The notes under the pieces are model-generated. The model ran no database searches. It was not told where the DNA came from and saw only the letters and a program-made list of their open reading frames with translations. Below are positions 1 to 64,000 of a stretch of 64,000 bases of DNA, piece by piece (the stretch's first letter is position 1; every line of letters starts with the position of its first letter). The DNA is from Kushneria phosphatilytica (GTDB lineage: Bacteria > Pseudomonadota > Gammaproteobacteria > Pseudomonadales > Halomonadaceae), in assembly GCF_008247605.1 (NCBI RefSeq), contig NZ_CP043420.1:868001-932000 (forward strand), in the 5' to 3' direction. A program made the position numbers and the translations under genes.

Positions 1-317
1 ACGCTGACTCATGGCAGGACTCCTGAGCGAACCGAATGGATGCTCTGACAGTCTAGCGGGTCACAAGCGACATGATGATCGGACCATCGGGCAATGGCTC
101 GGGTCATGTCATGCCTGAGGCGTCTGGAGCATGTCAGAAGAGGACTTTGACTATCATCCTGATGGCCGGTGTCACGTCGATGAAAGCTTCAGATACGTAT
201 CGCCGTTTCATGACGATCCCCCTCTCGCCCGGTCGGACAGTCAGGGGATCATGTCATGGCCCGATGGAGTGGGCAGTGTCATGACAGAAAAGACGCTGAT
301 GGGTGTCTGAAAGCGAG
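1..317. other. Intergenic stretch without a recognisable gene
   Basis: No convincing reading frame, tRNA or promoter-operator pair was found. The stretch is rich in the short word CATGTCATG or close variants (around 104-113 and 250-258, with related GTCATGAC near 278). It also has a long-range inverted pair, CCATCGGGC at 84-92 and GCCCGATGG at 259-267. A 70-codon open frame at 72-284 has no ribosome site and unnatural composition, so it is not called. A gene extending in from the left edge is not supported either. Confidence 0.4.
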
Positions 318-761
318 TCAGTGGTTGTTGAGTCGATCCATCTCGCTGCGATACTCGCTTCCCAGCTGGCTTTTCTGTTCGTCGCTGAGCTTCTGACCGG
401 CAGAGATGAAGAAATGCTTCTCCTCATCCTCGAAGTGATGCAGCGCCATTTCCTGCAGCTTTTTGGCATAGCCGATCCAGGCCGGCGAGCTGAAGTCGGT
501 ATTCTCCATCTGCTCGATAACCTCATCCATCTCATGATGTTCGGCAATGCCATGACGGGATTTGCCGATGGCGGTGTCATACTCCATCAGCGGGTTGTAG
601 AAATAGCGCTCTTCGGCGGCTTCATGAGTCTGCAGGGCTGTCTTGACTCGCTGGAACAGCTCTTCGCGTCCTTCGCTGTCGCCATGGGTCTTCACCAATA
701 GATCGAGCAGAGTGCGTTGGGTGTCATGGTCCTTGCGGATTTCATCAAAAATCGTGCTCAT
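318..761 (-). CDS. Hemerythrin-like HHE domain protein
   Basis: A 147-residue cytoplasmic protein that reads as a single four-helix HHE/hemerythrin domain. Spaced histidines and acidic residues expected for a di-iron centre are visible: IRKDHDTQ near the N-terminus, HEAAEERYF in the middle, IAEHHEMDEV, and HHFEDEEKHFF near the C-terminus. Known bacterial members bind oxygen or nitric oxide or take part in redox and iron stress responses; which applies here cannot be told. The start at 761 is chosen because GGAG lies about 9 bases upstream and the frame then opens directly with the domain; an earlier start at 857 would add 32 residues that do not look like the family. It appears monocistronic. 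Confidence is high for the domain, low for physiology. Confidence 0.85.
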   Translation of the reverse strand: MSTIFDEIRKDHDTQRTLLDLLVKTHGDSEGREELFQRVKTALQTHEAAEERYFYNPLMEYDTAIGKSRHGIAEHHEMDEVIEQMENTDFSSPAWIGYAKKLQEMALHHFEDEEKHFFISAGQKLSDEQKSQLGSEYRSEMDRLNNH

Positions 762-922
762 GGCCTCAATCTCCGGTCCCGGGAAGTATTGGTAATCCTC
801 GATGGCGCGGGTCAGAGCGGCCATCGATCGTCTCACAGCGTAGACGTCTCGAGGCAATTACACAGGCAGAACACCAAAAACGCTGCTGGGATAAGATCCC
901 GATAAAAGGGCGTATGAACATT

Positions 923-951
923 AAAAAGCCCCGATCCGCAGATCGGGGCTT
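923..951 (-). terminator. Rho-independent terminator after the butyrobetaine dioxygenase gene
   Basis: An 11-bp perfect stem (926-936 paired with 941-951) encloses a 4-base loop. Read on the minus strand it is followed by five T residues (complement of 923-927). It lies 44 bases past the stop codon at 995. Confidence 0.9.
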
Positions 952-994
952 CCTGCCACTCAAGGGATGGAGCCTGGTGCTCCTCTGGCAGGGT

Positions 995-2173
995 TCAGTC
1001 GTGGCGACTGAGTACCCGTAACTTCGATTCGACCATGTCGTAGTCGAGATAGCAGCCCTGAAGATGGCGCTTGCCGGTATTGGGGTCGAACTGACCGCGC
1101 CCGTGCAGTACACGCCGATTGTCGAAGGCGATCATCTGGCCCGGGGAGAGTTCGAAATCGGCGCGATAGCGCGGCTCGCGTAGCCGGGCCCAGAAGTCGC
1201 GATAAGCGTCATACCAGGCTTCGATCTGTTCCGGAGCGAGATCGAGCGCATCGCGAATCCAGTTGTTGAAGCGGATTTCGCGCAGGACGCCGTGATCATC
1301 GACCCGGATGATCGGCTCGCGTACGGCAATATCATGTTTATCATCCTGGAAGCGTAGATCAATCGGGGTTTCCGCCAGCATGGTGAAGTGGTGGGGGGCT
1401 TCACGACGCATGGCTTCGGCCACGGCAAAGCCATCGGCAAAGGTTGAAGCACCCCCCTGAGCGTCATTCTCCAGGCAGTAAAGCAACTGGATATCCGGCG
1501 GATGACGCCAGTTGGGCAGATCGGTATGCAGTTCCAGCTCGATAGCGGTATAGGCCGCATTGTTGGGATTGGGCCTGGACTGGACATCGAAGCGAGCACC
1601 GAAGTTGGTGGCGCGCAGCGGACCGATCGATTCTGCAATGCGGATGACCTCATCCAGTTCGGTCGGCCCATTGTCGAGCATGACCAATCCATCGCGGATC
1701 AGTGCTTCCAGCCAGGCGCGTTTACCGGAAACGCTCTCGGTGAAGTCTCGGTGCTCAACATGGTCGGGCAGAAAGCCTTCGCGCCAGGCACGGGCTTCGG
1801 GGATAGCCGGCTGAAAATGATGTTGACCGGGACGGCGCTGATGCAGCCAGATCCCATCAAAGCAGCTTTCATGGCCATCGGGCCAGTTCAGTACCAGCAT
1901 GTTATCGTCCAGTGAGACGTCCGGTACGCCAATCTCGTCATCAATGATCTTGTAGAGACGCTCGCGTGAACTGGTATGCCGACAGACGTCGCAGGGGCAG
2001 TGATCACGCAACCAGATGGGTGGCAGCCAGGTGTGCGTGCCATCCTCCCATGCCAACCCGATACGGGATCGTCCGTCAGGCTGCTCCAGCGTGGCCGAGG
2101 TGAGTGCCGGGCCTTCGCTGTAGTCCGCGAGTTCCTTCATATCGGTACGACTGCGTTCAACTGTCGAGGACAT
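995..2173 (-). CDS. Gamma-butyrobetaine dioxygenase family Fe(II)/2-oxoglutarate oxygenase
   Basis: A 392-residue cytosolic oxygenase that most likely hydroxylates gamma-butyrobetaine to L-carnitine using 2-oxoglutarate, O2 and iron. The N-terminal domain carries the zinc-binding cluster of the family (C59, C61, C64 in HCPCDVC; a later His such as H101 may be the fourth ligand). The C-terminal TauD-type fold has the iron triad H216, D218 (HTDLPNW) and H357 (VLHGRG). The start at 2173 is preferred because AGGAG is 5 bases upstream; an upstream ATG at 2254 would add an unrelated tail. No carnitine transport or catabolic gene is adjacent, and BetT lies 34 kb away. A trimethyllysine dioxygenase is the main alternative, but that family is mainly eukaryotic. 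A strong terminator follows. Confidence 0.85.
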   Translation of the reverse strand: MSSTVERSRTDMKELADYSEGPALTSATLEQPDGRSRIGLAWEDGTHTWLPPIWLRDHCPCDVCRHTSSRERLYKIIDDEIGVPDVSLDDNMLVLNWPDGHESCFDGIWLHQRRPGQHHFQPAIPEARAWREGFLPDHVEHRDFTESVSGKRAWLEALIRDGLVMLDNGPTELDEVIRIAESIGPLRATNFGARFDVQSRPNPNNAAYTAIELELHTDLPNWRHPPDIQLLYCLENDAQGGASTFADGFAVAEAMRREAPHHFTMLAETPIDLRFQDDKHDIAVREPIIRVDDHGVLREIRFNNWIRDALDLAPEQIEAWYDAYRDFWARLREPRYRADFELSPGQMIAFDNRRVLHGRGQFDPNTGKRHLQGCYLDYDMVESKLRVLSRHD

Positions 2174-2465
2174 GGACGCTCCTTCTGATCGGTGACGGGT
2201 ATAAATCCCGCTATCAATGAGGGGTTGCGGCACATGATGAGACAGGCATGGCAATGCGACAAATGATGAATATCGCCTCTGAGGCTTAGCTCAGCTGGGC
2301 CAATAAAGTGCAATGGCCCTGTTTTTTTAAGTCTGACGGTGGGTGTTCATTAGAGACGGTGGGATAAGCAGGACGTCGATGCCACAATAGGGAGAAAGGC
2401 CGATGGAATTCGGCGGACCAGGATGATGCAGCAATGGGTCATGGGAACGGCCGGGAGGACCGGCA
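2174..2465. other. Divergent intergenic region with a plus-strand terminator-like hairpin
   Basis: This region separates two divergent genes. It holds a D-arm-like word (TAGCTCAGCTGGG at about 2287-2299) and, overlapping its end, a hairpin at 2297-2319. Promoters for both flanking genes must lie here, but I could not assign them with confidence. Confidence 0.5.
2297..2328 (+). terminator. Terminator-like hairpin with T-run upstream of the glycosyltransferase
   Basis: GGGCCA (2297-2302) pairs with TGGCCC (2314-2319) across an 11-base loop and is followed by TGTTTTTTT. It is oriented to stop plus-strand transcription, yet no plus-strand gene lies before it in the window. It could end a small RNA or an attenuated leader of the glycosyltransferase gene. 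Confidence 0.55.
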
Positions 2466-3842
2466 TTGAACATTCTGATGTTCACCAATACCTACCGTCC
2501 GATCGTGGGCGGCGTAAGCGAATCGGTGCAGCGCTTCGTCAATGCCTTCGAAGCACTGGGGCACCGGGTGCTGGTGGTGGCGCCGACCCTGTCGGGTCAG
2601 CCGGAGCGCGAGGAAAGTGTCATCCGCGTGCCGGCACTGCAACGCTTCAACGGTAGCGATTTTTCGTGGCCGATCATGCTGCCCGGTATTCTGGATGAGG
2701 CCATACGCAGTTTCGAACCGGATGTGGTTCATGCCAATCATCCCTTTCTGCTGGGCGATACTGCGGCGCGAGTGGCACGGACTCATCGTCTGCCACTGAT
2801 CTTTACCCACCATACGCTTTATGAGCACTACACCCATTATGTGCCTGGTGATCCGGCGGCCATGCGGCGTTTTGCGATCGCGGTTGCGACCGGTTTTGCG
2901 CGCATGAGTGACGCCGTAATTGCACCCAGTGAAAGCATTCGTGATCTTTTGTATGAACGCGGATTGAAGCGTCCGGTTCATGTGGTCCCCAGTGGCGTGG
3001 ACACCGAGCGTTTTCATGGCGGTGATCGGATCGGAATGCGTGCACGGCTGGGGCTGGGAGAAGAGGCCTGCGTCATCGGGCATGTGGGCCGACTGGCGCA
3101 GGAAAAGAATCTTGGCTTTCTGAGCCGAGGGGTGTGTCGCGCATTGCAGGAGCATGGTGACTATCACTTCCTGGTGGTCGGCAGTGGCGACGAGGAAGAA
3201 CAGATTCGCGAACTGGCCATCGAGTACGGTGTCAGCGAGCGAGTACATCTGACCGGCGTATTACGCGATGGCGCGCTGGTAGATGCCTATAGCGCCATGG
3301 ACTGCTTTGCCTTTGCCTCGCATAGCGAAACCCAGGGCATGGTGGTGGTAGAGGCGATGGCCGCCGGATTACCAGTCGTGGCTCTGGCGGCGCCCGGTGT
3401 GAGTGAGGTGGTCGAGGATGGCGTCAACGGTGTACTCCTCGAAAAGGAGTGCGAAGCCGATTTTGCTGCTGCGCTGTTGGCCCTGAACGATCCTTCGCGC
3501 CTTGCCGCCCTGCGCCAGGGGGCCTGGGATACGGCTGCACGCTTTGATCAATGGGTCTGCGCCGAGCGTTGTCTGGCAGTCTACCGGGCTGCGATGGCGG
3601 ACAATAGTCGTCGGCGTGGGCGCCGGCGCCTGCATCGTACGCCCTGGCAGACGGCCCGGGCGCACCTCAACTCGGAATGGAAGCTGTTTCGACACCGCGG
3701 ACGTGTGCTCAAGGCGGTGCTTGATGATTTTGATGACGCTGACGACTCGCTGCCACCGGATAGCGAGCGCGATCCGCTGAATCGAGAGGACCCTTCGGCA
3801 GCGCTTCCAGCAGGAGAACCCGGCGCTCAGGGCCCCTTGTGA
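2466..3842 (+). CDS. GT4-family glycosyltransferase
   Basis: A 458-residue GT-B glycosyltransferase that should transfer a sugar from a nucleotide-sugar donor to a membrane lipid or glycan. The N-terminal half opens with the acceptor-side motif TNTYRPIVGGV. The C-terminal half has the donor-side signature SETQGMVVVEAMAAG, with the two glutamates of the EX7E motif, after GHVGRLAQEKN. The start codon is TTG at 2466, supported by GGGAGG seven bases upstream and by the frame beginning exactly at the first beta strand. About 70 C-terminal residues after the fold are rich in Arg and Asp and look disordered. Its last 16 bases overlap the convergent TVP38-like gene, which suggests the two may be linked in membrane or lipid metabolism, but this is inference. 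Confidence 0.85.
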   Translation: MNILMFTNTYRPIVGGVSESVQRFVNAFEALGHRVLVVAPTLSGQPEREESVIRVPALQRFNGSDFSWPIMLPGILDEAIRSFEPDVVHANHPFLLGDTAARVARTHRLPLIFTHHTLYEHYTHYVPGDPAAMRRFAIAVATGFARMSDAVIAPSESIRDLLYERGLKRPVHVVPSGVDTERFHGGDRIGMRARLGLGEEACVIGHVGRLAQEKNLGFLSRGVCRALQEHGDYHFLVVGSGDEEEQIRELAIEYGVSERVHLTGVLRDGALVDAYSAMDCFAFASHSETQGMVVVEAMAAGLPVVALAAPGVSEVVEDGVNGVLLEKECEADFAAALLALNDPSRLAALRQGAWDTAARFDQWVCAERCLAVYRAAMADNSRRRGRRRLHRTPWQTARAHLNSEWKLFRHRGRVLKAVLDDFDDADDSLPPDSERDPLNREDPSAALPAGEPGAQGPL

Positions 3843-4504
3843 CGTCGGCCGAGATAGCGTAGCAGTAACAGTATGCCCAGTGCGGCGATCAGAGCACCGA
3901 TAGCGACACCGGTATTACCGAGATGATGCTGCTGTAACAATACGCCAAGCTGGCTCCCGGCCACGGTGACAGCCACCAGTCCCGGCGCAATACCGATGAC
4001 CGAGCCAATCAGGTAATCGGAAAAACGCAGTCGGCAGGCCCCGGCCACCATATTGGTAAAGGTGAAGGGCGCCAGTGGCAGCAGGTTGAAGATGATCATG
4101 GTGCGAATCCCGTGCCGGGCCAGGGCATCGGCCATGCCATGGATACGGTCGCTGCCATAGCGGGCCAGTACGTCCCGGCCGAGGGCGCGCCCCAGCCAGT
4201 AGGTGGCGATCGATGAGCACATGGTCCCGGCCAATGCATAGCCGGTGCCCCACCAGGGCCCGAAGATCAGGCCGGTAGCCCCCACCAGCACGGTCAGCGG
4301 AAAAACGATTACCGCAGCGACCGGATAAATGGCCAGCAATACCACCGGTGCCCACAGCGCCTCACGCATCTGCATGGTATCGGCAAGCAGCCGTTCCATG
4401 GTTTCAGGAGTGACGGTGTCGCCCATGGCCAGCCACTGCCAGAGGCATCCCAGTGCGATCATCAGGGCGACGATGGTGATCAAAAGCCAAAGTCGTCGCG
4501 ACAT
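3827..4504 (-). CDS. TVP38/TMEM64 (DedA-superfamily, SNARE-associated type) membrane protein
   Basis: A 225-residue polytopic inner-membrane protein. A signal-anchor-like first helix (LWLLITIVALMIALGCLW) is followed by the family core: FPLTVLVGATGLIFGPWWGT, an ALGRDVLARYG stretch, and NLLPLAPFTFTNMVAGACRL, which matches the conserved FNLLP...N...G pattern. The last helix precedes a basic tail. Relatives of the wider DedA/VTT group act as lipid scramblases or ion-coupled transporters; the substrate here is unknown. The start at 4504 has AAGGGA about 8 bases upstream; an upstream ATG at 4645 would run into the divergent regulator promoter. The 3' end overlaps the glycosyltransferase by 16 bases, tail to tail. 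Confidence 0.85.
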   Translation of the reverse strand: MSRRLWLLITIVALMIALGCLWQWLAMGDTVTPETMERLLADTMQMREALWAPVVLLAIYPVAAVIVFPLTVLVGATGLIFGPWWGTGYALAGTMCSSIATYWLGRALGRDVLARYGSDRIHGMADALARHGIRTMIIFNLLPLAPFTFTNMVAGACRLRFSDYLIGSVIGIAPGLVAVTVAGSQLGVLLQQHHLGNTGVAIGALIAALGILLLLRYLGRRHKGP

Positions 4505-4701
4505 GCTTGTATTCCCTTGCTGCGAATTGACGGCGCTGCCCGAAGGCCGTGAAATGCGACAGCATACGTCACAATATCTGGCGCTGCAGGTTCGTTGTGC
4601 CTGGCGCTTCCTTTCCTTGAAACTGCCCCCTGCCAGTGACCACAACCAGCGTCAGAGTTCCATGGCGGGCGTCGTTTCAGCACACTTTATGGAGAGTCGA
4701 G

Positions 4702-5607
4702 ATGTCATCCCTGCCCCCGGTGACCTGGCTTCAGGCCTTCGAGGCGGCGGCACGCAGCCTGAGTTTTACGCGTGCCGGTGAGGAGTTGGCGGTGTCACAG
4801 TCAGCCATCAGCCAGCGCATTCGACTGCTCGAGGACCGCCTGGGCCAGGCGCTGTTCGTTCGTCATCCGCGCTCACTGACCCTGACCGAGGCAGGGCAGG
4901 CCTGGCTGCCCAGTATTCAGGAAGCTTTTGCCCGCCTGGCCCAGGGCACTGCCGAGGTATTCGGGCCGGAGCCGGATGCGCCGGTCATCATTCGGGCGAC
5001 GCCGGCTGTACAGCAGTATTGGCTGGCGCCCCGGCTTTGTGCCCTGCATCGTGCCTACCCTGACCTGGCGTTACGGATCGTCACGGGCGTCTGGTCCCGG
5101 GATTTTGTCGGGGAGGACGCTGATATCGAGATTCGCTATGGTCAGGGAGATTGGGCAGAGACGGTGTGCGAGTCGCTGGGAGAAGAGCGGATGACGCCTC
5201 TGTGCACGCCTGCCATCGCCGAGCGCCTGGTCTCACCTGCTGATCTGGGCAATGAGACCCTGCTGCATGCTGCCGGGTTTGCCGTGGGATGGCCGGCCTG
5301 GCTGGCTGCCGCAGGGGTTGAGGAAATCGCTCATGATACGCGGCATCTGTGGTGTGATACCCAGGTCATGACGCTGCGATTGGCCGCGCATGGGTGTGGC
5401 GTGGCGCTGGCGCATCGGCGTCTGATGGGGCTTGCTGAAACGCTGGTAGCGCCTTTCGAGATCGAGTGTCCCACCGAAGAGGGCTTTTGGCTGACCCGGC
5501 CTGCCAGGCGCTCGCCTCGCGAGCCGGCGCGCCGGGTCTGGGCGTGGTTGGCCGATCAGGCCGGACAGGAAGCGGACAGCGATGGCTCGGGGACGCCGAA
5601 GGCATAA
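4702..5607 (+). CDS. LysR-type regulator of the GcvA/AmpR-like subgroup
   Basis: A 301-residue DNA-binding transcription regulator. The N-terminal winged helix reads LQAFEAAARSLSFTRAGEELAVSQSAISQRIRLLE in pattern, typical of the GcvA-like subgroup, followed by the linker helix and a periplasmic-binding-like effector domain. The start at 4702 has GGAG 7-8 bases upstream and leaves the usual few residues before the helix-turn-helix. It is divergent from the TVP38-like gene, with 197 bp between the start codons, so that gene is its most likely target, as is common for LysR pairs. The inducer cannot be predicted. Confidence 0.85.
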   Translation: MSSLPPVTWLQAFEAAARSLSFTRAGEELAVSQSAISQRIRLLEDRLGQALFVRHPRSLTLTEAGQAWLPSIQEAFARLAQGTAEVFGPEPDAPVIIRATPAVQQYWLAPRLCALHRAYPDLALRIVTGVWSRDFVGEDADIEIRYGQGDWAETVCESLGEERMTPLCTPAIAERLVSPADLGNETLLHAAGFAVGWPAWLAAAGVEEIAHDTRHLWCDTQVMTLRLAAHGCGVALAHRRLMGLAETLVAPFEIECPTEEGFWLTRPARRSPREPARRVWAWLADQAGQEADSDGSGTPKA

Positions 5608-5645
5608 GGATCCATCGCCAGCGCCCGCTCATGCATCATGGGATT

Positions 5646-6086
5646 TCATGGCGTACGAGTACGCTTCAGGCAATAGCGGCCGCCGCCCAACAGCGCCAGT
5701 GCCAGGGCACTGACTGCCATGAAAATGGGGTATTCCCAGCCACCACCCGGGGCGGAGAACATCCAGCCATGCGACCAGTGGGGTACCGAAGCGGCGAATA
5801 GCTCGATCGCTAGAATCAGCGCCAGCCAGCGCACCCCGATGCCGGCAATCAGCAGTACGCCGCCGATCAGTTCCAGCGCCGTGATCGGCCACGCCAACCA
5901 GCCGGGCAAACCGATGGAAGCGAAAAAGGCGGCGGTGCCCGGGAGACCCCAGACCAGCACCTTGGTCGCCCCATGGGCGATAAACATCACGCCCAGGGCC
6001 AGTCGTAGCAGCAGGGCTGCAGCATCCGTACCGATGGCGTCTTCCAGCAGTGGTGCTGTCCGCGAGCGCTCAATCGATGTGGTCAT
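5646..6086 (-). CDS. DoxX family membrane protein
   Basis: A 146-residue integral membrane protein with four predicted helices. The family signature is visible as LLRLALGVMFIAHGATKVL in the first helix and GWLAWPITALELIGGVLLIAGIGVR in the second. Relatives are quinone-linked or redox-associated subunits of uncertain role. GGAG lies 8 bases before the start. It is divergently placed from a LysR regulator (start codons about 115 bp apart), so it is probably that regulator's target. Confidence 0.85.
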   Translation of the reverse strand: MTTSIERSRTAPLLEDAIGTDAAALLLRLALGVMFIAHGATKVLVWGLPGTAAFFASIGLPGWLAWPITALELIGGVLLIAGIGVRWLALILAIELFAASVPHWSHGWMFSAPGGGWEYPIFMAVSALALALLGGGRYCLKRTRTP

Positions 6087-6183
6087 GAATAATCTCCTGC
6101 GAGAGGGGGGTAGGCTGATTCATGGCCATAGTGTCGCGGCAATACTGTTGACGATAAACTGGCCAAAGGCGCAATCACTATCC

Positions 6184-6198
6184 CTGTTTTGGAAACAG
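6184..6198. promoter_or_regulatory. Inverted repeat between doxX and a LysR gene
   Basis: The interrupted palindrome CTGTTT-TGG-AAACAG lies just upstream of the ATG at 6201 and overlaps its ribosome-binding sequence. It is a candidate autoregulatory site for the adjacent LysR protein, although it does not match the classical T-N11-A box well. Confidence 0.4.
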
Positions 6199-6200
6199 TT

Positions 6201-7106
6201 ATGGATACTCTTGAGGCCATGCGCGTTTTTGTCGAAGTGGCGCGTCAGGGCTCATTCACCACCGCGGCCGATCAGCTCTCACTCTCTCGTTCGGTCGTCA
6301 GCAAGCAGGTGGCGCAGCTTGAGCGACACTTTGATGCGCGGTTGATGCACCGTACGACCCGACAGTTGCGGCTGACCGAGGCCGGTCAGCTGATGCTGGA
6401 GCGAGCCGAGCATCTGCTGGCCGAGGTCGATGGTCTGGCGGGTAGCCTGCAAGAAGATCGGGTCGCCTCCAGTGGCCGGATCAGGCTCAGTGCGCCGCTC
6501 GCCTTTGGAGCGCGATGCATGGGAGAACTGCTGGCGGAGTATCATGCTCGTCACCCGGCAGTGCGCATCGAACTGGCGTTGAGCGATCGGCGTGTGGATC
6601 TGGTAGCAGAAGGATTTGATCTGGCACTACGCATCGGAGAGCTCGAAGACTCCTCTCTGATTGCCCGTCGCCTGGGCAGTTTGCGCCTGATCCTGTGTGC
6701 CTCACCGGCTTATCTGGCTCGCTGTGGTACGCCTGGACATCCTCGGGAACTGAATCGCCACGATGGTTTGCACTATAGCCTTGCCCGACACGGTCAGGAG
6801 TGGCGATTGGGTGAACAGCGGGTGCGTGCGCGCTCGGTGTTGCAGGCCAACAACGGTGAAGTGTTAAGGGATGCTGCCATCGCCGGCATGGGTATTACTC
6901 TGCAACCGGATTTCATGTTGCGCGAGGCATTGGCCAATGGCGAGCTGGTCACTTTGCTTGATGACTGGCCGCTGCCGACACTGGGGCTTCATGGTGTCTA
7001 TCCCGATCGCACGCAGCCGCAGCGAGTTCGCCGGCTGCTTGATAGCTGTGAGGCGTTTTTCAATGAGCGCCGGATTCGCCCCGATAGCGATGAGATCATG
7101 CTTTGA
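6201..7106 (+). CDS. LysR-type transcriptional regulator (CrgA/YafC-like)
   Basis: A 301-residue regulator. The N-terminal helix-turn-helix MRVFVEVARQGSFTTAADQL with SRSVVSKQVAQLERHF is diagnostic, and the substrate-binding domain carries GRIRLSAPLAFG and LVAEGFDLALRIGEL, typical of the group that includes CrgA, DsdC-like and YafC regulators. A TTG at 6189 is possible, but the ATG at 6201 with GGAAA about 6 bases upstream is preferred. It is divergent from doxX, with a small palindrome at the start codon. The usual pattern is regulation of the divergent gene, often in response to redox-active aromatics; this is inference. Confidence 0.85.
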   Translation: MDTLEAMRVFVEVARQGSFTTAADQLSLSRSVVSKQVAQLERHFDARLMHRTTRQLRLTEAGQLMLERAEHLLAEVDGLAGSLQEDRVASSGRIRLSAPLAFGARCMGELLAEYHARHPAVRIELALSDRRVDLVAEGFDLALRIGELEDSSLIARRLGSLRLILCASPAYLARCGTPGHPRELNRHDGLHYSLARHGQEWRLGEQRVRARSVLQANNGEVLRDAAIAGMGITLQPDFMLREALANGELVTLLDDWPLPTLGLHGVYPDRTQPQRVRRLLDSCEAFFNERRIRPDSDEIML

Positions 7107-7121
7107 GCGTTACGGTTATTA

Positions 7122-7931
7122 TCAGAATATCGCTGTGGTCGGCGCATTGTGGGAGAGTTGCTGCCAGCGTTCGAGCGGGTTCTGGCGGAAGTAGCGCATC
7201 AGCAGTTCATGGAGTTCGGGCCAATGATTGGCCAACTGGGCGGGGGCAGTAAAGAAGGCTTCACAGCAGACCGCGAAGCATTCGCCCGGATGCGTCGCAG
7301 CATAGGCGTCGATGGGTGTGGGTCGTCCGGATTCGAGGCACGCCTGCAGCTCCTCCCAGACTGCCGTGAAGATCCGATACCACTGCCTGGCGGAAATGTC
7401 CGCCGGCAGTGGCGGACAGCCGTCGACATCCATCGAATTGGCCATGTCGAGCTTGTGAGCGAATTCGTGAATGACGACGTTGAAGCCGTTCCAATGGCCA
7501 CTGGCGTCGAGATCCGCGCGCGAGAGTACAATCGGCCCCTGATAGGAGGTCTCGCCGGCGCGCTCATCGACGTACTCATGTACCACGCCGGCTTCGTCCA
7601 TCTCCTCGACCCGTCGACGAAAGGCATCGGGCAGCACGATGACTTCATGAAGATTGGCAAAGGCCGACGCATGGTTGCGCCACCCCAGCGTCATCAGATC
7701 AATCTGAGCGGCCAGCACCAGACGATCGATATCATCCCATTCCATCTCCTCGGCCAGCGTCAGCCGCAATTCAAACAGCCGGCGCCAGGCGCGATGGCCC
7801 AGCTCGTTGAGGGTGGCTGCATCAAATCCGGCGAGGATAGGCAGCCGTATCACGGCTGCCTGCCACTCGGCTTCCGGCAGGGGATGATGGGTCAGGGCGT
7901 GGCGGGTGCGCAGTGATCGCAGCCAGCTCAT
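7122..7931 (-). CDS. mtfA: MtfA-like zinc metallopeptidase (M90)
   Basis: A 269-residue cytosolic peptidase, close to the length of E. coli MtfA (265). The zinc motif HEFAHKLD (H155, E156, H159) and the downstream GECFAVCCEAFF containing the third-ligand glutamate are intact, and the middle of the protein has the family's TLGW and PIVLSRADL stretches. In E. coli MtfA binds and inactivates the Mlc repressor and has aminopeptidase activity, so it touches PTS sugar control. No Mlc gene is in this window; the fru PTS and cra lie 21 kb away. AAGGAGG is 9 bases upstream of the start. It lies 49 bp downstream of the nitrilase fusion gene and may be cotranscribed. Confidence 0.9.
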   Translation of the reverse strand: MSWLRSLRTRHALTHHPLPEAEWQAAVIRLPILAGFDAATLNELGHRAWRRLFELRLTLAEEMEWDDIDRLVLAAQIDLMTLGWRNHASAFANLHEVIVLPDAFRRRVEEMDEAGVVHEYVDERAGETSYQGPIVLSRADLDASGHWNGFNVVIHEFAHKLDMANSMDVDGCPPLPADISARQWYRIFTAVWEELQACLESGRPTPIDAYAATHPGECFAVCCEAFFTAPAQLANHWPELHELLMRYFRQNPLERWQQLSHNAPTTAIF

Positions 7932-7950
7932 GTTAGCGGCCCTCCTTGCA

Positions 7951-7971
7951 GCGCCGGTGGAGTACCGGCGC
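7951..7971 (-). terminator. Hairpin between the nitrilase-fusion gene and mtfA
   Basis: An 8-bp GC-rich stem (7951-7958 with 7964-7971) and a 5-base loop lie between the two minus-strand genes. No T-run follows, so it may be only a weak terminator or an RNA-stabilising intercistronic hairpin. Confidence 0.35.
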
Positions 7972-7979
7972 CTTCGGCA

Positions 7980-9536
7980 TCAGTGCCCCGGATTACCCGA
8001 TTTCCAGGACCAGTCGCGCCAGCGCAGGTCAAACAGATCCTTGCGGCGATCCTTGAGGTTGGTTACCGATCCTTCGCTACGGACTACCCGCAGTCGCGTC
8101 AGGTCGATGTCGGAGAACATCACCATCTCGGTGTTGGGCGTGGTTTCCGACATGACTGCGTCGTGAGGAAAGGCGAAGTCGGAAGGCGAAAAGACCGACG
8201 ACTGGGCGTACTGGATGTCGAGGTTTTCGATCGACGGTACGTTGCCGACGCTGCCACAGGCCACGACGTAACACTCGTTCTCGATCGCCCGTGCCTGGCA
8301 GCAGTGACGCACCCGCAGATAGCTGTTCTTGGTATCGGTCCAGAACGGTACAAACAGGATGTCCATGTCCTGGTCGGCGAGCAGTCGTGGCAGTTCGGGG
8401 AATTCGACGTCATAGCAGACCAGAATGCCAACGCGTCCGGCATCGGTCTCGAAGACCTGCAGTTCATCGCCGCCATCGATGACCCAGTCACGGCGTTCCT
8501 GGGGCGTGATGTGCAACTTGGCCTGACGCTCGATCTCGCCATCACGATGGCAGAGATAGGCAACGTTATAGAGCTTGCCATCCTCGCCTTCCTCGATCAT
8601 CGAACCGCCGATGATGTTGATGTTGTAGGAGACGGCCATGCGCGAGATTTCACTCTTGAAGCGTTCGGTGAAACCGGCCAGGAAACGGATGGCCTTCACC
8701 TGATCGGATTGATCGGTCAGCCCCATCAGCGGCGTGTTGAACAGCTCCGGGAAAACGGCGAAATCGCTCTGATAGTCGGCAATGGCATCTACATAGTACT
8801 CCACCTGCTGCAGTACCTGTTCGACCGAGGCGAACTCGCGCATCTGCCACTGTACCGCGCCGATCCGGACCTGGGTCTTGCGTGATTCCAGTACCCGCTC
8901 GACCGGTTCATAGAGGATGTTGTTCCACTCCAGCAGGGTGGCGTACCCCTGCGAGCGCTCATCCTCGGGCAGGTATTTTCTGAGCAGTCGCTTGACCAGG
9001 AAATCATTGGCCAGCTGAAAGGAGAGGATCGGATCGTACAGCTCCTTGCGCGAGACCAGATCGATATACTGGGTCGGCGAGAGCTCGCTGGCATGCTCGT
9101 AATAGTTGGGAATGCGTCCGCCGGCCAGGATGGCACGCAGATTCATCGAGCGGCATAGATCCTTGCGCGCCTCATACAGTCGCCGCCCCAGACGGTAGCC
9201 CCGATAGGTGGGATCGATCAGCACGTCCAGCCCGTAGAGGGCATCCCCCTGAGCATTATTGAGGATGATCTCGCGATTGCCGATCAGATCGTCGTAGCGG
9301 TGCGGATTGGAGAAAGTGTCGTAATCGACCAGTACTGTCAGGGCGACGCCCACGATCCGATCCTCGTCCTCGATCACGATCTGGCCATCAGGGAACTCGG
9401 CGATCAGGCGCTCGATGGTGTGTCGCTCCCATGCGCCGCCAATATCATCGTAAACGGCGTCCATGAGTCCCTTGAGCCGGGGGTAGTCATTCGGCTCGAG
9501 GTTGCGCAGGTTGAGGTGGAGATCCTCGATCGACAT
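7980..9536 (-). CDS. GNAT acetyltransferase - carbon-nitrogen hydrolase (nitrilase) fusion
   Basis: A 518-residue cytosolic two-domain protein. Residues about 8-190 form a GNAT domain (IVGVALTVLVDYD, then LDVLIDPTYRGYRLGRRLYEAR for acetyl-CoA binding). Residues about 222-505 form a nitrilase-superfamily amidase with an intact triad: E264 (VFPELF), K340 (QAKLHITPQER) and C374 (ILVCYDVEFPEL). The same fusion is widely conserved in proteobacteria, but its substrate is not established; small amides or modified metabolites are expected. It is the first gene of a short unit with mtfA. The divergent GST-like gene starts 193 bp away. Confidence 0.9.
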   Translation of the reverse strand: MSIEDLHLNLRNLEPNDYPRLKGLMDAVYDDIGGAWERHTIERLIAEFPDGQIVIEDEDRIVGVALTVLVDYDTFSNPHRYDDLIGNREIILNNAQGDALYGLDVLIDPTYRGYRLGRRLYEARKDLCRSMNLRAILAGGRIPNYYEHASELSPTQYIDLVSRKELYDPILSFQLANDFLVKRLLRKYLPEDERSQGYATLLEWNNILYEPVERVLESRKTQVRIGAVQWQMREFASVEQVLQQVEYYVDAIADYQSDFAVFPELFNTPLMGLTDQSDQVKAIRFLAGFTERFKSEISRMAVSYNINIIGGSMIEEGEDGKLYNVAYLCHRDGEIERQAKLHITPQERRDWVIDGGDELQVFETDAGRVGILVCYDVEFPELPRLLADQDMDILFVPFWTDTKNSYLRVRHCCQARAIENECYVVACGSVGNVPSIENLDIQYAQSSVFSPSDFAFPHDAVMSETTPNTEMVMFSDIDLTRLRVVRSEGSVTNLKDRRKDLFDLRWRDWSWKSGNPGH

Positions 9537-9729
9537 AAGTGGGGCGAATCCTCGGTCACGGTGATACGTACGAATACTGCCAGTCTAGCACGCTCCCAGG
9601 GCCCTTCTTCGGTCGGGTCGATGGCGGGGTGGTGCGACAGGGGCGGGAGGGCGCTGCTACAGTCTGAGGGTTGGGTTCGTCAGGGTCCGAGCCCCCTTTT
9701 CCTTCAATGGCCCCTCATCAGGAGTTGGC

Positions 9730-10449
9730 ATGGCTCGCATTTTATACGATCTGTGTGGTGCGGATCAGCGTCTGCGTTTTTCTCCCTTCTGCTGGCGCAC
9801 GCACATGGCGCTCAAACACAAGGGGCTGGATTATGAAGCCAGGCCGTGGTTATTCACCGACAAGGACGAGATTGCCTTCTCGGTGGAAGGAGATGGCAGC
9901 AAGGCCACCGTACCGGTGCTGGTTGACGATGATGACCGGGTAGTCACCGACAGCTTCGAAATCCTGCGCTACCTTGATCATGCCTATCCCGGCATGACCC
10001 TGCTGGCACATGATCAGGCAGAGTCGCGAGCGCGTTTCATCAAGTACTGGTCGGAGACCCAGGTGGCGCCGGCCATTTTCCGAGCCATCATTCTGGATAT
10101 CTTCCACAATCTCGATGAGCGTGATCAGCCCTATTTTCGTGAGACCCGCGAAAAGCGCTTCGGCACCACGCTCGAGGAATTTCGCAATGTCGATCAGGGG
10201 CTGGAAATGCTGGATCGGGCGCTGACGCCATTGCGCTCGCACCTGCAGGATCTGCCCTTTCTCGATGGCCAGACGGCTGGTGGTGCCGACTACATCGCTT
10301 TCGGTATCTTCATGACAGCACATGTCATGCGTGCCGAGCCGCTGCTGGCCGAGGATGATGTGGTCATGCAATGGCAGAATCGTCTGCTCGACGAGTTCCA
10401 GGGCTTTGCCCGTAATGCCACCACGGTGCGTGATCTCGCCTCGAACTGA
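9730..10449 (+). CDS. Glutathione S-transferase-like protein
   Basis: A 239-residue soluble protein with a thioredoxin-like N-terminal domain (LYDLCGADQRLRFSPFCWRTHMALKHKGL), the VPVLVDDDDRVVTDSFEILRYLD region that binds the gamma-glutamyl part of glutathione, and an all-helical C-terminal domain. Known homologues in proteobacteria are poorly characterised; some act in ligninolysis-like ether cleavage or detoxification. AGGAG lies 6 bases before the ATG. It is transcribed alone and ends at a strong hairpin. Confidence 0.8.
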   Translation: MARILYDLCGADQRLRFSPFCWRTHMALKHKGLDYEARPWLFTDKDEIAFSVEGDGSKATVPVLVDDDDRVVTDSFEILRYLDHAYPGMTLLAHDQAESRARFIKYWSETQVAPAIFRAIILDIFHNLDERDQPYFRETREKRFGTTLEEFRNVDQGLEMLDRALTPLRSHLQDLPFLDGQTAGGADYIAFGIFMTAHVMRAEPLLAEDDVVMQWQNRLLDEFQGFARNATTVRDLASN

Positions 10450-10474
10450 CTCACCGGTCCAGAGTGCTCGTTGC

Positions 10475-10505
10475 CAGAAGGCCCGTTGCTACAACGGGCC
10501 TTCTG
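10475..10505. terminator. Hairpin between convergent GST-like gene and cadR
   Basis: A 14-bp perfect stem (10475-10488 with 10492-10505) and a 3-base loop lie between two converging genes. There is little T-run on either side, but its position fits a shared bidirectional terminator. Confidence 0.65.
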
Positions 10506-10527
10506 CATTGATGGCCGATAAGCCACT

Positions 10528-10959
10528 TCAACCCAGGTGGGTCGAGCCACGGGGCGGCAGCTCTGTCACCATTTCTGCCAGCCCCTGAACGATGCCGCAG
10601 TTCTCGACATGGCGATCATGGCCGCAGCGCCGTTGCAGCTCATGCAGCTGTGAGCGCAGTTGCAGCAGCTCACGGATACGGGCCTCGACATGGCCAACAT
10701 GATTTTCGAGCAGATCCTCTACCGGCTGACACTCTTCCAGTGGTCGATCCATCAGCTCGAGCAGTGAGCGAATTTCCTCGTGACTCATCACCAGCGCACG
10801 GCAATTGCGAATGAAGCGCAACCGATCCAGGTGCGTCTGGTGATAGTAGCGATAGTTGCTGGCATCGCGGGCGGGCTCCGGCAGCAGCCCCTCGCGTTCG
10901 TAAAAACGGATGGTCTGGTTGGTGCAGCCGGCAGCGCTGGCCAGTTCGCCGATTTTCAT
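10528..10959 (-). CDS. cadR: CadR/PbrR-type MerR regulator
   Basis: A 143-residue MerR-family metal sensor, probably for Cd(II), Pb(II) or Zn(II). The N-terminal domain reads KIGELA...CTNQTIRFYEREGLLPEPAR...NYRYY. The metal site of the CadR group is present as C77, C112 and C121 (ECQPV; RCGHDRHVENC), where the described CadR proteins have C77, C112 and C119. The ATG at 10959 has GGGAG 6 bases upstream; a TTG one codon earlier is less likely. It is divergent from cadA with a MerR-type promoter between them, the standard arrangement for autoregulated activation of the efflux pump. Confidence 0.92.
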   Translation of the reverse strand: MKIGELASAAGCTNQTIRFYEREGLLPEPARDASNYRYYHQTHLDRLRFIRNCRALVMSHEEIRSLLELMDRPLEECQPVEDLLENHVGHVEARIRELLQLRSQLHELQRRCGHDRHVENCGIVQGLAEMVTELPPRGSTHLG

Positions 10960-10977
10960 CAATGTCTCCCGGTCGAC

Positions 10978-11008
10978 TTGACCTTATAGCCACTTGAGGG
11001 TTTTTACT
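10978..11008 (+). promoter_or_regulatory. MerR-type promoter and CadR operator for cadA
   Basis: A -35 TTGACC at 10978-10983 and a weak -10 TTTACT at 11003-11008 are separated by 19 bp, the overlong spacer typical of MerR-activated promoters. The spacer holds an imperfect dyad starting ACCTTATAG and ending TGAGGGT, resembling known cad operators (ACCCTATAG...AGGGT). Confidence 0.75.
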
Positions 11009-11038
11009 GCAACACAAATCTCCTCGGGTGACCAGTTC

Positions 11039-13432
11039 ATGAGTGATGAAACTTCCCTGCAACGCGCGCAGTATTTTCAGCCGGTAGCACCGGATGCCGA
11101 GGCGTCGGCATCGGGCCCGGTCGTGCGTGCAGACAGGGGCTCGGCTGCTGGCGGGTGTCGTCACGGACACCACGAGCACGACCAGACCCATGAGCATGCA
11201 GGCTGTGACCACGACCATGAGCATACATGCTGTGGTCATGATCATGGGCACGATCACGACCATGGCGGCTGTGGCCATGATCATGGCAGTACCGAGCAGG
11301 CCGCGGAGCTTTCCGGCCTGCATGGCAGTGTGGCCGAAGGCGACAAGTGGCGTACCTCCATGCGCATCATGCAGATGGACTGTCCCGTCGAGGAGCAGAT
11401 GATCCGCAAGAAGCTCGATGGCATGACGAGTGTGGAGCGCATGGATTTCAATCTTGTGCAGCGGGTACTGACGGTAGTCCACGCACCCGATGCGCTGGAA
11501 GAGGTTCTTGCTGCCATTCGCTCGCTGGGCTTTACCCCGGAACTGCCTGATGCCTCGGGTGAGCTGGGCGAGAAACCCGCACAGCAGACATCCTGGTGGC
11601 CGCTGGCGGCCAGTGGTGTAGCCGCGCTTGCCTCGGAAGCGGTTCACTGGTTTCAGGGGCCTGTCTGGCTGAGTGCGCTGCTGGCTGTTGCAGCCATTGC
11701 CGGCTGCGGCCTGACCACCTTTCGCAAGGGATGGACCGCAGTACGTAATGGCAATCTCAACATCAATGCGTTGATGAGTATCGCGGTCACCGGTGCACTC
11801 GCCATTGGTCAGTGGCCGGAAGCGGCGATGGTGATGGTGCTGTTCAACATTGCCGAGCTGATCGAGGCGCGCTCGCTGGATCGGGCGCGTAATGCCATCG
11901 AGGGGCTGGTCGAACTGTCGCCGGCGACCGCGACGGTTCAGCAACCCGATGGGCAGTGGCAGACCATGGCCATCGAGGAGATCGCCATTGGCTCACGGAT
12001 CAGAGTGCGCCCCGGCGAGCGGATCGGGCTGGATGGCCACATTGTGGCCGGACAATCGAGTATCAATCAGGCGCCGATTACAGGTGAAAGCCTCCCGGTC
12101 GAAAAGAGCGTTGGCGATACTGTTTATGCCGGTACCATCAATGAGGTCGGGGAGCTCGAGTTTCGCACCACGGCAGCTGCCAGCGATACCACTCTGGCGC
12201 GCATCATTCACACCGTTGAAGAAGCTCAAAGCGCGCAGGCACCGACTCAGCGCTTCATCGATCGTTTTTCGCGGATCTATACCCCGGCAGTGGTTGTGCT
12301 GGCGGCCCTGGTGGCGGTCCTGCCGCCATTGATCGCCGGTGGTGCCTGGCTGGACTGGATCTACCGGGCACTGGTGCTGCTGGTAATTGCCTGCCCCTGT
12401 GCACTGGTCATCTCCACTCCGGTGACCGTGGTCACCGGGCTGGCCAATGCAGCGCGGCGGGGCATTCTGATCAAGGGTGGCGTCCATCTCGAGCAGGGGC
12501 GCACGCTCAAATGGCTGGCGCTCGACAAGACCGGTACGCTGACATATGGCCGGCCGGTGCAGACCGACTTCGAGGCATTGAATGGCGAGCCATCATGGTT
12601 ACAGGCTCAGGCTACTGCTCTGGCAGCTCGTTCGGATCATCCGGTCTCCATGGCGATTGCCACTGCGGGCCGGGAAGCCCAGTGTGACGAAGTGACTGTC
12701 GAGCAGTTCGAGGCGTTGCCCGGGCGAGGTGTCAAGGGACGTATCGAAGGGCAGATGCTTTGGCTGGGCAATCACCAGCTGGTACATGAGCTCGATGTCT
12801 GCTCGCCGGAGATCGAGCGCCGGTTGGAAGCTCTGGAGCGACAGGGCCGATCGGTAGTACTGATGATGTCAGAGCATCGGGCGCTGGCACTGTTCGCCGT
12901 TGCCGATACGGTCAAGGAGACCAGCCGTGAGGCGATCGATGAACTGCATCGGCTGGGTATTCGCACCCTGATGCTGACCGGTGACAATCAGCACACAGCT
13001 GAATCAATCGGTAAATCGGTAGGTATCGACAGCGTACGTGGTGAACTGATGCCGGAGCACAAGTTGCAGGCCATCGAGGAACTGACCCTTCAGGGCCGTG
13101 TCGGCATGATTGGCGATGGCATCAACGATGCGCCGGCACTGACTCGCGCTGACATCGGGTTTGCAATGGGCGCAATGGGGACTGACACCGCCATTGAAAC
13201 CGCCGATGTGGCACTGATGGATGATGACCTGCGCAAGGTACCGATGTTCATTCGGCTCTCAAGGGCGACCCGCTCGATACTGATCCAGAACATCGTCCTG
13301 GCATTGGGCATCAAGGCGGTATTTCTGGCCCTGACGCTGTTCGGGTGGGGCACCCTGTGGATGGCAGTATTTGCCGATGTGGGTGCCAGCGTGCTGGTGG
13401 TCCTCAATGGTCTGCGCATGTTGCGCGCCTGA
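11039..13432 (+). CDS. cadA: Heavy-metal P1B-type ATPase with His-rich N-terminus
   Basis: A 797-residue inner-membrane efflux ATPase for Cd/Zn/Pb. Residues about 40-84 are a His/Cys/Asp-rich metal-binding segment full of HDHG-like units. It is followed by one atypical HMA domain with the single-cysteine motif MDCPVEE (C115). The core has the TGES phosphatase loop, the CPC metal site (ACPCALV), the phosphorylation motif DKTGTLT, the nucleotide-domain SDHPVS and GDGINDAP. The start at 11039 is used because the upstream TTG/ATG codons fall in the promoter; its ribosome site is weak. The divergent cadR and the 19-bp-spacer promoter indicate metal-induced expression. Confidence 0.93.
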   Translation: MSDETSLQRAQYFQPVAPDAEASASGPVVRADRGSAAGGCRHGHHEHDQTHEHAGCDHDHEHTCCGHDHGHDHDHGGCGHDHGSTEQAAELSGLHGSVAEGDKWRTSMRIMQMDCPVEEQMIRKKLDGMTSVERMDFNLVQRVLTVVHAPDALEEVLAAIRSLGFTPELPDASGELGEKPAQQTSWWPLAASGVAALASEAVHWFQGPVWLSALLAVAAIAGCGLTTFRKGWTAVRNGNLNINALMSIAVTGALAIGQWPEAAMVMVLFNIAELIEARSLDRARNAIEGLVELSPATATVQQPDGQWQTMAIEEIAIGSRIRVRPGERIGLDGHIVAGQSSINQAPITGESLPVEKSVGDTVYAGTINEVGELEFRTTAAASDTTLARIIHTVEEAQSAQAPTQRFIDRFSRIYTPAVVVLAALVAVLPPLIAGGAWLDWIYRALVLLVIACPCALVISTPVTVVTGLANAARRGILIKGGVHLEQGRTLKWLALDKTGTLTYGRPVQTDFEALNGEPSWLQAQATALAARSDHPVSMAIATAGREAQCDEVTVEQFEALPGRGVKGRIEGQMLWLGNHQLVHELDVCSPEIERRLEALERQGRSVVLMMSEHRALALFAVADTVKETSREAIDELHRLGIRTLMLTGDNQHTAESIGKSVGIDSVRGELMPEHKLQAIEELTLQGRVGMIGDGINDAPALTRADIGFAMGAMGTDTAIETADVALMDDDLRKVPMFIRLSRATRSILIQNIVLALGIKAVFLALTLFGWGTLWMAVFADVGASVLVVLNGLRMLRA

Positions 13433-13474
13433 TATGGTGGTCGCTCGCTTCCTGTCCTTTTCCGAGTCTTCGTG

Positions 13475-13495
13475 CCCGGCCTGTTAGAGGCCGGG
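13475..13495 (+). terminator. Possible terminator after cadA
   Basis: CCCGGCCT and AGGCCGGG form an 8-bp stem with a 5-base loop 43 bases after the cadA stop. No T-run follows. Confidence 0.4.
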
Positions 13496-13637
13496 TGCAG
13501 AGCGTGTTAAGTTTGAATTCACCAGACTGGCAAAGCGTTCTGCTTCCGGTAAATGTCACCATGCTGATCCATGGTTTTTGATCGGCATGGGCAGACCGGA
13601 TCCGCACAGCAATCAATCAGGCAAGGATGGAGCAGTA

Positions 13638-14744
13638 ATGAGCGAATCGATCGGGCCGCGTATGGCGCCCCAAACCTCTCACCTGGTGAAGGTACTACTG
13701 ATTGGTGCGGGGCTGGCGGCCATGCCCCTGGCAGCCAACGCAGCGCCGCATATCGACAAGAGCGTTCGAACAGGCAGCGGGCTTCATGAGATCGTTCATG
13801 ATCATCAGACCGACCAGCTGTTCGTGACGGCTACCGGTCGGAAAGGCGAGGACGATACCAGTGCCGTGCTGCAGCTCGATCCCGAATCGCTCAAGGTTAC
13901 CCGGCGTATTGCCACCCCGGCGCGAGCGTTTGGACTGGCGCTGAACAATGCCACGGATACGCTCTATACCACCAATACCGGTGATCGCTCGGTTTCGGTC
14001 ATCAACGCCAAAACCGGCAAGGTCATGAAAACCATCCGGCTTGAAAATGAGCAGGCGCCGGTGATGGAAGGTAAGCAATTGACGCGGCCACGTGAGGCCG
14101 TGGTCGATGAAGCCCATAATCGGGTCTATATCTCCGGCGTCTCGCGTGATGGCATGGTCTGGGTGCTCGATGGCAGTAGCAATAAACTGATGGGTAACAT
14201 CGAGGGCATTGGTGATACGCCTGCCGGGATGGCTCTGGACGTCGATAATCAGCGGCTTTATGTGACCCTGCTGGAGTCCGATGCCGTGGTCGAGATCAAT
14301 CTCGATAATCATAGCGTGGTTCGTCGCTTTGAAGTGGATGGCAACGGCCCGGTCAGTGTGGCACTGGATCGCCAGCGTCAGCGTTTGCTGGTGGCCAATC
14401 AGGGCTCCGGTGATATGGACGTGATCAACCTCGATTCCGGCCAGGTCATGAAGCGTATCGATACCGGTGCCGGTGCATTGAATGTCACTCTTGATAGCAA
14501 GGATAACCGGATTTATGTGGCCAACCACGGGGCTGGCACGGTGACGGTGCTGGACGCCGATGATTATGATCGGCTGGCGACACTGCACATCGGCCTTCAC
14601 CCGGATGGACTGACCGTGGATTCGAAAAGTCATGTGGCCTGGGTGACCAGCCGCGGAAGTGGCAAGGAGCACAGGAGTGACGACGCCGAGCATGCTCGCG
14701 AGGATGGCGAGCAGAACGATACGGTGAGTCGTATTCTGCCCTGA
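13638..14744 (+). CDS. yncE: YncE-like periplasmic beta-propeller protein
   Basis: A 368-residue exported protein. The N-terminus has a signal peptide (basic residues, VLLIGAGLAAMPLAANAA, cleavage after ANA). The mature part consists of repeated YVTN-type blades such as TLYTTNTGDRSVSVINAKTG, RVYISGVSRDGMVWVLDG, RLYVTLLESDAVVEINL and RIYVANHGAGTVTVLDAD, giving a seven-bladed propeller as in E. coli YncE (353 aa). YncE has been reported to bind DNA and to respond to iron and MarA, but its function is not settled. GGAG is 6 bases before the ATG at 13638. It follows a metal-efflux gene, without evidence of cotranscription. The C-terminal tail is rich in His, Asp and Glu, which could bind metal. 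Confidence 0.85.
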   Translation: MSESIGPRMAPQTSHLVKVLLIGAGLAAMPLAANAAPHIDKSVRTGSGLHEIVHDHQTDQLFVTATGRKGEDDTSAVLQLDPESLKVTRRIATPARAFGLALNNATDTLYTTNTGDRSVSVINAKTGKVMKTIRLENEQAPVMEGKQLTRPREAVVDEAHNRVYISGVSRDGMVWVLDGSSNKLMGNIEGIGDTPAGMALDVDNQRLYVTLLESDAVVEINLDNHSVVRRFEVDGNGPVSVALDRQRQRLLVANQGSGDMDVINLDSGQVMKRIDTGAGALNVTLDSKDNRIYVANHGAGTVTVLDADDYDRLATLHIGLHPDGLTVDSKSHVAWVTSRGSGKEHRSDDAEHAREDGEQNDTVSRILP

Positions 14745-14821
14745 GAAGCCCTGAAATGGGGTGATTGTGGCGGGCATCTTCGTTTGCGAGGTGTTCGGAG
14801 TTATTCGGGAGTGCGAAAGCA

Positions 14822-15985
14822 GTGGCAAACAGCATAAGCGAGCAGGTGCGCGACTGGCTGGCCGGGCGTTTCGAGGAGATGACGGCGTGTCTGGAAACGC
14901 TGGTCAATATCGATTCCCACTCGTCTGACAAGGCTGGTGTTGATCGTGTGGGTGAAGTCATCGAGAGCTGGCTGGTCGAGGATGGTATCGCCGTTGAGCG
15001 CATCCGACGGCCGGAAGCGGGGGATATCCTGCTGGCAACACTGCCCGGCTGCGACGACGCTGAACAGGCGCCGATACTGCTGATGGGGCATCGTGACACA
15101 GTCTTTCCCACCGGGACTGTCGTTGAACGCGGTTACAGCTGTCAGGGCGATACGGCCTTTGGCCCCGGCGTGGCCGACATGAAGGCCGGGCTGGTGCTCA
15201 ATGTTTTCGTATTGCGAGCGCTCAGGCACTGTACGGCCTTGCCGTTTCCGGTGCAGGCGTTGTTTACCGCTGACGAAGAGATCGGCTCGCCTGACGGCAC
15301 GGCTTTCATTCGTCAGACCGCCGAAGGGGCCCGGGCCGTTTTCAATGCCGAGCCGGGGCGGGTCAGCGGTAATGTGGTCACTGCTCGCAAGGGTGGCGCC
15401 AGTTTTGTAATCGAGGTAACAGGGAAGGCGGCGCATTCCGGGGTGAGTCATGCCGATGGGGCCAGTGCCATCGAAGCATTGGCCCGAATGACCACCCGCA
15501 TTCACGCCCTGACCGACTACGACAGTGGGGTGACCACCAATATCGGCACCATCAGTGGCGGTACAGCTCGCAATGCCGTCGCTCCCTTTGCCAGAGCCGA
15601 ACTGGATACCCGGTTTGTCACGGCTGAGCAGCGGGAACACCTGATCGCTGAACTGAACGCCATCGTGGGCGATCCCGGTGTTCCGGGCACGATGGCGCGG
15701 CTGATTCCCAAAAGTGAGTTTCTGCCGCTGGAGAGCGTCATGAGCGAAGCGCTGTTCGCGCGTTATCAGTGTCAGGCACGCATTGTCGGCTTTGCGGTCG
15801 AGGGCGAGTTTACCGGTGGGTGTTCGGATGCCGGTACGACGGCCAGTCTCGGCATCCCGACGCTTTGTGGCACCGGCCCGGTAGGCGCACTGATGCATAC
15901 CGAGGACGAGTACTGTCAGCTGGATACCCTGGTGCCACGCGCTCAGGCGCTGGCGCTGACAATTCTGGATCTGGCCGAGCGCTGA
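14822..15985 (+). CDS. M20-family metallopeptidase (carboxypeptidase G2-like)
   Basis: A 387-residue dizinc hydrolase. The metal and catalytic motifs are in order: GHRDTVFPTG (first His and Asp), GPGVADMKAG (bridging Asp), TADEEIGS (catalytic and metal Glu), EPGR, and HTEDEY near the end. Between them is the dimerisation lid starting AAHSGV. The family cleaves C-terminal glutamate or acyl-amino-acid bonds; the exact substrate is open. The start is uncertain: GTG at 14822 with GGGAG about 10 bases upstream gives a family-like N-terminus, whereas a TTG at 14765 would add 19 odd residues. No signal peptide is seen, so it is probably cytosolic. Confidence 0.82.
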   Translation: MANSISEQVRDWLAGRFEEMTACLETLVNIDSHSSDKAGVDRVGEVIESWLVEDGIAVERIRRPEAGDILLATLPGCDDAEQAPILLMGHRDTVFPTGTVVERGYSCQGDTAFGPGVADMKAGLVLNVFVLRALRHCTALPFPVQALFTADEEIGSPDGTAFIRQTAEGARAVFNAEPGRVSGNVVTARKGGASFVIEVTGKAAHSGVSHADGASAIEALARMTTRIHALTDYDSGVTTNIGTISGGTARNAVAPFARAELDTRFVTAEQREHLIAELNAIVGDPGVPGTMARLIPKSEFLPLESVMSEALFARYQCQARIVGFAVEGEFTGGCSDAGTTASLGIPTLCGTGPVGALMHTEDEYCQLDTLVPRAQALALTILDLAER

Positions 15986-16016
15986 GAGGGGCGATGCAGA
16001 ATCCGGTCATATCGGA

Positions 16017-16436
16017 TCACTCATCGACAACCAATCGCTTGCCCAGGGTCGTGAACTCTCCGGTTTCATAGCCCAGCTCGTGATAATAGTCGATAAGACG
16101 CGGTTGGCCGGGGCGGACCATCATCATCAGCTTCGGGCATCCGCGCGCGATCAGCAGACTTTCAACGGCTTCGATCAGTGCGCGTCCGAAGCCGCGACCC
16201 TGGCGCTCCGGGGCTACCGCCAGATAGTACAGCCACCCGCGATGACCATCATATCCTGCCATGGCGCTGGCCATGACCTGTTCATCGATAGTGCCGATCA
16301 GAAACAGTGACGGGTCTTCCGCGCACTTGCGGGCGATGTCACGGTGCGGATCATTCCAGGGCCGGGTCAGGGCGCAGCGTTGCCAGAGCTGGATGACGGC
16401 AACTTCATCACTGTTACGGTAAGGGCGGAGCTGCAT
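16017..16436 (-). CDS. ypeA: YpeA-like GNAT acetyltransferase
   Basis: A 139-residue GNAT protein, matching the length of E. coli YpeA (141). It opens MQLRPYRNSDEVAVIQLW, contains NDPHRDIARKCAEDPSLFLIG, and has the acetyl-CoA loop APERQGRGFGRALIEA, followed by the family's KLMMMVRPGQ and YYHELGYE. The start at 16436 is set by this alignment; longer frames upstream run through a divergent promoter region and look non-coding. The ribosome site is weak. The substrate is not known. It is divergent from modE with about 120 bp between start codons. Confidence 0.85.
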   Translation of the reverse strand: MQLRPYRNSDEVAVIQLWQRCALTRPWNDPHRDIARKCAEDPSLFLIGTIDEQVMASAMAGYDGHRGWLYYLAVAPERQGRGFGRALIEAVESLLIARGCPKLMMMVRPGQPRLIDYYHELGYETGEFTTLGKRLVVDE

Positions 16437-16556
16437 CACGATGGCATTCCTGTCGGCTCGAAAAGGGGCGGCTTGATGTTGTGCTGGCCTCGACCGATGA
16501 TGCCCGCACGGTAGTCGGATGCAACCCCGGCTGGCTGATCGAGTGATGGAGCTGTC

Positions 16557-16940
16557 ATGACCAATACCCCGCTGACCGAGACCACCACCCCTTATATCCG
16601 TCTGCGCCTTGTGCTGGCGCCGGGGCTGGTGTTTGGTCCCGGCAAGGCCGATCTGCTGGCTGGCATTGAAAATACGGGGTCGATTTCGGCTGCCAGTCGC
16701 GCCATGGGGATGAGCTATCGCAAGGCCTGGCAGTTGATGGAAACACTCAACAGTCATTTCGTGTCACCGGTAGTGGAAACCAGCAGCGGCGGCGCCCGCC
16801 AGGGTGGGGCACAGCTGACGCCGTTCGGACGCGACCTGCTCAAGCGCTATCAACAGCTGGAAGCACGCGCGCGGGCTGACGCCGCTTCCGAACTTAAGTA
16901 TCTCTCCGGTCAGCTGAAAAAAGAGACCCCCACCGAGTGA
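16557..16940 (+). CDS. modE: Single-domain ModE-type regulator
   Basis: A 127-residue winged-helix regulator with the ModE N-terminal domain: KADLLAGIENTGSISAASRAMGMSYRKAWQLMETLN, then GGARQGGAQLTPFGRDLLKRYQ. Full-length E. coli ModE (262 aa) adds a tandem TOBE/Mop region that binds molybdate; here the chain stops after the DNA-binding domain, so effector sensing must differ or be absent. GGAG precedes the ATG by about 6 bases. It lies immediately upstream of a ModE-box-like operator and modA, on the same strand, so it is very likely the operon's regulator. Confidence 0.85.
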   Translation: MTNTPLTETTTPYIRLRLVLAPGLVFGPGKADLLAGIENTGSISAASRAMGMSYRKAWQLMETLNSHFVSPVVETSSGGARQGGAQLTPFGRDLLKRYQQLEARARADAASELKYLSGQLKKETPTE

Positions 16941-16984
16941 GGAGCGCTTTGTGTCCGACGGCGGGGTGAATTATAGTCGTTATC

Positions 16985-17008
16985 GCTATGTTCAGTCGTG
17001 CATAACGG
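16985..17008. promoter_or_regulatory. ModE box upstream of modA
   Basis: CGCTAT (16985-16990) and ATAACG (17003-17008) are separated by 12 bases, exactly the geometry of the E. coli ModE consensus CGNTAT-N12-ATAACG. A further CGTTAT lies directly to the left at 16979. The site is 52 bp before the modA start and 45 bp after modE, so it should control modA onward. Confidence 0.8.
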
Positions 17009-17059
17009 TGCCCGGGGTATCGGCGGCTGATTCACCCATCACTGACAGGAAAGTGACCG

Positions 17060-17866
17060 ATGCCTGAACCCGGACCGACCGCCTGTAAACGTATCCTGCT
17101 GGGTGCCGCCCTGATGACCGCCAGTCTGCTGGCCACTACTGCGCAGGCTGGCCAGCAGATCCATGTTTATGCTGCAGCCTCGCTGACCGATGCCATGGAT
17201 GCCCTGGCCAGCCGCTACGAGAAGCGTCACGAAAATATCGATATCGTACCGGTTTATGCCTCTTCCTCGACTGTGGCACGTCAGATCGCCCATGGCGCGC
17301 CAGCAGATATCTACTTTTCGGCCAATGAAAAATGGATGAACTGGCTGAGTGAACAGGGCGTGCCACTTTCCGATCGTGCTGATCTGCTCAATAATCGGTT
17401 GGCGCTGATCGCACCGAAGGATAGCGAGGTGGCACCCTTTACACCGGATGCCCGTCATCCGCTCGCAGTGAAGCTGCACGATGGTGATCGGCTGGCGGTG
17501 GGTGACCCGGATCATGTACCGGCCGGCATCTATGCCAAACAGTCACTCAAGAGCCTTGGCGAATGGGAGGCCCTCATGCCGCGACTGGCACGTGCCAATG
17601 ATGTCCGGGCGGCACTGGCACTGGTCGAGCGTGGTGAGGTGCCAATGGGTATCGTATACGCCACCGATGCCCAGGCCAGCGACGGCGTGAAAACACTGGG
17701 CTACTTCCCGGCCGACAGTCACTCATCGATTACCTATCCGGTGGCGCTGGTCGGTGAGCATTCCGATGATGCAGCAAGGGCGTTTCGCCAGTGGCTGGCT
17801 GGCAGCGACGCGGCCACCATCTTCAAGCGCTTCGGCTTTCAGCCGGTTGCCCCGAGTGGCAGCTGA
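17060..17866 (+). CDS. modA: Molybdate ABC transporter periplasmic binding protein
   Basis: A 268-residue periplasmic protein that captures molybdate or tungstate. The signal peptide runs to about residue 30 (ILLGAALMTASLLATTAQA), followed by the ModA hallmark HVYAAASLTDAMDAL. Other ligand regions are VPVYASSSTVARQIAHGAPADIYFSANEKWMNWL, GDPDHVPAGIYAKQSL and GIVYATDA. The length matches the family (about 257). AGGAAA lies about 7 bases upstream. It is the first structural gene after the ModE box, in a unit modA-rutE-modB-modC. Confidence 0.95.
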   Translation: MPEPGPTACKRILLGAALMTASLLATTAQAGQQIHVYAAASLTDAMDALASRYEKRHENIDIVPVYASSSTVARQIAHGAPADIYFSANEKWMNWLSEQGVPLSDRADLLNNRLALIAPKDSEVAPFTPDARHPLAVKLHDGDRLAVGDPDHVPAGIYAKQSLKSLGEWEALMPRLARANDVRAALALVERGEVPMGIVYATDAQASDGVKTLGYFPADSHSSITYPVALVGEHSDDAARAFRQWLAGSDAATIFKRFGFQPVAPSGS

Positions 17867-17941
17867 CAATCGCTGTCGGGCATGACCCGTGCCGGTGGGG
17901 GCAGGCTCACCGGCATCAGTACAATTCCAACAGGAGATCCC

Positions 17942-18529
17942 ATGAAGACGTTGCCACAGGCCGCACTGGAACAGCTCTTTCTCGATGCCCGCAGTCTGCA
18001 TGAGTTTACCGATGAGCCGGTTGAGGAAAGCACGCTACGCGAGCTCTATGACATTGCCCGGATGGGGCCGACATCGATGAACTGCCAGCCGGCACGCATC
18101 GTATTCGTGACCACCGATGCCGCGCGTCAGCGTCTGGCCGAGTGCGTGGCCGAGGGAAATCGATCCAAGGTGCTGGGGGCGCCGGTGGTGGCAATCGTGG
18201 CGTGGGACAGTCGCTTCTTTGACTTCCTGCCGACCCAGTTCCCGGTTTTCGATGCCAAACCGATGTATGAGAACAACGCAGCTCTTGCCGAGGAGACCGC
18301 GTTTCGCAACTCATCGATGCAGGGGGGCTATCTGATCATGGCGGCCCGTGCGCTGGGACTCTCCTGTGGACCGATGTCAGGCTTTGACAAGGAGGCTGTC
18401 AACGCCGAGTTCTTCCCTGATGGCCGCTATCGAGTCAACTTTCTCTGTAACCTGGGGGTGGGCAAACCCGAGTCGGCGCATCCGCGTGGCCCGCGTCTTT
18501 CCTTTGATGAGGCGGCATCCATCATCTGA
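17942..18529 (+). CDS. rutE: RutE-like nitroreductase / malonic semialdehyde reductase
   Basis: A 195-residue FMN-dependent reductase, the same length as E. coli RutE (196). Diagnostic stretches are LFLDARSLHEFTDEPV, MGPTSMNCQPARIVFV, and MAARALGLSCGPMSGFD; FMN contacts are expected in the first and last of these. RutE reduces malonic semialdehyde to 3-hydroxypropionate in pyrimidine degradation, but other members reduce nitroaromatics. AGGAG precedes the ATG at 17942. It sits between modA (75 bp upstream) and modB (17 bp downstream), all co-oriented, so it should be read with the molybdate transporter even though no rut gene is near. Confidence 0.8.
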   Translation: MKTLPQAALEQLFLDARSLHEFTDEPVEESTLRELYDIARMGPTSMNCQPARIVFVTTDAARQRLAECVAEGNRSKVLGAPVVAIVAWDSRFFDFLPTQFPVFDAKPMYENNAALAEETAFRNSSMQGGYLIMAARALGLSCGPMSGFDKEAVNAEFFPDGRYRVNFLCNLGVGKPESAHPRGPRLSFDEAASII

Positions 18530-18546
18530 CCGGAAAGCGATTGTTC

Positions 18547-19242
18547 ATGCTGACCCCCCTGGAAATCGAAGCGCTGCTGATCAGTCTCAAGGTGGCGGGC
18601 GTGGCGGTAGCGGCCATTCTGCTGCCCGGTGTGATCATGGCATGGCTGCTGGCGCGCTTCGAATTCCCCGGCAAGTCTCTGATCGATGGCCTGGTGCATC
18701 TGCCACTGGTGCTGCCGCCTGTGGTGGTGGGGTATATGTTGCTGGTCACCATGGGTCGCCAGGGCGTGATCGGGCAGTGGTTGCAGCACTGGTTTCACTT
18801 CAGTTTGCCGTTTACCTGGCAGGGTGCAGCACTGGCCGGTGGGGTCATGGCCTTTCCGTTGCTGGTTCGGGCGGTGCGGCTCTCGCTGGAGGCGGTCGAC
18901 CCCGGGCTGGAAGCGGCTGCGCGTACGCTGGGAGCCAATCGGCTGCGGGTGCTGGCCACCATTACTTTGCCGCTGGCGTTGCCGGGCATCATTACCGGCG
19001 CGGTACTGGCATTCGCGCGAGCGTTATCCGAGTTCGGGGCGACCATGACGTTTGCTTCCAACATTCCCGGTGAAACCCGCACCCTGCCGCTGGCACTCTA
19101 TTCGCTGATCCAGATGCCCGGCAGCGAGGCTGCCGCTGCCCGGCTGTGTGTCATCTCGGTCGTGGTGGCGATGGTATCACTGATCGCTTCCGAAGCACTG
19201 GCGCGCCGCACTCGACGGCGTATGGCGTCACGGGATCGCTGA
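18547..19242 (+). CDS. modB: Molybdate ABC transporter permease
   Basis: A 231-residue inner-membrane permease (E. coli ModB is 229). It has five predicted membrane helices, the ModB-typical HLPLVLPPVVVGYMLLV, and the EAA loop EAAARTLGANRLRVLATITLPLALPGI that contacts ModC. The ATG at 18547 is chosen; a TTG two codons earlier is possible. Only 17 bases separate it from rutE and 7 from modC, so translation is probably coupled. Confidence 0.95.
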   Translation: MLTPLEIEALLISLKVAGVAVAAILLPGVIMAWLLARFEFPGKSLIDGLVHLPLVLPPVVVGYMLLVTMGRQGVIGQWLQHWFHFSLPFTWQGAALAGGVMAFPLLVRAVRLSLEAVDPGLEAAARTLGANRLRVLATITLPLALPGIITGAVLAFARALSEFGATMTFASNIPGETRTLPLALYSLIQMPGSEAAAARLCVISVVVAMVSLIASEALARRTRRRMASRDR

Positions 19243-19249
19243 GGGCACG

Positions 19250-20350
19250 ATGCTTGAAGTCGATGTGACACGCAGACTGGGCGATTTTACGCTTGAGGCC
19301 GCGTTAACCGCCCCCGATCAGGGAGTCACAGCACTGTTCGGTGAATCCGGTAGCGGCAAGACCAGCCTGTTGCGCCTGCTGGCTGGGCTGGACCGGCCCG
19401 ACAGGGGAGTGATTCGTCTCGATGGCGAAGCGCTGGTGGATACCGGACGCGGTATCCATGTACCGGCGCACAAGCGTCAGCTGGGTGTGGTATTCCAGGA
19501 GGCGCGCCTGTTCCCGCACTACCGGGTGCGCGGCAATCTTTGCTATGCCTTGCACTCGTCAATGCACGCTGAATTCGAGCGCATTGTGACGCTGCTGGGT
19601 ATTGATCATCTGCTGGATCGCATGCCCGGGGCGCTTTCCGGTGGCGAAGCGCGACGCGTATCGATTGGACGAGCGCTGCTGTCAGGGCCGCGCATGTTGC
19701 TGATGGATGAACCACTGACCGGACTCGATGGCGCCCGCAAACAGGAGCTGCTGGATTACATTACCCGGCTTGCCCGGGAGGTGGAGATCCCCATTATTTT
19801 TGTCAGTCATGACACCGATGAACTGATGGCGGTCGCGACTCGGCTGGCGCTGGTCGAGCAGGGGCGGATCACCGCCAGTGGCGAGTTGGATGATATGCTC
19901 GCGCGACTCGATCTCAGTGACCAGCTGGGAGGCTTCGAAGCCAGTTCGCGGTTGCATGCCGTGCTGGAAGCTCCCGAACCGGACTATCAATTGATTCGGG
20001 CGCGGCTACCGGACGGGCAACTGCTGCTGTTGCCAGCGGAGGCCGGTGAGCCCGGTGAGCGCATCGCGCTGCGCATTCGTGTACGCGACGTGGCGCTGGC
20101 GCTGGAGGCACCTGCCCGGACCAGTTTTCGCAATCTGCTCACTGCTACTATCGAGGAGCACGATGCCGAGCGTGAGCGCGCTACGGTCGAGCTGACGCTG
20201 CGGGTGGGAAAGGAACGACTGCGCTCGCGCGTGACTCGCCACGCTTTTGATGAACTTGGTCTGGAACGTGAGCGGCCAGTGGTCGCCATGATTCGCAGTG
20301 TGAGTCTGTCGCCCTCGGGGCAGTCGCCGCGTCGTAATACCATGAAGTGA
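19250..20350 (+). CDS. modC: Molybdate ABC transporter ATP-binding protein
   Basis: A 366-residue ATPase (E. coli ModC 352). It carries Walker A GESGSGKTS, the Q-loop VFQEARLFPH, the ABC signature LSGGEARRVSIGRAL, Walker B LLMDEPLTGLD and the switch His in FVSHDTDE. The C-terminal third is a Mop/TOBE domain (ARTSFRNLLTATIEE...), where molybdate can bind and inhibit transport. That may matter because the adjacent ModE lacks its own TOBE part. The gene starts 7 bases after modB. Confidence 0.95.
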   Translation: MLEVDVTRRLGDFTLEAALTAPDQGVTALFGESGSGKTSLLRLLAGLDRPDRGVIRLDGEALVDTGRGIHVPAHKRQLGVVFQEARLFPHYRVRGNLCYALHSSMHAEFERIVTLLGIDHLLDRMPGALSGGEARRVSIGRALLSGPRMLLMDEPLTGLDGARKQELLDYITRLAREVEIPIIFVSHDTDELMAVATRLALVEQGRITASGELDDMLARLDLSDQLGGFEASSRLHAVLEAPEPDYQLIRARLPDGQLLLLPAEAGEPGERIALRIRVRDVALALEAPARTSFRNLLTATIEEHDAERERATVELTLRVGKERLRSRVTRHAFDELGLERERPVVAMIRSVSLSPSGQSPRRNTMK

Positions 20351-20365
20351 ACGAAAGGCAAAAGA

Positions 20366-20878
20366 ATGCATGAGATCGAGCGCATCGAAACACCCACGAG
20401 GCGACCGCTGTCAGCACTGGCTGAATTGCTGGTCGATAGTGTGTCAGGGGGTGCCGCGATGGGGTTTCTGGCGCCGCTCTCACATGAGGCTGCCCGTCAT
20501 TGGTGGCAATACGATGCGCTGGCGCCAGGGATGGATACACCGCTGTGGGTGGCGTGTAACGGCGAACAGGTTGATGGCGTCGTCCAGTTGAGCGCCTGTC
20601 AAAAGCCAGGTGGACGCCACCGCGGGGAAGTGCTCAAGCTGATGGTGCATTCGCGTGCTCGAGGGCAGGGCGTAGCTCGCCATCTGATGACAACGCTCGA
20701 GGCGCATGCCGGTGCGCTCGAACTATCGCTTTTGAGCCTTGATACCCGTGCAGGGTCGCCGGCGGAGACGCTCTATCAGCGCCTGGGCTGGGAGAAAATG
20801 GGTGACATCCCGGGCTATTCACTTGATCCCGATGGCAGCGGGCCCTGGGCGACGGCGTTCTACTTTCGGCGCTTGTAG
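20366..20878 (+). CDS. GNAT family N-acetyltransferase
   Basis: A 170-residue acetyltransferase. The acetyl-CoA motif is KLMVHSRARGQGVARHLMTTLE, followed by the family's LSLLSLDTRAGSPAETLYQRLGWEKMGDIPGYS. This pattern matches GNAT proteins sometimes annotated as tabtoxin-resistance or phosphinothricin-like acetyltransferases; the acceptor is not predictable. It begins 15 bases after modC, so readthrough from the mod operon is possible. Confidence 0.8.
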   Translation: MHEIERIETPTRRPLSALAELLVDSVSGGAAMGFLAPLSHEAARHWWQYDALAPGMDTPLWVACNGEQVDGVVQLSACQKPGGRHRGEVLKLMVHSRARGQGVARHLMTTLEAHAGALELSLLSLDTRAGSPAETLYQRLGWEKMGDIPGYSLDPDGSGPWATAFYFRRL

Positions 20879-21013
20879 ACGCGGCATCAAATCGCGACAC
20901 TGGCGCTTTCCGAAATCCTTCAGGTCGGCTGGCTGCCAATCCGACGGGTTTCCGGTCCTGCTCCCGTAGAGCTGCCACGCCCGTAGATATCGGGTGCACT
21001 ACAAGGACACGGT

Positions 21014-21913
21014 ATGTTCGGACTGCCCTATCAGGGTGTCGCCACCTTTCTCAAATCACCACTCGACGCTCATCGCCCCTTCGGTTTCGTGGGGATTCCC
21101 TATGATGGCTCAGTGACCTTTCGCCCTGGTGCCCGGCTGGCGCCAAATGCCATTCGTCGCGCCAGCATGATGTTGACCGATGGTCATCATCCGGAGTTCG
21201 CGACCGACCCCTGCGAGCGGGTTACGGATCTGGGCGATATCGATATTACCCAGGTGGCTCAGCACGCGGCTCTTGCACGGATCGAAGAGGCTGTTACTGC
21301 GTTGGGGCAGGCGCGGCCGTCGTGTCGGTTGATGATGGCTGGCGGTGATCATCTTACGACGCTGGGCGTATTAAGGGCACTGCGTCGCCGGTTCGATCAA
21401 CCCCTGGCCCTGATCCATTTTGATGCTCACTGCGATACCTGGGCCCGTCACTTCGGGGATGATATCGGTCACGGGACCTTTTTGCGCAATGCCATTGAAG
21501 AAGGCGTTGTCGATCCGACGAGGACGATGAGCCTGGGGCTGCGCTCGCCGGTTGATCCGGTCACTCGGGAGTGGCTGATCGGTCAGGGTGGTTTGCAAAT
21601 GAGTTCGCGACAGCTGATGCGCACCGAGGGTGAAGCACTGGCACGTCATGTGCGTGAGCGCATTGGCGATGCACCGGTTTACGTTACCTTTGACATTGAT
21701 GTGCTCGATCCGGCGCATGCGCCAGGCACAGGGACGCCAGAGATCGGCGGCATCACCACCATGAAGGCGCTGGAACTGCTGGAGAGCCTGCGACACTGCA
21801 ACATGGTTGGCATGGATGTTGTAGAGGTCTCACCTCCCTTTGACAATCATGATGTCACGGCGCTGGCTGCCGCCACACTACTGTGGACCTGGGCGGCGAT
21901 GCTACCGCTGTAG
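21014..21913 (+). CDS. speB: Agmatinase-type ureohydrolase
   Basis: A 299-residue binuclear manganese ureohydrolase (E. coli SpeB 306). Metal-binding motifs are complete: GGDHL (His), LIHFDAHCDTW (two Asp and a His) and VTFDIDVLDPAHAPGTGTPE (two Asp). The early GFVGIPYDGSVTFRPGARLAPNAIRRAS matches agmatinases more than arginases. It would release urea and putrescine from agmatine. Guanidinobutyrase is the nearest alternative, as no speA lies nearby. AGGA precedes the ATG by 8 bases. It appears monocistronic and convergent with the diguanylate cyclase gene. Confidence 0.85.
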   Translation: MFGLPYQGVATFLKSPLDAHRPFGFVGIPYDGSVTFRPGARLAPNAIRRASMMLTDGHHPEFATDPCERVTDLGDIDITQVAQHAALARIEEAVTALGQARPSCRLMMAGGDHLTTLGVLRALRRRFDQPLALIHFDAHCDTWARHFGDDIGHGTFLRNAIEEGVVDPTRTMSLGLRSPVDPVTREWLIGQGGLQMSSRQLMRTEGEALARHVRERIGDAPVYVTFDIDVLDPAHAPGTGTPEIGGITTMKALELLESLRHCNMVGMDVVEVSPPFDNHDVTALAAATLLWTWAAMLPL

Positions 21914-21931
21914 ATCAGAAGGGCAGGACGC

Positions 21932-23569
21932 TCAGTCGTCGTTGATCGATTCGATCCTGTGCGAGAACTGGTCGTCGCTGCCCTGGCAATAACCGACACT
22001 GTTGCGGCCATCGCGCTTGATCCGATAAAGCGCCAGATCTGCCTGCTTGAGCAGTTCGGCAGCGCTCAAGGGGGTAGTCGGGTACGAGACCGCTACCCCG
22101 GCACTGATAGTGACATGGCAGCTGGTAGGTGAGCGGGCATGCTCGATGCACTGAGCTTCGATGGCTGTACGCACGCCACTGGCAATATTGTGGGCCTCTT
22201 CCACGTCGAAGTCCGGCAGCACGATCACGAACTCTTCTCCGCCGATTCGGGCGATCAGATCCGAATCCCGCTGGAAGATGTCCGAGAGTGTGGCAGCCAG
22301 TATCTTGAGACACTCATCGCCTTCGGGGTGACCATAGTAGTCGTTGAAAGCCTTGAAGTGGTCGACATCGATCATGATCAGTGCAACGGGTCGATCGAGT
22401 CGATGGGTCAGCGAGAGTATCTGGGGCAGGCGACGATCAAGCAGGCGCCGATTACCGAGCCCGGTCAAGGCATCCAGTTCGATCAGCGCTGCAAGGTGAG
22501 AGTTGCGTTCATCGAGGTTGGTAATCAGATGCTGAAACTCTCGTGCCATGACCCCCAGCTCATCCCTGCGTGCCTGAAGCCAGGGGGGAGGCCTTTCCAG
22601 GCTTTCGCTGTTGTGGCGCAACCGCTTGGCATAGCGTGACAGACTGGTAATCGGTCGCAGTACCAACCGATGGAACAGGTACAGGGCAAGGATGAGGGTC
22701 GCCAGCAGCAGTCCGAACACCCCGAGCATGACCTGGTAGTACCCCTGCAAACCTGCCTGAAAGCGATCTCTGGGTAATCGGGTCTGCATCAGAAGCCGGT
22801 AATCCGGTGCCCCGGTGGGGCGAGACAGGCTCAGCAGCAGCGAGTTGTCATCGATCTCCTCGATGTAATCGTTGCTGCTGGAGTGTTCGGGGCGCCGGGC
22901 CGAGTCATGGATGGTGCGCATTGTCAGCAGGGTCGGGAGGCCATCAATGTTGCCCAGTGACCAGATGGCAGGCAGCCTGCGAGCCAGCGTCAGGTGTCCG
23001 GCCATGGGGCCGGTGCCATTATTGCGCGTGACCGGCCAACTGCTGCCCATGAGATAGTTCGGCACGGCCAGCATGAAATCATGGCCGGGCGAGTCGTCGG
23101 GGGTATCCTGCGTCAGGCTGCGCTGTAGGGCTCGTACCATTGGCAGCATCCAGGCGCATTGTCCACTCGCTTTCGGGCAGGAGTCCATTTGCCCACTGAG
23201 CGGGTTGCTACCAGCCACCCATCTGACGCTATCGGTCGAATCGGTCAGAAGCAGAAGTGAAATCTGGCCGCTCTCGAAGACCCGGGGGGTAATGTGGATG
23301 CGTGGATAATCCGGTTGTGCGCCGGTCATGAAATCATGGGTACTGTCCCAGCTGGCCCACTGATGCGCCATGCTGCTCAGGCTTTCCAGGCGATGCTCCA
23401 TGGCCTGCTGGATATGACTGATATGCAACTGCGCGTGCTGATGCTCTTCACGAATCAGACCGGGCATCATCAGCTGGTAGAACGCGCATCCCAGCACGAA
23501 CAGCATGACCAGGAAGGTCAGGGCCAGAGTCATGATGAACCGTGTACGCAGCGATGAAGGTAACAGCAT
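21932..23569 (-). CDS. Membrane diguanylate cyclase with CHASE4-like sensor
   Basis: A 545-residue inner-membrane enzyme that should make cyclic di-GMP. It has a first membrane helix (FIMTLALTFLVMLFVLGCAF), a periplasmic domain of about 220 residues with the CHASE4-like MAHQWASWDSTHDFM, a second helix (VMLGVFGLLLATLILALYLF), a HAMP linker (RLVLRPITSLSRYAKRL) and a GGDEF domain (DALTGLGNRRLLDRRL; RIGGEEFVIVLP). The active motif is GGEEF and the inhibitory I-site RDSD lies exactly five residues before it, so product inhibition is expected. No EAL domain is present. The start at 23569 has a weak GGAAAG; an ATG at 23617 is possible. It is divergent from glpQ. Confidence 0.85.
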   Translation of the reverse strand: MLLPSSLRTRFIMTLALTFLVMLFVLGCAFYQLMMPGLIREEHQHAQLHISHIQQAMEHRLESLSSMAHQWASWDSTHDFMTGAQPDYPRIHITPRVFESGQISLLLLTDSTDSVRWVAGSNPLSGQMDSCPKASGQCAWMLPMVRALQRSLTQDTPDDSPGHDFMLAVPNYLMGSSWPVTRNNGTGPMAGHLTLARRLPAIWSLGNIDGLPTLLTMRTIHDSARRPEHSSSNDYIEEIDDNSLLLSLSRPTGAPDYRLLMQTRLPRDRFQAGLQGYYQVMLGVFGLLLATLILALYLFHRLVLRPITSLSRYAKRLRHNSESLERPPPWLQARRDELGVMAREFQHLITNLDERNSHLAALIELDALTGLGNRRLLDRRLPQILSLTHRLDRPVALIMIDVDHFKAFNDYYGHPEGDECLKILAATLSDIFQRDSDLIARIGGEEFVIVLPDFDVEEAHNIASGVRTAIEAQCIEHARSPTSCHVTISAGVAVSYPTTPLSAAELLKQADLALYRIKRDGRNSVGYCQGSDDQFSHRIESINDD

Positions 23570-23984
23570 CGGTCTTTCCGTTGATGTTCTGGCAGCTTGC
23601 GTACCGTAAGTATGCATATCGCAAAGCAGACTTAGGATGCCTGACGCAGAGCGTATCTGACTGCTGGATCTATCCGGTACGGACGATTTTTGACAAGAGG
23701 CTACGCTGGCACCACGTATACTCACATCGGCTTGACAATGTAAAAACTTGAGCACCGGCTTCATGACCTGATGCCCGGTGTCGTGGCAACCCCATGGCTG
23801 GTAAGCGGCCGTGGTTATCTGCGGCGGGCGCGATGGTTCGGTCTCTCGTGACAAATGCCTGAAGGACAGGATGAGCGGCAACCAGCTCTCGGGTGCATAT
23901 ACTGTAATGTGACCGCAGGGGCTGCAGGCTCTGTTGAGTGACGCAGCCGGGGCAAGAACTCATAACGACAGAAGAGAGCAAGGG
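23570..23984. other. 415-bp divergent intergenic region
   Basis: This separates the diguanylate cyclase gene from glpQ. A plus-strand TTGACA at about 23734 and AT-rich TATACTGTAAT near 23898 could form promoter elements, but no pair with standard spacing is clear. No Pho-box-like repeat that would explain glpQ control was found. Confidence 0.35.
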
Positions 23985-25163
23985 ATGATGAACGCTGATG
24001 CAGTGATACGCCAGGTCATGACAGGACTTGTCATGTTCAGCCTGCTGAGCGGACCGGCGCTGGGCAGTGAGCACGCTCCCGATGAGCCGATGGCCGTGGG
24101 CAAGCGACTCAGTGAGCAATCAGGCATTCCCTGGCATGCAGTGATCGCCCATCGCGGCGACTCCTTTGATGCCCCCGAGTCAACCCGACCGGCCTATCTG
24201 CTGGCTCGAGCACTGGGCGCCGATTATCTCGAACTTGATCTGCAGCGGACAAAAGACGGCCAGCTGGTTGCCTTTCATGATGATACGCTCAAGCGCACCA
24301 CCAATGTGGAAGAAGTGTTTCCCGAGCGTGCCGATGATCCCATCAGCAGCTTCACCCTGGCGGAACTCAAACAGCTTGATGCCGGTAGCTGGTTCAACGA
24401 ACGCTATCCGGCGCGTGCCCGGTCAAGCTACAAGGGACTCAAGATCCTCACCCTCGATGAAGTACGCAGTATCGCCGAAGGTGGTGACAATCACCCCGGT
24501 CTTTATATCGAAACCAAGGTGCCAAAACAGTTTCCCGGCATCGAGGCGGATCTGAAGGCTTATCTCGAGACACATCACTGGATGGGGGATCAGGCACTCC
24601 AGGCGCCGAAGAATTTTGATCAGAAAAGTCATGTCGGGGTGGCGTTCACTCCGGGTCGGGTCGTGCTGCAGACCTTTGAAAAATCGAGTCTGGTCAACCT
24701 GCAGCAGCAGATGCCCGAGGTGCCGAAGATTCTTCTGTTATGGCTGGGAGACGGCTATATCCCGGCGGATGAGAGTATTCGCAAGGGTGAAGATGAGTCG
24801 GCAGCTGATTTTTACGCACGTGAACAGGTCGCTTCACAGCAGGCTTACGCCGATTGGCTTGATTTTGCGAAATCGAATGGTGCGGTAGGTGTTGGCCCAT
24901 CGGCGGTGCAATCGGAACATGATGGAAAATTCAGCAGTCAGTTCAGCTATATGGATCTGGCCAAACGCTGGATGGTCGACATGAGTCATGAGAAGGGATT
25001 GCTGGTGCACCTTTATACGGTGGACCAGCCACAGGATTTTCGTACCTATAGTAACCGCGGGGTGGATGGCTTCTTTACCAACCACACTTCGGCCCTGCTG
25101 CAGTTCTATGGCCGGCCATCCGATGAGAGCGTCGAGCACATCCTGCGGTCATGGAATTACTGA
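23985..25163 (+). CDS. glpQ: Periplasmic glycerophosphodiester phosphodiesterase
   Basis: A 392-residue GDPD enzyme that hydrolyses glycerophosphodiesters to glycerol 3-phosphate and an alcohol in the periplasm. After a signal peptide (VMTGLVMFSLLSGPALGS) come the catalytic HRGDSFDAPESTRPAYLLA, the metal-binding ELDLQRTKDGQLVAFHDDTLKRTTNV and the YIETKVPKQFPGIE stretch of the larger GlpQ class. The length exceeds E. coli GlpQ (358). The start is 23985 or the ATG one codon later; a frame from 23934 would add unrelated residues. It stands alone; no glpT lies near. Confidence 0.88.
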   Translation: MMNADAVIRQVMTGLVMFSLLSGPALGSEHAPDEPMAVGKRLSEQSGIPWHAVIAHRGDSFDAPESTRPAYLLARALGADYLELDLQRTKDGQLVAFHDDTLKRTTNVEEVFPERADDPISSFTLAELKQLDAGSWFNERYPARARSSYKGLKILTLDEVRSIAEGGDNHPGLYIETKVPKQFPGIEADLKAYLETHHWMGDQALQAPKNFDQKSHVGVAFTPGRVVLQTFEKSSLVNLQQQMPEVPKILLLWLGDGYIPADESIRKGEDESAADFYAREQVASQQAYADWLDFAKSNGAVGVGPSAVQSEHDGKFSSQFSYMDLAKRWMVDMSHEKGLLVHLYTVDQPQDFRTYSNRGVDGFFTNHTSALLQFYGRPSDESVEHILRSWNY

Positions 25164-25257
25164 TTGTCCATGGCGATGTCGTCTCGTCCGGCAGTGCGCT
25201 GTGTACGCTGATGTGCCAGGGTCCATGCACGTGACGTTTCAACCAGGGAGATAGCGC

Positions 25258-25569
25258 ATGCGAGATGATGACAGCGACCAGTTCGATCGGCTCAATGAGC
25301 AGGTGCAACGGGCACTGGCTGATTGTCAGCTCTATGGTTCGGTGATTCGCTCAACCATCGGTGGCCGGGATGTGGTGATGACCGCTGCCGGCAAGGAGCG
25401 CCAGGAGACGGTGGTGGCGACCGCGTTGCTGGATTGGGCGGTCGAGCAATTTCGTTCCGGCGCGCTGGCGGGCGAGGATCTCAAACCCTATCTGCAACGG
25501 ATTCATGCTGACCTCAGTGGTACCGGTGAGGCCAGCGGGGAGAACCGGGACCAGCCCACCTCGAATTGA
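25258..25569 (+). CDS. Small protein of unknown function
   Basis: A 103-residue protein I do not recognise. It has no signal peptide or membrane segment and is mainly helical in prediction, with an acidic start (RDDDSDQFDRL) and a polar tail. GGGAG lies 7 bases before the ATG and codon use resembles the neighbours, so it is probably a real gene. It sits between glpQ and an alpha/beta hydrolase on the same strand, about 70 bp before the latter. Confidence 0.65.
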   Translation: MRDDDSDQFDRLNEQVQRALADCQLYGSVIRSTIGGRDVVMTAAGKERQETVVATALLDWAVEQFRSGALAGEDLKPYLQRIHADLSGTGEASGENRDQPTSN

Positions 25570-25638
25570 AGATGCTGGCAGGTGACCCGCAGAGGTGAAT
25601 GCTACGCTGAAAATTTCACCCCGCTGGGAGGCCGAGTC

Positions 25639-26370
25639 ATGAGTGACAGCGATAATGATGTATCCAACAAGCATCCCCTGATTCTGTTGCCGGGCCTGCT
25701 CAATGATGAACGCTTGTGGACAGCTCAGCGTGCCGCGCTTGCTGATCGGGCCGAAATACATGTGCCCGATCTGACCCGATATGAGTCGATCGAGGCCATG
25801 GCCGAGGTTGTACTTGAAGAAGCGCCTGAACGTTTTGCCCTGGCAGGGCTTTCAATGGGCGGCTATGTGGCCCTGGCGATCATGCGTCAGGCGCCCGAGC
25901 GAGTGACCGGACTGGCGCTGATCGACACTTCTGCGGCGCCGGATAGCGCAGAGGGACGACAGGCGCGTCGCGGCATGATCGAAAAGGCTCAGCAGGATTT
26001 TGATGGGGTGATCGATACCCTGATCGGCAAGCTGCTTCACGAAACGCGTCAGCAGGATCTTGCCTTTACCGCGACCGTGCGCGCCATGGCACATGCCGTG
26101 GGTATCGAGGGTTTCCGCTGTCAGCAGCAGGCGATCATGGATCGTGCCGATAGTCGTTCGACTCTGGCCTCCATTCGTTGTCCCACCGCTGTCATCTGCG
26201 GCCGTGAGGATGGTATTACACCGCCCGAGGATCATCAGCGCATGGTGGAGGCGCTATCCGACGCAGAGTTCACTGTGATCGAGCGCTGTGGTCACCTGGC
26301 GCCGCTGGAGCAGCCGGAGCGAGTCAATGAAGCGCTGCTGGCCTGGTGGGCACGTCTGCCCGGGCAATAA
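25639..26370 (+). CDS. Alpha/beta hydrolase
   Basis: A 243-residue serine hydrolase. It has the oxyanion region LLPGLLNDERLW, the nucleophile elbow GLSMGG (S72), the acid in CGREDGITPPE and the histidine in CGHLAPLEQPE, so the triad is complete. The substrate is not evident; the closest patterns are general esterase-like or pimeloyl-ester-like hydrolases. The start at 25639 follows GGGAG by 8 bases. It ends at a good terminator hairpin. Confidence 0.85.
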   Translation: MSDSDNDVSNKHPLILLPGLLNDERLWTAQRAALADRAEIHVPDLTRYESIEAMAEVVLEEAPERFALAGLSMGGYVALAIMRQAPERVTGLALIDTSAAPDSAEGRQARRGMIEKAQQDFDGVIDTLIGKLLHETRQQDLAFTATVRAMAHAVGIEGFRCQQQAIMDRADSRSTLASIRCPTAVICGREDGITPPEDHQRMVEALSDAEFTVIERCGHLAPLEQPERVNEALLAWWARLPGQ

Positions 26371-26405
26371 AATGATCGTCTGACGGCATGCTATGCTCGT
26401 GATCA

Positions 26406-26436
26406 ACGGCGCTATCCTTGATAGCGCCGTCATTTC
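26406..26436 (+). terminator. Terminator after the alpha/beta hydrolase gene
   Basis: An 11-bp perfect stem (26406-26416 with 26420-26430) with a 3-base loop is followed by a T-rich stretch (CATTTCATT). Confidence 0.75.
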
Positions 26437-26447
26437 ATTGAATACAT

Positions 26448-26972
26448 ATGAGTGTATTTGCCGCCATGTCGTTGACTGTTCGCTCCGCCACCGATGATGA
26501 CTTTGCCGCCATCTGGGCCATTTTCAGGCCGATTCTCGCCGCCGGTGAAACCTATGCCCTGGATACCGACCTGAATACCGATCAGGCGCGTGCGCTGTGG
26601 CTGGAAGCGCCACTAGCCACTTTTGTTGCCGAGCGTGATGGTGAAATTCTTGGCAGCTATTACCTCAAGGCCAACTTCGGCGGCAACGGCAAGCACGTTG
26701 CCAACTGCGGCTATATCGTCTCCGAAGCAGCGCGTGGTCAGGGAGTAGCTGGTGAAATGTGTCGCCACTCTCTGCACACTGCTCATGCGCTGGGATTTAC
26801 CGCGATGCAATACAACAGCGTGATTGCGACCAACGAAGGCGCGATCCGACTGTGGCAGCGTCACGGTTTCGAGATCGTCGGGCGCCTGCCCGGGGCTTTC
26901 ATCCATCCCCGCGCCGGGGCAGTCGACGCGCTGGTCATGTATCGAGTACTGACCGAAGGACCGCAGAACTGA
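26448..26972 (+). CDS. GNAT family N-acetyltransferase
   Basis: A 174-residue acetyltransferase. It has LTVRSATDDDFAAIWAIF at the start, YIVSEAARGQGVAGEMCRHSLHTA for acetyl-CoA binding and AIRLWQRHGFEIVGRLPGAF near the end, a pattern of GNAT proteins of unknown acceptor. The ATG at 26448 or one at 26466 could be the start; neither has a clear ribosome site, and the gene begins only about 17 bases after a terminator, so a leaderless or nearly leaderless transcript is possible. The MFS gene follows 5 bases after its stop. Confidence 0.8.
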   Translation: MSVFAAMSLTVRSATDDDFAAIWAIFRPILAAGETYALDTDLNTDQARALWLEAPLATFVAERDGEILGSYYLKANFGGNGKHVANCGYIVSEAARGQGVAGEMCRHSLHTAHALGFTAMQYNSVIATNEGAIRLWQRHGFEIVGRLPGAFIHPRAGAVDALVMYRVLTEGPQN

Positions 26973-26977
26973 CATCC

Positions 26978-28126
26978 GTGGACTCATCTCCGGCGCCAGT
27001 AGCACTTCAGTGTGCGACTCGCGCCAATGGCGCGATTTTTCTGGGGTGTGGCATTGCCACTGCCTGCTGGGCGCCGATGGTGCCCATGGCGCGGGCACGC
27101 CTGGCCATCGGCGATGGCACCCTGGGGTTGATCCTGCTGGCGCTGGGAGCTGGTGGCATGCTGATGATGCCATTGAGCGGTCTGCTGGTACGACACTTCG
27201 GCAGTCGACGCATTGTCGTGCTGGCCGGTCTATCGCCGATGCTATTGCTGCCACTGCTGGCCATCGCGCCTACGGCCATCACGCTGGCACTCGCTCTGTT
27301 CCTGTTTGGTGCCCTGATCGGTGCCATGGATGTTTCGATGAACGCCCAGGCAGTGACCATCGAGGCGGTTGCCGAACACTCGCGCATGGCCACCTTTCAC
27401 GGCCTGTTCAGCCTCGGTGGGTTGCTCGGCGCTGGTTTGATGAGTCTGCTGATCGGGCTCGGGCTACCGCTAGTCACGATTGCTGCGCTGTGTGGCGTGG
27501 CCATTACTCTGATGGTGCTGGCGGGGCGACGGCAACTGCTGGACGACCCGCCGGCTCCCCAGGGGAGTGCCGGATTCACCTGGCCGCGGGGTGCGGTGGT
27601 AGTGCTGGGGCTGCTCTGTCTGATTGCCTTTCTGGCGGAAGGAGCGGTACTCGACTGGAGCGCGGTCTTTCTGCGTTATTCGCGCGATGCCTCACCGGCA
27701 CTGGCCGGTATGGGATACGGGCTGTTTTCACTGACCATGGCCGCCGGGCGACTGAGTGGTGATCGTCTGATTCGACGCTTCGGCCCGATACGGGTGCTGC
27801 GCTGGGGGGCACTGCTGGCCGCATTCGGATACGCAGTGGCGCTAATCGCGCCCTGGCCGGTAATGGCGCTGGTGGGGTTCATGCTGGTAGGGCTCGGGTT
27901 GTCCAACCTGGTCCCGGTGCTGTTTTCCGCGGCCGGTCGGGTACCCGACATGTCTCCGGGACTGGCCATTTCGGCGGTCACCACACTGGGGTATGCCGGT
28001 CTGCTGGCCGGCCCGGCGGCGCTTGGTCTGATTTCCGAGCTAACGTCACTGACGTTCGCTCTGGCATTGATCGCCCTGGCGCTGCTGGGTGTGATGGGGA
28101 GTGCCGGTCGGATTGCGCGGCGTTAG
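26978..28126 (+). CDS. MFS transporter
   Basis: A 382-residue, 12-helix major facilitator. The loop between helices 2 and 3 reads GLLVRHFGSRRIV, and the equivalent loop in the second half reads DRLIRRFGPIRVLRWG. It resembles the YbjJ-like family of small MFS carriers whose substrates are unknown. The start is taken as GTG at 26978, 5 bases past the preceding stop, because the protein then begins just before the first helix; longer frames overlap the GNAT gene. Translational coupling with that gene is likely. Confidence 0.8.
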   Translation: MDSSPAPVALQCATRANGAIFLGCGIATACWAPMVPMARARLAIGDGTLGLILLALGAGGMLMMPLSGLLVRHFGSRRIVVLAGLSPMLLLPLLAIAPTAITLALALFLFGALIGAMDVSMNAQAVTIEAVAEHSRMATFHGLFSLGGLLGAGLMSLLIGLGLPLVTIAALCGVAITLMVLAGRRQLLDDPPAPQGSAGFTWPRGAVVVLGLLCLIAFLAEGAVLDWSAVFLRYSRDASPALAGMGYGLFSLTMAAGRLSGDRLIRRFGPIRVLRWGALLAAFGYAVALIAPWPVMALVGFMLVGLGLSNLVPVLFSAAGRVPDMSPGLAISAVTTLGYAGLLAGPAALGLISELTSLTFALALIALALLGVMGSAGRIARR

Positions 28127-28130
28127 GTAT

Positions 28131-29132
28131 TCAGCGCTGGATCAGGCGCCGTTCGACGATATCGCAGCCCGGTTCATACTCTCCTTCAATGGCGGCAAGT
28201 GCTCGCCTGAGCGCTAGCGCCGCGATTCGCTCATGCTGCTGAGGAAGAGAGTTGACGCGCATCGGCAGAAAATCCAGCAGCCGATTGTCGCCGAAGGTGG
28301 CAATACGAGGGGGCGTGGTCGAGGGCTGCGCTACCAGCACTTCAAGCAGTACATCCAGCGCCCCTTCCAGCAGTGCATAGGAAGCGGTCACCAGGGCATC
28401 GGGCATACCCGCCTGTTCAAGTTGGCGATGCATCAGTGCATTGCCGGTCACCCGGTCATAGTAGTGACCAATATGCACCTGTTTCTGCGCCCGCGGGGCT
28501 CCGACCGCGAGCGCCGCTTCGAAGCCGGCGCGTCGTTCGTTGCTGATCGACAATTCCGGCACGGCCTCGAACCATGCAATGTGCATCATGTCGGCTTTGA
28601 TGACCGAGGTGGTCAGTCGGGCAGCGGCATCGCGGTTGTCGCTGGTCACGCACCGGAAATAGCGTGGGTCGAGTTGCCGGTCCACGGCAATGACCGGCAA
28701 CCCATCGGCCATCAGCTCACGATAGAAGCTGCTGTCCTGTTCGAGTCGTGAGGCGGTGATCAGCGCATCGCAGCGTCTGGCTCGCAGACTGCGGGCCAGG
28801 GCACGTTCAGTCTCGGGCTCGTCATTGGAGCCCACAATCAGCAGTTGATAGCCCGCCTCGCGTGCACCGCGCTCGAGCAGCTTGGCCAGTCGGGCGTAAC
28901 TGCTGTTCTCCAGATCCGGCAGGATAAATCCCAGTGTTCGGGTTGCGCCGCGTCGCAGGGCAGCGGCCTGGGCATCCACCTGAAAGTGATGGGTATCGAC
29001 GACTGCCATGACCCGCTCGACGGTGCGTGGGCTGATGCGATGCTGATGGGCCTTGCCGTTGATGACATAGCTGGCCGTGGTACGGGATACACCGGCAAGG
29101 CGAGCGATTTCCGCCAGCGTCCTGGGTTTCAT
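28131..29132 (-). CDS. cra: Catabolite repressor/activator Cra (FruR), LacI family
   Basis: A 333-residue regulator (E. coli Cra 334) that binds fructose 1-phosphate and leaves its operators. The DNA-binding domain reads LAEIARLAGVSRTTASYVINGKAHQHRIS, nearly that of E. coli Cra; GFILPDLENSSYARLAKLLE and IATFGDNRLLDFLP are also conserved. The start at 29132 places GGAG 10 bases upstream; the ATG three codons earlier would sit on the ribosome site. It is divergent from fruBKA, with two Cra-like operators in between, so it should repress the operon and possibly itself. Confidence 0.93.
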   Translation of the reverse strand: MKPRTLAEIARLAGVSRTTASYVINGKAHQHRISPRTVERVMAVVDTHHFQVDAQAAALRRGATRTLGFILPDLENSSYARLAKLLERGAREAGYQLLIVGSNDEPETERALARSLRARRCDALITASRLEQDSSFYRELMADGLPVIAVDRQLDPRYFRCVTSDNRDAAARLTTSVIKADMMHIAWFEAVPELSISNERRAGFEAALAVGAPRAQKQVHIGHYYDRVTGNALMHRQLEQAGMPDALVTASYALLEGALDVLLEVLVAQPSTTPPRIATFGDNRLLDFLPMRVNSLPQQHERIAALALRRALAAIEGEYEPGCDIVERRLIQR

Positions 29133-29212
29133 GGCTGTCATTCTCCTCTGTGCCGCGCAGCATCGGCCTAAGACTTGTGTCCAGGGAAGCCATGAATCGC
29201 TTGCTTCCCTGA

Positions 29213-29226
29213 CTGAAAGCTTTCAG
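29213..29226. promoter_or_regulatory. Cra operator, perfect palindrome
   Basis: CTGAAAGCTTTCAG is a perfect 14-bp palindrome containing TGAAAGCTTTCA, close to the E. coli Cra consensus TGAAACGTTTCA. It lies 81 bp from cra and 124 bp from fruB. Confidence 0.8.
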
Positions 29227-29245
29227 CATGTTGATATGGATAAGG

Positions 29246-29259
29246 TGACACGATTCAGC
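29246..29259. promoter_or_regulatory. Second Cra-like operator
   Basis: On the minus strand GCTGAATCGTGTCA matches the degenerate Cra consensus RSTGAAWCSNTHHW at all but one position. It lies about 33 bp from the first site, roughly three helical turns. Confidence 0.65.
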
Positions 29260-29349
29260 AAGCCTGTCAGCTACATCGGCGCCAACAGGATTGGTATGGC
29301 ATGATGCAACGTGATCACTGCTCGACTTATTGCTTCAGGGGGATGCTGC

Positions 29350-32235
29350 ATGCTGACGCTGACACCCGATGCCGTACTGCTGCGGCAGTCGGCCGGCGAC
29401 TGGCGCGAGGCGCTCGACCGGGCCGGTGGGGCACTGGTCGAAGCCGGTCTGGGGGAGCCTGCCTACGCGCAGGCGTTGTTTGACCGTGAAGCGCAGTCTT
29501 CCACCTGGCTGGGCAATGGTATCGCCATCCCGCATGGCACACCGGAAAGTCGTGATTCCGTCCGGGCGACCGGTATTCGGGTGCTGCAATTTCCCGAGGG
29601 CGTGGAGTGGCATGATGGTAATCGGGTCACGCTGCTGATCGCCATTGCTGCGCAGAGTGATGAACACCTCGACATTCTGCGCGCCCTGACCCATGTGCTG
29701 GATCGCCCCGGAGTCGCTGAGCAGCTGGCCAGTGCCGAGAGTGCCGAAGCCGTTATCGAACTGCTGTCCCGACCGCCGATCACGGGGCGCTTCGATGACA
29801 GCACGATTGCCGCGGGGGTGCCAGTACAAAGTCGTCAGGGCCTGATTGCCATGGCCGCCGGTCGACTGCTGGATGCCGGCTGTGTCGGTCCTGCCTTCAT
29901 GGTGGATATCATGGCGGCCCAGCCTGTGGCACTGGGTCAGAAACTGTGGCTTGTACAGGGTCAGCAGGATGTCCATCAGCCGGCTCTGGGGGTGGCGACG
30001 CCAGCGCACGCTCTGGACGATACGGCAGCTGTATTCTGCCTGGCATGTCCGGTGGATGATGATACCGAGATTACCCGGGCCTGGCAGGCGCTACTCGAAC
30101 GGCTGTTTCAGTTGCTCGAGTCCGGCCAGGGCGAGCAACTGGCAACACTGGATTCGGCACGCCTGCTGAGCTGTCTCTCAGGTGAGAAGAGCAGTGCCGA
30201 AACCGTTCGTGTACGCGTGCGTAATGCCCATGGCCTGCACGCCCGGCCGGCCAAGCAATTGGTACAGGTTGCGCGCAGTCAATCGGTTCCCATTCGGGTA
30301 CGACTGGAAAATGGACCGGGGGAGGCCGTTTCCGCTGCCAGTCTGACCCGGGTGTTAAGCCTGGGCGCCCGGCGAGGCCAGATGCTGGTGTTTTCTGCCG
30401 AGGGCCAGGGCGCTCGCGAGGCACTGGAGACCATGGCGGCTGAGGTGCGTGATGGGCTCGGTGAAGCGGTTACGCCGCTGAATGACACCAGTGAAGCACG
30501 CCCTTCGCGCAATCGCACCACACCGGTAGCCCCTGAGCCGCCGCCCGAGGCGGATACCCCGCTGATGGCAGTGCCTGCCTCGCCGGGCATGTCGATCGCG
30601 CCGGTTTTTGTCATGCGGCTGCCGACCTTCGAGTATGCCGAGCACAGTGATAATGCTGCCTGGGAACAGGCGCGCCTGGATCAGGCCATCAACGAAGCGC
30701 ACGATCAGCTGGCAGCCCTGATTCGTACCGCCGGTGAAGAGGTGGCGGAAATCCTCTCCATGCACGAGGAGATGCTGGAAGACCCTGAACTGCGCGAAGC
30801 GGCTCGTGAGGCCATCAATGAGCACATGAGCGCTGAAGCGGGCTGGTGGCGTGCGATCGACACATCGGCTCGTGCCCAGGAAACCCTGGCCGATCGGGTG
30901 CTGGCCGAGCGAGCGGCCGATCTGCGCGATGTCGGACGTCGGGTGTTGGGCGTGCTGTGCGGCGTGACGATGCCGGATCCTCCCGATCATCCCTATATCC
31001 TGGTGGCCGAAGATCTCGGGCCGTCCGATGTGGCTCGCCTGGATACCCGGCGCGTGAAGGGTATGCTCACCGCACGCGGCGGGGCGACCTCACACAGCGC
31101 CATTCTCGCCCGAGCGCTGGGAATCCCTGCTGTGGTCGGCGCCGGTCTCGGCGTAATGTCATTGAACAATGATGTCGAGCTGATTCTCGATGGTGTACGA
31201 GGGCGCATCGTTGCTTCACCCGGCAGCGACAGGCGCGCGCGTACGGAACTCTCGATTCGCGAGCATGATCAGCGAGTGCGGGAAGCCTTCGAGGCGCGTT
31301 TCGAGCCTGCTGTTACCCGCGATGGGCATCGTGTCGAAGTGGGCGCCAACCTGGGCAATACCGCACATGCCGAGGATGCCGTCTCACGAGGCGCCGAGGG
31401 CGTCGGCCTGTTACGCACCGAATTCATTTTCATGGCCCATCCGCAGGCACCTGATCAGGAGACTCAGGTGGCCGAATATCGTCGTGCCTTCGAAGCACTG
31501 GGGACGGAACGACCGCTGGTAGCGCGCACCCTGGATGTTGGCGGTGACAAGCCTCTGGATTACTGGCCTGTCCCTCAGGAAGACAATCCCTTTCTGGGAC
31601 TGCGTGGCATTCGCCTGGCACTGACTCGCCCGGATGTACTGGAGACCCAGCTGCGGGCGCTGATGATAGCATCCGAGGGGCGGCCGCTGCGGATCATGTT
31701 CCCGATGGTCAAGGACGTCGAAGAGTTTCTTGCCGCCAGGGCCATCTTTGAGCGGGTAGTTGCCGAGCTTTACCCCGATACCCGGCGGGCGCCGAACGTC
31801 CAGCTCGGGGTGATGATCGAGGTGCCTTCCTGTGCACTGCTGGCACCGAGTCTGGCTGAGCACGTCGATTTCTTCTCGATCGGTACCAACGATCTCACCC
31901 AGTACACCCTGGCCATCGATCGCGGTCATTCCCAGCTCTCGGCGCAGGCCGATGGTTTGCACCCCGCCGTATTGCAACTGATCCGCATGACGGTCGAGGC
32001 GGCGCATGCCCATGACTGCTGGGTGGGGGTTTGCGGTGAACTGGCCAGTGACGCCCAGGCCGTGCCGGTGTTGGTGGGGCTGGGCGTCGATGAATTATCG
32101 GTTTCAGCGCGTCAGGTGCCGATGGTCAAGGCATGGGTGCGTCAGCTGAATCTCGACGATGCACGCCGGCAGGCCGAGCTGGCACTGAAACAGGCGACCA
32201 GTGCGGCGGTGCGTGATGCACTGGAGGCGTTCTGA
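29350..32235 (+). CDS. fruB: Fructose PTS multiphosphoryl transfer protein (EIIA-HPr-EI)
   Basis: A 961-residue cytosolic fusion that carries phosphate from PEP to fructose EIIB. Domain order: EIIA-Fru (about 1-145, active H62 in AIPHGTPES), a middle linker domain, HPr (about 285-370, H298 in GLHARP) and enzyme I (about 405-961, H582 in GGATSHSAILAR; PEP site LLRTEFIFM; FSIGTNDLTQYTLA). This is the architecture known from Pseudomonas and other organisms with a self-contained fructose PTS. GGGGGA is 7 bases before the ATG at 29350. The stop overlaps the fruK start by one base. Confidence 0.95.
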   Translation: MLTLTPDAVLLRQSAGDWREALDRAGGALVEAGLGEPAYAQALFDREAQSSTWLGNGIAIPHGTPESRDSVRATGIRVLQFPEGVEWHDGNRVTLLIAIAAQSDEHLDILRALTHVLDRPGVAEQLASAESAEAVIELLSRPPITGRFDDSTIAAGVPVQSRQGLIAMAAGRLLDAGCVGPAFMVDIMAAQPVALGQKLWLVQGQQDVHQPALGVATPAHALDDTAAVFCLACPVDDDTEITRAWQALLERLFQLLESGQGEQLATLDSARLLSCLSGEKSSAETVRVRVRNAHGLHARPAKQLVQVARSQSVPIRVRLENGPGEAVSAASLTRVLSLGARRGQMLVFSAEGQGAREALETMAAEVRDGLGEAVTPLNDTSEARPSRNRTTPVAPEPPPEADTPLMAVPASPGMSIAPVFVMRLPTFEYAEHSDNAAWEQARLDQAINEAHDQLAALIRTAGEEVAEILSMHEEMLEDPELREAAREAINEHMSAEAGWWRAIDTSARAQETLADRVLAERAADLRDVGRRVLGVLCGVTMPDPPDHPYILVAEDLGPSDVARLDTRRVKGMLTARGGATSHSAILARALGIPAVVGAGLGVMSLNNDVELILDGVRGRIVASPGSDRRARTELSIREHDQRVREAFEARFEPAVTRDGHRVEVGANLGNTAHAEDAVSRGAEGVGLLRTEFIFMAHPQAPDQETQVAEYRRAFEALGTERPLVARTLDVGGDKPLDYWPVPQEDNPFLGLRGIRLALTRPDVLETQLRALMIASEGRPLRIMFPMVKDVEEFLAARAIFERVVAELYPDTRRAPNVQLGVMIEVPSCALLAPSLAEHVDFFSIGTNDLTQYTLAIDRGHSQLSAQADGLHPAVLQLIRMTVEAAHAHDCWVGVCGELASDAQAVPVLVGLGVDELSVSARQVPMVKAWVRQLNLDDARRQAELALKQATSAAVRDALEAF

Positions 32236-33188
32236 TGGGGGAAGTGCTGGCGCTGTCGCTCAATCCGGCGCTGGATCTGTCGGTGGCGCTCGATACCCTG
32301 ACGCCGGGTACGGTCAATCGCGCCAGCGAGAGCCGGATGAGTGCTGCCGGCAAGGGCAACAATGTGGCCCGTGTGCTGGCCGCACTTGGTCACGAGGTGA
32401 CGGTATCGGGTTTCCTGGGACGCGATAATGCGGGCGTCTTCGAGCGGGCCTTCGCCGACTGGGGCGTCATCGACGAATTCGTCCGGGTTCCCGGCGATAC
32501 CCGGATCAACATCAAGCTGGCAGAACAGTCAGGCCGAGTCAGCGATATCAATGCTGCTGGAGCGTCCATCTCGGCCGAGGCGTGGCAGCAGCTGGAACAG
32601 CGTTTTGATAAACAGTTGGCGCGTTCGCCGGCGGCGGTCGTCATTGCCGGTAGCCTGCCCCCCGGGGTGGTGCCGGAGCAACTGGGCAGGCTGATCGTTC
32701 TCGTTCGCGAGCGGGGTATTCCGGTCTGGCTGGATACCAGCGGCGAGGCGCTTATAGCCGGCCTGAAAGCTTGTCCAACGGCAGCGAAACCCAATGAGCA
32801 TGAACTGGCCGAGTGGGTAGGTACGGCACTGAACGGCGAAGCCGAACAACTGGCCGCGGCGCGGCAACTGGTCGAGAGCGGCATTGATGATCTGTTTTTG
32901 TCGCTGGGTGAGCGCGGTGTGTGCTGGTGTTACCGCACCCCCGACGGGCAGACGATGATGCTGCGCGCCCGGCCGCCACAGGTGCGCGTGGTGAATACCG
33001 TGGGGGCCGGCGACACTCTGCTGGCCGGGTTGCTGCATGCCCGGTTGTCACAATGGTCCGGTGAGGCCGGTTTGCGCTTTGCCACTGCGCTGTCGGCTGA
33101 TGCAGTCCGGCGTATCGGCGTCGGGCGCAGTGATGGGGACGATTTTGCAACGTTATGCGAGCAGGTCCGACTTGAGGCCGTGTCATGA
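32235..33188 (+). CDS. fruK: 1-phosphofructokinase
   Basis: A 317-residue PfkB-family kinase converting fructose 1-phosphate to fructose 1,6-bisphosphate. Substrate-binding residues occur in SLNPALDLSV and SAAGKGNNVARVLAALGHEV, and the catalytic and anion-hole motif is NTVGAGDTLLAGLLHA. The start overlaps the fruB stop in TGATG, indicating coupled translation. Removal of fructose 1-phosphate by this enzyme would restore Cra repression. Confidence 0.95.
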   Translation: MGEVLALSLNPALDLSVALDTLTPGTVNRASESRMSAAGKGNNVARVLAALGHEVTVSGFLGRDNAGVFERAFADWGVIDEFVRVPGDTRINIKLAEQSGRVSDINAAGASISAEAWQQLEQRFDKQLARSPAAVVIAGSLPPGVVPEQLGRLIVLVRERGIPVWLDTSGEALIAGLKACPTAAKPNEHELAEWVGTALNGEAEQLAAARQLVESGIDDLFLSLGERGVCWCYRTPDGQTMMLRARPPQVRVVNTVGAGDTLLAGLLHARLSQWSGEAGLRFATALSADAVRRIGVGRSDGDDFATLCEQVRLEAVS

Positions 33189-33288
33189 AAGCGGCCGTCA
33201 TGAACCCGATGCGCGTAGCGCACTCAGCAGCAATCATCGACCGGTGGGGGAGAGCCGCCACCGCAAGCGGTAGTCAGGAGAGGCCGGT

Positions 33289-35037
33289 ATGAAAATCACC
33301 ATTGTGACCCGGTGCCCGGGCGGCACGACCACATCCTGGCTGGCAGCGCGCCGGCTGGAGCAGGCGGCGCAGCGCCGCGGCTGGGAAGTCCAGCACGATC
33401 CGGTCGGCGAGTCTGACAGTCATCCGTCGGACGAGCTGATCGTAGTGGCCACCAGCGTGCCGGTCGATCTCTCGCCCTTTGCCGGTCGCCGGCTCTATCG
33501 CGACACGCTTGAGCAGGCGCTTGTCGATCCTGACGGACTATTGGCCCGCGCCGAGCAGCAGGCCTCTACCGAGCATCCGGCCGCAGAGGACGCGCAGCCG
33601 GCGACGGTGTCCACGACATCGCAGCTGGGCGGTCAGCATATCGTGGCGGTAACAGCCTGTCCCACCGGCGTTGCGCATACTTTCATGGCCGCCGAAGCGC
33701 TCAGCCAGGCGGGACGCAATCTGGGCCACCATATTCGGGTCGAGACCCAGGGCTCGGTGGGCGCTCAGAATGCCCTGACCGAGGAAGAGATCGCCGAGGC
33801 GGATGTGGTGCTGCTGGCCTGTGATATCGAGGTTGATGACAGCCGTTTTACCGGCAAGCGTATCTATCGGACTTCCACCGGTAGCGCGCTCAAGCAGGCG
33901 ACGCCGACCATTGAAGCAGCGCTGGCCAATGCGGAAGTAGAGCGGCAAGGCGGTGAAGGCAGTGGTACCGCCGCGCAGGGTGGCGGAGTTGAAAAGGCGC
34001 GCAGCCTCAAGGAGAAGGGGGTCTACAAGCACTTGTTGACCGGGGTCTCCTTCATGCTTCCGATGGTGGTCGCGGGCGGGCTGTGTATCGCGCTCTCCTT
34101 CGTATTCGGTATCAAGGCCTATGAGCAGGAAGGCACGCTTGCTGCGGCGCTGATGCAGATCGGCGGTGGCAGTGCCTTCAAACTGATGGTGCCGGTACTG
34201 GCGGGCTATATCGCCTACTCCATTGCCGATCGACCGGGGATCGCGCCGGGCATGATCGGCGGCTGGCTGGCGAGTACCATTGGTGCGGGCTTCATCGGTG
34301 GCATCCTCGCCGGCTTTCTGGCCGGTTACTCGGCGAAGGGGGTGGTGCGCTATGTGAAGCTGCCGGCAAGCGTGGAGTCGCTCAAGCCGATTCTGATCAT
34401 TCCACTGCTGGCGAGTCTGTTTACCGGGCTGATCATGATTTATGTGATTGGTGCACCGGTGGCCGCGATCCTCTCGACGCTGACCGATTTCCTCAACTCG
34501 ATGGGGTCGACCAATGCCATCCTGCTGGGGCTGCTGCTGGGTGGGATGATGTGCATCGACATGGGCGGTCCGATCAACAAGGCGGCCTACACCTTTGGGG
34601 TTGGGCTGCTTTCCAGCGAGACGTATGCACCAATGGCGGCAATCATGGCTGCTGGCATGGTGCCACCGCTGGGGATGGGCATTGCCAGCATGCTGGCGCG
34701 GGCAAAGTTTGCCACCGCCGAGCGCGAGGCAGGCAAGGCAGCCTTCGTGCTGGGGCTGTGTTTCATTACCGAAGGGGCGATTCCGTTTGCCGCAAAGGAC
34801 CCGCTGCGGGTCATCCCGGCTTGCGTTGTCGGTGGTGCGGTGACCGGGGCACTGTCGATGTTCTTCCATGTACAGCTGATGGCGCCGCATGGTGGCCTGT
34901 TCGTCATGCTGATTCCCAATGCCGTCAACCACGCCCTGCTTTATCTGCTGGCGATTGCCGTGGGCGCGGTCATTACCGGGTTAAGCTATTCGGTGATCAA
35001 GCGCGGCGAGCAGGCGGTGGCTTCCCAACCGGCCTGA
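33289..35037 (+). CDS. fruA: Fructose PTS permease EIIB'BC
   Basis: A 582-residue inner-membrane permease that imports fructose as fructose 1-phosphate. Residues about 1-85 form a first EIIB-like domain that keeps a CPGGTTT loop with C9. Residues about 115-215 form the active EIIB domain with C124 in ACPTGVAHTFMAAEAL. From about 240 on is the multi-helix EIIC domain (HLLTGVSFMLPMVVAGGLCIALSF; GGPINKAAYTFG; FITEGAIPFAAKDPLRVIP). The N-terminal duplicate is usual in the enterobacterial protein, but there the cysteine is lost. GGAGAGG lies 5 bases before the ATG. It ends the fru operon. Confidence 0.95.
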   Translation: MKITIVTRCPGGTTTSWLAARRLEQAAQRRGWEVQHDPVGESDSHPSDELIVVATSVPVDLSPFAGRRLYRDTLEQALVDPDGLLARAEQQASTEHPAAEDAQPATVSTTSQLGGQHIVAVTACPTGVAHTFMAAEALSQAGRNLGHHIRVETQGSVGAQNALTEEEIAEADVVLLACDIEVDDSRFTGKRIYRTSTGSALKQATPTIEAALANAEVERQGGEGSGTAAQGGGVEKARSLKEKGVYKHLLTGVSFMLPMVVAGGLCIALSFVFGIKAYEQEGTLAAALMQIGGGSAFKLMVPVLAGYIAYSIADRPGIAPGMIGGWLASTIGAGFIGGILAGFLAGYSAKGVVRYVKLPASVESLKPILIIPLLASLFTGLIMIYVIGAPVAAILSTLTDFLNSMGSTNAILLGLLLGGMMCIDMGGPINKAAYTFGVGLLSSETYAPMAAIMAAGMVPPLGMGIASMLARAKFATAEREAGKAAFVLGLCFITEGAIPFAAKDPLRVIPACVVGGAVTGALSMFFHVQLMAPHGGLFVMLIPNAVNHALLYLLAIAVGAVITGLSYSVIKRGEQAVASQPA

Positions 35038-35046
35038 GACGCCTCT

Positions 35047-35080
35047 CGGCGGCGCTGGCTACTTGAAATCTGCGCCGCCG
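35047..35080 (+). terminator. Possible terminator of the fru operon
   Basis: CGGCGGCGC (35047-35055) pairs with GCGCCGCCG (35072-35080) over a 16-base loop, 10 bases past fruA. No T-run follows, so it is weak. Confidence 0.35.
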
Positions 35081-35126
35081 TCATCATGAATTCTTCATCG
35101 GGATATCTACCCAAAGGGGGTAAATG

Positions 35127-35810
35127 ATGAAGGTACTGATGGTACTGACCTCGCACGACGCCATGGGTGATACCGGTCACAAGACCGGCTTCTGGCTCGA
35201 GGAGTTTGCTGCACCCTATTATGTTTTCCGGGATGCCGGTGTCGAGGTGACCCTGGCGTCGCCAGCCGGCGGCCAGCCACCGGTGGATCCCAACTCGACT
35301 ACCGAAGAGGCCAGCACTGACGAGACCCGGCGCTTCGAGAGTGACGAGGCCGCCAAAACCCAGTTGGCCAATACGCTGCCGCTCTCAACGGTTAATGCGG
35401 GGGATTTCGATGCGATTTTCTATCCGGGTGGTCACGGGCCTCTATGGGATCTGACCAATGATGCCGACTCGCAGCGTCTGATTCGTGAGTTTCTCGCTGC
35501 CGAAAAACCGGTTGCTACGGTCTGTCATGCGCCTACCGTGCTGCTCAACGTCAAAGACGAGAATGGTCGCTCGATCGTTGATGGACGTCGCGTGACCGGT
35601 TTTGCCAACAGTGAAGAAGAGGCGGTCGGCCTGAGCAGCGTGGTGCCCCATTTGCTGCAGGATGAGCTGGTGCGCCTTGGTGGCATCTATGAGCGTAATG
35701 ACACCGACTTTGCGCCCTTCCAGCTGCGCGATGGCTTGCTGATCACCGGCCAGAATCCGGCCTCGAGTGCGCCCACGGCGAAACTGCTGCTGTCTGTCCT
35801 GCAGGAGTGA
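35127..35810 (+). CDS. DJ-1/PfpI (class I glutamine amidotransferase-like) protein
   Basis: A 227-residue soluble protein of the DJ-1/PfpI superfamily. It has GHKTGFWLEEFAAPYYVFRDAGVEVTLASPAGG, the YPGGHG loop with the DLTND stretch after it, and the nucleophile-elbow cysteine in VATVCHAPTVLLN. These features match the stress-linked Hsp31/YajL-like group, with chaperone, glyoxalase or deglycase activities proposed. The ATG at 35127 is better spaced from AGGGGG than the one codon earlier. A strong terminator follows. Confidence 0.85.
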   Translation: MKVLMVLTSHDAMGDTGHKTGFWLEEFAAPYYVFRDAGVEVTLASPAGGQPPVDPNSTTEEASTDETRRFESDEAAKTQLANTLPLSTVNAGDFDAIFYPGGHGPLWDLTNDADSQRLIREFLAAEKPVATVCHAPTVLLNVKDENGRSIVDGRRVTGFANSEEEAVGLSSVVPHLLQDELVRLGGIYERNDTDFAPFQLRDGLLITGQNPASSAPTAKLLLSVLQE

Positions 35811-35841
35811 ACACGCCTCGCTGGCCGTTGGCGCTCATGGC

Positions 35842-35869
35842 AAGGGCCACCCCGAGGGGTGGCCCTTTT
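35842..35869 (+). terminator. Rho-independent terminator after the DJ-1/PfpI gene
   Basis: AAGGGCCACCC pairs with GGGTGGCCCTT (35842-35852 with 35857-35867) and runs into TTTTA. It may also serve the convergent betT gene. Confidence 0.9.
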
Positions 35870-35897
35870 ATCGTCACACTGGTGGTGGCATCCCGCA

Positions 35898-37952
35898 TTA
35901 CTGTGTGGCCGCCACGCCTGGATCATCGGGGATATTGGCCGATGTACCCGGCGCCTCGCGGCTCACGTGCAAAAAGTGCAGGTGGCGCTCGTACTGATCG
36001 AGAATGTCCTCGATCACCTGCTCCTTGCTGTAGCCCATCAGGTCATACCCCTGACTACCTTCGAGCAGATAGACCTCAAGACGGTAGTAGCGAGTATTGG
36101 AAGAGGCGCGTACCGCAAAAGAGGGCGTCGAGAAGGCGCGCGGCCAGATCTGATAGGTGAAGTTCTGCTCTTCCGCGAGTCCGACGTTCAGCTCCAGATG
36201 CGGAATTGGCTCATCCACCCCTTCGATGACCTCAACCGAGACGCCCTTGAGCGCCAGCTCTGCACAGACCTCTTCCATGGCCGGACGACCGATCTCCTGT
36301 TGAAAGCGCTGCGCCTGGCGAGTATTGGGAAAGCTCATCGCCCGATTAAGACGCTGACGCCAGCTGCGCGCACCTCGTTCACTGCCGGTTCGGCTCGACA
36401 GGTGTCCTGCGAGGCTGGCGCGATAACTGTCTTCCTTGAAGGCTTCTTCCTTGAGCGACTTGTAGAGGCCGGTCATGACAAAGAAGATCACGAACGAGAA
36501 AGGCAGACCCATGATCACTACCATGCTTTGCAACGCACTGACACCGCCTGCCATCAGCAGCGCGAGCGTGAGCAGACCGATGATGACTGACCAGAAAATG
36601 CGCAGCCAGGTCGGCGCGTCGTTATTGACGTGGGAGAGCTTCGAGGTGAAGTTGCCCAGCACCAGCGCGCCGGAATCGGCTGAAGTCACATAGAACAGCA
36701 TGCCAAGCAGCGTTGCCAGTGACGCTGTCCATGTCACATGGGGATACTGTGACAGTAGTGCGTAGATGGACTGCTCGGGATGGTTCATCGCCTGCTGTCC
36801 GAAATCTGCTGCTCCATCGAGAATCATGCTGATGGCACTGTTGCCGAAAATGGAGATCCACATCAGCGTGAAAATGAAGGGAATGATCAGGGTGCCAATG
36901 ACGAACTCGCGAATCGTGCGCCCGCGTGAAATACGAGCCAGAAAGAGGCCTACGAAGGGCGCCCAGGCAATCCACCACGCCCAGAAAAACAGTGTCCAGC
37001 TATTGAGCCAGCCGGTCGGACGATCAAAGGCGAAGGTATTCATGGTCATGCCCATGAAGCGATTGACGTAGTCGCCGATATTGAGAATCAGGCCATTGAG
37101 CAGGAAGGTCGTCCTGCCTTCGACCAGCACGAACAGCAGCAGGATCACTGCCAGCAGGACATTGAACTCGGAAAGTCGCCGGATGCCCTTTTCCACGCCG
37201 GCGATGACCGAGATGGTGGCCAGCACCACCGATAGAAGAATCAAGCCTCCCTGGACCAGGAGGCTCTGCGGAATATCGAACAGAAAGGTCAGCCCATAGT
37301 TGAGCTGCACGACGCCAATCCCCAGGCTGGTAGCGATGCCGAAGACGGTGCCAATAACTGCTGCGATATCCACGCCATGGCCGATCGCGCCCTCGACGCG
37401 CTTGCCGAACAGCGGGTAAAGCGCGCTGCGAATGGTCAGGGGCAGATTGTAGCGATAACTGAAGTACGCCAGTGCCATGCCCATCAGCGCATACATGCCC
37501 CAGCCGGTGACACCGTAGTGGAACATTCCCCATACAGTCGCCTGGCGGGCTGCCGCGAGCGTGCCGCCCTCACCACTGGGCGGCGCCAGAAACTGGGTGA
37601 CGGGTTCGGCGACGCAGAAGAACAGCAGGTCGATACCGATACCGGCGGCGAACAGCATGGCGGCCCAGGAGAGCAGGCTGAACTCCGGACGAGAATGCTT
37701 CGGGCCGAGGCGAATTCTGCCAAACCGGGAAAAGCCGATGACCAGGACGAAGCCAAGGTAGAGTGTGGCGGCCAGGAAGTAGTACCAGCCAAAGGTGTTA
37801 CTGATCCACTTCAGTACGGCAAAAATGACGGTATTGGCCTGCTCGGTAAAGGCCATGCCCCAGAAGGAAAACAGCAGGATACAGATGGCAGAGCCGAAGA
37901 ATACGACCGGGTTGAGCCGGTCTCTTGCGGCATCATGCGGGTGATGGGTCAT
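35898..37952 (-). CDS. betT: BCCT-family choline/betaine transporter BetT
   Basis: A 684-residue inner-membrane carrier (E. coli BetT 677) that imports choline for glycine betaine synthesis. It has 12 predicted helices, the BCCT signature WTLFFWAWWIAWAPFVGLFLARISRGRTIREF, and FTEQANTVIF in helix 1. The last 190 residues are a cytosolic tail typical of osmotically regulated BetT. The start at 37952 has GAGAAG upstream; a longer frame from 38003 lacks one. Upstream lies a BetI-like operator, so choline-responsive repression is expected, though betI and betBA are not in this window. Confidence 0.92.
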   Translation of the reverse strand: MTHHPHDAARDRLNPVVFFGSAICILLFSFWGMAFTEQANTVIFAVLKWISNTFGWYYFLAATLYLGFVLVIGFSRFGRIRLGPKHSRPEFSLLSWAAMLFAAGIGIDLLFFCVAEPVTQFLAPPSGEGGTLAAARQATVWGMFHYGVTGWGMYALMGMALAYFSYRYNLPLTIRSALYPLFGKRVEGAIGHGVDIAAVIGTVFGIATSLGIGVVQLNYGLTFLFDIPQSLLVQGGLILLSVVLATISVIAGVEKGIRRLSEFNVLLAVILLLFVLVEGRTTFLLNGLILNIGDYVNRFMGMTMNTFAFDRPTGWLNSWTLFFWAWWIAWAPFVGLFLARISRGRTIREFVIGTLIIPFIFTLMWISIFGNSAISMILDGAADFGQQAMNHPEQSIYALLSQYPHVTWTASLATLLGMLFYVTSADSGALVLGNFTSKLSHVNNDAPTWLRIFWSVIIGLLTLALLMAGGVSALQSMVVIMGLPFSFVIFFVMTGLYKSLKEEAFKEDSYRASLAGHLSSRTGSERGARSWRQRLNRAMSFPNTRQAQRFQQEIGRPAMEEVCAELALKGVSVEVIEGVDEPIPHLELNVGLAEEQNFTYQIWPRAFSTPSFAVRASSNTRYYRLEVYLLEGSQGYDLMGYSKEQVIEDILDQYERHLHFLHVSREAPGTSANIPDDPGVAATQ

Positions 37953-38072
37953 ACGTCTTCTCTTGCTTTTGATGAAATCGATGCTGCCCCTGTAACAGCG
38001 CACGCCATAACGATGCGTTGGCGATGGTGAATGACGTGGTTGAAAGGGATAAATGAGAACGAAATTTTATTG

Positions 38073-38086
38073 ATTGAACGTTCAAT
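38073..38086. promoter_or_regulatory. BetI-like operator upstream of betT
   Basis: ATTGAACGTTCAAT is a perfect 14-bp palindrome in an AT-rich context (TTTTATTG on one side, AAAA on the other), 121 bp upstream of betT. It matches the TTGAACGTTCAA type of site bound by the TetR-family repressor BetI in the E. coli bet region. Confidence 0.75.
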
Positions 38087-38227
38087 AAAAATACATTGTT
38101 TATGCCAGACCTTCAATGTGCGACCGGTTCGCGCCTTTGGCAGGGGCGTCCTGATAAGGTTTCGCTGGTAGGCGGGGGCTCTGAAACTGCTCGGATGGGG
38201 TTGTCCAATGATTAACGGAGTTCCAGC

Positions 38228-38890
38228 GTGCTGACACGAATACCCGGCTGGGTCATGATCGGTAGCGTGCTGCTGGCCTTCTGTGCCGGCTATATCAATT
38301 GCATTGCCTTTCTGGGGTTTGCGGGCAATGCCGTCTCCCATGTCACCGGCAACATCACGCTGATGGCCCAACTGACGATCGAGCGGGCGTGGTACCCACT
38401 CTGGCAATTGACGCTGATTGTGATCAGTTTTCTGGTCGGAGCGATGATCAGTGGCATGCTGCTGCGCAGCGAGGCATTGAAGCTGGGCCGACAGTATGGT
38501 CTGGCACTGCTGATCGAGTCGCTGTTGCTGGCGATGGCCACGCTGCTGTTCCTGAATCGAGCCTATGGTGGCGAATGGCTCGCCTCCATGGCCTGTGGTC
38601 TGCAGAACGCGATGGTAGCGACTTACAGTGGCTCGGTGATTCGCACGACACACCTGACCGGGATCGTGTCGGATATCGGTGCCGCCATCGGCAGTTTTAT
38701 GGTGGGAGAGCCGTTACGTACACGACAGTTGACGTTGCAGGGGGCAATTGCCGGTAGCTTTTTTACAGGCGCATTGAGTGGCGGCTGGCTGTTCGGGGCC
38801 ATAGGATATGCCGTCCTGCTGGCACCGGCTCTGCTCGTGGGACTGGCAGGCGTACTTTATAGCCTGATGCGTCTGGAGCGGGCAGCATGA
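38228..38890 (+). CDS. YoaK-type (DUF1275) membrane protein
   Basis: A 220-residue inner-membrane protein with about six helices. The conserved DUF1275 start LAFCAGYINCIAFLGF...VSHVTGNIT and the middle ACGLQNAMVATYSGSVIRTTHLTGIVSDIG are both present. The function of the family is unknown. The start is GTG at 38228 with GGAG 7 bases upstream. It is divergent from betT and could respond to the same region, but no direct link is visible. Confidence 0.85.
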   Translation: MLTRIPGWVMIGSVLLAFCAGYINCIAFLGFAGNAVSHVTGNITLMAQLTIERAWYPLWQLTLIVISFLVGAMISGMLLRSEALKLGRQYGLALLIESLLLAMATLLFLNRAYGGEWLASMACGLQNAMVATYSGSVIRTTHLTGIVSDIGAAIGSFMVGEPLRTRQLTLQGAIAGSFFTGALSGGWLFGAIGYAVLLAPALLVGLAGVLYSLMRLERAA

Positions 38891-39035
38891 GAAAAAGCCT
38901 GTCGGTAAGTGCGTGGGCAGAGATCTGTCGGATGGCCCTGGGCTGATGAGCAAAAAACAGGCTCGGTAGCATGGCCCGGGCGAACTATGCTGCCGGAGGA
39001 GATCGTACCTGCACCGCTCAGAGAGAATACTTGCC

Positions 39036-39584
39036 ATGCAACATCTGTTCGATCAGCAACTCAAGGTCATCCACGGTGATATTACCCGCCTGGAGGTGGA
39101 TGTCATTGTCAATGCGGCCAATCATTCGCTGATGGGAGGGGGTGGCGTCGATGGCGCCATTCACCGGGCAGCCGGTCCGAAACTGAAACAGGCCTGCCGC
39201 GAACTGCGGGAGACTGACTGGCCCGATGGGCTGCCTGATGGCGAAGTGGCGCTCACCGAGGGCTTCGAGTTGCCAGCGCGTTACGTGATCCACACCGTGG
39301 GGCCGGTTTACGCGAAGACGAAAGACAAATCCCACCTGCTGGCCAGCTGTTATCGCAATGCCATGACTCTGGCCGCGCACAAGGGGTGCGAGAGCATCGC
39401 CTTTCCGGCGATTTCCACCGGCGTTTACGGTTATCCATTCGAGGAAGCCGCTGAAGTCGTATTGTCGGTCATGCGTGATGAATTACCCCGGTTGGAGATG
39501 ACAGTAACACTCTGCTTTTTCAGTGAATCGGATGGCCGGGCCTTTCTGGAGGTTGCCCGCCGGAAGGGAGAACTCGATGGCTGA
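39036..39584 (+). CDS. ymdB: Macrodomain O-acetyl-ADP-ribose deacetylase (YmdB-like)
   Basis: A 182-residue single macrodomain. The ADP-ribose pocket is seen in HGDITRLEVDVIVNAANHSLMGGGGVDGAIHRAAG and in FPAISTGVYGYP; the catalytic Asn-Asp arrangement of YmdB (NAAN, GVDGAIH) is intact. Such enzymes remove acetyl or ADP-ribose groups and YmdB also modulates RNase III in E. coli. It is probably cytosolic and monocistronic. Confidence 0.88.
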   Translation: MQHLFDQQLKVIHGDITRLEVDVIVNAANHSLMGGGGVDGAIHRAAGPKLKQACRELRETDWPDGLPDGEVALTEGFELPARYVIHTVGPVYAKTKDKSHLLASCYRNAMTLAAHKGCESIAFPAISTGVYGYPFEEAAEVVLSVMRDELPRLEMTVTLCFFSESDGRAFLEVARRKGELDG

Positions 39585-39596
39585 TGAGTCCCGATA

Positions 39597-40412
39597 TTAT
39601 CCGACGGCATTGGCTGATGGCGGGTCAACGCCCAGATAGACCATTAGACAGGCACCCGGGAGATCCGGAATGCGCAGTGGCAGATAGTCGAATTCCCGGG
39701 TGTTGCCATCCGGCAGCTGCATCGATTTGCGGCCGCTACCGAGATCGAGCACATCCTGTTCGGCCCACAGTTCCCGAAAGATATCGCTGACGTCCAGCAG
39801 ATCGGCAATCAGGGTCTGCATCCGTGGGTCGTGAGTATGTTCTGCTGCCTGTCTGCGAAATATCGAGACCAGGCTGCGTGCTGCATGGCGCCAGTCGGCC
39901 TCGTGCGTTTCCACACGCTCTCGGGTAAACAGCCACCACAGCTTGTTGCGGGGGTGACGCGCATCAGGGGAGTCGAAGTCGAACAGCGCGGTAGCGGCGG
40001 CGTTTTCCGCGATCACATACCAGTAGGCATCCATGACATAGGCGGGATCCGGTTCCAGACGGTTGAGCAGGCACTGCAGGATCGGGCTGACCTGTGAGGC
40101 GCGATCGATCGGACGGGGCGGTGCGGATCGCCCGGCCAGTACGTAGAGGTGTTCTCGTTCGGTTTCGTTCATCAGCAGCGCTCGAGCCAGTGAGGCCAGC
40201 GCCTGATCGGAAGGTTGCACATCGCGGTCCTGCTCCAGCGCGGTATACCAGGCGGTACCCATGCTGGCGCGTGTCGCTACTTCTTCCCGACGCAAACCCG
40301 GTGTACGCCGGCGTTGGCCTGGCGGCAATCCGGCCATTTCAGGCGTAATCGCGGCGCGCCTGGAGCGCAGGAATTCCCCGAGTGAGGGGGACGCTGTAGG
40401 TGATGAGGTCAT
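39597..40412 (-). CDS. XRE-type regulator with MmyB-like ligand domain
   Basis: A 271-residue transcription regulator. The N-terminal helix-turn-helix reads LGEFLRSRRAAITPEMAG...RRTPGLRREEVATRASMGTAWYTALEQDRDVQPSDQAL, the signature of the MmyB group. The rest is the PAS-like MmyB domain (YWYVIAENAAATALF; RHPRNKLWWLFT; RDLGSG-like tail), which is thought to bind fatty-acid-like ligands. It is divergent from the molybdenum hydroxylase operon, 145 bp away, so it is a natural candidate regulator of that operon. Confidence 0.85.
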   Translation of the reverse strand: MTSSPTASPSLGEFLRSRRAAITPEMAGLPPGQRRRTPGLRREEVATRASMGTAWYTALEQDRDVQPSDQALASLARALLMNETEREHLYVLAGRSAPPRPIDRASQVSPILQCLLNRLEPDPAYVMDAYWYVIAENAAATALFDFDSPDARHPRNKLWWLFTRERVETHEADWRHAARSLVSIFRRQAAEHTHDPRMQTLIADLLDVSDIFRELWAEQDVLDLGSGRKSMQLPDGNTREFDYLPLRIPDLPGACLMVYLGVDPPSANAVG

Positions 40413-40557
40413 GGTGAGCCTGCCAAACGTAGGATAACTTCCTGGCTTTTGCAGGATCGTAGCAAAGCTTAGGGTCTGGTGTGGGGGTCACGAGTGCGCA
40501 GGGTTTCGAAAAGACAACCCTGACAGGAAAGCAGTGACCGTGCAGCGAGGACCTGAC

Positions 40558-41067
40558 ATGCAGTGGATCATCAATGGCCTGGTTCGGGAGGCCGACATCG
40601 ATTTCCGAACATCCCTTCTCGATCTGCTTCGCGAGCATCTTGAACTCACCGGCACCAAAAAGGGGTGCAACCAGGGCGCATGCGGCGCCTGCACGGTGCT
40701 GGTCGATGGTGAGCGAATCAACGCCTGTCTGGCGCTGGCCGTACAGTATCAGGATCGCTCGATCACCACCGTGGAAGGATTGGGACACGACGACGAGTTG
40801 CATCCCGTTCAGCAGGCCTTTGTCGAACATGACGGCTTCCAGTGTGGTTATTGCACTCCCGGACAGCTCTGCTCGGCAGTCGGCATGGCCGGCGAACTCA
40901 AGCGAGGCATGCCGAGCGCGGTCACGGTCGATCTGGTCAATACCGATATCGTGCCGAGTCATGATGAATTACGCGAGCGGATGAGCGGCAACCTGTGCCG
41001 TTGTGGTGCCTATAACGGCATTGCAGCCGCGATTGCCTCGACCCTGGCCACGGAGGTCTCCTCATGA
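40558..41067 (+). CDS. Molybdenum hydroxylase 2Fe-2S subunit (PaoA/YagT-like)
   Basis: A 169-residue electron-transfer subunit of an aldehyde oxidoreductase or xanthine-dehydrogenase-like enzyme. Eight cysteines bind two [2Fe-2S] clusters: C37, C42, C45 and C57 in the plant-ferredoxin domain, and C96, C99, C147 and C149 in the helical domain (CGYC...CRCG). E. coli PaoA has a Tat signal; no such extension is found here with either the ATG at 40558 (GAGG 7 bases upstream) or a GTG at 40534, so the enzyme is probably cytosolic. The stop overlaps the next start in ATGA. Confidence 0.92.
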   Translation: MQWIINGLVREADIDFRTSLLDLLREHLELTGTKKGCNQGACGACTVLVDGERINACLALAVQYQDRSITTVEGLGHDDELHPVQQAFVEHDGFQCGYCTPGQLCSAVGMAGELKRGMPSAVTVDLVNTDIVPSHDELRERMSGNLCRCGAYNGIAAAIASTLATEVSS

Positions 41068-42050
41068 GAGCGTTCGATTATCATCGAGCCGCCGATTCGG
41101 AGCAGGCTATCCGGGTAGCCGCTGGATACGATGCGGCCCGCTATCTGGGTGGGGGGACCAACCTGGTGGACCTGATGCGCGAGCACATCGAGCAGCCGGC
41201 GACGCTGATCGATATCACTGCGCTCTCGCAGGGCATTACCGAAACGACGGCGGGCGGGCTGCTGATCGGTGCCGGGGTCACCAATAGCGCACTGGCGGCT
41301 GATCATCGCGTGCGTCAGCGCTATCCGATGCTGGCCCGTGCACTGCTCTCTGGTGCCAGTGCCCAGATCCGCAATATGGCAACGGTTGGCGGTAACGTGC
41401 TGCAGCGCACGCGCTGTGTCTATTTTTATGACACCGCAGCGCACTGCAACAAGCGTGAACCTGGCGCTGGATGTGATGCCCTGGAAGGCTTCAATCGCAA
41501 CCATGCCATTCTTGGCGCCTCGCCTGCCTGCGTGTCAGTACATCCCTCCGATATGAGTGTGGCACTGGTCGCGCTGGATGCCCGGGTACATCTGGAGGGG
41601 CCGGCAGGCAAACGCACCATGGCCTTCGTCGACTTCCATCGGCTGCCCGGTGAGCGTCCGGATATCGAAACCGAGCTGGCGCCTCATGAGCTGATTACCG
41701 CCATTGAACTGCCGGCACTGCCGCTGGCAGCGCGATCGACCTATCGCAAGGTGCGCGATCGGGCGAGCTACGCCTTTGCCCTGGTGTCGGTGGCCGCAGC
41801 TGTCGAAGTCACCAACGGCATCGTCAGCGATGTGCGTCTGGCGTTGGGCGGCGTGGCGCACAAGCCGTGGCGCGCCATAAAAGCCGAGCAGGCGATGGTT
41901 GGGCAACCGGCAACCGACGCGACCCTTGAAGCTGCCACCGAAGCCGAGTTGGCCGAGGCCCGCCCCCTGCGCGATAACGGTTTCAAGATCGAACTGGCGC
42001 GACGGGTCATGGTGTCTGTCCTCACCGAACTGATGGGAGAGCGGTCATGA
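41064..42050 (+). CDS. Molybdenum hydroxylase FAD subunit (PaoB/YagS-like)
   Basis: A 328-residue FAD-binding subunit that accepts electrons from the iron-sulfur subunit. The FAD motif is YLGGGTNLVDLMRE, followed by IRNMATVGGNVLQRTRC. Four cysteines (C118, C128, C137, C156) in the insert HCNKREPGAGCDAL...SPAC are placed as in PaoB, which holds an extra [4Fe-4S] cluster, setting this enzyme apart from ordinary xanthine dehydrogenases. Its ends overlap both neighbours by 4 bases (ATGA), so the three subunits should be made in fixed ratio. Confidence 0.92.
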   Translation: MRAFDYHRAADSEQAIRVAAGYDAARYLGGGTNLVDLMREHIEQPATLIDITALSQGITETTAGGLLIGAGVTNSALAADHRVRQRYPMLARALLSGASAQIRNMATVGGNVLQRTRCVYFYDTAAHCNKREPGAGCDALEGFNRNHAILGASPACVSVHPSDMSVALVALDARVHLEGPAGKRTMAFVDFHRLPGERPDIETELAPHELITAIELPALPLAARSTYRKVRDRASYAFALVSVAAAVEVTNGIVSDVRLALGGVAHKPWRAIKAEQAMVGQPATDATLEAATEAELAEARPLRDNGFKIELARRVMVSVLTELMGERS

Positions 42051-44347
42051 GTAGCATCGATCTTCAGACGAGTGCTCATCCCGGCGTGGCACTGGCTCGG
42101 GATTACCGTACTCCCGACGGGCAACCGGATCCGCTGAGTGCGCCGGATCAGCCTCGCATCGGCATGCCTCTCTCGCGCCTCGATGGTCCACGGAAAGTGA
42201 CCGGCAATGCCCGTTTTGCGGCCGAGTTTGCACTGGAAGGCATGGTCTACGCTGCGCTGGCTTACAGTACCATTGCCCGGGGACGTATTGCTCTGCTGGA
42301 TACGACAGCGACAGAAGCCGCGCCGGGTGTCGTATTGGTAATGACGCATGAGAACGTGCCACCACTGCAATCGCCACCGGTCTTTCTGACCACAGCCAAA
42401 GGGGCGGCAGGTGACGATCATCCGGTGCTGCAGAATGATCGGGTGCACTGGAACGGTCAGCCGATTGCCGTAGTGCTGGCTGAAACCCAGGAGCAGGCCG
42501 ACCATGCCGTAACACTGCTTCAGGTCGAGTATGTGCAGGAACCGGCCATGACAGACTTTGATTCGGCTGAAACGCGAGAGCCGAGTAATGTCCTTGGTGG
42601 TCCGGCGTCGGTAACGATCGGACATGCCGAACGTGCCTTCGAAGACGCGCCCTGCCGGGTAGATGCCATCTACAGGACGCCGCGGCACAATCACAACGCC
42701 ATCGAACCCCATGCGGTAACCCTGGCCTGGCAGGGCGATGAGCTGATACTGCATGACGGCTCGCAGTGCGTCGATCATGTAGCGTACTCGCTGGCTCAGG
42801 TGTTCGGTATCGATGAGTCTCAGGTTCATGTGACCTCTCCCTTTGTCGGTGGCGGGTTCGGCAGCAAGACCCTGTGGCAGCATCAGATTCTGGCAGCGGC
42901 GGCGGCCCGGCTGGCTGACCGCCCGGTACGCATGGCGCTCTCACGCGAAGGCGTCTATCGCGTGGTAGGTGGGCGCGCCTGCACCGAACAGCGGGTCGCG
43001 ATCGGCGCCGATGAAAAGGGTCATTTCCAGGCGCTGATTCATACCGGCAAGGCGGCAATGACCGCGCACAACAATCTGCCTGAACCTTTTACCCAGGCCA
43101 CCAAATGCCTCTATGGCGCCGATCATATTCAGCTGGCGATCCGGGTAGCGGATCTGGACATGCTCGCCAATACCTTCATGCGGGCGCCGGGGGAGTCGGT
43201 CGGCACCTTTGCGCTGGAAAGTGCCATTGACGAACTCGCCGAACAGCTCGGTATCGACCCGCTCGAATTGCGTCGGCGCAACGAGCCCGAGCGGGATCCG
43301 ACCAGTGGGTTACCGTTCTCTTCGCGCCACCTGCTGGAAGCCAGCCGCGCCGGAGCCGAGCGCTTTGGCTGGGCGCGGCGCAGTGTTCGACCGGGTGCGC
43401 GCCATGAAGGGGAGTGGCAGATCGGACTTGGATGTGCCACGGCGACCTATCCCTACATGCGCATGCCCGGGGCTGCGGCGCGTATCACACTGAGCCGCCA
43501 TGGTCCGGTGCGTATCGACGTGGCTGCCCACGAGATGGGGATGGGGACTGCTACCGTGCAGACTCAGGTCGCCGCAGCCCGATTGGGGGTGCCGATCGAA
43601 CGAGTGCAGTTCAACTACGGCGACTCCTCGCTGGCAGGCGTGGTACTGGCCGGCGGCTCCCAGCAGACCGCGGCGATCGGTGGCGCTGTCATTGCCGCCC
43701 ATCGCGCGCTGGTGGAAGCGCTGCTTGAACTGGTGGGCAGTGATTCGCCGCTGGCCGGGCTCTCGTCCGATGACATTGAATGTCGTGAGGGTGGTCTCGG
43801 GGTGCCGGGCGATGCCAGTCGTTTTGAAACCTATGAACGGATACTGGACCGTGCCGGACACAGTGAGGTACTCGTCGAGGCCGATGCCGCCGAATCCGAG
43901 GAGCTGTCGCACTTTTCGATGCACTCCTTCGGTACGATCTTCTGTGAGGCAGCCGTCAGTACAATTACTGGCGAAGTGCGTGTTCGCCGCCTGCTGGGCG
44001 CCTTCGACTGTGGTCGGATCCTCAACGCGAAGACCGCGACCAGCCAGTTCCGTGGCGGCATGATCATGGGGCTCGGACTGGCGCTGATGGAGGAGACACA
44101 GTTCGATACGCGCAATGGTCGGATCATGAATCCGAGTCTTGCCGAGTATCATGTGCCGGTACAGATGGATGTGCCCGAGATCGAGGTGATGTGGACCGAT
44201 ATCCCGGATCCGCACACGCCGATGGGGGCCCGCGGTATTGGCGAGATCGGTATTACCGGGGTCGGGGCAGCGGTGGCCAATGCGGTGTACAACGCTTGTG
44301 GCAGACGTGTGCGTGAGCTGCCGATCACCCTCGACAAACTGCTTTGA
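42047..44347 (+). CDS. Molybdenum hydroxylase molybdopterin subunit (PaoC/YagR-like)
   Basis: A 766-residue catalytic subunit that binds the molybdenum cofactor and oxidises an aldehyde or heterocycle with water as oxygen source. Typical stretches are GMPLSRLDGPRKVTGNARFAAEF, SPFVGGGFGSKTLWQHQILAA, MRAPGESVGTFALESAIDELA and the catalytic glutamate E733 in GARGIGEIGITG. It needs molybdate, which the ModABC system in this window could supply, and an XdhC/PaoD-like maturation factor, which is not next to it. The substrate cannot be set from sequence. Confidence 0.92.
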   Translation: MSSIDLQTSAHPGVALARDYRTPDGQPDPLSAPDQPRIGMPLSRLDGPRKVTGNARFAAEFALEGMVYAALAYSTIARGRIALLDTTATEAAPGVVLVMTHENVPPLQSPPVFLTTAKGAAGDDHPVLQNDRVHWNGQPIAVVLAETQEQADHAVTLLQVEYVQEPAMTDFDSAETREPSNVLGGPASVTIGHAERAFEDAPCRVDAIYRTPRHNHNAIEPHAVTLAWQGDELILHDGSQCVDHVAYSLAQVFGIDESQVHVTSPFVGGGFGSKTLWQHQILAAAAARLADRPVRMALSREGVYRVVGGRACTEQRVAIGADEKGHFQALIHTGKAAMTAHNNLPEPFTQATKCLYGADHIQLAIRVADLDMLANTFMRAPGESVGTFALESAIDELAEQLGIDPLELRRRNEPERDPTSGLPFSSRHLLEASRAGAERFGWARRSVRPGARHEGEWQIGLGCATATYPYMRMPGAAARITLSRHGPVRIDVAAHEMGMGTATVQTQVAAARLGVPIERVQFNYGDSSLAGVVLAGGSQQTAAIGGAVIAAHRALVEALLELVGSDSPLAGLSSDDIECREGGLGVPGDASRFETYERILDRAGHSEVLVEADAAESEELSHFSMHSFGTIFCEAAVSTITGEVRVRRLLGAFDCGRILNAKTATSQFRGGMIMGLGLALMEETQFDTRNGRIMNPSLAEYHVPVQMDVPEIEVMWTDIPDPHTPMGARGIGEIGITGVGAAVANAVYNACGRRVRELPITLDKLL

Positions 44348-44576
44348 GCGCGTGAAGACAGGGTGTGCAGGGCGTCGGGACACGACGGAAAAACTTGTAC
44401 CGGAAAAAATCGGGGTAAAAACCTTGTACAAGACGTGTGCCTATGCCAAGGTGAGTTCATCGGGCGCAGGGAAGGCGCCCTGGTCGAAGGGAAATCGACC
44501 GTTTTCATCGGGCATGGATGCCCACAGTGCCAGCTGATTCAGGCTGGCAAACACTGCCAGGGAAGGAGTACACGTC

Positions 44577-44828
44577 ATGGGTTATCAGGTTTCGTGTCAC
44601 CGTTGCGGCAATCATCAGAACGCACCGCTTGATGTGCATGATGACTGGGAAGAAATCAGCTGCATGGAGTGCGGTGAATTTCTGGATACGGTAGGCAACT
44701 GGAAGGATGCACATTCGCCTTCCTATGCCCTGCAGATGCTCAATATGTCGAGAACGCTGACGCTGCAGATGGCACGCGAAAGCCAACCACTGAACGACCA
44801 GCACATTACTCGTAGAGCGACGGCGTAA
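44577..44828 (+). CDS. Small CxxC-CxxC zinc-ribbon-like protein
   Basis: An 83-residue protein with two cysteine pairs (CHRCG near residue 7 and CMECG near residue 29) spaced as in a zinc ribbon. The C-terminal half is helical and polar. GGAAGGAG lies 8 bases upstream and a strong terminator follows, so it is a real independent gene. No family name can be given. Confidence 0.75.
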   Translation: MGYQVSCHRCGNHQNAPLDVHDDWEEISCMECGEFLDTVGNWKDAHSPSYALQMLNMSRTLTLQMARESQPLNDQHITRRATA

Positions 44829-44872
44829 GGACGCGCTGGTCCATCGACTACAAAGTCGCTTTTCGATCATGC

Positions 44873-44902
44873 AAAAGGGCCGCCCCGATGGGCGGCCCTT
44901 TT
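44873..44902. terminator. Bidirectional terminator
   Basis: A 13-bp perfect stem (44873-44885 with 44890-44902) encloses a 4-base loop. AAAA flanks it on the left and TTTT on the right, so it can end both the small zinc-ribbon gene and the convergent Spy-like gene. Confidence 0.92.
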
Positions 44903-44943
44903 ATATTTTATGAAGGCCTCGGTGGCCATGAACCATGGTGCGC

Positions 44944-45939
44944 TCAGGTGTGCTCGTTATTGGTTGGGCGCTGCGGACCCTGTGGTGCCATGGGCATCGA
45001 TTTCATGCCGGGGCCATGTGGCTCTTGAGGAGCAGGGCCGTGAGGCGGGGCGAAGACTTCCAGCGCTGTCAGCTGGGCTGGCGTCAGGATGTCATCTAGC
45101 TGACGCTTGTAGTGTTCGATGGCGCTCTTCATGGCCTGATGATGTTGCTGCCTATCGGCTTTCGAGGGCTTGTCGGCAGAGGGCTGTTGCGGGCGCTTCA
45201 GTTCGTTCATCTGCTCGAAGAAGCTGCGGGTCGCCTGATCGAAGGCCTGCTGCTTTTCCTGATCGAGATGCCAGCTGGCCACCAGTGCTCTGGCGCCTGC
45301 CATGGGGGGATGACCTTTCGGGCCGCGCAGCTCGACATGACGCATCATCCCAAACACTTTCAACTGCTCGGGATCGAGAATCTTCGCCATGCGTTCCTGC
45401 TGCATCTGCTTGAGCTTCTCGAACGCGGCGCGCTTGTCGGCGTGTGAGTCGAACTGCTGCTGACGCAGTTGGGCGAGATCCTGCCGCATGGTGTCGCGAG
45501 CCTGTTGCAGTGCCTGCTGTCGGTCATGATCGAGATGCCAGCTGGCAATCAGGGCACGCATCAGCTCACCCTTCATATGGCCTTCATGCTGGCGCTGATG
45601 AAGCGCTTTCAGCACCTGCAACTGATCCTGGTCGAGCACTTTTGCCAATGCTTCATGATGTGCTTGCGCGGCTTTGCGGAAAGCTTCCCGATCAGGCTGG
45701 CCATCGTCGTCATCGGCTTTCAGCTGTTGCAGGCGCTGCTGAAAGGTTCGGTCCGCACGGGTAATCTGCGCTCGCTGCTGATCGCTTAACGACCAGCTGT
45801 CATAGACTCTGTCGAGATCCCGACTCATGGGGCTGCGAGCATTCTCCTGACTCCCGGAGTGACCGTTGGCCACGGCCAACGGTGACAGGCTGGCACTCAT
45901 GGCAGTCGTTATGGCAGCCGCCAGTAGCAGCTTCTTCAT
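44944..45939 (-). CDS. Triplicated Spy/CpxP-like periplasmic protein
   Basis: A 331-residue exported protein (signal peptide KKLLLAAAITTAMSASLSPLAVA). The mature chain is built from three related helical modules, at about 46-112, 131-198 and 220-296. Each begins with an aromatic start (YDSWSLSDQQ, IASWHLDHDRQQ, VASWHLDQEKQQ) and ends with LD(P/Q)xQLxVL or LTPAQLTAL, the LTxxQ-like motif of Spy and CpxP. E. coli Spy and CpxP have a single unit of about 140 residues with two such motifs. A Pro/His/Met-rich tail follows. It lies directly downstream of baeR, and Spy is a classic BaeR target, so it is probably an envelope-stress chaperone. AGGAG is 6 bases before the start. Confidence 0.8.
   Translation of the reverse strand: MKKLLLAAAITTAMSASLSPLAVANGHSGSQENARSPMSRDLDRVYDSWSLSDQQRAQITRADRTFQQRLQQLKADDDDGQPDREAFRKAAQAHHEALAKVLDQDQLQVLKALHQRQHEGHMKGELMRALIASWHLDHDRQQALQQARDTMRQDLAQLRQQQFDSHADKRAAFEKLKQMQQERMAKILDPEQLKVFGMMRHVELRGPKGHPPMAGARALVASWHLDQEKQQAFDQATRSFFEQMNELKRPQQPSADKPSKADRQQHHQAMKSAIEHYKRQLDDILTPAQLTALEVFAPPHGPAPQEPHGPGMKSMPMAPQGPQRPTNNEHT
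45260..45546. repeat. Direct repeat inside the Spy-like gene
   Basis: The 20-base word TGATCGAGATGCCAGCTGGC occurs at 45260-45279 and again at 45527-45546, in the same codon frame and encoding the same SWHLD core of modules 2 and 3. It supports a rather recent internal duplication. Confidence 0.85.
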
Positions 45940-45958
45940 GTGAGGCTCCTTCTCCCTG

Positions 45959-45987
45959 CAGGCTCGTTCGGGTATCGAGCGAGCCTG
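45959..45987 (-). promoter_or_regulatory. Hairpin in the leader of the Spy-like gene
   Basis: CAGGCTCG (45959-45966) and CGAGCCTG (45980-45987) form an 8-bp stem in the 5' region, ending only a few bases before the AGGAG ribosome site. On the minus strand it could act on translation or mark the end of baeR; there is no T-run in that direction. Confidence 0.4.
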
Positions 45988-46084
45988 TTTGACGCTGTCA
46001 GTATTCCCGCAAGTTGTGCATCAAACGTGCATGCAGCGAGGAGCGAATCGACAATGCAGCGACCCATCATGCAAGGAGCATGCA

Positions 46085-46786
46085 TTACTGCTGGGGTTCG
46101 TACTTGTAGCCCACGCCATAGACCGAATGGATGATATTGCGTTCGGGCCATGCGTCGGCGATCTTGCGGCGCAATTTCTTGATGTGGCTGTCAACGGTGC
46201 GTTCGGAGACGATGCGATGATCGCGGTACATGCGATCCATCAGCTGCTCGCGGGAAAAGATGCGTCCGGGCGCCTGCGCCATTACCCAAAGCAGCTGGAA
46301 TTCCACTGCCGTCAGCCCGAGGTCACAATTATCGACCAATGCGCGCCAGCCTTCCCTGTCGAGGGTCAGTCCGACCAGTGCCGCGTTGTCGGAGGCATCG
46401 CCGCCTTCGATAGGCGCTATACGGCGCAGCACAGCCTTGACCCTGGCGACGACCTCGCGTGGCGAAAAGGGCTTGCAGATATAGTCATCGGCGCCCAGCT
46501 CGAGACCCAGCAGACGATCGATTTCCTCGACCCGGGCGGTCAGCATGATAATGGGCAGACGCGGATAGCGTGCCCGGATTTCGCGGCACAGGGTGAGGCC
46601 GTCGCAGCCTGGTAGCATGAGGTCGAGCAGCACCAGGCTGATATCGGTTGCATGCTGTTCGAGCCATGTCATGACCTGATCCCCATGCTCGATGGCGTGA
46701 CTCTCCATGGCGCTGGCACGCAGATAATCCGCCACCAGTTCGGCAATCTTGGTTTCGTCCTCGACAATCAGAACGGTCTCGGTCAT
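46085..46786 (-). CDS. baeR: Response regulator BaeR
   Basis: A 233-residue OmpR-family regulator. The receiver has the phosphoacceptor D55 (LVLLDLMLPGCDGLTLCREIR) and the lysine in YICKPFSPREVVARVKAVLRR; the last two stretches and EEIDRLLGLELGADD are close to E. coli BaeR. The C-terminal winged helix reads FSREQLMDRMYRDHR...RTVDSHIKKLRRKI and ends VYGVGYKYE. It follows baeS by 3 bases. Its likely target is the Spy-like gene that comes next on the same strand. Confidence 0.92.
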   Translation of the reverse strand: MTETVLIVEDETKIAELVADYLRASAMESHAIEHGDQVMTWLEQHATDISLVLLDLMLPGCDGLTLCREIRARYPRLPIIMLTARVEEIDRLLGLELGADDYICKPFSPREVVARVKAVLRRIAPIEGGDASDNAALVGLTLDREGWRALVDNCDLGLTAVEFQLLWVMAQAPGRIFSREQLMDRMYRDHRIVSERTVDSHIKKLRRKIADAWPERNIIHSVYGVGYKYEPQQ

Positions 46787-46789
46787 GAC

Positions 46790-48277
46790 TTACTCCACGG
46801 TAGTGGCAAACGGGCGAACAAAATCTTGCGGATCAAGGGGAAAGCGAAGTGTCCAGCGCAGCCCGCCCAGTGGCGAGGGGGAAGGGGTCAGCGTCGCATG
46901 GTGGGTTTGCGCCAGTGCACTGACGATCGATAGCCCCAGACCACTGCCGCCACGGCGGCGATTACGGGAACTGTCGAGACGAAACAGCCTTTCGGTGAGC
47001 CGCTCAAGCGCTTCATCCGGCACACCCGGTGCGCTGTCTTCCCAGGTCAGCACAGCCTGCTGGTCCGTTTGAACCAGGGAGACCTTCAGGCGGCCTGGCG
47101 AATCGGTATAGGCCCGGCTATTGCTGAGCAGATTGCTCCATAACTGACGCAGGCGGTGAGGAGCGCCCTGGATCATGATGCCGGCGGGCAGGCTGCACTG
47201 CAGCGTAATACCGTGCTGGGCAAGGGCGTCACGACTGTCTTCGAGCTGGTCGGCAAGATGCGCGCCGAGATCGAGCCGGCTCATCGGGGCATCCAGATTG
47301 TGTGCATCGGACTGGGCCAGCAGACGCAGATCCTCGACCAATCGATTGAGCTGACTGACCTCCTGATGCAGTGACCCCAGGCTGCGCCCGTCCATGGGCC
47401 TGACCCCATCCTCGATGGCTTCGATCTCGCCTCGCAGTACAGCCAGCGGTGTGCGCAGCTCATGGGCGATATCAGCAACCCACTGCTGGCGATCACGTCG
47501 ACCCCGCGCCAGAGAGGCGGCCAACGTATTGATGTCGCGCGAGAGGCGGGAGAGTTCATCGCGTCCGCGTGAAGTCAGCCGCACACTATAGTCTCCGTCC
47601 GCCATCGCTCGTGTCGCCAGAGCCATCGCCCGCGTTCTCCGGCCCAGCCAGAAGGCCAGTCCGCCGGCCAGTAGCAGGGCGCTGAGCAGCAGGGTGACCA
47701 GAATGATGACAAGGTTACGCAGCTGACGATGCAGGAAAACGCGATCGATGGAGTTGAATACGCCATCCGGGGCACGATAACCCAGAGAGCCGATCTGCTG
47801 CCCCGAAACCATGATGGGGGTATAGCGCAGTTCGCCGGGGTCTCGGCGCGATTCCCCCTCATGCGCATGAGGCCCGGGACGTCCGATGATGCGTGTTCCT
47901 GCCTCATCAAGCAGTACAAACTGGCGAGGATCGCCCAGTGCCGGCGGCAGGGGAGGTTGTCGTGAATTGTCTTCCGTCCGTGGCGCACCACTGCGTGGTG
48001 CCAGGGCTACTCGCAGCAAACGTTGCCAGGCCTCGCGATTGTTGGAGAGCCATTCCCAGCTGCCATGGGCGCGATAGCCATCAGCCAGCGTTGTGGTCAG
48101 CGTATCAAGACGCTGCTGCTGGCTGCGACGCAGGTAATCGATGAAGCTGTCATCAATACTGCGGGCGACCGTGAAATAGAGCGCACCGCTGACCAGCACA
48201 TTGACCAGCACAATAACGATGAACAGCTTGAGTCCCAGGCGGGAGAAAATGGCCCGCCACCACTGGCGCGGAGACAT
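46790..48277 (-). CDS. baeS: Sensor histidine kinase BaeS
   Basis: A 495-residue inner-membrane kinase sensing envelope stress. It has membrane helices at about 14-36 and 186-211, a periplasmic domain between them that is rich in charged residues, a HAMP linker (about 212-263), the phosphoacceptor H272 in VADIAHELRTPLAVLRGEIEAIEDG (very close to BaeS), and ATP-binding motifs NLLSNSRAYT, DSAPGVPDEAL and GGSGLGLSIV. It is the first gene of a baeS-baeR unit. Confidence 0.92.
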   Translation of the reverse strand: MSPRQWWRAIFSRLGLKLFIVIVLVNVLVSGALYFTVARSIDDSFIDYLRRSQQQRLDTLTTTLADGYRAHGSWEWLSNNREAWQRLLRVALAPRSGAPRTEDNSRQPPLPPALGDPRQFVLLDEAGTRIIGRPGPHAHEGESRRDPGELRYTPIMVSGQQIGSLGYRAPDGVFNSIDRVFLHRQLRNLVIILVTLLLSALLLAGGLAFWLGRRTRAMALATRAMADGDYSVRLTSRGRDELSRLSRDINTLAASLARGRRDRQQWVADIAHELRTPLAVLRGEIEAIEDGVRPMDGRSLGSLHQEVSQLNRLVEDLRLLAQSDAHNLDAPMSRLDLGAHLADQLEDSRDALAQHGITLQCSLPAGIMIQGAPHRLRQLWSNLLSNSRAYTDSPGRLKVSLVQTDQQAVLTWEDSAPGVPDEALERLTERLFRLDSSRNRRRGGSGLGLSIVSALAQTHHATLTPSPSPLGGLRWTLRFPLDPQDFVRPFATTVE

Positions 48278-48475
48278 GGGATAACTCTTTCAGTGGACAG
48301 GGCAGCCAGTATGTCAGCACCCTGTGCAAACAGCGTGCACTTTTCATCGTTGTTGTCACAAGCGTGTGTTCGCCTCGAAGAATGTGCTGTTTCGACCGCG
48401 GGAGAAGAGGGTTATCGGTATTGCCTTATCCATTGGTCTTAGGCGCTTGTGACGCTGCTCAGGCTCTGAAACAAT

Positions 48476-48497
48476 GCCATGTTATCGGTAACATGGC
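48476..48497. promoter_or_regulatory. GntR operator upstream of gntK
   Basis: GCCATGTTATC-GGTAACATGGC is a 22-bp palindrome with a single mismatch. It contains the ATGTTA...TAACAT arms and spacing of the E. coli GntR operator ATGTTACCGGTAACAT. It lies 20 bp before the gntK start. Confidence 0.85.
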
Positions 48498-48517
48498 GCG
48501 TCAACAGGGGTTTCATC

Positions 48518-49075
48518 ATGGCAAATGGCACGGAAGGTTACAGACTGAAGCGATCGCGCCGCATTGTGGTCATGGGCGTATCGGGCAGCGGAAAATCCAC
48601 CATTGGCGATGCCATCGGCGAACGTATGGGGATTCCTTATATCGATGGTGATCAGTATCACCCGCAGAACAACATCGAAAAGATGTCCCGCGGGGAACCG
48701 CTCAATGATGAGGATCGTGCGGGCTGGCTGGAACGGCTGGCTGAACTGATTGATGACTATCGCGAGCGCGACGAGACTGTGCTGGTGGGATGTTCATCAC
48801 TCAAGCACAGCTATCGCGATATCCTGCGTCGGGGCGACGAGAATCTGATCTTCCTGTTTCTCGACGGCAGCTATAACGTCATTCTCGGACGGATGCAGGA
48901 GCGCAAGCACTTCTTCTCGGCTGATATGCTGACGACCCAGTTCGACACACTGGAGCGGCCGGGTGAAGAGGAAGCGATGCGCGTCGACATCGATGTCGAC
49001 TTTCACGATGTCGTGGAAGCAGGCGTGCGCGCCATTGTCGACCGGGATGACGCGCTCACCGATCAGGGACGCTGA
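48518..49075 (+). CDS. gntK: Gluconokinase
   Basis: A 185-residue kinase making 6-phosphogluconate from gluconate. It has the P-loop VMGVSGSGKST, the family motif YIDGDQYHPQNNIEKMSRGEPLNDEDRAGWL and CSSLKHSYRDILR. The ATG at 48518 is chosen because the upstream ATG lies inside the operator; GGGG precedes it by 8 bases. Its stop codon directly abuts the stop codon of the convergent gntR. No gluconate permease is next to it. Confidence 0.93.
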   Translation: MANGTEGYRLKRSRRIVVMGVSGSGKSTIGDAIGERMGIPYIDGDQYHPQNNIEKMSRGEPLNDEDRAGWLERLAELIDDYRERDETVLVGCSSLKHSYRDILRRGDENLIFLFLDGSYNVILGRMQERKHFFSADMLTTQFDTLERPGEEEAMRVDIDVDFHDVVEAGVRAIVDRDDALTDQGR

Positions 49076-50107
49076 TCATTCGCCTCGAGCTCGGGTACTC
49101 TCCCGCAGCGCGATCTCGAAGCCGAGATCCTGCAGCGGTTGCGTAACCCGGCCGTTTTCCAGCCGGGAAAGCATCTGCGTAGCGGCGGCAATACCGATCC
49201 GGCGACGTGGCGTGACCACGGTGGACAGGGTCGGCGTTGTGGCCTCGGTAATATCGAGGCCATTATAGCCGGTCAGCCCGAGCTGATCGGGGACCGTGAT
49301 GCCCCGGCGCTGACACTCGAACAGGGCACCAGCGGCCAGGTCATCATTGCCGCAACAGACCATCTCCAATCCTGAATGACGCTCCAGCAGCGTGCCCAGC
49401 AGACATCCCCCCAATCGATAATCCGAAGGGGCTTCGGTCGTCAGACATGCGTCTGCACTCAATCCCGCTTCATTCAGTGCACGTTGCCAGCCAGCGAAGC
49501 GTCTGCGAGCGCGGTAATCCATGCGGGCGCCAATGAAGCCCAACTGTCGATAACCGAGCTCAAGCAGGGCGGTGGTCAGCGCGTGACCGGCAGCTTCATG
49601 GTCAAAACCGACGGCCATATCGAGGGGCGCTTCCGGCAGCTCCATGATTTCGCAGATCGGCAGTCCGGCTCGCGCCAGGCGCTGTCTGGCGCTTTCGGTA
49701 TGCTGACTGCCGGAAATAATGAAACCATCGACGCCAAAGGAGAGATAGGTATCGATCAGGTGGGCTTCTTCCTCGCGGGAGTAGCTGGTATGTCCCAGCA
49801 GTACCTGGTAACCGCTGCCAACAAAGCCTTCATCAACGCCCCGAATGACTTCCGAAAAAACCGCATTGGATAGCGAGGGTACCAGCAGGGCAATCGAGCG
49901 ACTGCGGGCGCTGGCCAGGGCACCAGCCTGGCGGTTGGGGATATAGCCGAGTTCGTCGATGGCTGCATCAATGCGCTGACGCAGCCCCTCCGAGACCCGC
50001 CAGGGTTCACGCAGGGCGCGCGAGATCGTGATCTTGCTGACCCCGACCCGGCGCGCAACATCATCAAGCGTGACACGACCGGAAGTGCGCCGCGTGCGTC
50101 GGGTCAT
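49076..50107 (-). CDS. gntR: Gluconate-responsive LacI-family regulator GntR
   Basis: A 343-residue repressor. The DNA-binding part reads VTLDDVARRVGVSKITISRALREPWRVS...AIDELGYIPNRQA, and the ligand domain contains LDMAVGFDHEAAG, CCGNDDLAAGALFECQRRGI and VVTPRRRIG, all very close to E. coli GntR. It should bind the palindrome before gntK and be released by gluconate. It starts 43 bp after the end of the lactonase gene on the same strand, so it may also be cotranscribed with the xylose genes, linking gluconate and pentose control. Confidence 0.9.
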   Translation of the reverse strand: MTRRTRRTSGRVTLDDVARRVGVSKITISRALREPWRVSEGLRQRIDAAIDELGYIPNRQAGALASARSRSIALLVPSLSNAVFSEVIRGVDEGFVGSGYQVLLGHTSYSREEEAHLIDTYLSFGVDGFIISGSQHTESARQRLARAGLPICEIMELPEAPLDMAVGFDHEAAGHALTTALLELGYRQLGFIGARMDYRARRRFAGWQRALNEAGLSADACLTTEAPSDYRLGGCLLGTLLERHSGLEMVCCGNDDLAAGALFECQRRGITVPDQLGLTGYNGLDITEATTPTLSTVVTPRRRIGIAAATQMLSRLENGRVTQPLQDLGFEIALRESTRARGE

Positions 50108-50150
50108 GCAGTGTCATGCTCCATCTTGCAGGTGATCATCAACCGCTGCT

Positions 50151-51026
50151 TTATCCTTCGGGGGGTTGATAGCGCTGGTCGGGCAGACCCGGGGTCTCTA
50201 CTCGCATCGAGAACAGCGAGCCGGATTCGGGCAGGCCCTCCAGTTGCTCATCAGTCAGCCCCTGGTTGGCCGTGGTGACATACAGGGTACAGCGATCAGC
50301 GTCACCGAAGGTCACCTTGGTCGGGTTGGGGGCCATCAAACGGTGTCGCTCGAGCAGATTGCCATGTTCATCGAAATGCGCCACGGCGCCGCCACCATAA
50401 AGCGCCAGCCAGTAATGGCCGTTTTCATCAACAGCCGCGCCGTCGGGATGGCCGTCGATATCAAGCTGGTTGAGGTCAATGAAGACCTCACCGGGGCCGA
50501 TGCTGCCCTGTTCGATATCGAAAGGGTGACGATGAACGATTCTGTTCGGCGTATCGGCATGGTAGAGCCAGGCATCATCAGGGCTGAAGGCCAGACCATT
50601 GGAGATGGTGATGCCATCAAGATGATGCCTGAAATCGCCCTGAAAGCTGAAAAGCGCGCCTTCGGGGTGAGACTCTTCGGCATGCTTGGTGCCGATCCAT
50701 AGCCGGCCGTGGCGGTCACAGCGGGCATCGTTGCACCATGCCAGTTCAGGCTGCTGCGGCCCGGGTGCGAGCAGTTCCAGCTTGTTGGCCTCGTCGTCGA
50801 GTCGCCAGAGACCTGAGCGCAGTCCTGCCAGAAAGCCGCCTGCCGGATGGACGGCGACACAGGCCAGCGCTTCGTCGACATGAAAAACCCTGTGCTCCCC
50901 GGTTTCCGGATTGAGCCGATAGAGGGCGCCCGAGGTAATATCGACCCAGAACAGCCGCCCCAGCTGGCCGTCCCACACCGGACCTTCGCCAAGGATCATG
51001 CGCAGGGGTACGTGCTGCTCCAGCAT
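50151..51026 (-). CDS. xylC: XylC-like sugar lactonase (SMP-30/gluconolactonase family)
   Basis: A 291-residue beta-propeller lactonase that opens the aldonolactone made by the sugar dehydrogenase. Metal ligands appear in LGEGPVWD (E14), ISNGLAFSPDDAWLYHADT and GHPDGAAVDENGHYW, as in the SMP-30 family. The pairing with XylX, XylD and XylB homologues points to xylono- or arabinono-lactone rather than gluconolactone. GGAG lies 7 bases before the ATG. It is followed by gntR and preceded by xylX (92 bp). Confidence 0.85.
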   Translation of the reverse strand: MLEQHVPLRMILGEGPVWDGQLGRLFWVDITSGALYRLNPETGEHRVFHVDEALACVAVHPAGGFLAGLRSGLWRLDDEANKLELLAPGPQQPELAWCNDARCDRHGRLWIGTKHAEESHPEGALFSFQGDFRHHLDGITISNGLAFSPDDAWLYHADTPNRIVHRHPFDIEQGSIGPGEVFIDLNQLDIDGHPDGAAVDENGHYWLALYGGGAVAHFDEHGNLLERHRLMAPNPTKVTFGDADRCTLYVTTANQGLTDEQLEGLPESGSLFSMRVETPGLPDQRYQPPEG

Positions 51027-51118
51027 GGTGCTCTCCGATGTTTGCCTTGAAGGCGTTTATTGTGACAGCTGAGTATGGGTGTTGTCGCGCTGGAGCAACA
51101 GCCTCCCCCGTGCGGCTG

Positions 51119-52312
51119 TCAGAACTCGGCTGCGCCGGAGGGCGGGGGAAAACGCTGTATCAGATGGCGATAGAGTGCGCGCACCCCCATTGTCCAGGGG
51201 GCAATGGCGTCGCTGCGATCGACCCGGTTGATCAGCGCACCCAGCCTGGGGGAGGAAATGGTGACCCGGTCGTTGACGTGATGGGTGAAGCCCTGACCTT
51301 CGCCATCGCGATCGTCGGTTGGAGAGAACATGGTACCCAGAAACAGCATGAATCCGTCGGGATACTGGTGGTGGCTACCGATCGTCTGTTCGACCAGGTT
51401 CATGGGGTCGCGACTGATCTCGCTCATGTGGCTGGCGCCCTCAATGACAAAATCATCATCCTCGCCTTCAATACGCATGTGCACACTCTCCTTGCGCACA
51501 TCGTCGATGGTATAGCGATAATCGAACAGACGAATGAAGGGGCCGATCGCACTGGAGCCATTGTTGTCCTTGGCCTTGCCCAGCAGCAGGGCACTGCGTC
51601 CTTCCATGTCGCGCAGATTGACATCATTGCCCAGGGTCGCGCCGCGCGCACGGCCACGGGAGTCAACCGCCAGCACGATTTCGGGTTCGGGATTGTTCCA
51701 GCGTGAGGCGGGATGCAGGCCGACAGCAGCACCGAAGCCGACTGACGCCATGGGGGGCGTTTTGGAGAAGACTTCCGCATCAGGGCCGATACCCACTTCG
51801 AGATACTGCGACCACTGACCACGTTCCTGCAGCTCACGCTTGAGCGTCATGGCTGCCTCGGAGCCTGGTGTAATGCTCGACAGGTCGCTGCCGATCAGGG
51901 CATGCAACTGCTCGCGGATCTCGCGTGCCTTGCCCGGGTCACCACCGGCCTGCTCCTCGATAACCCGTTCCAGCAGACTGACGGCAAAGGTGACGCCACA
52001 CGCCTTGACCATCTGCAGGTCACAGGGCGCCAGCAGCCGCTCGGTGTGCGGGCTGGCATCGATCGAACGCTCAAGCCAGGGCAACAGGGGGCCCAGATCC
52101 TCGCCGGGGGCGGTATGAACCAGCTCATGAAGATCGTCGTGCTCGAGCAGGTCGGCCATGGTAGACGCATGCGCGGTAATATCATGGAGATGGCCGTTGC
52201 GAACGGTCACTATAGCGGGGCCGCCGATCGGGGCTCCCCGCCAGACACGGCCGACCAGCGTCGCTTCGTCCAGATCATCGGGCAGACAGGTCCGGGGGTC
52301 GATGGCTTGCAT
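51119..52312 (-). CDS. xylX: XylX-like 2-keto-3-deoxy-sugar-acid dehydratase (FAH family)
   Basis: A 397-residue FAH-fold enzyme. It probably removes water from 2-keto-3-deoxyxylonate or -arabonate to give 2-oxoglutarate semialdehyde. Metal-binding and active-site stretches are WNNPEPEIVLAVDSRG, GNDVNLRDMEGRSALLLGKAKDNNGSSAIGPF and DGFMLFLGTMFSP. In Caulobacter xylX accompanies xylB, xylC and xylD, as here. The ATG at 52312 has AAGGAA 9 bases upstream; a frame from 52399 adds a non-family tail. A plain fumarylacetoacetate hydrolase is the less likely alternative. Confidence 0.8.
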   Translation of the reverse strand: MQAIDPRTCLPDDLDEATLVGRVWRGAPIGGPAIVTVRNGHLHDITAHASTMADLLEHDDLHELVHTAPGEDLGPLLPWLERSIDASPHTERLLAPCDLQMVKACGVTFAVSLLERVIEEQAGGDPGKAREIREQLHALIGSDLSSITPGSEAAMTLKRELQERGQWSQYLEVGIGPDAEVFSKTPPMASVGFGAAVGLHPASRWNNPEPEIVLAVDSRGRARGATLGNDVNLRDMEGRSALLLGKAKDNNGSSAIGPFIRLFDYRYTIDDVRKESVHMRIEGEDDDFVIEGASHMSEISRDPMNLVEQTIGSHHQYPDGFMLFLGTMFSPTDDRDGEGQGFTHHVNDRVTISSPRLGALINRVDRSDAIAPWTMGVRALYRHLIQRFPPPSGAAEF

Positions 52313-52435
52313 GAATACGGTTTCCTTGAAACAAACCCGTGCCCTTGGCCGACATCGGGTATCAGGGCAGATATGCGGCGGGTCGTGTGATCGGCCCACC
52401 GTGACACAATAATGACGACAGAAGCATCACTTCGG

Positions 52436-53833
52436 TCAACGACCGATTCGTCGCAATGCACGGCCAGCCATCAGGTTCCGTTCAATGTTCTCCAGTGAGA
52501 TGCCCTTCGTTTCCGGTAGCAGCGCCAGAGTGAGGAGAATGAACAGGAAGTTCAGGCCCGCATAAAGCCAGAAGGTATGGGCATTGCCCAGGGTGTTGAG
52601 CAAGGTCAGGAAGGTGGCCCCAATGATCATGTTGGCTACCCAGTTGGTTACCGTCGAGCAGGCAACGCCGAAATCCCGTCCCTTGAGCGGCTGAATCTCG
52701 GAGCACAGGATCCACACCATGGGGGCTGCCGACATGGCATAGCTGATCACGAAGAGCCCCAGCAGCGAGAGCGCAAAATATTTGGCGAAGGTACTGGCCA
52801 GACCGTATTCGTAGAGAACACCGAGCAGCACCATGCAGGTCCCCATCACGGTAAACCCGATATACAGCAACGGTTTACGTCCGACGCGATCCACGAAGCC
52901 GATGGCAATGAACGTGGCCAGTGTCATGACCAGCCCGATAATGACGGTTCCCCAGAGTTGTTGTGAGGCACTGTCGTAGCCTGCCAGCTCCAGAATTCGT
53001 GGGGCATAGTAAAGAATCACGTTGGCACCGGTGAACTGCTGCATGAACTGCAGCACCATGCCCAGTCCGACCGATCGCCGGAAGTTGGTGTTCGAGCGGA
53101 ACAGCTTCCAGCCTGCATCGCTGACGTTGAGACTTTCGCGGATGCGTCCCATCTCGGTATCCACCTGTTCACGATCATGGCCGCGCAGGCGCATCAGTAC
53201 ACGTCTGGCTTCTTCATCGCGATGACTGCTGGCCAGCCAGCGCGGGCTGCGCGGCAGGACGATCATGCCCAGTACCAGTAGTACAGCGGGAATGGCTATT
53301 ACGCCGAGCATCCAGCGCCAGCCACCGGAATAGCTGAAGGCAGCGTTGGAAAGATAGGCCACCAGAATGCCGCCCATGATCATCAGCTGATAAAACGAGA
53401 TCAGGGTGCCACGAATACGCTCGGGAGCGATTTCCGAAAGATAGATGGGTGCGATGTAGGACGAGATACCTACGGCGACGCCGAGCACGATCCGGGCGCC
53501 GATCAGTGCCTCGGGGGACCATGCCAGTGCCGAGGTCAGGGCCCCGGCGATGAAGATGATGCCGCTGATGGCCAGGGTCAGCTTGCGACCGAAACGGCGT
53601 GAGAAGAAACCGCCCCCGGCAGCGCCGAAGGCAGCCCCGAACATCATCGAACTGACGATGATCTCCTGGGTCTGGTCGCTGATGTGGAACTCTTGCTCGA
53701 TAAAGGGCAGGGCCCCGGATATGACACCGATATCCATGCCGAACAAAAGGCCGGCGAGGGCAGCAATGGCGCCAATTACGTAGACGACCGGCATGGCCTT
53801 GCGATCATCGGAAATTGCGGATGAAGAAGTCAT
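52436..53833 (-). CDS. MFS sugar porter (XylE/AraE/GalP-like)
   Basis: A 465-residue, 12-helix sugar-proton symporter. The family signatures are present: GLLFGMDIGVISGALPFI, RRFGRKLTLAISG, GRIVLGVAVG-like, PRSPRWLASSHRDEEARRVL, DRVGRKPLLYIG and PETKGISLE. It most probably imports a pentose or galactose for the oxidative pathway. GGAG is 6 bases before the start. A tandem palindromic operator lies 50-80 bp upstream, identical in layout to the one before xylD. xylX follows on the same strand after 123 bp. Confidence 0.9.
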   Translation of the reverse strand: MTSSSAISDDRKAMPVVYVIGAIAALAGLLFGMDIGVISGALPFIEQEFHISDQTQEIIVSSMMFGAAFGAAGGGFFSRRFGRKLTLAISGIIFIAGALTSALAWSPEALIGARIVLGVAVGISSYIAPIYLSEIAPERIRGTLISFYQLMIMGGILVAYLSNAAFSYSGGWRWMLGVIAIPAVLLVLGMIVLPRSPRWLASSHRDEEARRVLMRLRGHDREQVDTEMGRIRESLNVSDAGWKLFRSNTNFRRSVGLGMVLQFMQQFTGANVILYYAPRILELAGYDSASQQLWGTVIIGLVMTLATFIAIGFVDRVGRKPLLYIGFTVMGTCMVLLGVLYEYGLASTFAKYFALSLLGLFVISYAMSAAPMVWILCSEIQPLKGRDFGVACSTVTNWVANMIIGATFLTLLNTLGNAHTFWLYAGLNFLFILLTLALLPETKGISLENIERNLMAGRALRRIGR

Positions 53834-53879
53834 GGTGACTCCGGGGTTTCAGTGGACAGGAAGGTCTGACGAAACTGAA

Positions 53880-53916
53880 TTCATGTTGAACATAACTGCT
53901 GAATGTTCAACATGAA
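53880..53916. promoter_or_regulatory. Tandem palindromic operator upstream of the sugar porter gene
   Basis: Two 11-bp palindromes, ATGTTGAACAT (53883-53893) and ATGTTCAACAT (53903-53913), have centres 20 bp apart. Together they form a larger inverted repeat with 14-bp perfect arms (53880-53893 and 53903-53916) around 9 bases. The first palindrome is 50 bp from the start codon at 53833. The pattern recurs before xylD. Confidence 0.8.
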
Positions 53917-54010
53917 CTTTGGTGGCAGAAGTCGCACGATCCGCGTAATTCGGGCTCGGTAGCAGTGCAATCATTGCTGTGGTTGGCGGGCGGTGCCAGG
54001 AATCCCGTGA

Positions 54011-55357
54011 TCAGGGACAGCCATGCCTGGAGGGGGTGTGGGGAGTCTCGAGCAAAACTGCACAGGTGTCGCGAGAGAGGACCTCATCAAACCCTTCCCG
54101 AGCGTCGCTGCTGCCCTGGAAGTACAGGGTGCGTTCGATATGTTCGACTGCACGCATGGCTCCTCCAGCCGAAGCGATCTCCTCGCTGAGGGTCAATGCT
54201 TGTCGACGATAGTTCGGCGCCGTCAGCAGGTGTTCCAGTGCCGAAGTCAGGCGGGCGACGGTCAGGTTTTGAGGCTTGAGCTGCAACCCCAGCTCATGGT
54301 GTACAAGACGTGCGGCAACACCTGGTTGATCGTAAGCCAGTGGAATGGCCAGTATTGGCACAGCGGCGCTCAGTGCATCCAATACCGTATTGAGGCCGCC
54401 GTGACTGATGCAGACATCACAGTGAGCAAGCAGATCCCGTTGTGGGATATGGGCCACGACTCGGGTGGCATCGACCGTGGCGGCCTGGTGAGGTGTCAGG
54501 CAGCCGCAGTGTGAAATGATCAATTGCACATCAAGACGGCGACAGGCTCGCGCCAGCAACCTGAAAATATCCAGGCGGTGGCCTTGCAATGTCCCCAGTG
54601 AGGCATAGATCAGCGGTCGTGCAGGGTCAATGGAAGCATCAAGTACGGGCGAAGATATCTCATCCATGGAAGAGCGAAGCGGGCCGACGGGCACCAGATG
54701 AGCGCTTTGTGACGTTCGGGGGAAGTCCAGGCCCGGTACGGTCTGGGTAATGCACTGCAGTTGGGAAATACAGTCATGCAGTTCGAAACGCGGGGGCAAT
54801 CCCCACTGTCTGGCCCAGTGAGCGATGGCACGATTATGACGTCGCATCAGCCAGCGTGAGATGTTCTCGGCGACGCGGTTATGCTCCTCGCCCCTGGCAG
54901 TAGGATCATGGCGCCAGCCAAGCCAGGGAGGGGGAATGCCGGTATCACGGTCGATGGGAAGCGCCGAGGCAATCGAGACCAGCGGCAGTTGCAGATGCGC
55001 GGCGACCAGTCCTGCCCCGGCCTCCATCTGATCGCCCAGCACGATATCCACATTGCGCTCCCTGAGTAGTCCGGGTGCTTGCTGACAGAGTCTGTCGGTG
55101 CGTTCTGTCAGATCGCCAACCGTTTGGATCAGAGCTGGGGTCAAGCGCCTTTTCAGGCCGGCAATAGGCCGTCCGGCAAGTGCGGGGGAGGCCTCGAGCA
55201 GGCACACCTCAATGTTCGGATGCTGCAGGCGAAGTGTTGCACCTATGGGCAGTATGAACGTTACGACATGCCCGCGGGCAACCAGTTGCTCTGCCAGGCT
55301 CTCGAATACCCGCAGGTGACTGGCGTATGGCGGGCAGATCAGCGCGAGATGAGACAT
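54011..55357 (-). CDS. crtX: CrtX-like glycosyltransferase
   Basis: A 448-residue UGT-type GT-B enzyme. The N-terminal MSHLALICPPYASHLRVFESLAEQLVARGHVVTFI is very like zeaxanthin glucosyltransferase CrtX. The donor-binding region has IYASLGTLQGHR, VVAHIPQRDLLAHCDVCISHGGLNTVLDALS and PLAYDQPGVAARLVHHELG, including the H-GG-N signature. CrtX adds glucose to zeaxanthin, but no crtE, Y, I, B or Z gene lies in the window, so another acceptor (a sterol-like lipid, macrolide or other carotenoid) is possible. The start at 55357 has GGAAAA upstream. It separates the two xylose units. Confidence 0.75.
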   Translation of the reverse strand: MSHLALICPPYASHLRVFESLAEQLVARGHVVTFILPIGATLRLQHPNIEVCLLEASPALAGRPIAGLKRRLTPALIQTVGDLTERTDRLCQQAPGLLRERNVDIVLGDQMEAGAGLVAAHLQLPLVSIASALPIDRDTGIPPPWLGWRHDPTARGEEHNRVAENISRWLMRRHNRAIAHWARQWGLPPRFELHDCISQLQCITQTVPGLDFPRTSQSAHLVPVGPLRSSMDEISSPVLDASIDPARPLIYASLGTLQGHRLDIFRLLARACRRLDVQLIISHCGCLTPHQAATVDATRVVAHIPQRDLLAHCDVCISHGGLNTVLDALSAAVPILAIPLAYDQPGVAARLVHHELGLQLKPQNLTVARLTSALEHLLTAPNYRRQALTLSEEIASAGGAMRAVEHIERTLYFQGSSDAREGFDEVLSRDTCAVLLETPHTPSRHGCP

Positions 55358-55528
55358 GGTATTTTCCGTAACAGTGCAGAATCCGAGCCTGGCAGGGGCT
55401 CGATCCGAACGCCCACCCAACTGCCACGACAGGTCAGAGCAGGGCACCGCCGGGCTGATGGAATGGGCCTTGGCCCGATCCCGGCCCGCTGATGCCGCTT
55501 ATGAGCAGGTCATTTCGAGCATGCCAAC

Positions 55529-56071
55529 ATGAGCAGAAGGATTACTGTACAGCGTATCGCGGGTATTGCGACCGTGCCTGTCATTCAGCTGCTCTGGCTG
55601 CGTCTGATGGGACGCAGTTACTTCTGTCCGTGTGGAGAAATCCACCTCTGGCAGGGACAACTGGATCCGGCGCGAAATGCCCAGCAGTTTGCCGACTGGT
55701 ATTCGCTGCTGCATGTGATCTTCGGTATGGGGGTGTACACACTCCTGACTTTGATGCGCCCTGGCTGGCGGCTGTATGAGCGGGCCATGATGGCACTGCT
55801 CAGTAGTGCCATCTGGGAGATAATGGAGAATGCGCCCTGGATTATCGAAGTTATCAATCGCTCATCTCAGGGGCCCCATTATAGTGGTGACAGCATTCTC
55901 AATTCACTGGAGGATACCCTGTTTGCCATGATCGGCTTCCTGCTTGGCTGGCGTTTGCCGAAATGGAGTCTGCTGCCACTGGCCGCAGCGCTGGAAATCA
56001 GCGTATCGCTGGCAATTCACGATGGGCTGATTCTCGGCACACTGCGGCTGATGGGAGGCAATGTTGACTGA
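55529..56071 (+). CDS. UPF0314 (DUF2585) membrane protein
   Basis: A 180-residue inner-membrane protein with about five helices. The UPF0314 hallmarks are GEIHLWQGQLDPARNAQQFADWYSLLHVIFGMG, WEIMENAPWIIE and GDSILNSLEDTLFAMIGFLLGWRLP. The function is unknown. There is no clear ribosome site. It is the only plus-strand gene in this section, divergent from the CrtX-like gene and tail-to-tail with the SDR gene (3 bp apart). Confidence 0.8.
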   Translation: MSRRITVQRIAGIATVPVIQLLWLRLMGRSYFCPCGEIHLWQGQLDPARNAQQFADWYSLLHVIFGMGVYTLLTLMRPGWRLYERAMMALLSSAIWEIMENAPWIIEVINRSSQGPHYSGDSILNSLEDTLFAMIGFLLGWRLPKWSLLPLAAALEISVSLAIHDGLILGTLRLMGGNVD

Positions 56072-56074
56072 AAC

Positions 56075-56845
56075 TCAGCACCAACCGCCGTCGATAACGT
56101 ACTCCTGGGCGCTGCACTGTGCGCTGTCATCGGCGGCCAGAAAGAGCACCGTAGGGGCAACATGTTCCGGTGTCAGCTCGGTCTTCAGACACTGATGCGC
56201 AAGGATGTTGTCGAGATCCTCAGGTGAAATCCACAGCTCCTTCTGACGCTCGGTCATGATACAACCCGGAATAACGGTATTGACCCTGATGCCGGAGGCG
56301 CCCAGATCTCGCGCCATGGTGCGCGTCAGGCCGTGCACGGCAGCCTTGGCGGTGGTATAGCCCGGCATGTTGCCCTGGGCGAGCTTCCAGCTGATCGAAC
56401 CGAAGTTGATGATCGAGCCTCCACCCAGTCGTTCCATCTGCGGCGCGACGGCCTGAATGGCGAAGAACTGCGGACGCAGATTGATGGCCATGCGCTCGTC
56501 CCAGTATTCCGGCGTCACCTCCCGCCAGTCGTGACGATCGTCACGTGCTGCATTGTTGACCAGTACACCGATCGGGCCGTGTTCCTGTTCCACCCGCGCG
56601 ATGACCTCCTGCAGGGCCTTGATATCGCGAATATCGCAGGGCTCGAAATGCGGCGCGTTGCCGGTTTCGCGCTCCAGATCGTTGACCAGCTGTCGGCTGG
56701 GCTCTTCGGCGATATCGATAAAGACCACGCGAGCCCCCTGCTGGCAGAAGGCGCGAGTGAGGGCCGCACCGATGCCGCTACCGCCCCCGGTGATGAAAAC
56801 GGTTTTATTGCTCAGACTGGGATAGCGCGCATTTTCAGAAGCCAT
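56075..56845 (-). CDS. xylB: XylB-like SDR aldose dehydrogenase (D-xylose 1-dehydrogenase)
   Basis: A 256-residue classical SDR. The cofactor loop is TGGGSGIGAAL; NNAARDDRH follows, and the catalytic Ser-Tyr-Lys lie in NFGSISWKL...YTTAKAAVHG. Its sequence pattern (YPSL start, DDRH, YWDERM, NFGSISW, CLK near the end, YVIDGGW) closely follows Caulobacter XylB, which oxidises D-xylose to xylonolactone with NAD. The start at 56845 has AAGGA 7 bases upstream and matches the XylB N-terminus; an ATG at 56863 is possible. It is the last gene of the xylD unit. Confidence 0.85.
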   Translation of the reverse strand: MASENARYPSLSNKTVFITGGGSGIGAALTRAFCQQGARVVFIDIAEEPSRQLVNDLERETGNAPHFEPCDIRDIKALQEVIARVEQEHGPIGVLVNNAARDDRHDWREVTPEYWDERMAINLRPQFFAIQAVAPQMERLGGGSIINFGSISWKLAQGNMPGYTTAKAAVHGLTRTMARDLGASGIRVNTVIPGCIMTERQKELWISPEDLDNILAHQCLKTELTPEHVAPTVLFLAADDSAQCSAQEYVIDGGWC

Positions 56846-56940
56846 GATGTTGTCCTTGTCCATGAGAATTGAGGTAAGCAGAGCGCACTGTCTCTGCCCG
56901 GGTCGTAACGAAAGTCCGAGGTTGATCAGGTTCGGACGAG

Positions 56941-57870
56941 CTATTCATCAAAGGGCGCAACCACGATACGCTCGGCAAGCATGAAAGCATCTGCCACATG
57001 ACGGAAAGGACGCACATCGACCTCACTTTGTCCCGCATCGATCAGCTCGGCGAAGCGCCGATAGAGTCCTGCATACTCGACATCTTCGCCGTCAATCAGT
57101 ATCTCGCCATCAATACTCAGCCGGCTGCCCCCTTCCTCGAGCAATAGCGTGCCTCTTTCGGTTTCCACGGTGATCTGCCAGGTCTGTGGGCCAGTCTGCC
57201 GCCAGTCAAAATCGGCATGAATGGGCGTTTCACCGGCATCGGTGAAATCCAGTTCGGCCGCGATGGGGGCCTGGCAGTTCTCCGGTACCTCCAGCCGGGC
57301 GCGTTCAAGAAAGAACTCGTTCGGCAGGATGCGGGTCATGATCGACAGGGCATTGATGCCGGGATCGAAAACCCCCAGTCCACCAGGCTGCCAGACCCAT
57401 TGTTGGCCGGGATGCCAGGTGCGTACATCTTCGCGCCACTGTACGTCGACATGGCGTATGGCGGCACTGCCAAGCCATTCCCGTGCGCGTTCCACCGCGG
57501 CAGCTTCACGGGCATGCCAGCTGGCAAAAAGGGTAACGCCAGTCTGTCGGGCCCGCTCAGCCAGGTCTTCGACCTCGCTGAGTGTCACTCCGGGAGGTTT
57601 CTCCAGAAAGACGTGTCGGCCGGCATTGATCGCCGCACAGGCTTGTCGATAGCGAACCTGGGGAGGCGTGCACAGCGAGACGGCATCAAGCTCGGGCGCC
57701 CCCTCCAGCATGGCATCAAGCGTGTCGAAACTCCTGATGCCATTAATATTGGCGTTACGGCTGGCACTGGCGATCAGTTCGAAACGCTCATTACGTTCAA
57801 GCGCCGGGAGATGCTGATCACGGGCGATCTTGCCTACGCCGGTAATGCCGATACGTATGGGAGAACTCAT
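56941..57870 (-). CDS. gal: Gfo/Idh-family aldose 1-dehydrogenase (L-arabinose / D-galactose type)
   Basis: A 309-residue NAD(P)-dependent dehydrogenase. The Rossmann part begins IRIGITGVGKIARDQHLPAL; LCTPPQVRY and the catalytic EKPPG follow, then WREDVRTWHPGQQWVWQPGGLGVFDPGINALSI, the signature of Pseudomonas D-galactose dehydrogenase and Azospirillum L-arabinose dehydrogenase. It would make the lactone of a sugar that XylB does not use well. AAGGA precedes the ATG at 57870. It lies between xylD and xylB, in the same orientation. Confidence 0.85.
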   Translation of the reverse strand: MSSPIRIGITGVGKIARDQHLPALERNERFELIASASRNANINGIRSFDTLDAMLEGAPELDAVSLCTPPQVRYRQACAAINAGRHVFLEKPPGVTLSEVEDLAERARQTGVTLFASWHAREAAAVERAREWLGSAAIRHVDVQWREDVRTWHPGQQWVWQPGGLGVFDPGINALSIMTRILPNEFFLERARLEVPENCQAPIAAELDFTDAGETPIHADFDWRQTGPQTWQITVETERGTLLLEEGGSRLSIDGEILIDGEDVEYAGLYRRFAELIDAGQSEVDVRPFRHVADAFMLAERIVVAPFDE

Positions 57871-57978
57871 CAATCGATCCTTGTCCGGATTGAACACTAC
57901 GCGAAAGCGTAGCGAACCTCAGGCGACATGCTACCGCTCAATCCGGCGCTTCCGGAGGCAGGACATGTCGGTGTTGGG

Positions 57979-59769
57979 TCAGTGATTATCGCGCGCCTCG
58001 CCATGAGTCTCGATGATACGAATAAATTCCGTTGCCGGTTCCATGCAGGCGCCCTGACCGTGCTGGCCGACCGTACGGCGATGGAGCTCCTGCCAGGGGC
58101 TCTGACTGGGCGCAATGGCGGGCGTCCACTGGCTGCGGCGAAGGGCGAGTACCTCGTCGCTGATCAGCACATCGACGCGATACTCGCTGAGATCGACTCG
58201 GACCCGGTCACCGGTCTCCAGTAGGGCCAGATTGCCTCCCCTGGCGGCTTCAGGTGACACATTGAGAATCGAGGGGCTGGCCGAAGTGCCACTTTGGCGT
58301 CCATCTCCCATGGTGGGCAGAACGGTGATGCCACGTTTGAGGAGTGCGGCCGGTGGCTGCATGTTGACCACCTCGGCGCCGCCCGGGTAGCCGATCGGCC
58401 CGCTATTGCGAATCACCAACAGTGAGTGCTCGTCGATTCCGAGTCCGGGATCATCGATACGAGCGTGATAATCCTCGGGTCCTTCGAATACCACGGCGTT
58501 ACAGGTGAATACGCCTGGTTGTTCGGGATCACAAAGAAAGCGTGCCCGAAATTCCGTGTCGATGACACTGGTCTTCATGATGGCGCTGTCGAACAGGTTA
58601 CCGCTGAGCACCACATAACCGGCAGATTCCCGCAATGGCTCGCTGTAAGAGCGAATCACATCATGATCAGGCTCGCTGACGTTAGCCAGATTCTCGCCCA
58701 GAGTCCGACCGGTGACCGTTCGGGCCTGCGGCTTGAGTACGCCTGCACTCAGCAATTCACGCAGTACTCCGGGTACGCCGCCGGCTCGGTAGAAGGCTTC
58801 CCCCAGATAACGACCGGCCGGCTGACAGTCGACCAGCAAGGGGATATGACGGCCCAGCCGATGCCAGTCATCAAGCGTGTGATCCACACCCATATGACGG
58901 GCGATGGCGATCATGTGAATAGGGCAATTCGATGAGCCGCCCAGCGCCGAGGCGGCAATCACGGCATTCTCGAAGGCTTCACGAGTCATGATATCCGAGG
59001 GGCGCAGGTTTTCATGCACCATCTCAACGATACGCTTGCCGGTCGCATGGGCCATCCAGCCTCGTTCGCGGTAGGGGGCAGGAATGGCGGCACAGCCCGG
59101 CAGCGACATGCCGATCACTTCTGCCAGCGCGTTCATCGACAGCGCTGTGCCCATGGTATTGCAGTGGCCGATCGAGGGAGACGATGAGGCGACCATCTGC
59201 ATGAACTCCCGATAATCGATCTCGCCGGCCGCATGGCGCTTGCGGGCCTCCCAGATGGTTGTGCCGGAACCGGCCAGCTGACCCTGCCACCAGCCGTTGA
59301 GCATGGGGCCGCCCGAGAGCACGATGGCCGGGATATTGACCGTGGCCGCTGCCATCAGACAGGCCGGTGTGGTCTTGTCACAGCCGGTCAGCAGGACCAC
59401 GCCATCGAGTGGATAACCGTGCAGGATCTCGACCAGCCCGAGATAGGCGAGATTGCGATCCAGCGCGGCGGTTGGTCGCCGTCCCTGTTCGGCCAGCGGA
59501 TGCACCGGGAATTCCATGGGAATGCCGCCAGCGTCGCGAATACCCTCTCGTACGCGCCTGGCCAGTTCCAGATGGTGGCGATTGCAGGGCACAAGATCGC
59601 TGCCGGTCTGAGCGATGCCGATAACTGGCTTGCCGGACTGCAGTTCTTCCAGGGTGATCCCACTGTTCATGTAGCGCTCGACGTAAAGTGCTGTCATGCC
59701 CGGGTTATCGGGATTGTCGAACCAGCGACGAGAGCGCAGGAAGGCCGATGTATTGGAAGGATCCGTCAT
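57979..59769 (-). CDS. xylD: XylD-like sugar-acid dehydratase (IlvD/Edd family)
   Basis: A 596-residue iron-sulfur dehydratase, nearly the length of Caulobacter XylD (595). It makes 2-keto-3-deoxyxylonate from xylonate, and perhaps from arabonate. The three cluster cysteines are C62, C130 and C203 (SDLVPCNR; TGCDKTTPAC; GHCNTMG); QTGSD, PAPYRERGWMA and DGRQSGTSASPSILN are also conserved. It is the first gene of the unit xylD-gal-xylB and carries the tandem operator upstream. Confidence 0.9.
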   Translation of the reverse strand: MTDPSNTSAFLRSRRWFDNPDNPGMTALYVERYMNSGITLEELQSGKPVIGIAQTGSDLVPCNRHHLELARRVREGIRDAGGIPMEFPVHPLAEQGRRPTAALDRNLAYLGLVEILHGYPLDGVVLLTGCDKTTPACLMAAATVNIPAIVLSGGPMLNGWWQGQLAGSGTTIWEARKRHAAGEIDYREFMQMVASSSPSIGHCNTMGTALSMNALAEVIGMSLPGCAAIPAPYRERGWMAHATGKRIVEMVHENLRPSDIMTREAFENAVIAASALGGSSNCPIHMIAIARHMGVDHTLDDWHRLGRHIPLLVDCQPAGRYLGEAFYRAGGVPGVLRELLSAGVLKPQARTVTGRTLGENLANVSEPDHDVIRSYSEPLRESAGYVVLSGNLFDSAIMKTSVIDTEFRARFLCDPEQPGVFTCNAVVFEGPEDYHARIDDPGLGIDEHSLLVIRNSGPIGYPGGAEVVNMQPPAALLKRGITVLPTMGDGRQSGTSASPSILNVSPEAARGGNLALLETGDRVRVDLSEYRVDVLISDEVLALRRSQWTPAIAPSQSPWQELHRRTVGQHGQGACMEPATEFIRIIETHGEARDNH

Positions 59770-59819
59770 GTGGGAGGGTGATCCGGTTACGGGATTACCA
59801 GGCTGGAGTCATTTTTTGA

Positions 59820-59850
59820 ATGTCTGACATAATCGGCTGGTGTTCAACAT
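59820..59850. promoter_or_regulatory. Tandem palindromic operator upstream of xylD
   Basis: ATGTCTGACAT (59820-59830) and GTGTTCAACAT (59840-59850) have centres 20 bp apart, as in the site before the sugar porter gene. The first palindrome begins 51 bp from the xylD start. The flank CCTTGGTGG on the right also matches that of the other copy (CTTTGGTGG). Confidence 0.8.
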
Positions 59851-59863
59851 GGACCTTGGTGGT

Positions 59864-59887
59864 ATACGCCAGCCCGGGCTGGCGTAT
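59864..59887 (-). terminator. 24-bp perfect palindrome after the sugar ABC transporter genes
   Basis: ATACGCCAGCCC is followed directly by its exact reverse complement, 8 bases past the ATPase stop codon. It should fold as a strong hairpin and separate the transporter unit from the xylD promoter. No T-run follows; a protein-binding role is possible. Confidence 0.55.
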
Positions 59888-59894
59888 GGAAGGC

Positions 59895-60682
<788 letters not shown>

Positions 60683-60686
<4 letters not shown>

Positions 60687-61717
60687 GTTTTTCCCCTTGC
60701 CCGCAGGCGACTGAGGTGCACGTTCATGATCATGGTGATCACGATGGCCAGACCGAGGATCATGTCGAAGGTGTAGGCGCTGACCCCGGAGATGGTGAAG
60801 CCATCCTTGAGAATGGCCAGTACCAGGGCGCCCAGTAGCGCACCAATGACCGTTCCCGAGCCGCCGGAGAGCAGCGTGCCCCCGATGACAGCCGAGGCAA
60901 TGGCCATGAACATGATTTCGGTGCCCCCCGAAAGAGGGTCTATGGAACCGATACGGAAGGCATCAAGGATGCCGGCCAGGCCGCCCAGCATGCTGCACAG
61001 CATGAAGTTGCCGATCTTGATTCGCCCGGTACGAATACCGATCTGTGAGGCGCCCAGCGGGTTACCACCCGTGGCGATGGTGTGCAGCCCCCAGCGGGTG
61101 CGAAACAAAATGAACTGAAAGATCAGCGCTATGGCTGCCATCCAGATCAGCGCCCCGAAAACGTTACCGCCCAGAACAGCCGTCCAGAAATCACCTGCCT
61201 CGGGCTGTACCGGGAACCCCCCGGAGATGGTCAGTGTCAGGCCCTGGATAAAGAACAGCATGCCCAGTGTCGTCACGAAGGAGGAGACGCCCAGGCCGAT
61301 AGTGATCAGCCCGTTGATCAGCCCGATCAGCGCTGCAACTACCAGTCCCAGCACGATGGCAATGCCCAGTGGCAGTCCCGCCTGCTGGGCGAAGTACATG
61401 ACGAAGGGGGTGAGGGCATAGACCTGACCCACCGATAGGTCCAGCTCACCGCAGATCAGTACCATGACTTCGCCGGCGGCGATGATGGCGACCGCCGTTG
61501 CGAACTGCGAAAGCACTCCAATGTTGTTGATGGTCAAAAAGGCCGGAGACGTCGCCTGGAAGTAGATGACCAGTACAATGGCTGCCAGCAGGATGCTGGC
61601 TTCACGCCACTGTGCCATTTTACGGCCTACCCCGGAGAAGCCACCGACCTTGCCTTTTGTGGCTGCCGGCCCCTGGGTGGACCGGCTGTCTGCATTCTGG
61701 TGATCGGATGTCGTCAT
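60683..61717 (-). CDS. Sugar ABC transporter permease (FrcC/RbsC-like)
   Basis: A 344-residue permease with a long cytosolic N-terminus and about ten helices. BPD-type motifs of the RbsC family are AAGEVMVLICGELDLSVGQVYALT, GLINGLITIGLGVSSFVTTLGMLFFIQGL and SQIGIRTGRIKIGNFMLCSMLGGLAGILDAFR. It begins 3 bases after the binding-protein stop, with no good ribosome site, so translation is likely coupled. Confidence 0.9.
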
Positions 61718-61720
61718 GCG

Positions 61721-62827
61721 TTATTCAACCGTAATGGGGCCGGAGCGCTTGACCAGTTGAGGCTGTCGGCTGTTGCCTTCGAACCGGGTTTTGGTATCGA
61801 GATAGGGCTGGACGCTCTCCTGGGTGACGAACTTCAGACCGGTATTGATGTTGGCCGGACCGGTCAGTCCACCCGACAGCTTGAACAGGAAGAGTTCGAG
61901 TACGGTGTAGAACCCCTGCAGATAAGGCTGTTGATCGATAGTGAAGTCCATGGCGCCGGCCTTGATGGCATCCAGAGTGCCAGGCAGCATGTCGAGGCCC
62001 CCGGCCCTGACGCCCTGCTCATGCAGATTGTGCTTTTGCATCAGCTTGCCGACAGCCATGGTGCTACCCGCATCGACAGCAAACATGGCCTTGACGTCCT
62101 TGTGGCCCAGATACCAGGACTCGACCCGGGAAACCTCCTCGTTAACGGTAGGGCCGGTAGCGACTTCACGTAGCTGAATATTTTTGCCGGATTCCTTGAT
62201 GGCCTCTTTGGCACCATCGAGTCGAGGCTGAATATTGAGCTGCCCGGGTGTGGCGATGAAACCGGCAACTTCTCCCCCGTCCACCATGGAGGCGATACGT
62301 GCGCCCAATGCCTTGCCGGCCAGAAACAGATCCTGACCGACATAGGCCAGCCGATGGTTGTCGACATCCGCGTTGTAGGAAATAACCGGTATACCGGCCT
62401 GCAGGGCGCGATCGACAGGGTTGTTGAAGGCATTCGGGTCGACCAGGGCAATGGCCAGCCCGTCAGCCCCGCCGGCAATGGCAGCATTGATCGAATTGAC
62501 CATTTCACTGGCGATCGACTTCTGCGATCCGGTCCACTGATAGGTGCAACCCAACAGGGCACAGGCGTCCTCGATGCCGTACTGGGTGGCGACAAAGAAC
62601 GGATTGGTGGTGACGTGATTGACGAAAACGAACTTCCATTTCGGATGTTCGGGAAAGTTGCCGGCCCCGCCACCGTCTGCTGCCCGAGCCAGTCCCGGCA
62701 TCCCCAGTCCGAGGGCGCCAAGTGACGCCAGTGCCCCGGTGCCTACTGCTCGCCTGAGCAGGGCGCGTCGCGAGGGTTCCATTTCCTTCATGGTTTCTTC
62801 ATCCAGTGATGGGTGCTGCTCTTTCAT
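61721..62827 (-). CDS. Sugar ABC transporter binding protein with a Tat-type signal
   Basis: A 368-residue periplasmic binding protein of the ribose/xylose class (KWKFVFVNHVTTNPFFVATQYGIEDACALLGC; AGIPVISYNADVDNHRLAYVGQDLFLAGKALG; FAVDAGSTMAVGKLM). The leader has a long N-region followed by SRRALLRRAVG and a weakly hydrophobic core to ARA, matching a twin-arginine signal rather than a Sec one; such signals are uncommon for sugar-binding proteins. The ATG at 62827 has GGAG 9 bases upstream; a frame from 62869 is less likely. It is the first of three ABC genes and follows the mutarotase gene by 46 bp. Confidence 0.85.
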   Translation of the reverse strand: MKEQHPSLDEETMKEMEPSRRALLRRAVGTGALASLGALGLGMPGLARAADGGGAGNFPEHPKWKFVFVNHVTTNPFFVATQYGIEDACALLGCTYQWTGSQKSIASEMVNSINAAIAGGADGLAIALVDPNAFNNPVDRALQAGIPVISYNADVDNHRLAYVGQDLFLAGKALGARIASMVDGGEVAGFIATPGQLNIQPRLDGAKEAIKESGKNIQLREVATGPTVNEEVSRVESWYLGHKDVKAMFAVDAGSTMAVGKLMQKHNLHEQGVRAGGLDMLPGTLDAIKAGAMDFTIDQQPYLQGFYTVLELFLFKLSGGLTGPANINTGLKFVTQESVQPYLDTKTRFEGNSRQPQLVKRSGPITVE

Positions 62828-62873
62828 GATGTTGTTCTCCGGTGGGCGTCGCTTTTCAGGGGGTGTCACGACT

Positions 62874-63977
62874 TCAAAGCGGCAGGAACTTGAAAATGGT
62901 GGTCTGGGTATAGGGTTGGCCCGGATTCAGCCGTGTTGAAGGGAAGTCCGGCTGATTGGGTGAATCGGGAAAGTGCTGTGCTTCAAGCGTGAAACCACCC
63001 CAGTGCTGATAGGTCTTGCCGTTCTTGCCCTTGATCTGTTTGAGAAAATTACCGGTATAGAACTGTACGCCCGGTTCGGTGGTATACATTTCCACCTGAC
63101 GGCCGGATTCCGGATCAATGACCCGGGCATCAAGCGCCATGGGCTTACCGGGGTTGTCGAGCACCCAGTTGAGGTCGTAGCCACCCTGGTCGGGTTCGGC
63201 ATAATGCAACTGAGGGTGGTCAGCATGGATGCGTGCCCCGATGGGTGTGAGCTGCCGGAAATCCATCGGGGTGCCCTGTACCGTGGCGATCTCCCCGGTA
63301 GGAATCAGCTGCTCGTTCATCGGCGTATAGTGGGAAGCATTGATCATTGCCAGCTGGTCGAGCACTGTGCCTTTGCCAGCGCCGGCAAGATTGAAATAAG
63401 TATGATTGGTCAGATTGATGACCGTCGGGGCATCGCTGATGGCGGTATAGTGGATACGCAGTTCGTTATCGTTGTTGAGCGTATAGCGTACGGTAACGGT
63501 CAGGTCGCCGGGGAACCCCATCTCGCCATCAGGGGAGAGCGTGCTGAGTTCTACCCCTCGCCAGCCGTTACCCTTGATGGTATGTGCCTTCCAGACATGT
63601 GTGTCGAATCCCTCAGGGCCACCATGGAGGGCATTGGGGCCGTTATTGGCAGGTACCTGATACTGGCTGCCATCGAGGGTGAATCGGCCACCGGCCAGTC
63701 GATTGGCATAGCGGCCGATCAGAGCACCAAAATAGGTATGATTTTTCTGTTGATCATCGAGATAACCCTGCAGCGTATCGTAGCCCAGAGCGATATCATC
63801 GAAGTGCCCATTCTTGTCCGGTACCCGAATGGATTGCACGATACCGCCATAGGTTAGAATGGAAACTTCCATGCCATTATTATTGGTCAGTTGATACCGC
63901 TTTATTTCCTGTCCATTGGGTAGTTTGCCGAAGTTGGAAATGCTGATATCACTTTGATGCTGCATGTCTGATTTCAT
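62874..63977 (-). CDS. galM: Aldose 1-epimerase (mutarotase)
   Basis: A 367-residue mutarotase that interconverts alpha and beta anomers of aldoses, supplying the anomer the dehydrogenases use. Active-site residues lie in GRYANRLAGGRF, NALHGGPEGFD, VINLTNHTYFNL and EAQHFPDSPNQPDFPSTRLNPGQ. It is closer to Acinetobacter Mro than to E. coli GalM, but unlike Mro it has no signal peptide in this frame. The start at 63977 is near the window edge, so an earlier start cannot be excluded. It heads the transporter unit. Confidence 0.85.
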   Translation of the reverse strand: MKSDMQHQSDISISNFGKLPNGQEIKRYQLTNNNGMEVSILTYGGIVQSIRVPDKNGHFDDIALGYDTLQGYLDDQQKNHTYFGALIGRYANRLAGGRFTLDGSQYQVPANNGPNALHGGPEGFDTHVWKAHTIKGNGWRGVELSTLSPDGEMGFPGDLTVTVRYTLNNDNELRIHYTAISDAPTVINLTNHTYFNLAGAGKGTVLDQLAMINASHYTPMNEQLIPTGEIATVQGTPMDFRQLTPIGARIHADHPQLHYAEPDQGGYDLNWVLDNPGKPMALDARVIDPESGRQVEMYTTEPGVQFYTGNFLKQIKGKNGKTYQHWGGFTLEAQHFPDSPNQPDFPSTRLNPGQPYTQTTIFKFLPL

Positions 63978-64000
63978 TGAAGTCTCATGGCCGCTGGTGC

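Follow-up and report, generated by a model that had tools for sequence, protein, structure and literature searches.

Paired palindromic sites in Kushneria phosphatilytica as predicted operators of a pentose-oxidation regulon with a likely FCD-type regulator

Two places in a 64,000-nucleotide stretch of the Kushneria phosphatilytica genome (the window, C1:868001-932000) carry the same tandem arrangement of short palindromes upstream of sugar genes, raising the question of which regulator reads them and which genes they serve. We consider it very probable that both are operators of a single pentose (xylose and/or arabinose) oxidation regulon under an AraR2-type FCD regulator encoded beyond the window, where two dimers, anchored by a flanking sequence, would exert a repression relieved by a sugar acid. 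The uncharacterised pentose-oxidation cluster gains a likely regulator and a precise predicted operator.

Paired palindromes and the genes behind them

Read directly from the sequence, the layout at both places is ATGTN3ACAT-N9-ATGTN3ACAT with centres 20 bp apart, as a sequence-only reading had described. Three of the four 11-mers (at 53883, 53903 and 59820) are exact to ATGTNNNACAT; the fourth, at 59840-59850, has one mismatch. All four retain GT-N3-AC, so that the FadR-type core N-GT-N3-AC-N proposed earlier agrees with the form given for the FadR subfamily in the portion of the survey PMC4494728 compared here. The distance to the start codon, put at about 50 bp, holds at both sites.

53883-53913, no strand: operator 1, ATGTTGAACAT-N9-ATGTTCAACAT, 50 bp upstream of the porter start codon
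52436-53833, minus strand: MFS sugar porter, first gene behind operator 1 (TIGR00879, 430 bits, over cut-off; PF00083)
51119-52399, minus strand: FAH-family protein, probable 2-keto-3-deoxypentonate dehydratase (ORF as listed, start uncertain; 9kkt, 2q18)
50151-51026, minus strand: SMP-30/gluconolactonase-type sugar lactonase (PF08450)
59820-59850, no strand: operator 2, ATGTCTGACAT-N9-GTGTTCAACAT, one mismatch, 51 bp upstream of the xylD start codon
57979-59769, minus strand: xylD, IlvD/Edd aldonate dehydratase, first gene behind operator 2 (NF009560, over cut-off)
56941-57897, minus strand: Gfo/Idh-type aldose 1-dehydrogenase (ORF as listed)
56075-56863, minus strand: SDR, probable D-xylose 1-dehydrogenase (NF053674, 356 bits, just below the cut-off of 400)
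59895-62869, minus strand: sugar ABC transporter genes (ATPase, permease, substrate-binding protein)
62874-63977, minus strand: aldose 1-epimerase, start possibly further upstream, beyond the window

The earlier proposal of a two-unit xylose regulon stands as to the two units and the sugar genes; xylose alone is too narrow, and pentose (xylose and/or arabinose) fits better. The closest relatives of the Gfo/Idh-type protein are D-galactose and L-arabinose 1-dehydrogenases, and the FAH-family protein has no Pfam or NCBIfam match at E<=0.001. Positions 48000-64000 returned no Rfam match at gathering score.

At one mismatch or fewer, a scan of the 3.62-Mb genome finds the pair at these two places only; weaker matches comprise one place with 2 mismatches and three with 3. 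In 40 first-order Markov sequences as long as the window, the closest approach to a pair always left 3-5 of the 16 positions mismatched (3 in five sequences, 4 in 21, 5 in 14), against one pair with 0 and one with 1 in the window itself. Single 11-mers with at most one mismatch number 18 in the window against 19.35 expected, which is not above chance, so that the pairing is what carries the signal. Random scatter over the genome and absence from relatives, the two outcomes that had been named as telling against the pattern, are not what we find: it recurs in relatives upstream of related pentose genes, the K. sinocarnis counterpart of operator 1 being an exact pair (L081:12453-12483) and that of operator 2 having 2 mismatches. 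With the gap left free between 0 and 30, the spacer was 9 bp in all 35 exact pairs, and in 33 of them the centre base is G in the left palindrome and C in the right, giving the pair an overall dyad. The two-turn spacing of the earlier reading is thus fixed and suggests two dimers side by side; with a cooperative two-dimer repressor it is compatible, no more than that.

A candidate regulator beyond the window edge

None of the 12 FCD matches in the genome lies inside the window, in accord with the earlier remark that it holds no FadR-type gene; one lies just outside.

G000:C1:932614-933387, minus strand: FCD regulator gene, GntR/FadR-type, 614 bp past the window end

This gene belongs to the pentose locus, sharing its strand and lying past the aldose 1-epimerase gene. 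Its 257-aa product combines an N-terminal GntR-type winged HTH (PF00392, 54.9 bits, cut-off 27) with a C-terminal FCD effector domain (PF07729, 67.5 bits, cut-off 24.3), and E. coli DgoR (7c7e) is its nearest relative with a solved structure. Residues D156, H160 and H204, its putative metal site, are invariant in 40 sequences. Judged by the gene order at L115, it is a candidate ortholog of AraR2, a GntR-family regulator predicted for Halomonas (Leyn et al. 2017, PMC5507952, compared in part). On sequence grounds, this gene, not the LacI-type gntR within the window, is the likely binder of the pairs.

In this genome no pair was found upstream of the regulator gene itself, nor at the semialdehyde dehydrogenase gene for the last step of the pathway, which lies elsewhere. 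Between the regulator and epimerase genes lies a possible third site (L019:14339-14370) whose centres are 21 bp apart. It is shared with K. sinocarnis and has no flank; it scores 12.9 against 12.2 for a partial match beside operator 1, and its standing as an operator is doubtful.

Among 201 family genomes the pair is present in 113, representing 13 of 24 genera; reversed-pattern controls were found in 2 and 1 of the 201. Site and regulator co-occur across genomes, as is expected of the FadR subfamily: by raw counts that ignore kinship, compared by Fisher test, the pair occurs in 112 of the 124 genomes that possess a close regulator ortholog versus 1 of 77 without, and 123 of 124 versus 2 of 77 (again raw, with kinship ignored) have either the pair or a palindrome plus flank. 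Close orthology was taken as E<=1e-80, a line set after the scores had been seen, in the gap between 1.4e-82 and 4.0e-75; individual pair positions are from among the matches listed. Beyond the family, an order-wide search of 293 genomes gave two matches to the regulator at E<=1e-60, in G201 and G436.

Sixteen stretches were chosen by regulator position alone, blind to pair positions but with per-genome pair counts in view; five represented genomes with an ortholog and a pair count of 0, and one (G011) had a weaker regulator match only. Nine carry a pair with at most one mismatch and three more a pair with 2, while no pair was found in the remaining four (L086, L103, L109, L118). Of 49 pairs in 41 loci, 41 are no more than 135 bp away from where a gene akin to one in the window's cluster is estimated to start, starts having been estimated by homology and only for such genes; five (L092, L098:9125, L100, L104, L115:6377) have no cluster-related gene within 1.2 kb. 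Many of the compared promoters are orthologous and hence not independent.

We envisage that two regulator dimers would occupy the two 11-bp palindromes, one each, facing the same side of the helix and two turns apart, some 50 bp from the start codons. Without sugar, the complex would block the promoters of the pentose-oxidation genes; a pentonate or related sugar acid would bind the FCD domain and release it. This amounts to a well-supported but fairly ordinary sugar switch, since the likely switch gene lies just past the window and the layout recurs across the family.

The flanking module and competing readings

The shared flank reported earlier is present at both sites, and its interpretation has changed: CTTTGGTGG is best counted as a third, conserved component of the operator.

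53914-53925, plus strand: flank module 1, GAACTTTGGTGG, on the gene-distal side of operator 1, with ACTTTGGTGG at 53916-53925
59851-59862, plus strand: flank module 2, GGACCTTGGTGG, on the gene-distal side of operator 2, with ACCTTGGTGG at 59853-59862

Its core, ACTTTNGT, sits 2 bp outside one end of the pair in 42 of 49 pairs (seven have no flank) and forms a separate conserved module, found on either side; perhaps a half-site, it may help to anchor the assembly. The flank logo uses 41 of the 49 pairs, and its flank positions are inflated by selection, because the seven pairs without a flank were dropped along with one duplicate. In Halomonas-like genera the flank continues as ATACTTT, which might also serve as a -10 box; Kushneria has the flank on the side away from the gene, and it is therefore not simply a promoter. 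A further reading, possible although we would not favour it, holds the operator to be an asymmetric three-module element, made up of mirror-symmetric 11-bp palindromes exactly 20 bp apart and a directional ACTTTNGT 2 bp outside one end, which may face the gene or point the other way. Two AraR2 dimers, joined by one more subunit or dimer, would then assemble on it as a single polar complex able to repress in either orientation.

That the regulator acts at the pairs as an activator, or that the flank, or the element in its entirety, is the target of another protein such as a LysR-type AraR like that of Halomonas, seems improbable to us. The autonomy of the flank on either side of the pair would suit such a protein, as would the additional regulator, of LysR type, reported from the ara locus of Halomonas (PMC5507952, in part), and no promoter consensus overlaps the operators, a search at both for a consensus sigma-70 promoter having found none; yet the element tracks the FCD regulator across the family, and the related DgoR is described as a repressor (PMC12288454, in part).

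The sequence-only reading had pointed to gntR as the only nearby regulator.

49076-50107, minus strand: gntR, LacI-type regulator (NF052440, 383 bits, cut-off 400)
48479-48494, no strand: ATGTTATCGGTAACAT, likely LacI-type GntR operator before gntK, outside the pentose regulon and shown for contrast

No other regulator within the window is as near, and the pairs have ATGTT/AACAT arms that resemble those of GntR operators, yet we regard it as a very improbable binder, far behind the FCD gene, and rejected it as a candidate. With their odd 11-mers at a 20-bp centre distance, the pairs differ from the even 16-bp palindrome in front of gntK; gntR apparently has an operator of its own in this ATGTTATCGGTAACAT, which resembles the E. 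coli GntR operator. L081 and L090 also carry such a 16-bp palindrome at their gntR/gntK loci; another four stretches contain gntK with neither palindrome nor gntR, so that this operator rests on three loci. A gntR ortholog (at least 45% identity) occurs in only 2 of 40 relative stretches, each at most 20 kb.

Chance resemblance, to which the background frequency of single 11-mers might point, can be dismissed as negligible given the uniqueness of the two places in the genome, the fixed spacing and a family survey with 2 control genomes against 113.

Comparison with known systems

The comparisons below draw on parts of the cited papers. Like the regulon proposed here, the predicted one of AraR2 would place oxidative pentose genes of Halomonadaceae under a GntR-family regulator, and its operon order fits the order behind a pair in L115 (ILVD, transporter, regulator, GFO dehydrogenase; PMC5507952). 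Here, by contrast, the regulator stands beside the epimerase/ABC transporter cluster, and the operators serve a porter unit and an xylD unit, the semialdehyde dehydrogenase gene lying elsewhere without a site. In the literature compared, a GntR-type AraR2 regulon in Halomonadaceae is a prediction only, and the site definition makes it testable across the family.

E. coli DgoR is likewise FadR-type; at a single promoter it uses two inverted repeats, set close together, for repression, and it responds to a sugar acid, D-galactonate (PMC7674646, PMC12288454). It is a relative at about the 30% level, by sequence search only, serves one operon, and its operator TTGTAGTACAA differs in the arms. E. 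coli NanR also sets GntR-family dimers side by side with rigid spacing, three of them on (GGTATA)3 (PMC8012715), whereas its sites are direct hexamer repeats with cooperativity via a 32-residue N-terminal extension, unlike odd palindromes 20 bp apart. Atu1419, an FCD regulator that binds ATGTATACAT as a tetramer, shares a short ATGT/ACAT palindrome and more than one site per region (PMC7797058), but is of VanR type, with a 10-bp even palindrome and looping between sites that are 109-190 bp apart.

In the GntR/FadR class, both double sites and additional half-sites have precedents. For the FadR subfamily, GT-N3-AC palindromes, double sites at constant distance and a weaker box 7-12 nt from the palindrome centre have been described (Suvorova et al. 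2015, PMC4494728); in the portion of that survey compared, the word Halomonas occurs 0 times and no such group is named. The AC of the flank lies 8-9 nt from the palindrome centre, in keeping with the weaker box, whereas the flank is one-sided and longer (ACTTTNGT) than those half-sites. Were the three-module reading true, its polar assembly would be one that we did not find described for GntR/FadR regulators in the literature compared. The half-site role beside GntR-family palindromes, left open in the compared part of PMC4494728, becomes testable through the one-sided conserved flank on one short DNA fragment.

Proposed operator pairs and the genes behind them

Inspection of the sequence alone had placed tandem palindromes, each two 11-bp units with centres 20 bp apart, about 50 bp from the start codons of a sugar porter gene and of xylD, and had proposed that they mark a two-unit xylose regulon. 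Both pairs were confirmed, with measured distances of 50 and 51 bp, and a search of the whole 3,624,619-base genome at one mismatch or fewer retrieved these two places only, not a random scatter:

53883-53913, + strand reading ATGTTGAACAT-AACTGCTGA-ATGTTCAACAT, read directly: operator 1, beginning 50 bp upstream of the porter start (53833, - strand)
59820-59850, + strand reading ATGTCTGACAT-AATCGGCTG-GTGTTCAACAT, read directly: operator 2, beginning 51 bp upstream of the xylD start (59769, - strand)

Although single 11-mers at one mismatch or fewer occur in the window at background level (18 observed, 19.35 expected), the pairs rise above it, as indicated by the genome search and by 40 Markov sequences of window length, in each of which the best pair-like match carried 3 to 5 mismatches. 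A weight matrix built from relatives' pairs scored the operators at 44.5 and 22.5 bits and the next-best place in the window below 0 bits.

The genes that operator 1 precedes encode an MFS sugar porter, a member of the FAH family related to 2-keto-3-deoxypentonate dehydratases, and a lactonase of SMP-30 type. Those that operator 2 precedes encode an aldonate dehydratase of IlvD/Edd type, a Gfo/Idh dehydrogenase whose closest relatives are D-galactose and L-arabinose 1-dehydrogenases, and an SDR for which the closest model, D-xylose 1-dehydrogenase, scores 356 bits, below its cut-off of 400. Both units look like parts of an oxidative pathway for a pentose (xylose and/or arabinose), in keeping with the proposed sugar regulon. 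Far from the cluster, G000:C1:3462898-3464469 (G000 being the genome itself) is likely the alpha-ketoglutarate-semialdehyde dehydrogenase gene, with 69% identity to the aldehyde dehydrogenase adjoining the ara genes in L115, a stretch from a relative; a scan of the fetched locus found no pair nearby (best, 5 mismatches).

The cluster also holds a UDP-glucosyltransferase-like gene (PF00201; 54011-55447), which lies on the same strand, upstream of the operator before the porter, and is retained in K. sinocarnis at 71% identity, and, on the opposite strand, a DUF2585 protein gene (55529-56071). The sugar ABC ATPase at 59895-60686, of 263 residues, covers only the first half of sugar ATPase models of about 500 residues, such as YtfR and XylG.

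Position, spacing and flank of the pairs in relatives

The own locus and 40 stretches fetched from relatives together yielded 49 pairs at two mismatches or fewer. A gene with a relative in the window's cluster has its start within 135 bp of 41 of these and within 313 bp of 44; the genes comprise 25 aldonate dehydratases, seven Gfo/Idh dehydrogenases, six porters, three FAH-type proteins, two epimerases and one regulator. In K. sinocarnis (G103) xylD is absent from its usual place, with only a 35% match elsewhere in the genome, and a degenerate operator with 2 mismatches (L081:8139-8169) persists before the next gene, encoding the Gfo/Idh dehydrogenase.

When two exact copies of ATGTTNAACAT were sought with the gap free from 0 to 30, the spacer was 9 bases in 35/35 places; in the fetched loci, at a total of one mismatch or fewer and out to 60 bp, the centre distance was 20 bp 45 times, 21 bp twice and 50 bp once. 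In 33 of the 35 exact pairs (36 of the 49 at two mismatches or fewer) the left 11-mer has G at its centre and the right has C, which gives the complete pair a dyad.

The shared flank that the sequence-only reading had described proved to be conserved: ACTTTNGT, at one mismatch or fewer, lies 2 bp outside one end of 42 of the 49 pairs, with a single occurrence at the remaining offsets from 0 to 16. Where a labelled gene lies within 400 bp (36 distinct flanked pairs), it is gene-distal in 12 and gene-proximal in 24, the former arrangement found in Kushneria and several other genera, the latter in Halomonas-like genera. Its occurrence on either gene side argues that it belongs to the operator, as a third module, and not to the promoter. 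Searching the own genome with palindrome plus flank again returned operators 1 and 2; the nine places ranking next have 3 mismatches. In Halomonas-like genera the flank runs on as ATACTTTNGTATG..TCGAC to form a longer block conserved in the promoter region (L107:8545-8565, L110, L111, L112, L115-L117 and others).

A candidate regulator beyond the window

None of the genome's 12 FCD matches falls inside the window, as the sequence-only reading had said of FadR-type genes. That reading offered gntR as the nearby regulator; co-occurrence and position favour a different gene, one of the 12, just past the window end:

G000:C1:932614-933387, - strand: GntR/FadR-type regulator gene, upstream of an aldose epimerase gene; ATG start picked by comparison with relatives

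The protein carries a GntR HTH and an FCD domain, both over Pfam cut-offs. Within its own genome it matches only itself at E<=1e-30 (13 of 18 first-look candidates scored), and its nearest other copy, from Kushneria sinocarnis, is 85% identical. The regulator/epimerase interval contains a degenerate third pair, TTATTGAACAT-N10-ATGTCGTACAT (L019:14339-14370; G000:C1:932338-932369), with centres 21 bp apart and no flank, which is kept in K. sinocarnis.

Pairs at one mismatch or fewer occur in 113 of 201 family genomes (reversed control pattern, 2/201). With the ortholog line drawn at E<=1e-80, a visible gap in the scores, 124 genomes lie above it by a tally of the tables. The pair is present in 112 of these and in one (G136) of the 77 others (Fisher p 3e-41, no kinship correction). 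Palindrome plus flank at the same stringency occurs in 99/201 (control, 1/201), and one pattern or the other in 123/124 genomes with the regulator, as against 2/77 without (G136, G160). Among the 77, 28 have a weaker match only, to a second clade of regulator relatives at about 48-51% identity (e.g. G029:C16, G005:C4, G062:C1:3063), and just one of these 28 has the pair. Sixteen of the 40 stretches had been picked by regulator position only: nine contain the pair at one mismatch or fewer and three more at 2 mismatches, while none was found in L086, L103, L109 or L118, the last having the weaker match only.

Binding of the pairs by the LacI-type GntR (gene at 49076-50107) would account for them with a regulator inside the window. 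That protein, however, seems to be served by an even palindrome of its own, ATGTTATCGGTAACAT, a likely operator predicted before gntK (48479-48494); palindromes of this type recur where L081 and L090 carry gntR and gntK. A gntR ortholog occurs in only 2 of the 40 stretches from relatives, each at most 20 kb long. The gntK stretches L082, L113, L114 and L118 have neither gntR nor a palindrome of this type. From co-occurrence and position, the FCD gene is the well-supported, though unproved, regulator of the pairs.

Comparison with described systems

A literature search, with subscription journals largely outside its scope, found no publication on this operator in Kushneria. In Leyn et al. 2017 (PMC5507952), a GntR-family regulator, AraR2, is predicted in two Halomonas species, with araD-araT-araR2-araA, araE, a TRAP transporter and a lactonase as predicted targets. 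L115 presents the same order behind a pair as that operon (ILVD, transporter-like, regulator, GFO), and a gene for an aldehyde dehydrogenase and TRAP-like genes lie close by; the transporter labels are our reading of the sequences, and the likeness to AraR2 is drawn from gene order. The closest solved relative of the regulator is E. coli DgoR, which, according to two reports (PMC12288454, PMC7674646), represses via two inverted repeats that lie close together over its promoter and has D-galactonate as effector. For the FadR subfamily, Suvorova et al. 2015 (PMC4494728) describe palindromes in which 3 nt separate GT and AC. They also report double sites kept at a constant distance, as well as weaker additional boxes 7-12 nt away from the centre of a palindrome, and leave the role of these boxes open; the AC of the Kushneria flank lies comparably, 8-9 nt from the right-hand centre.
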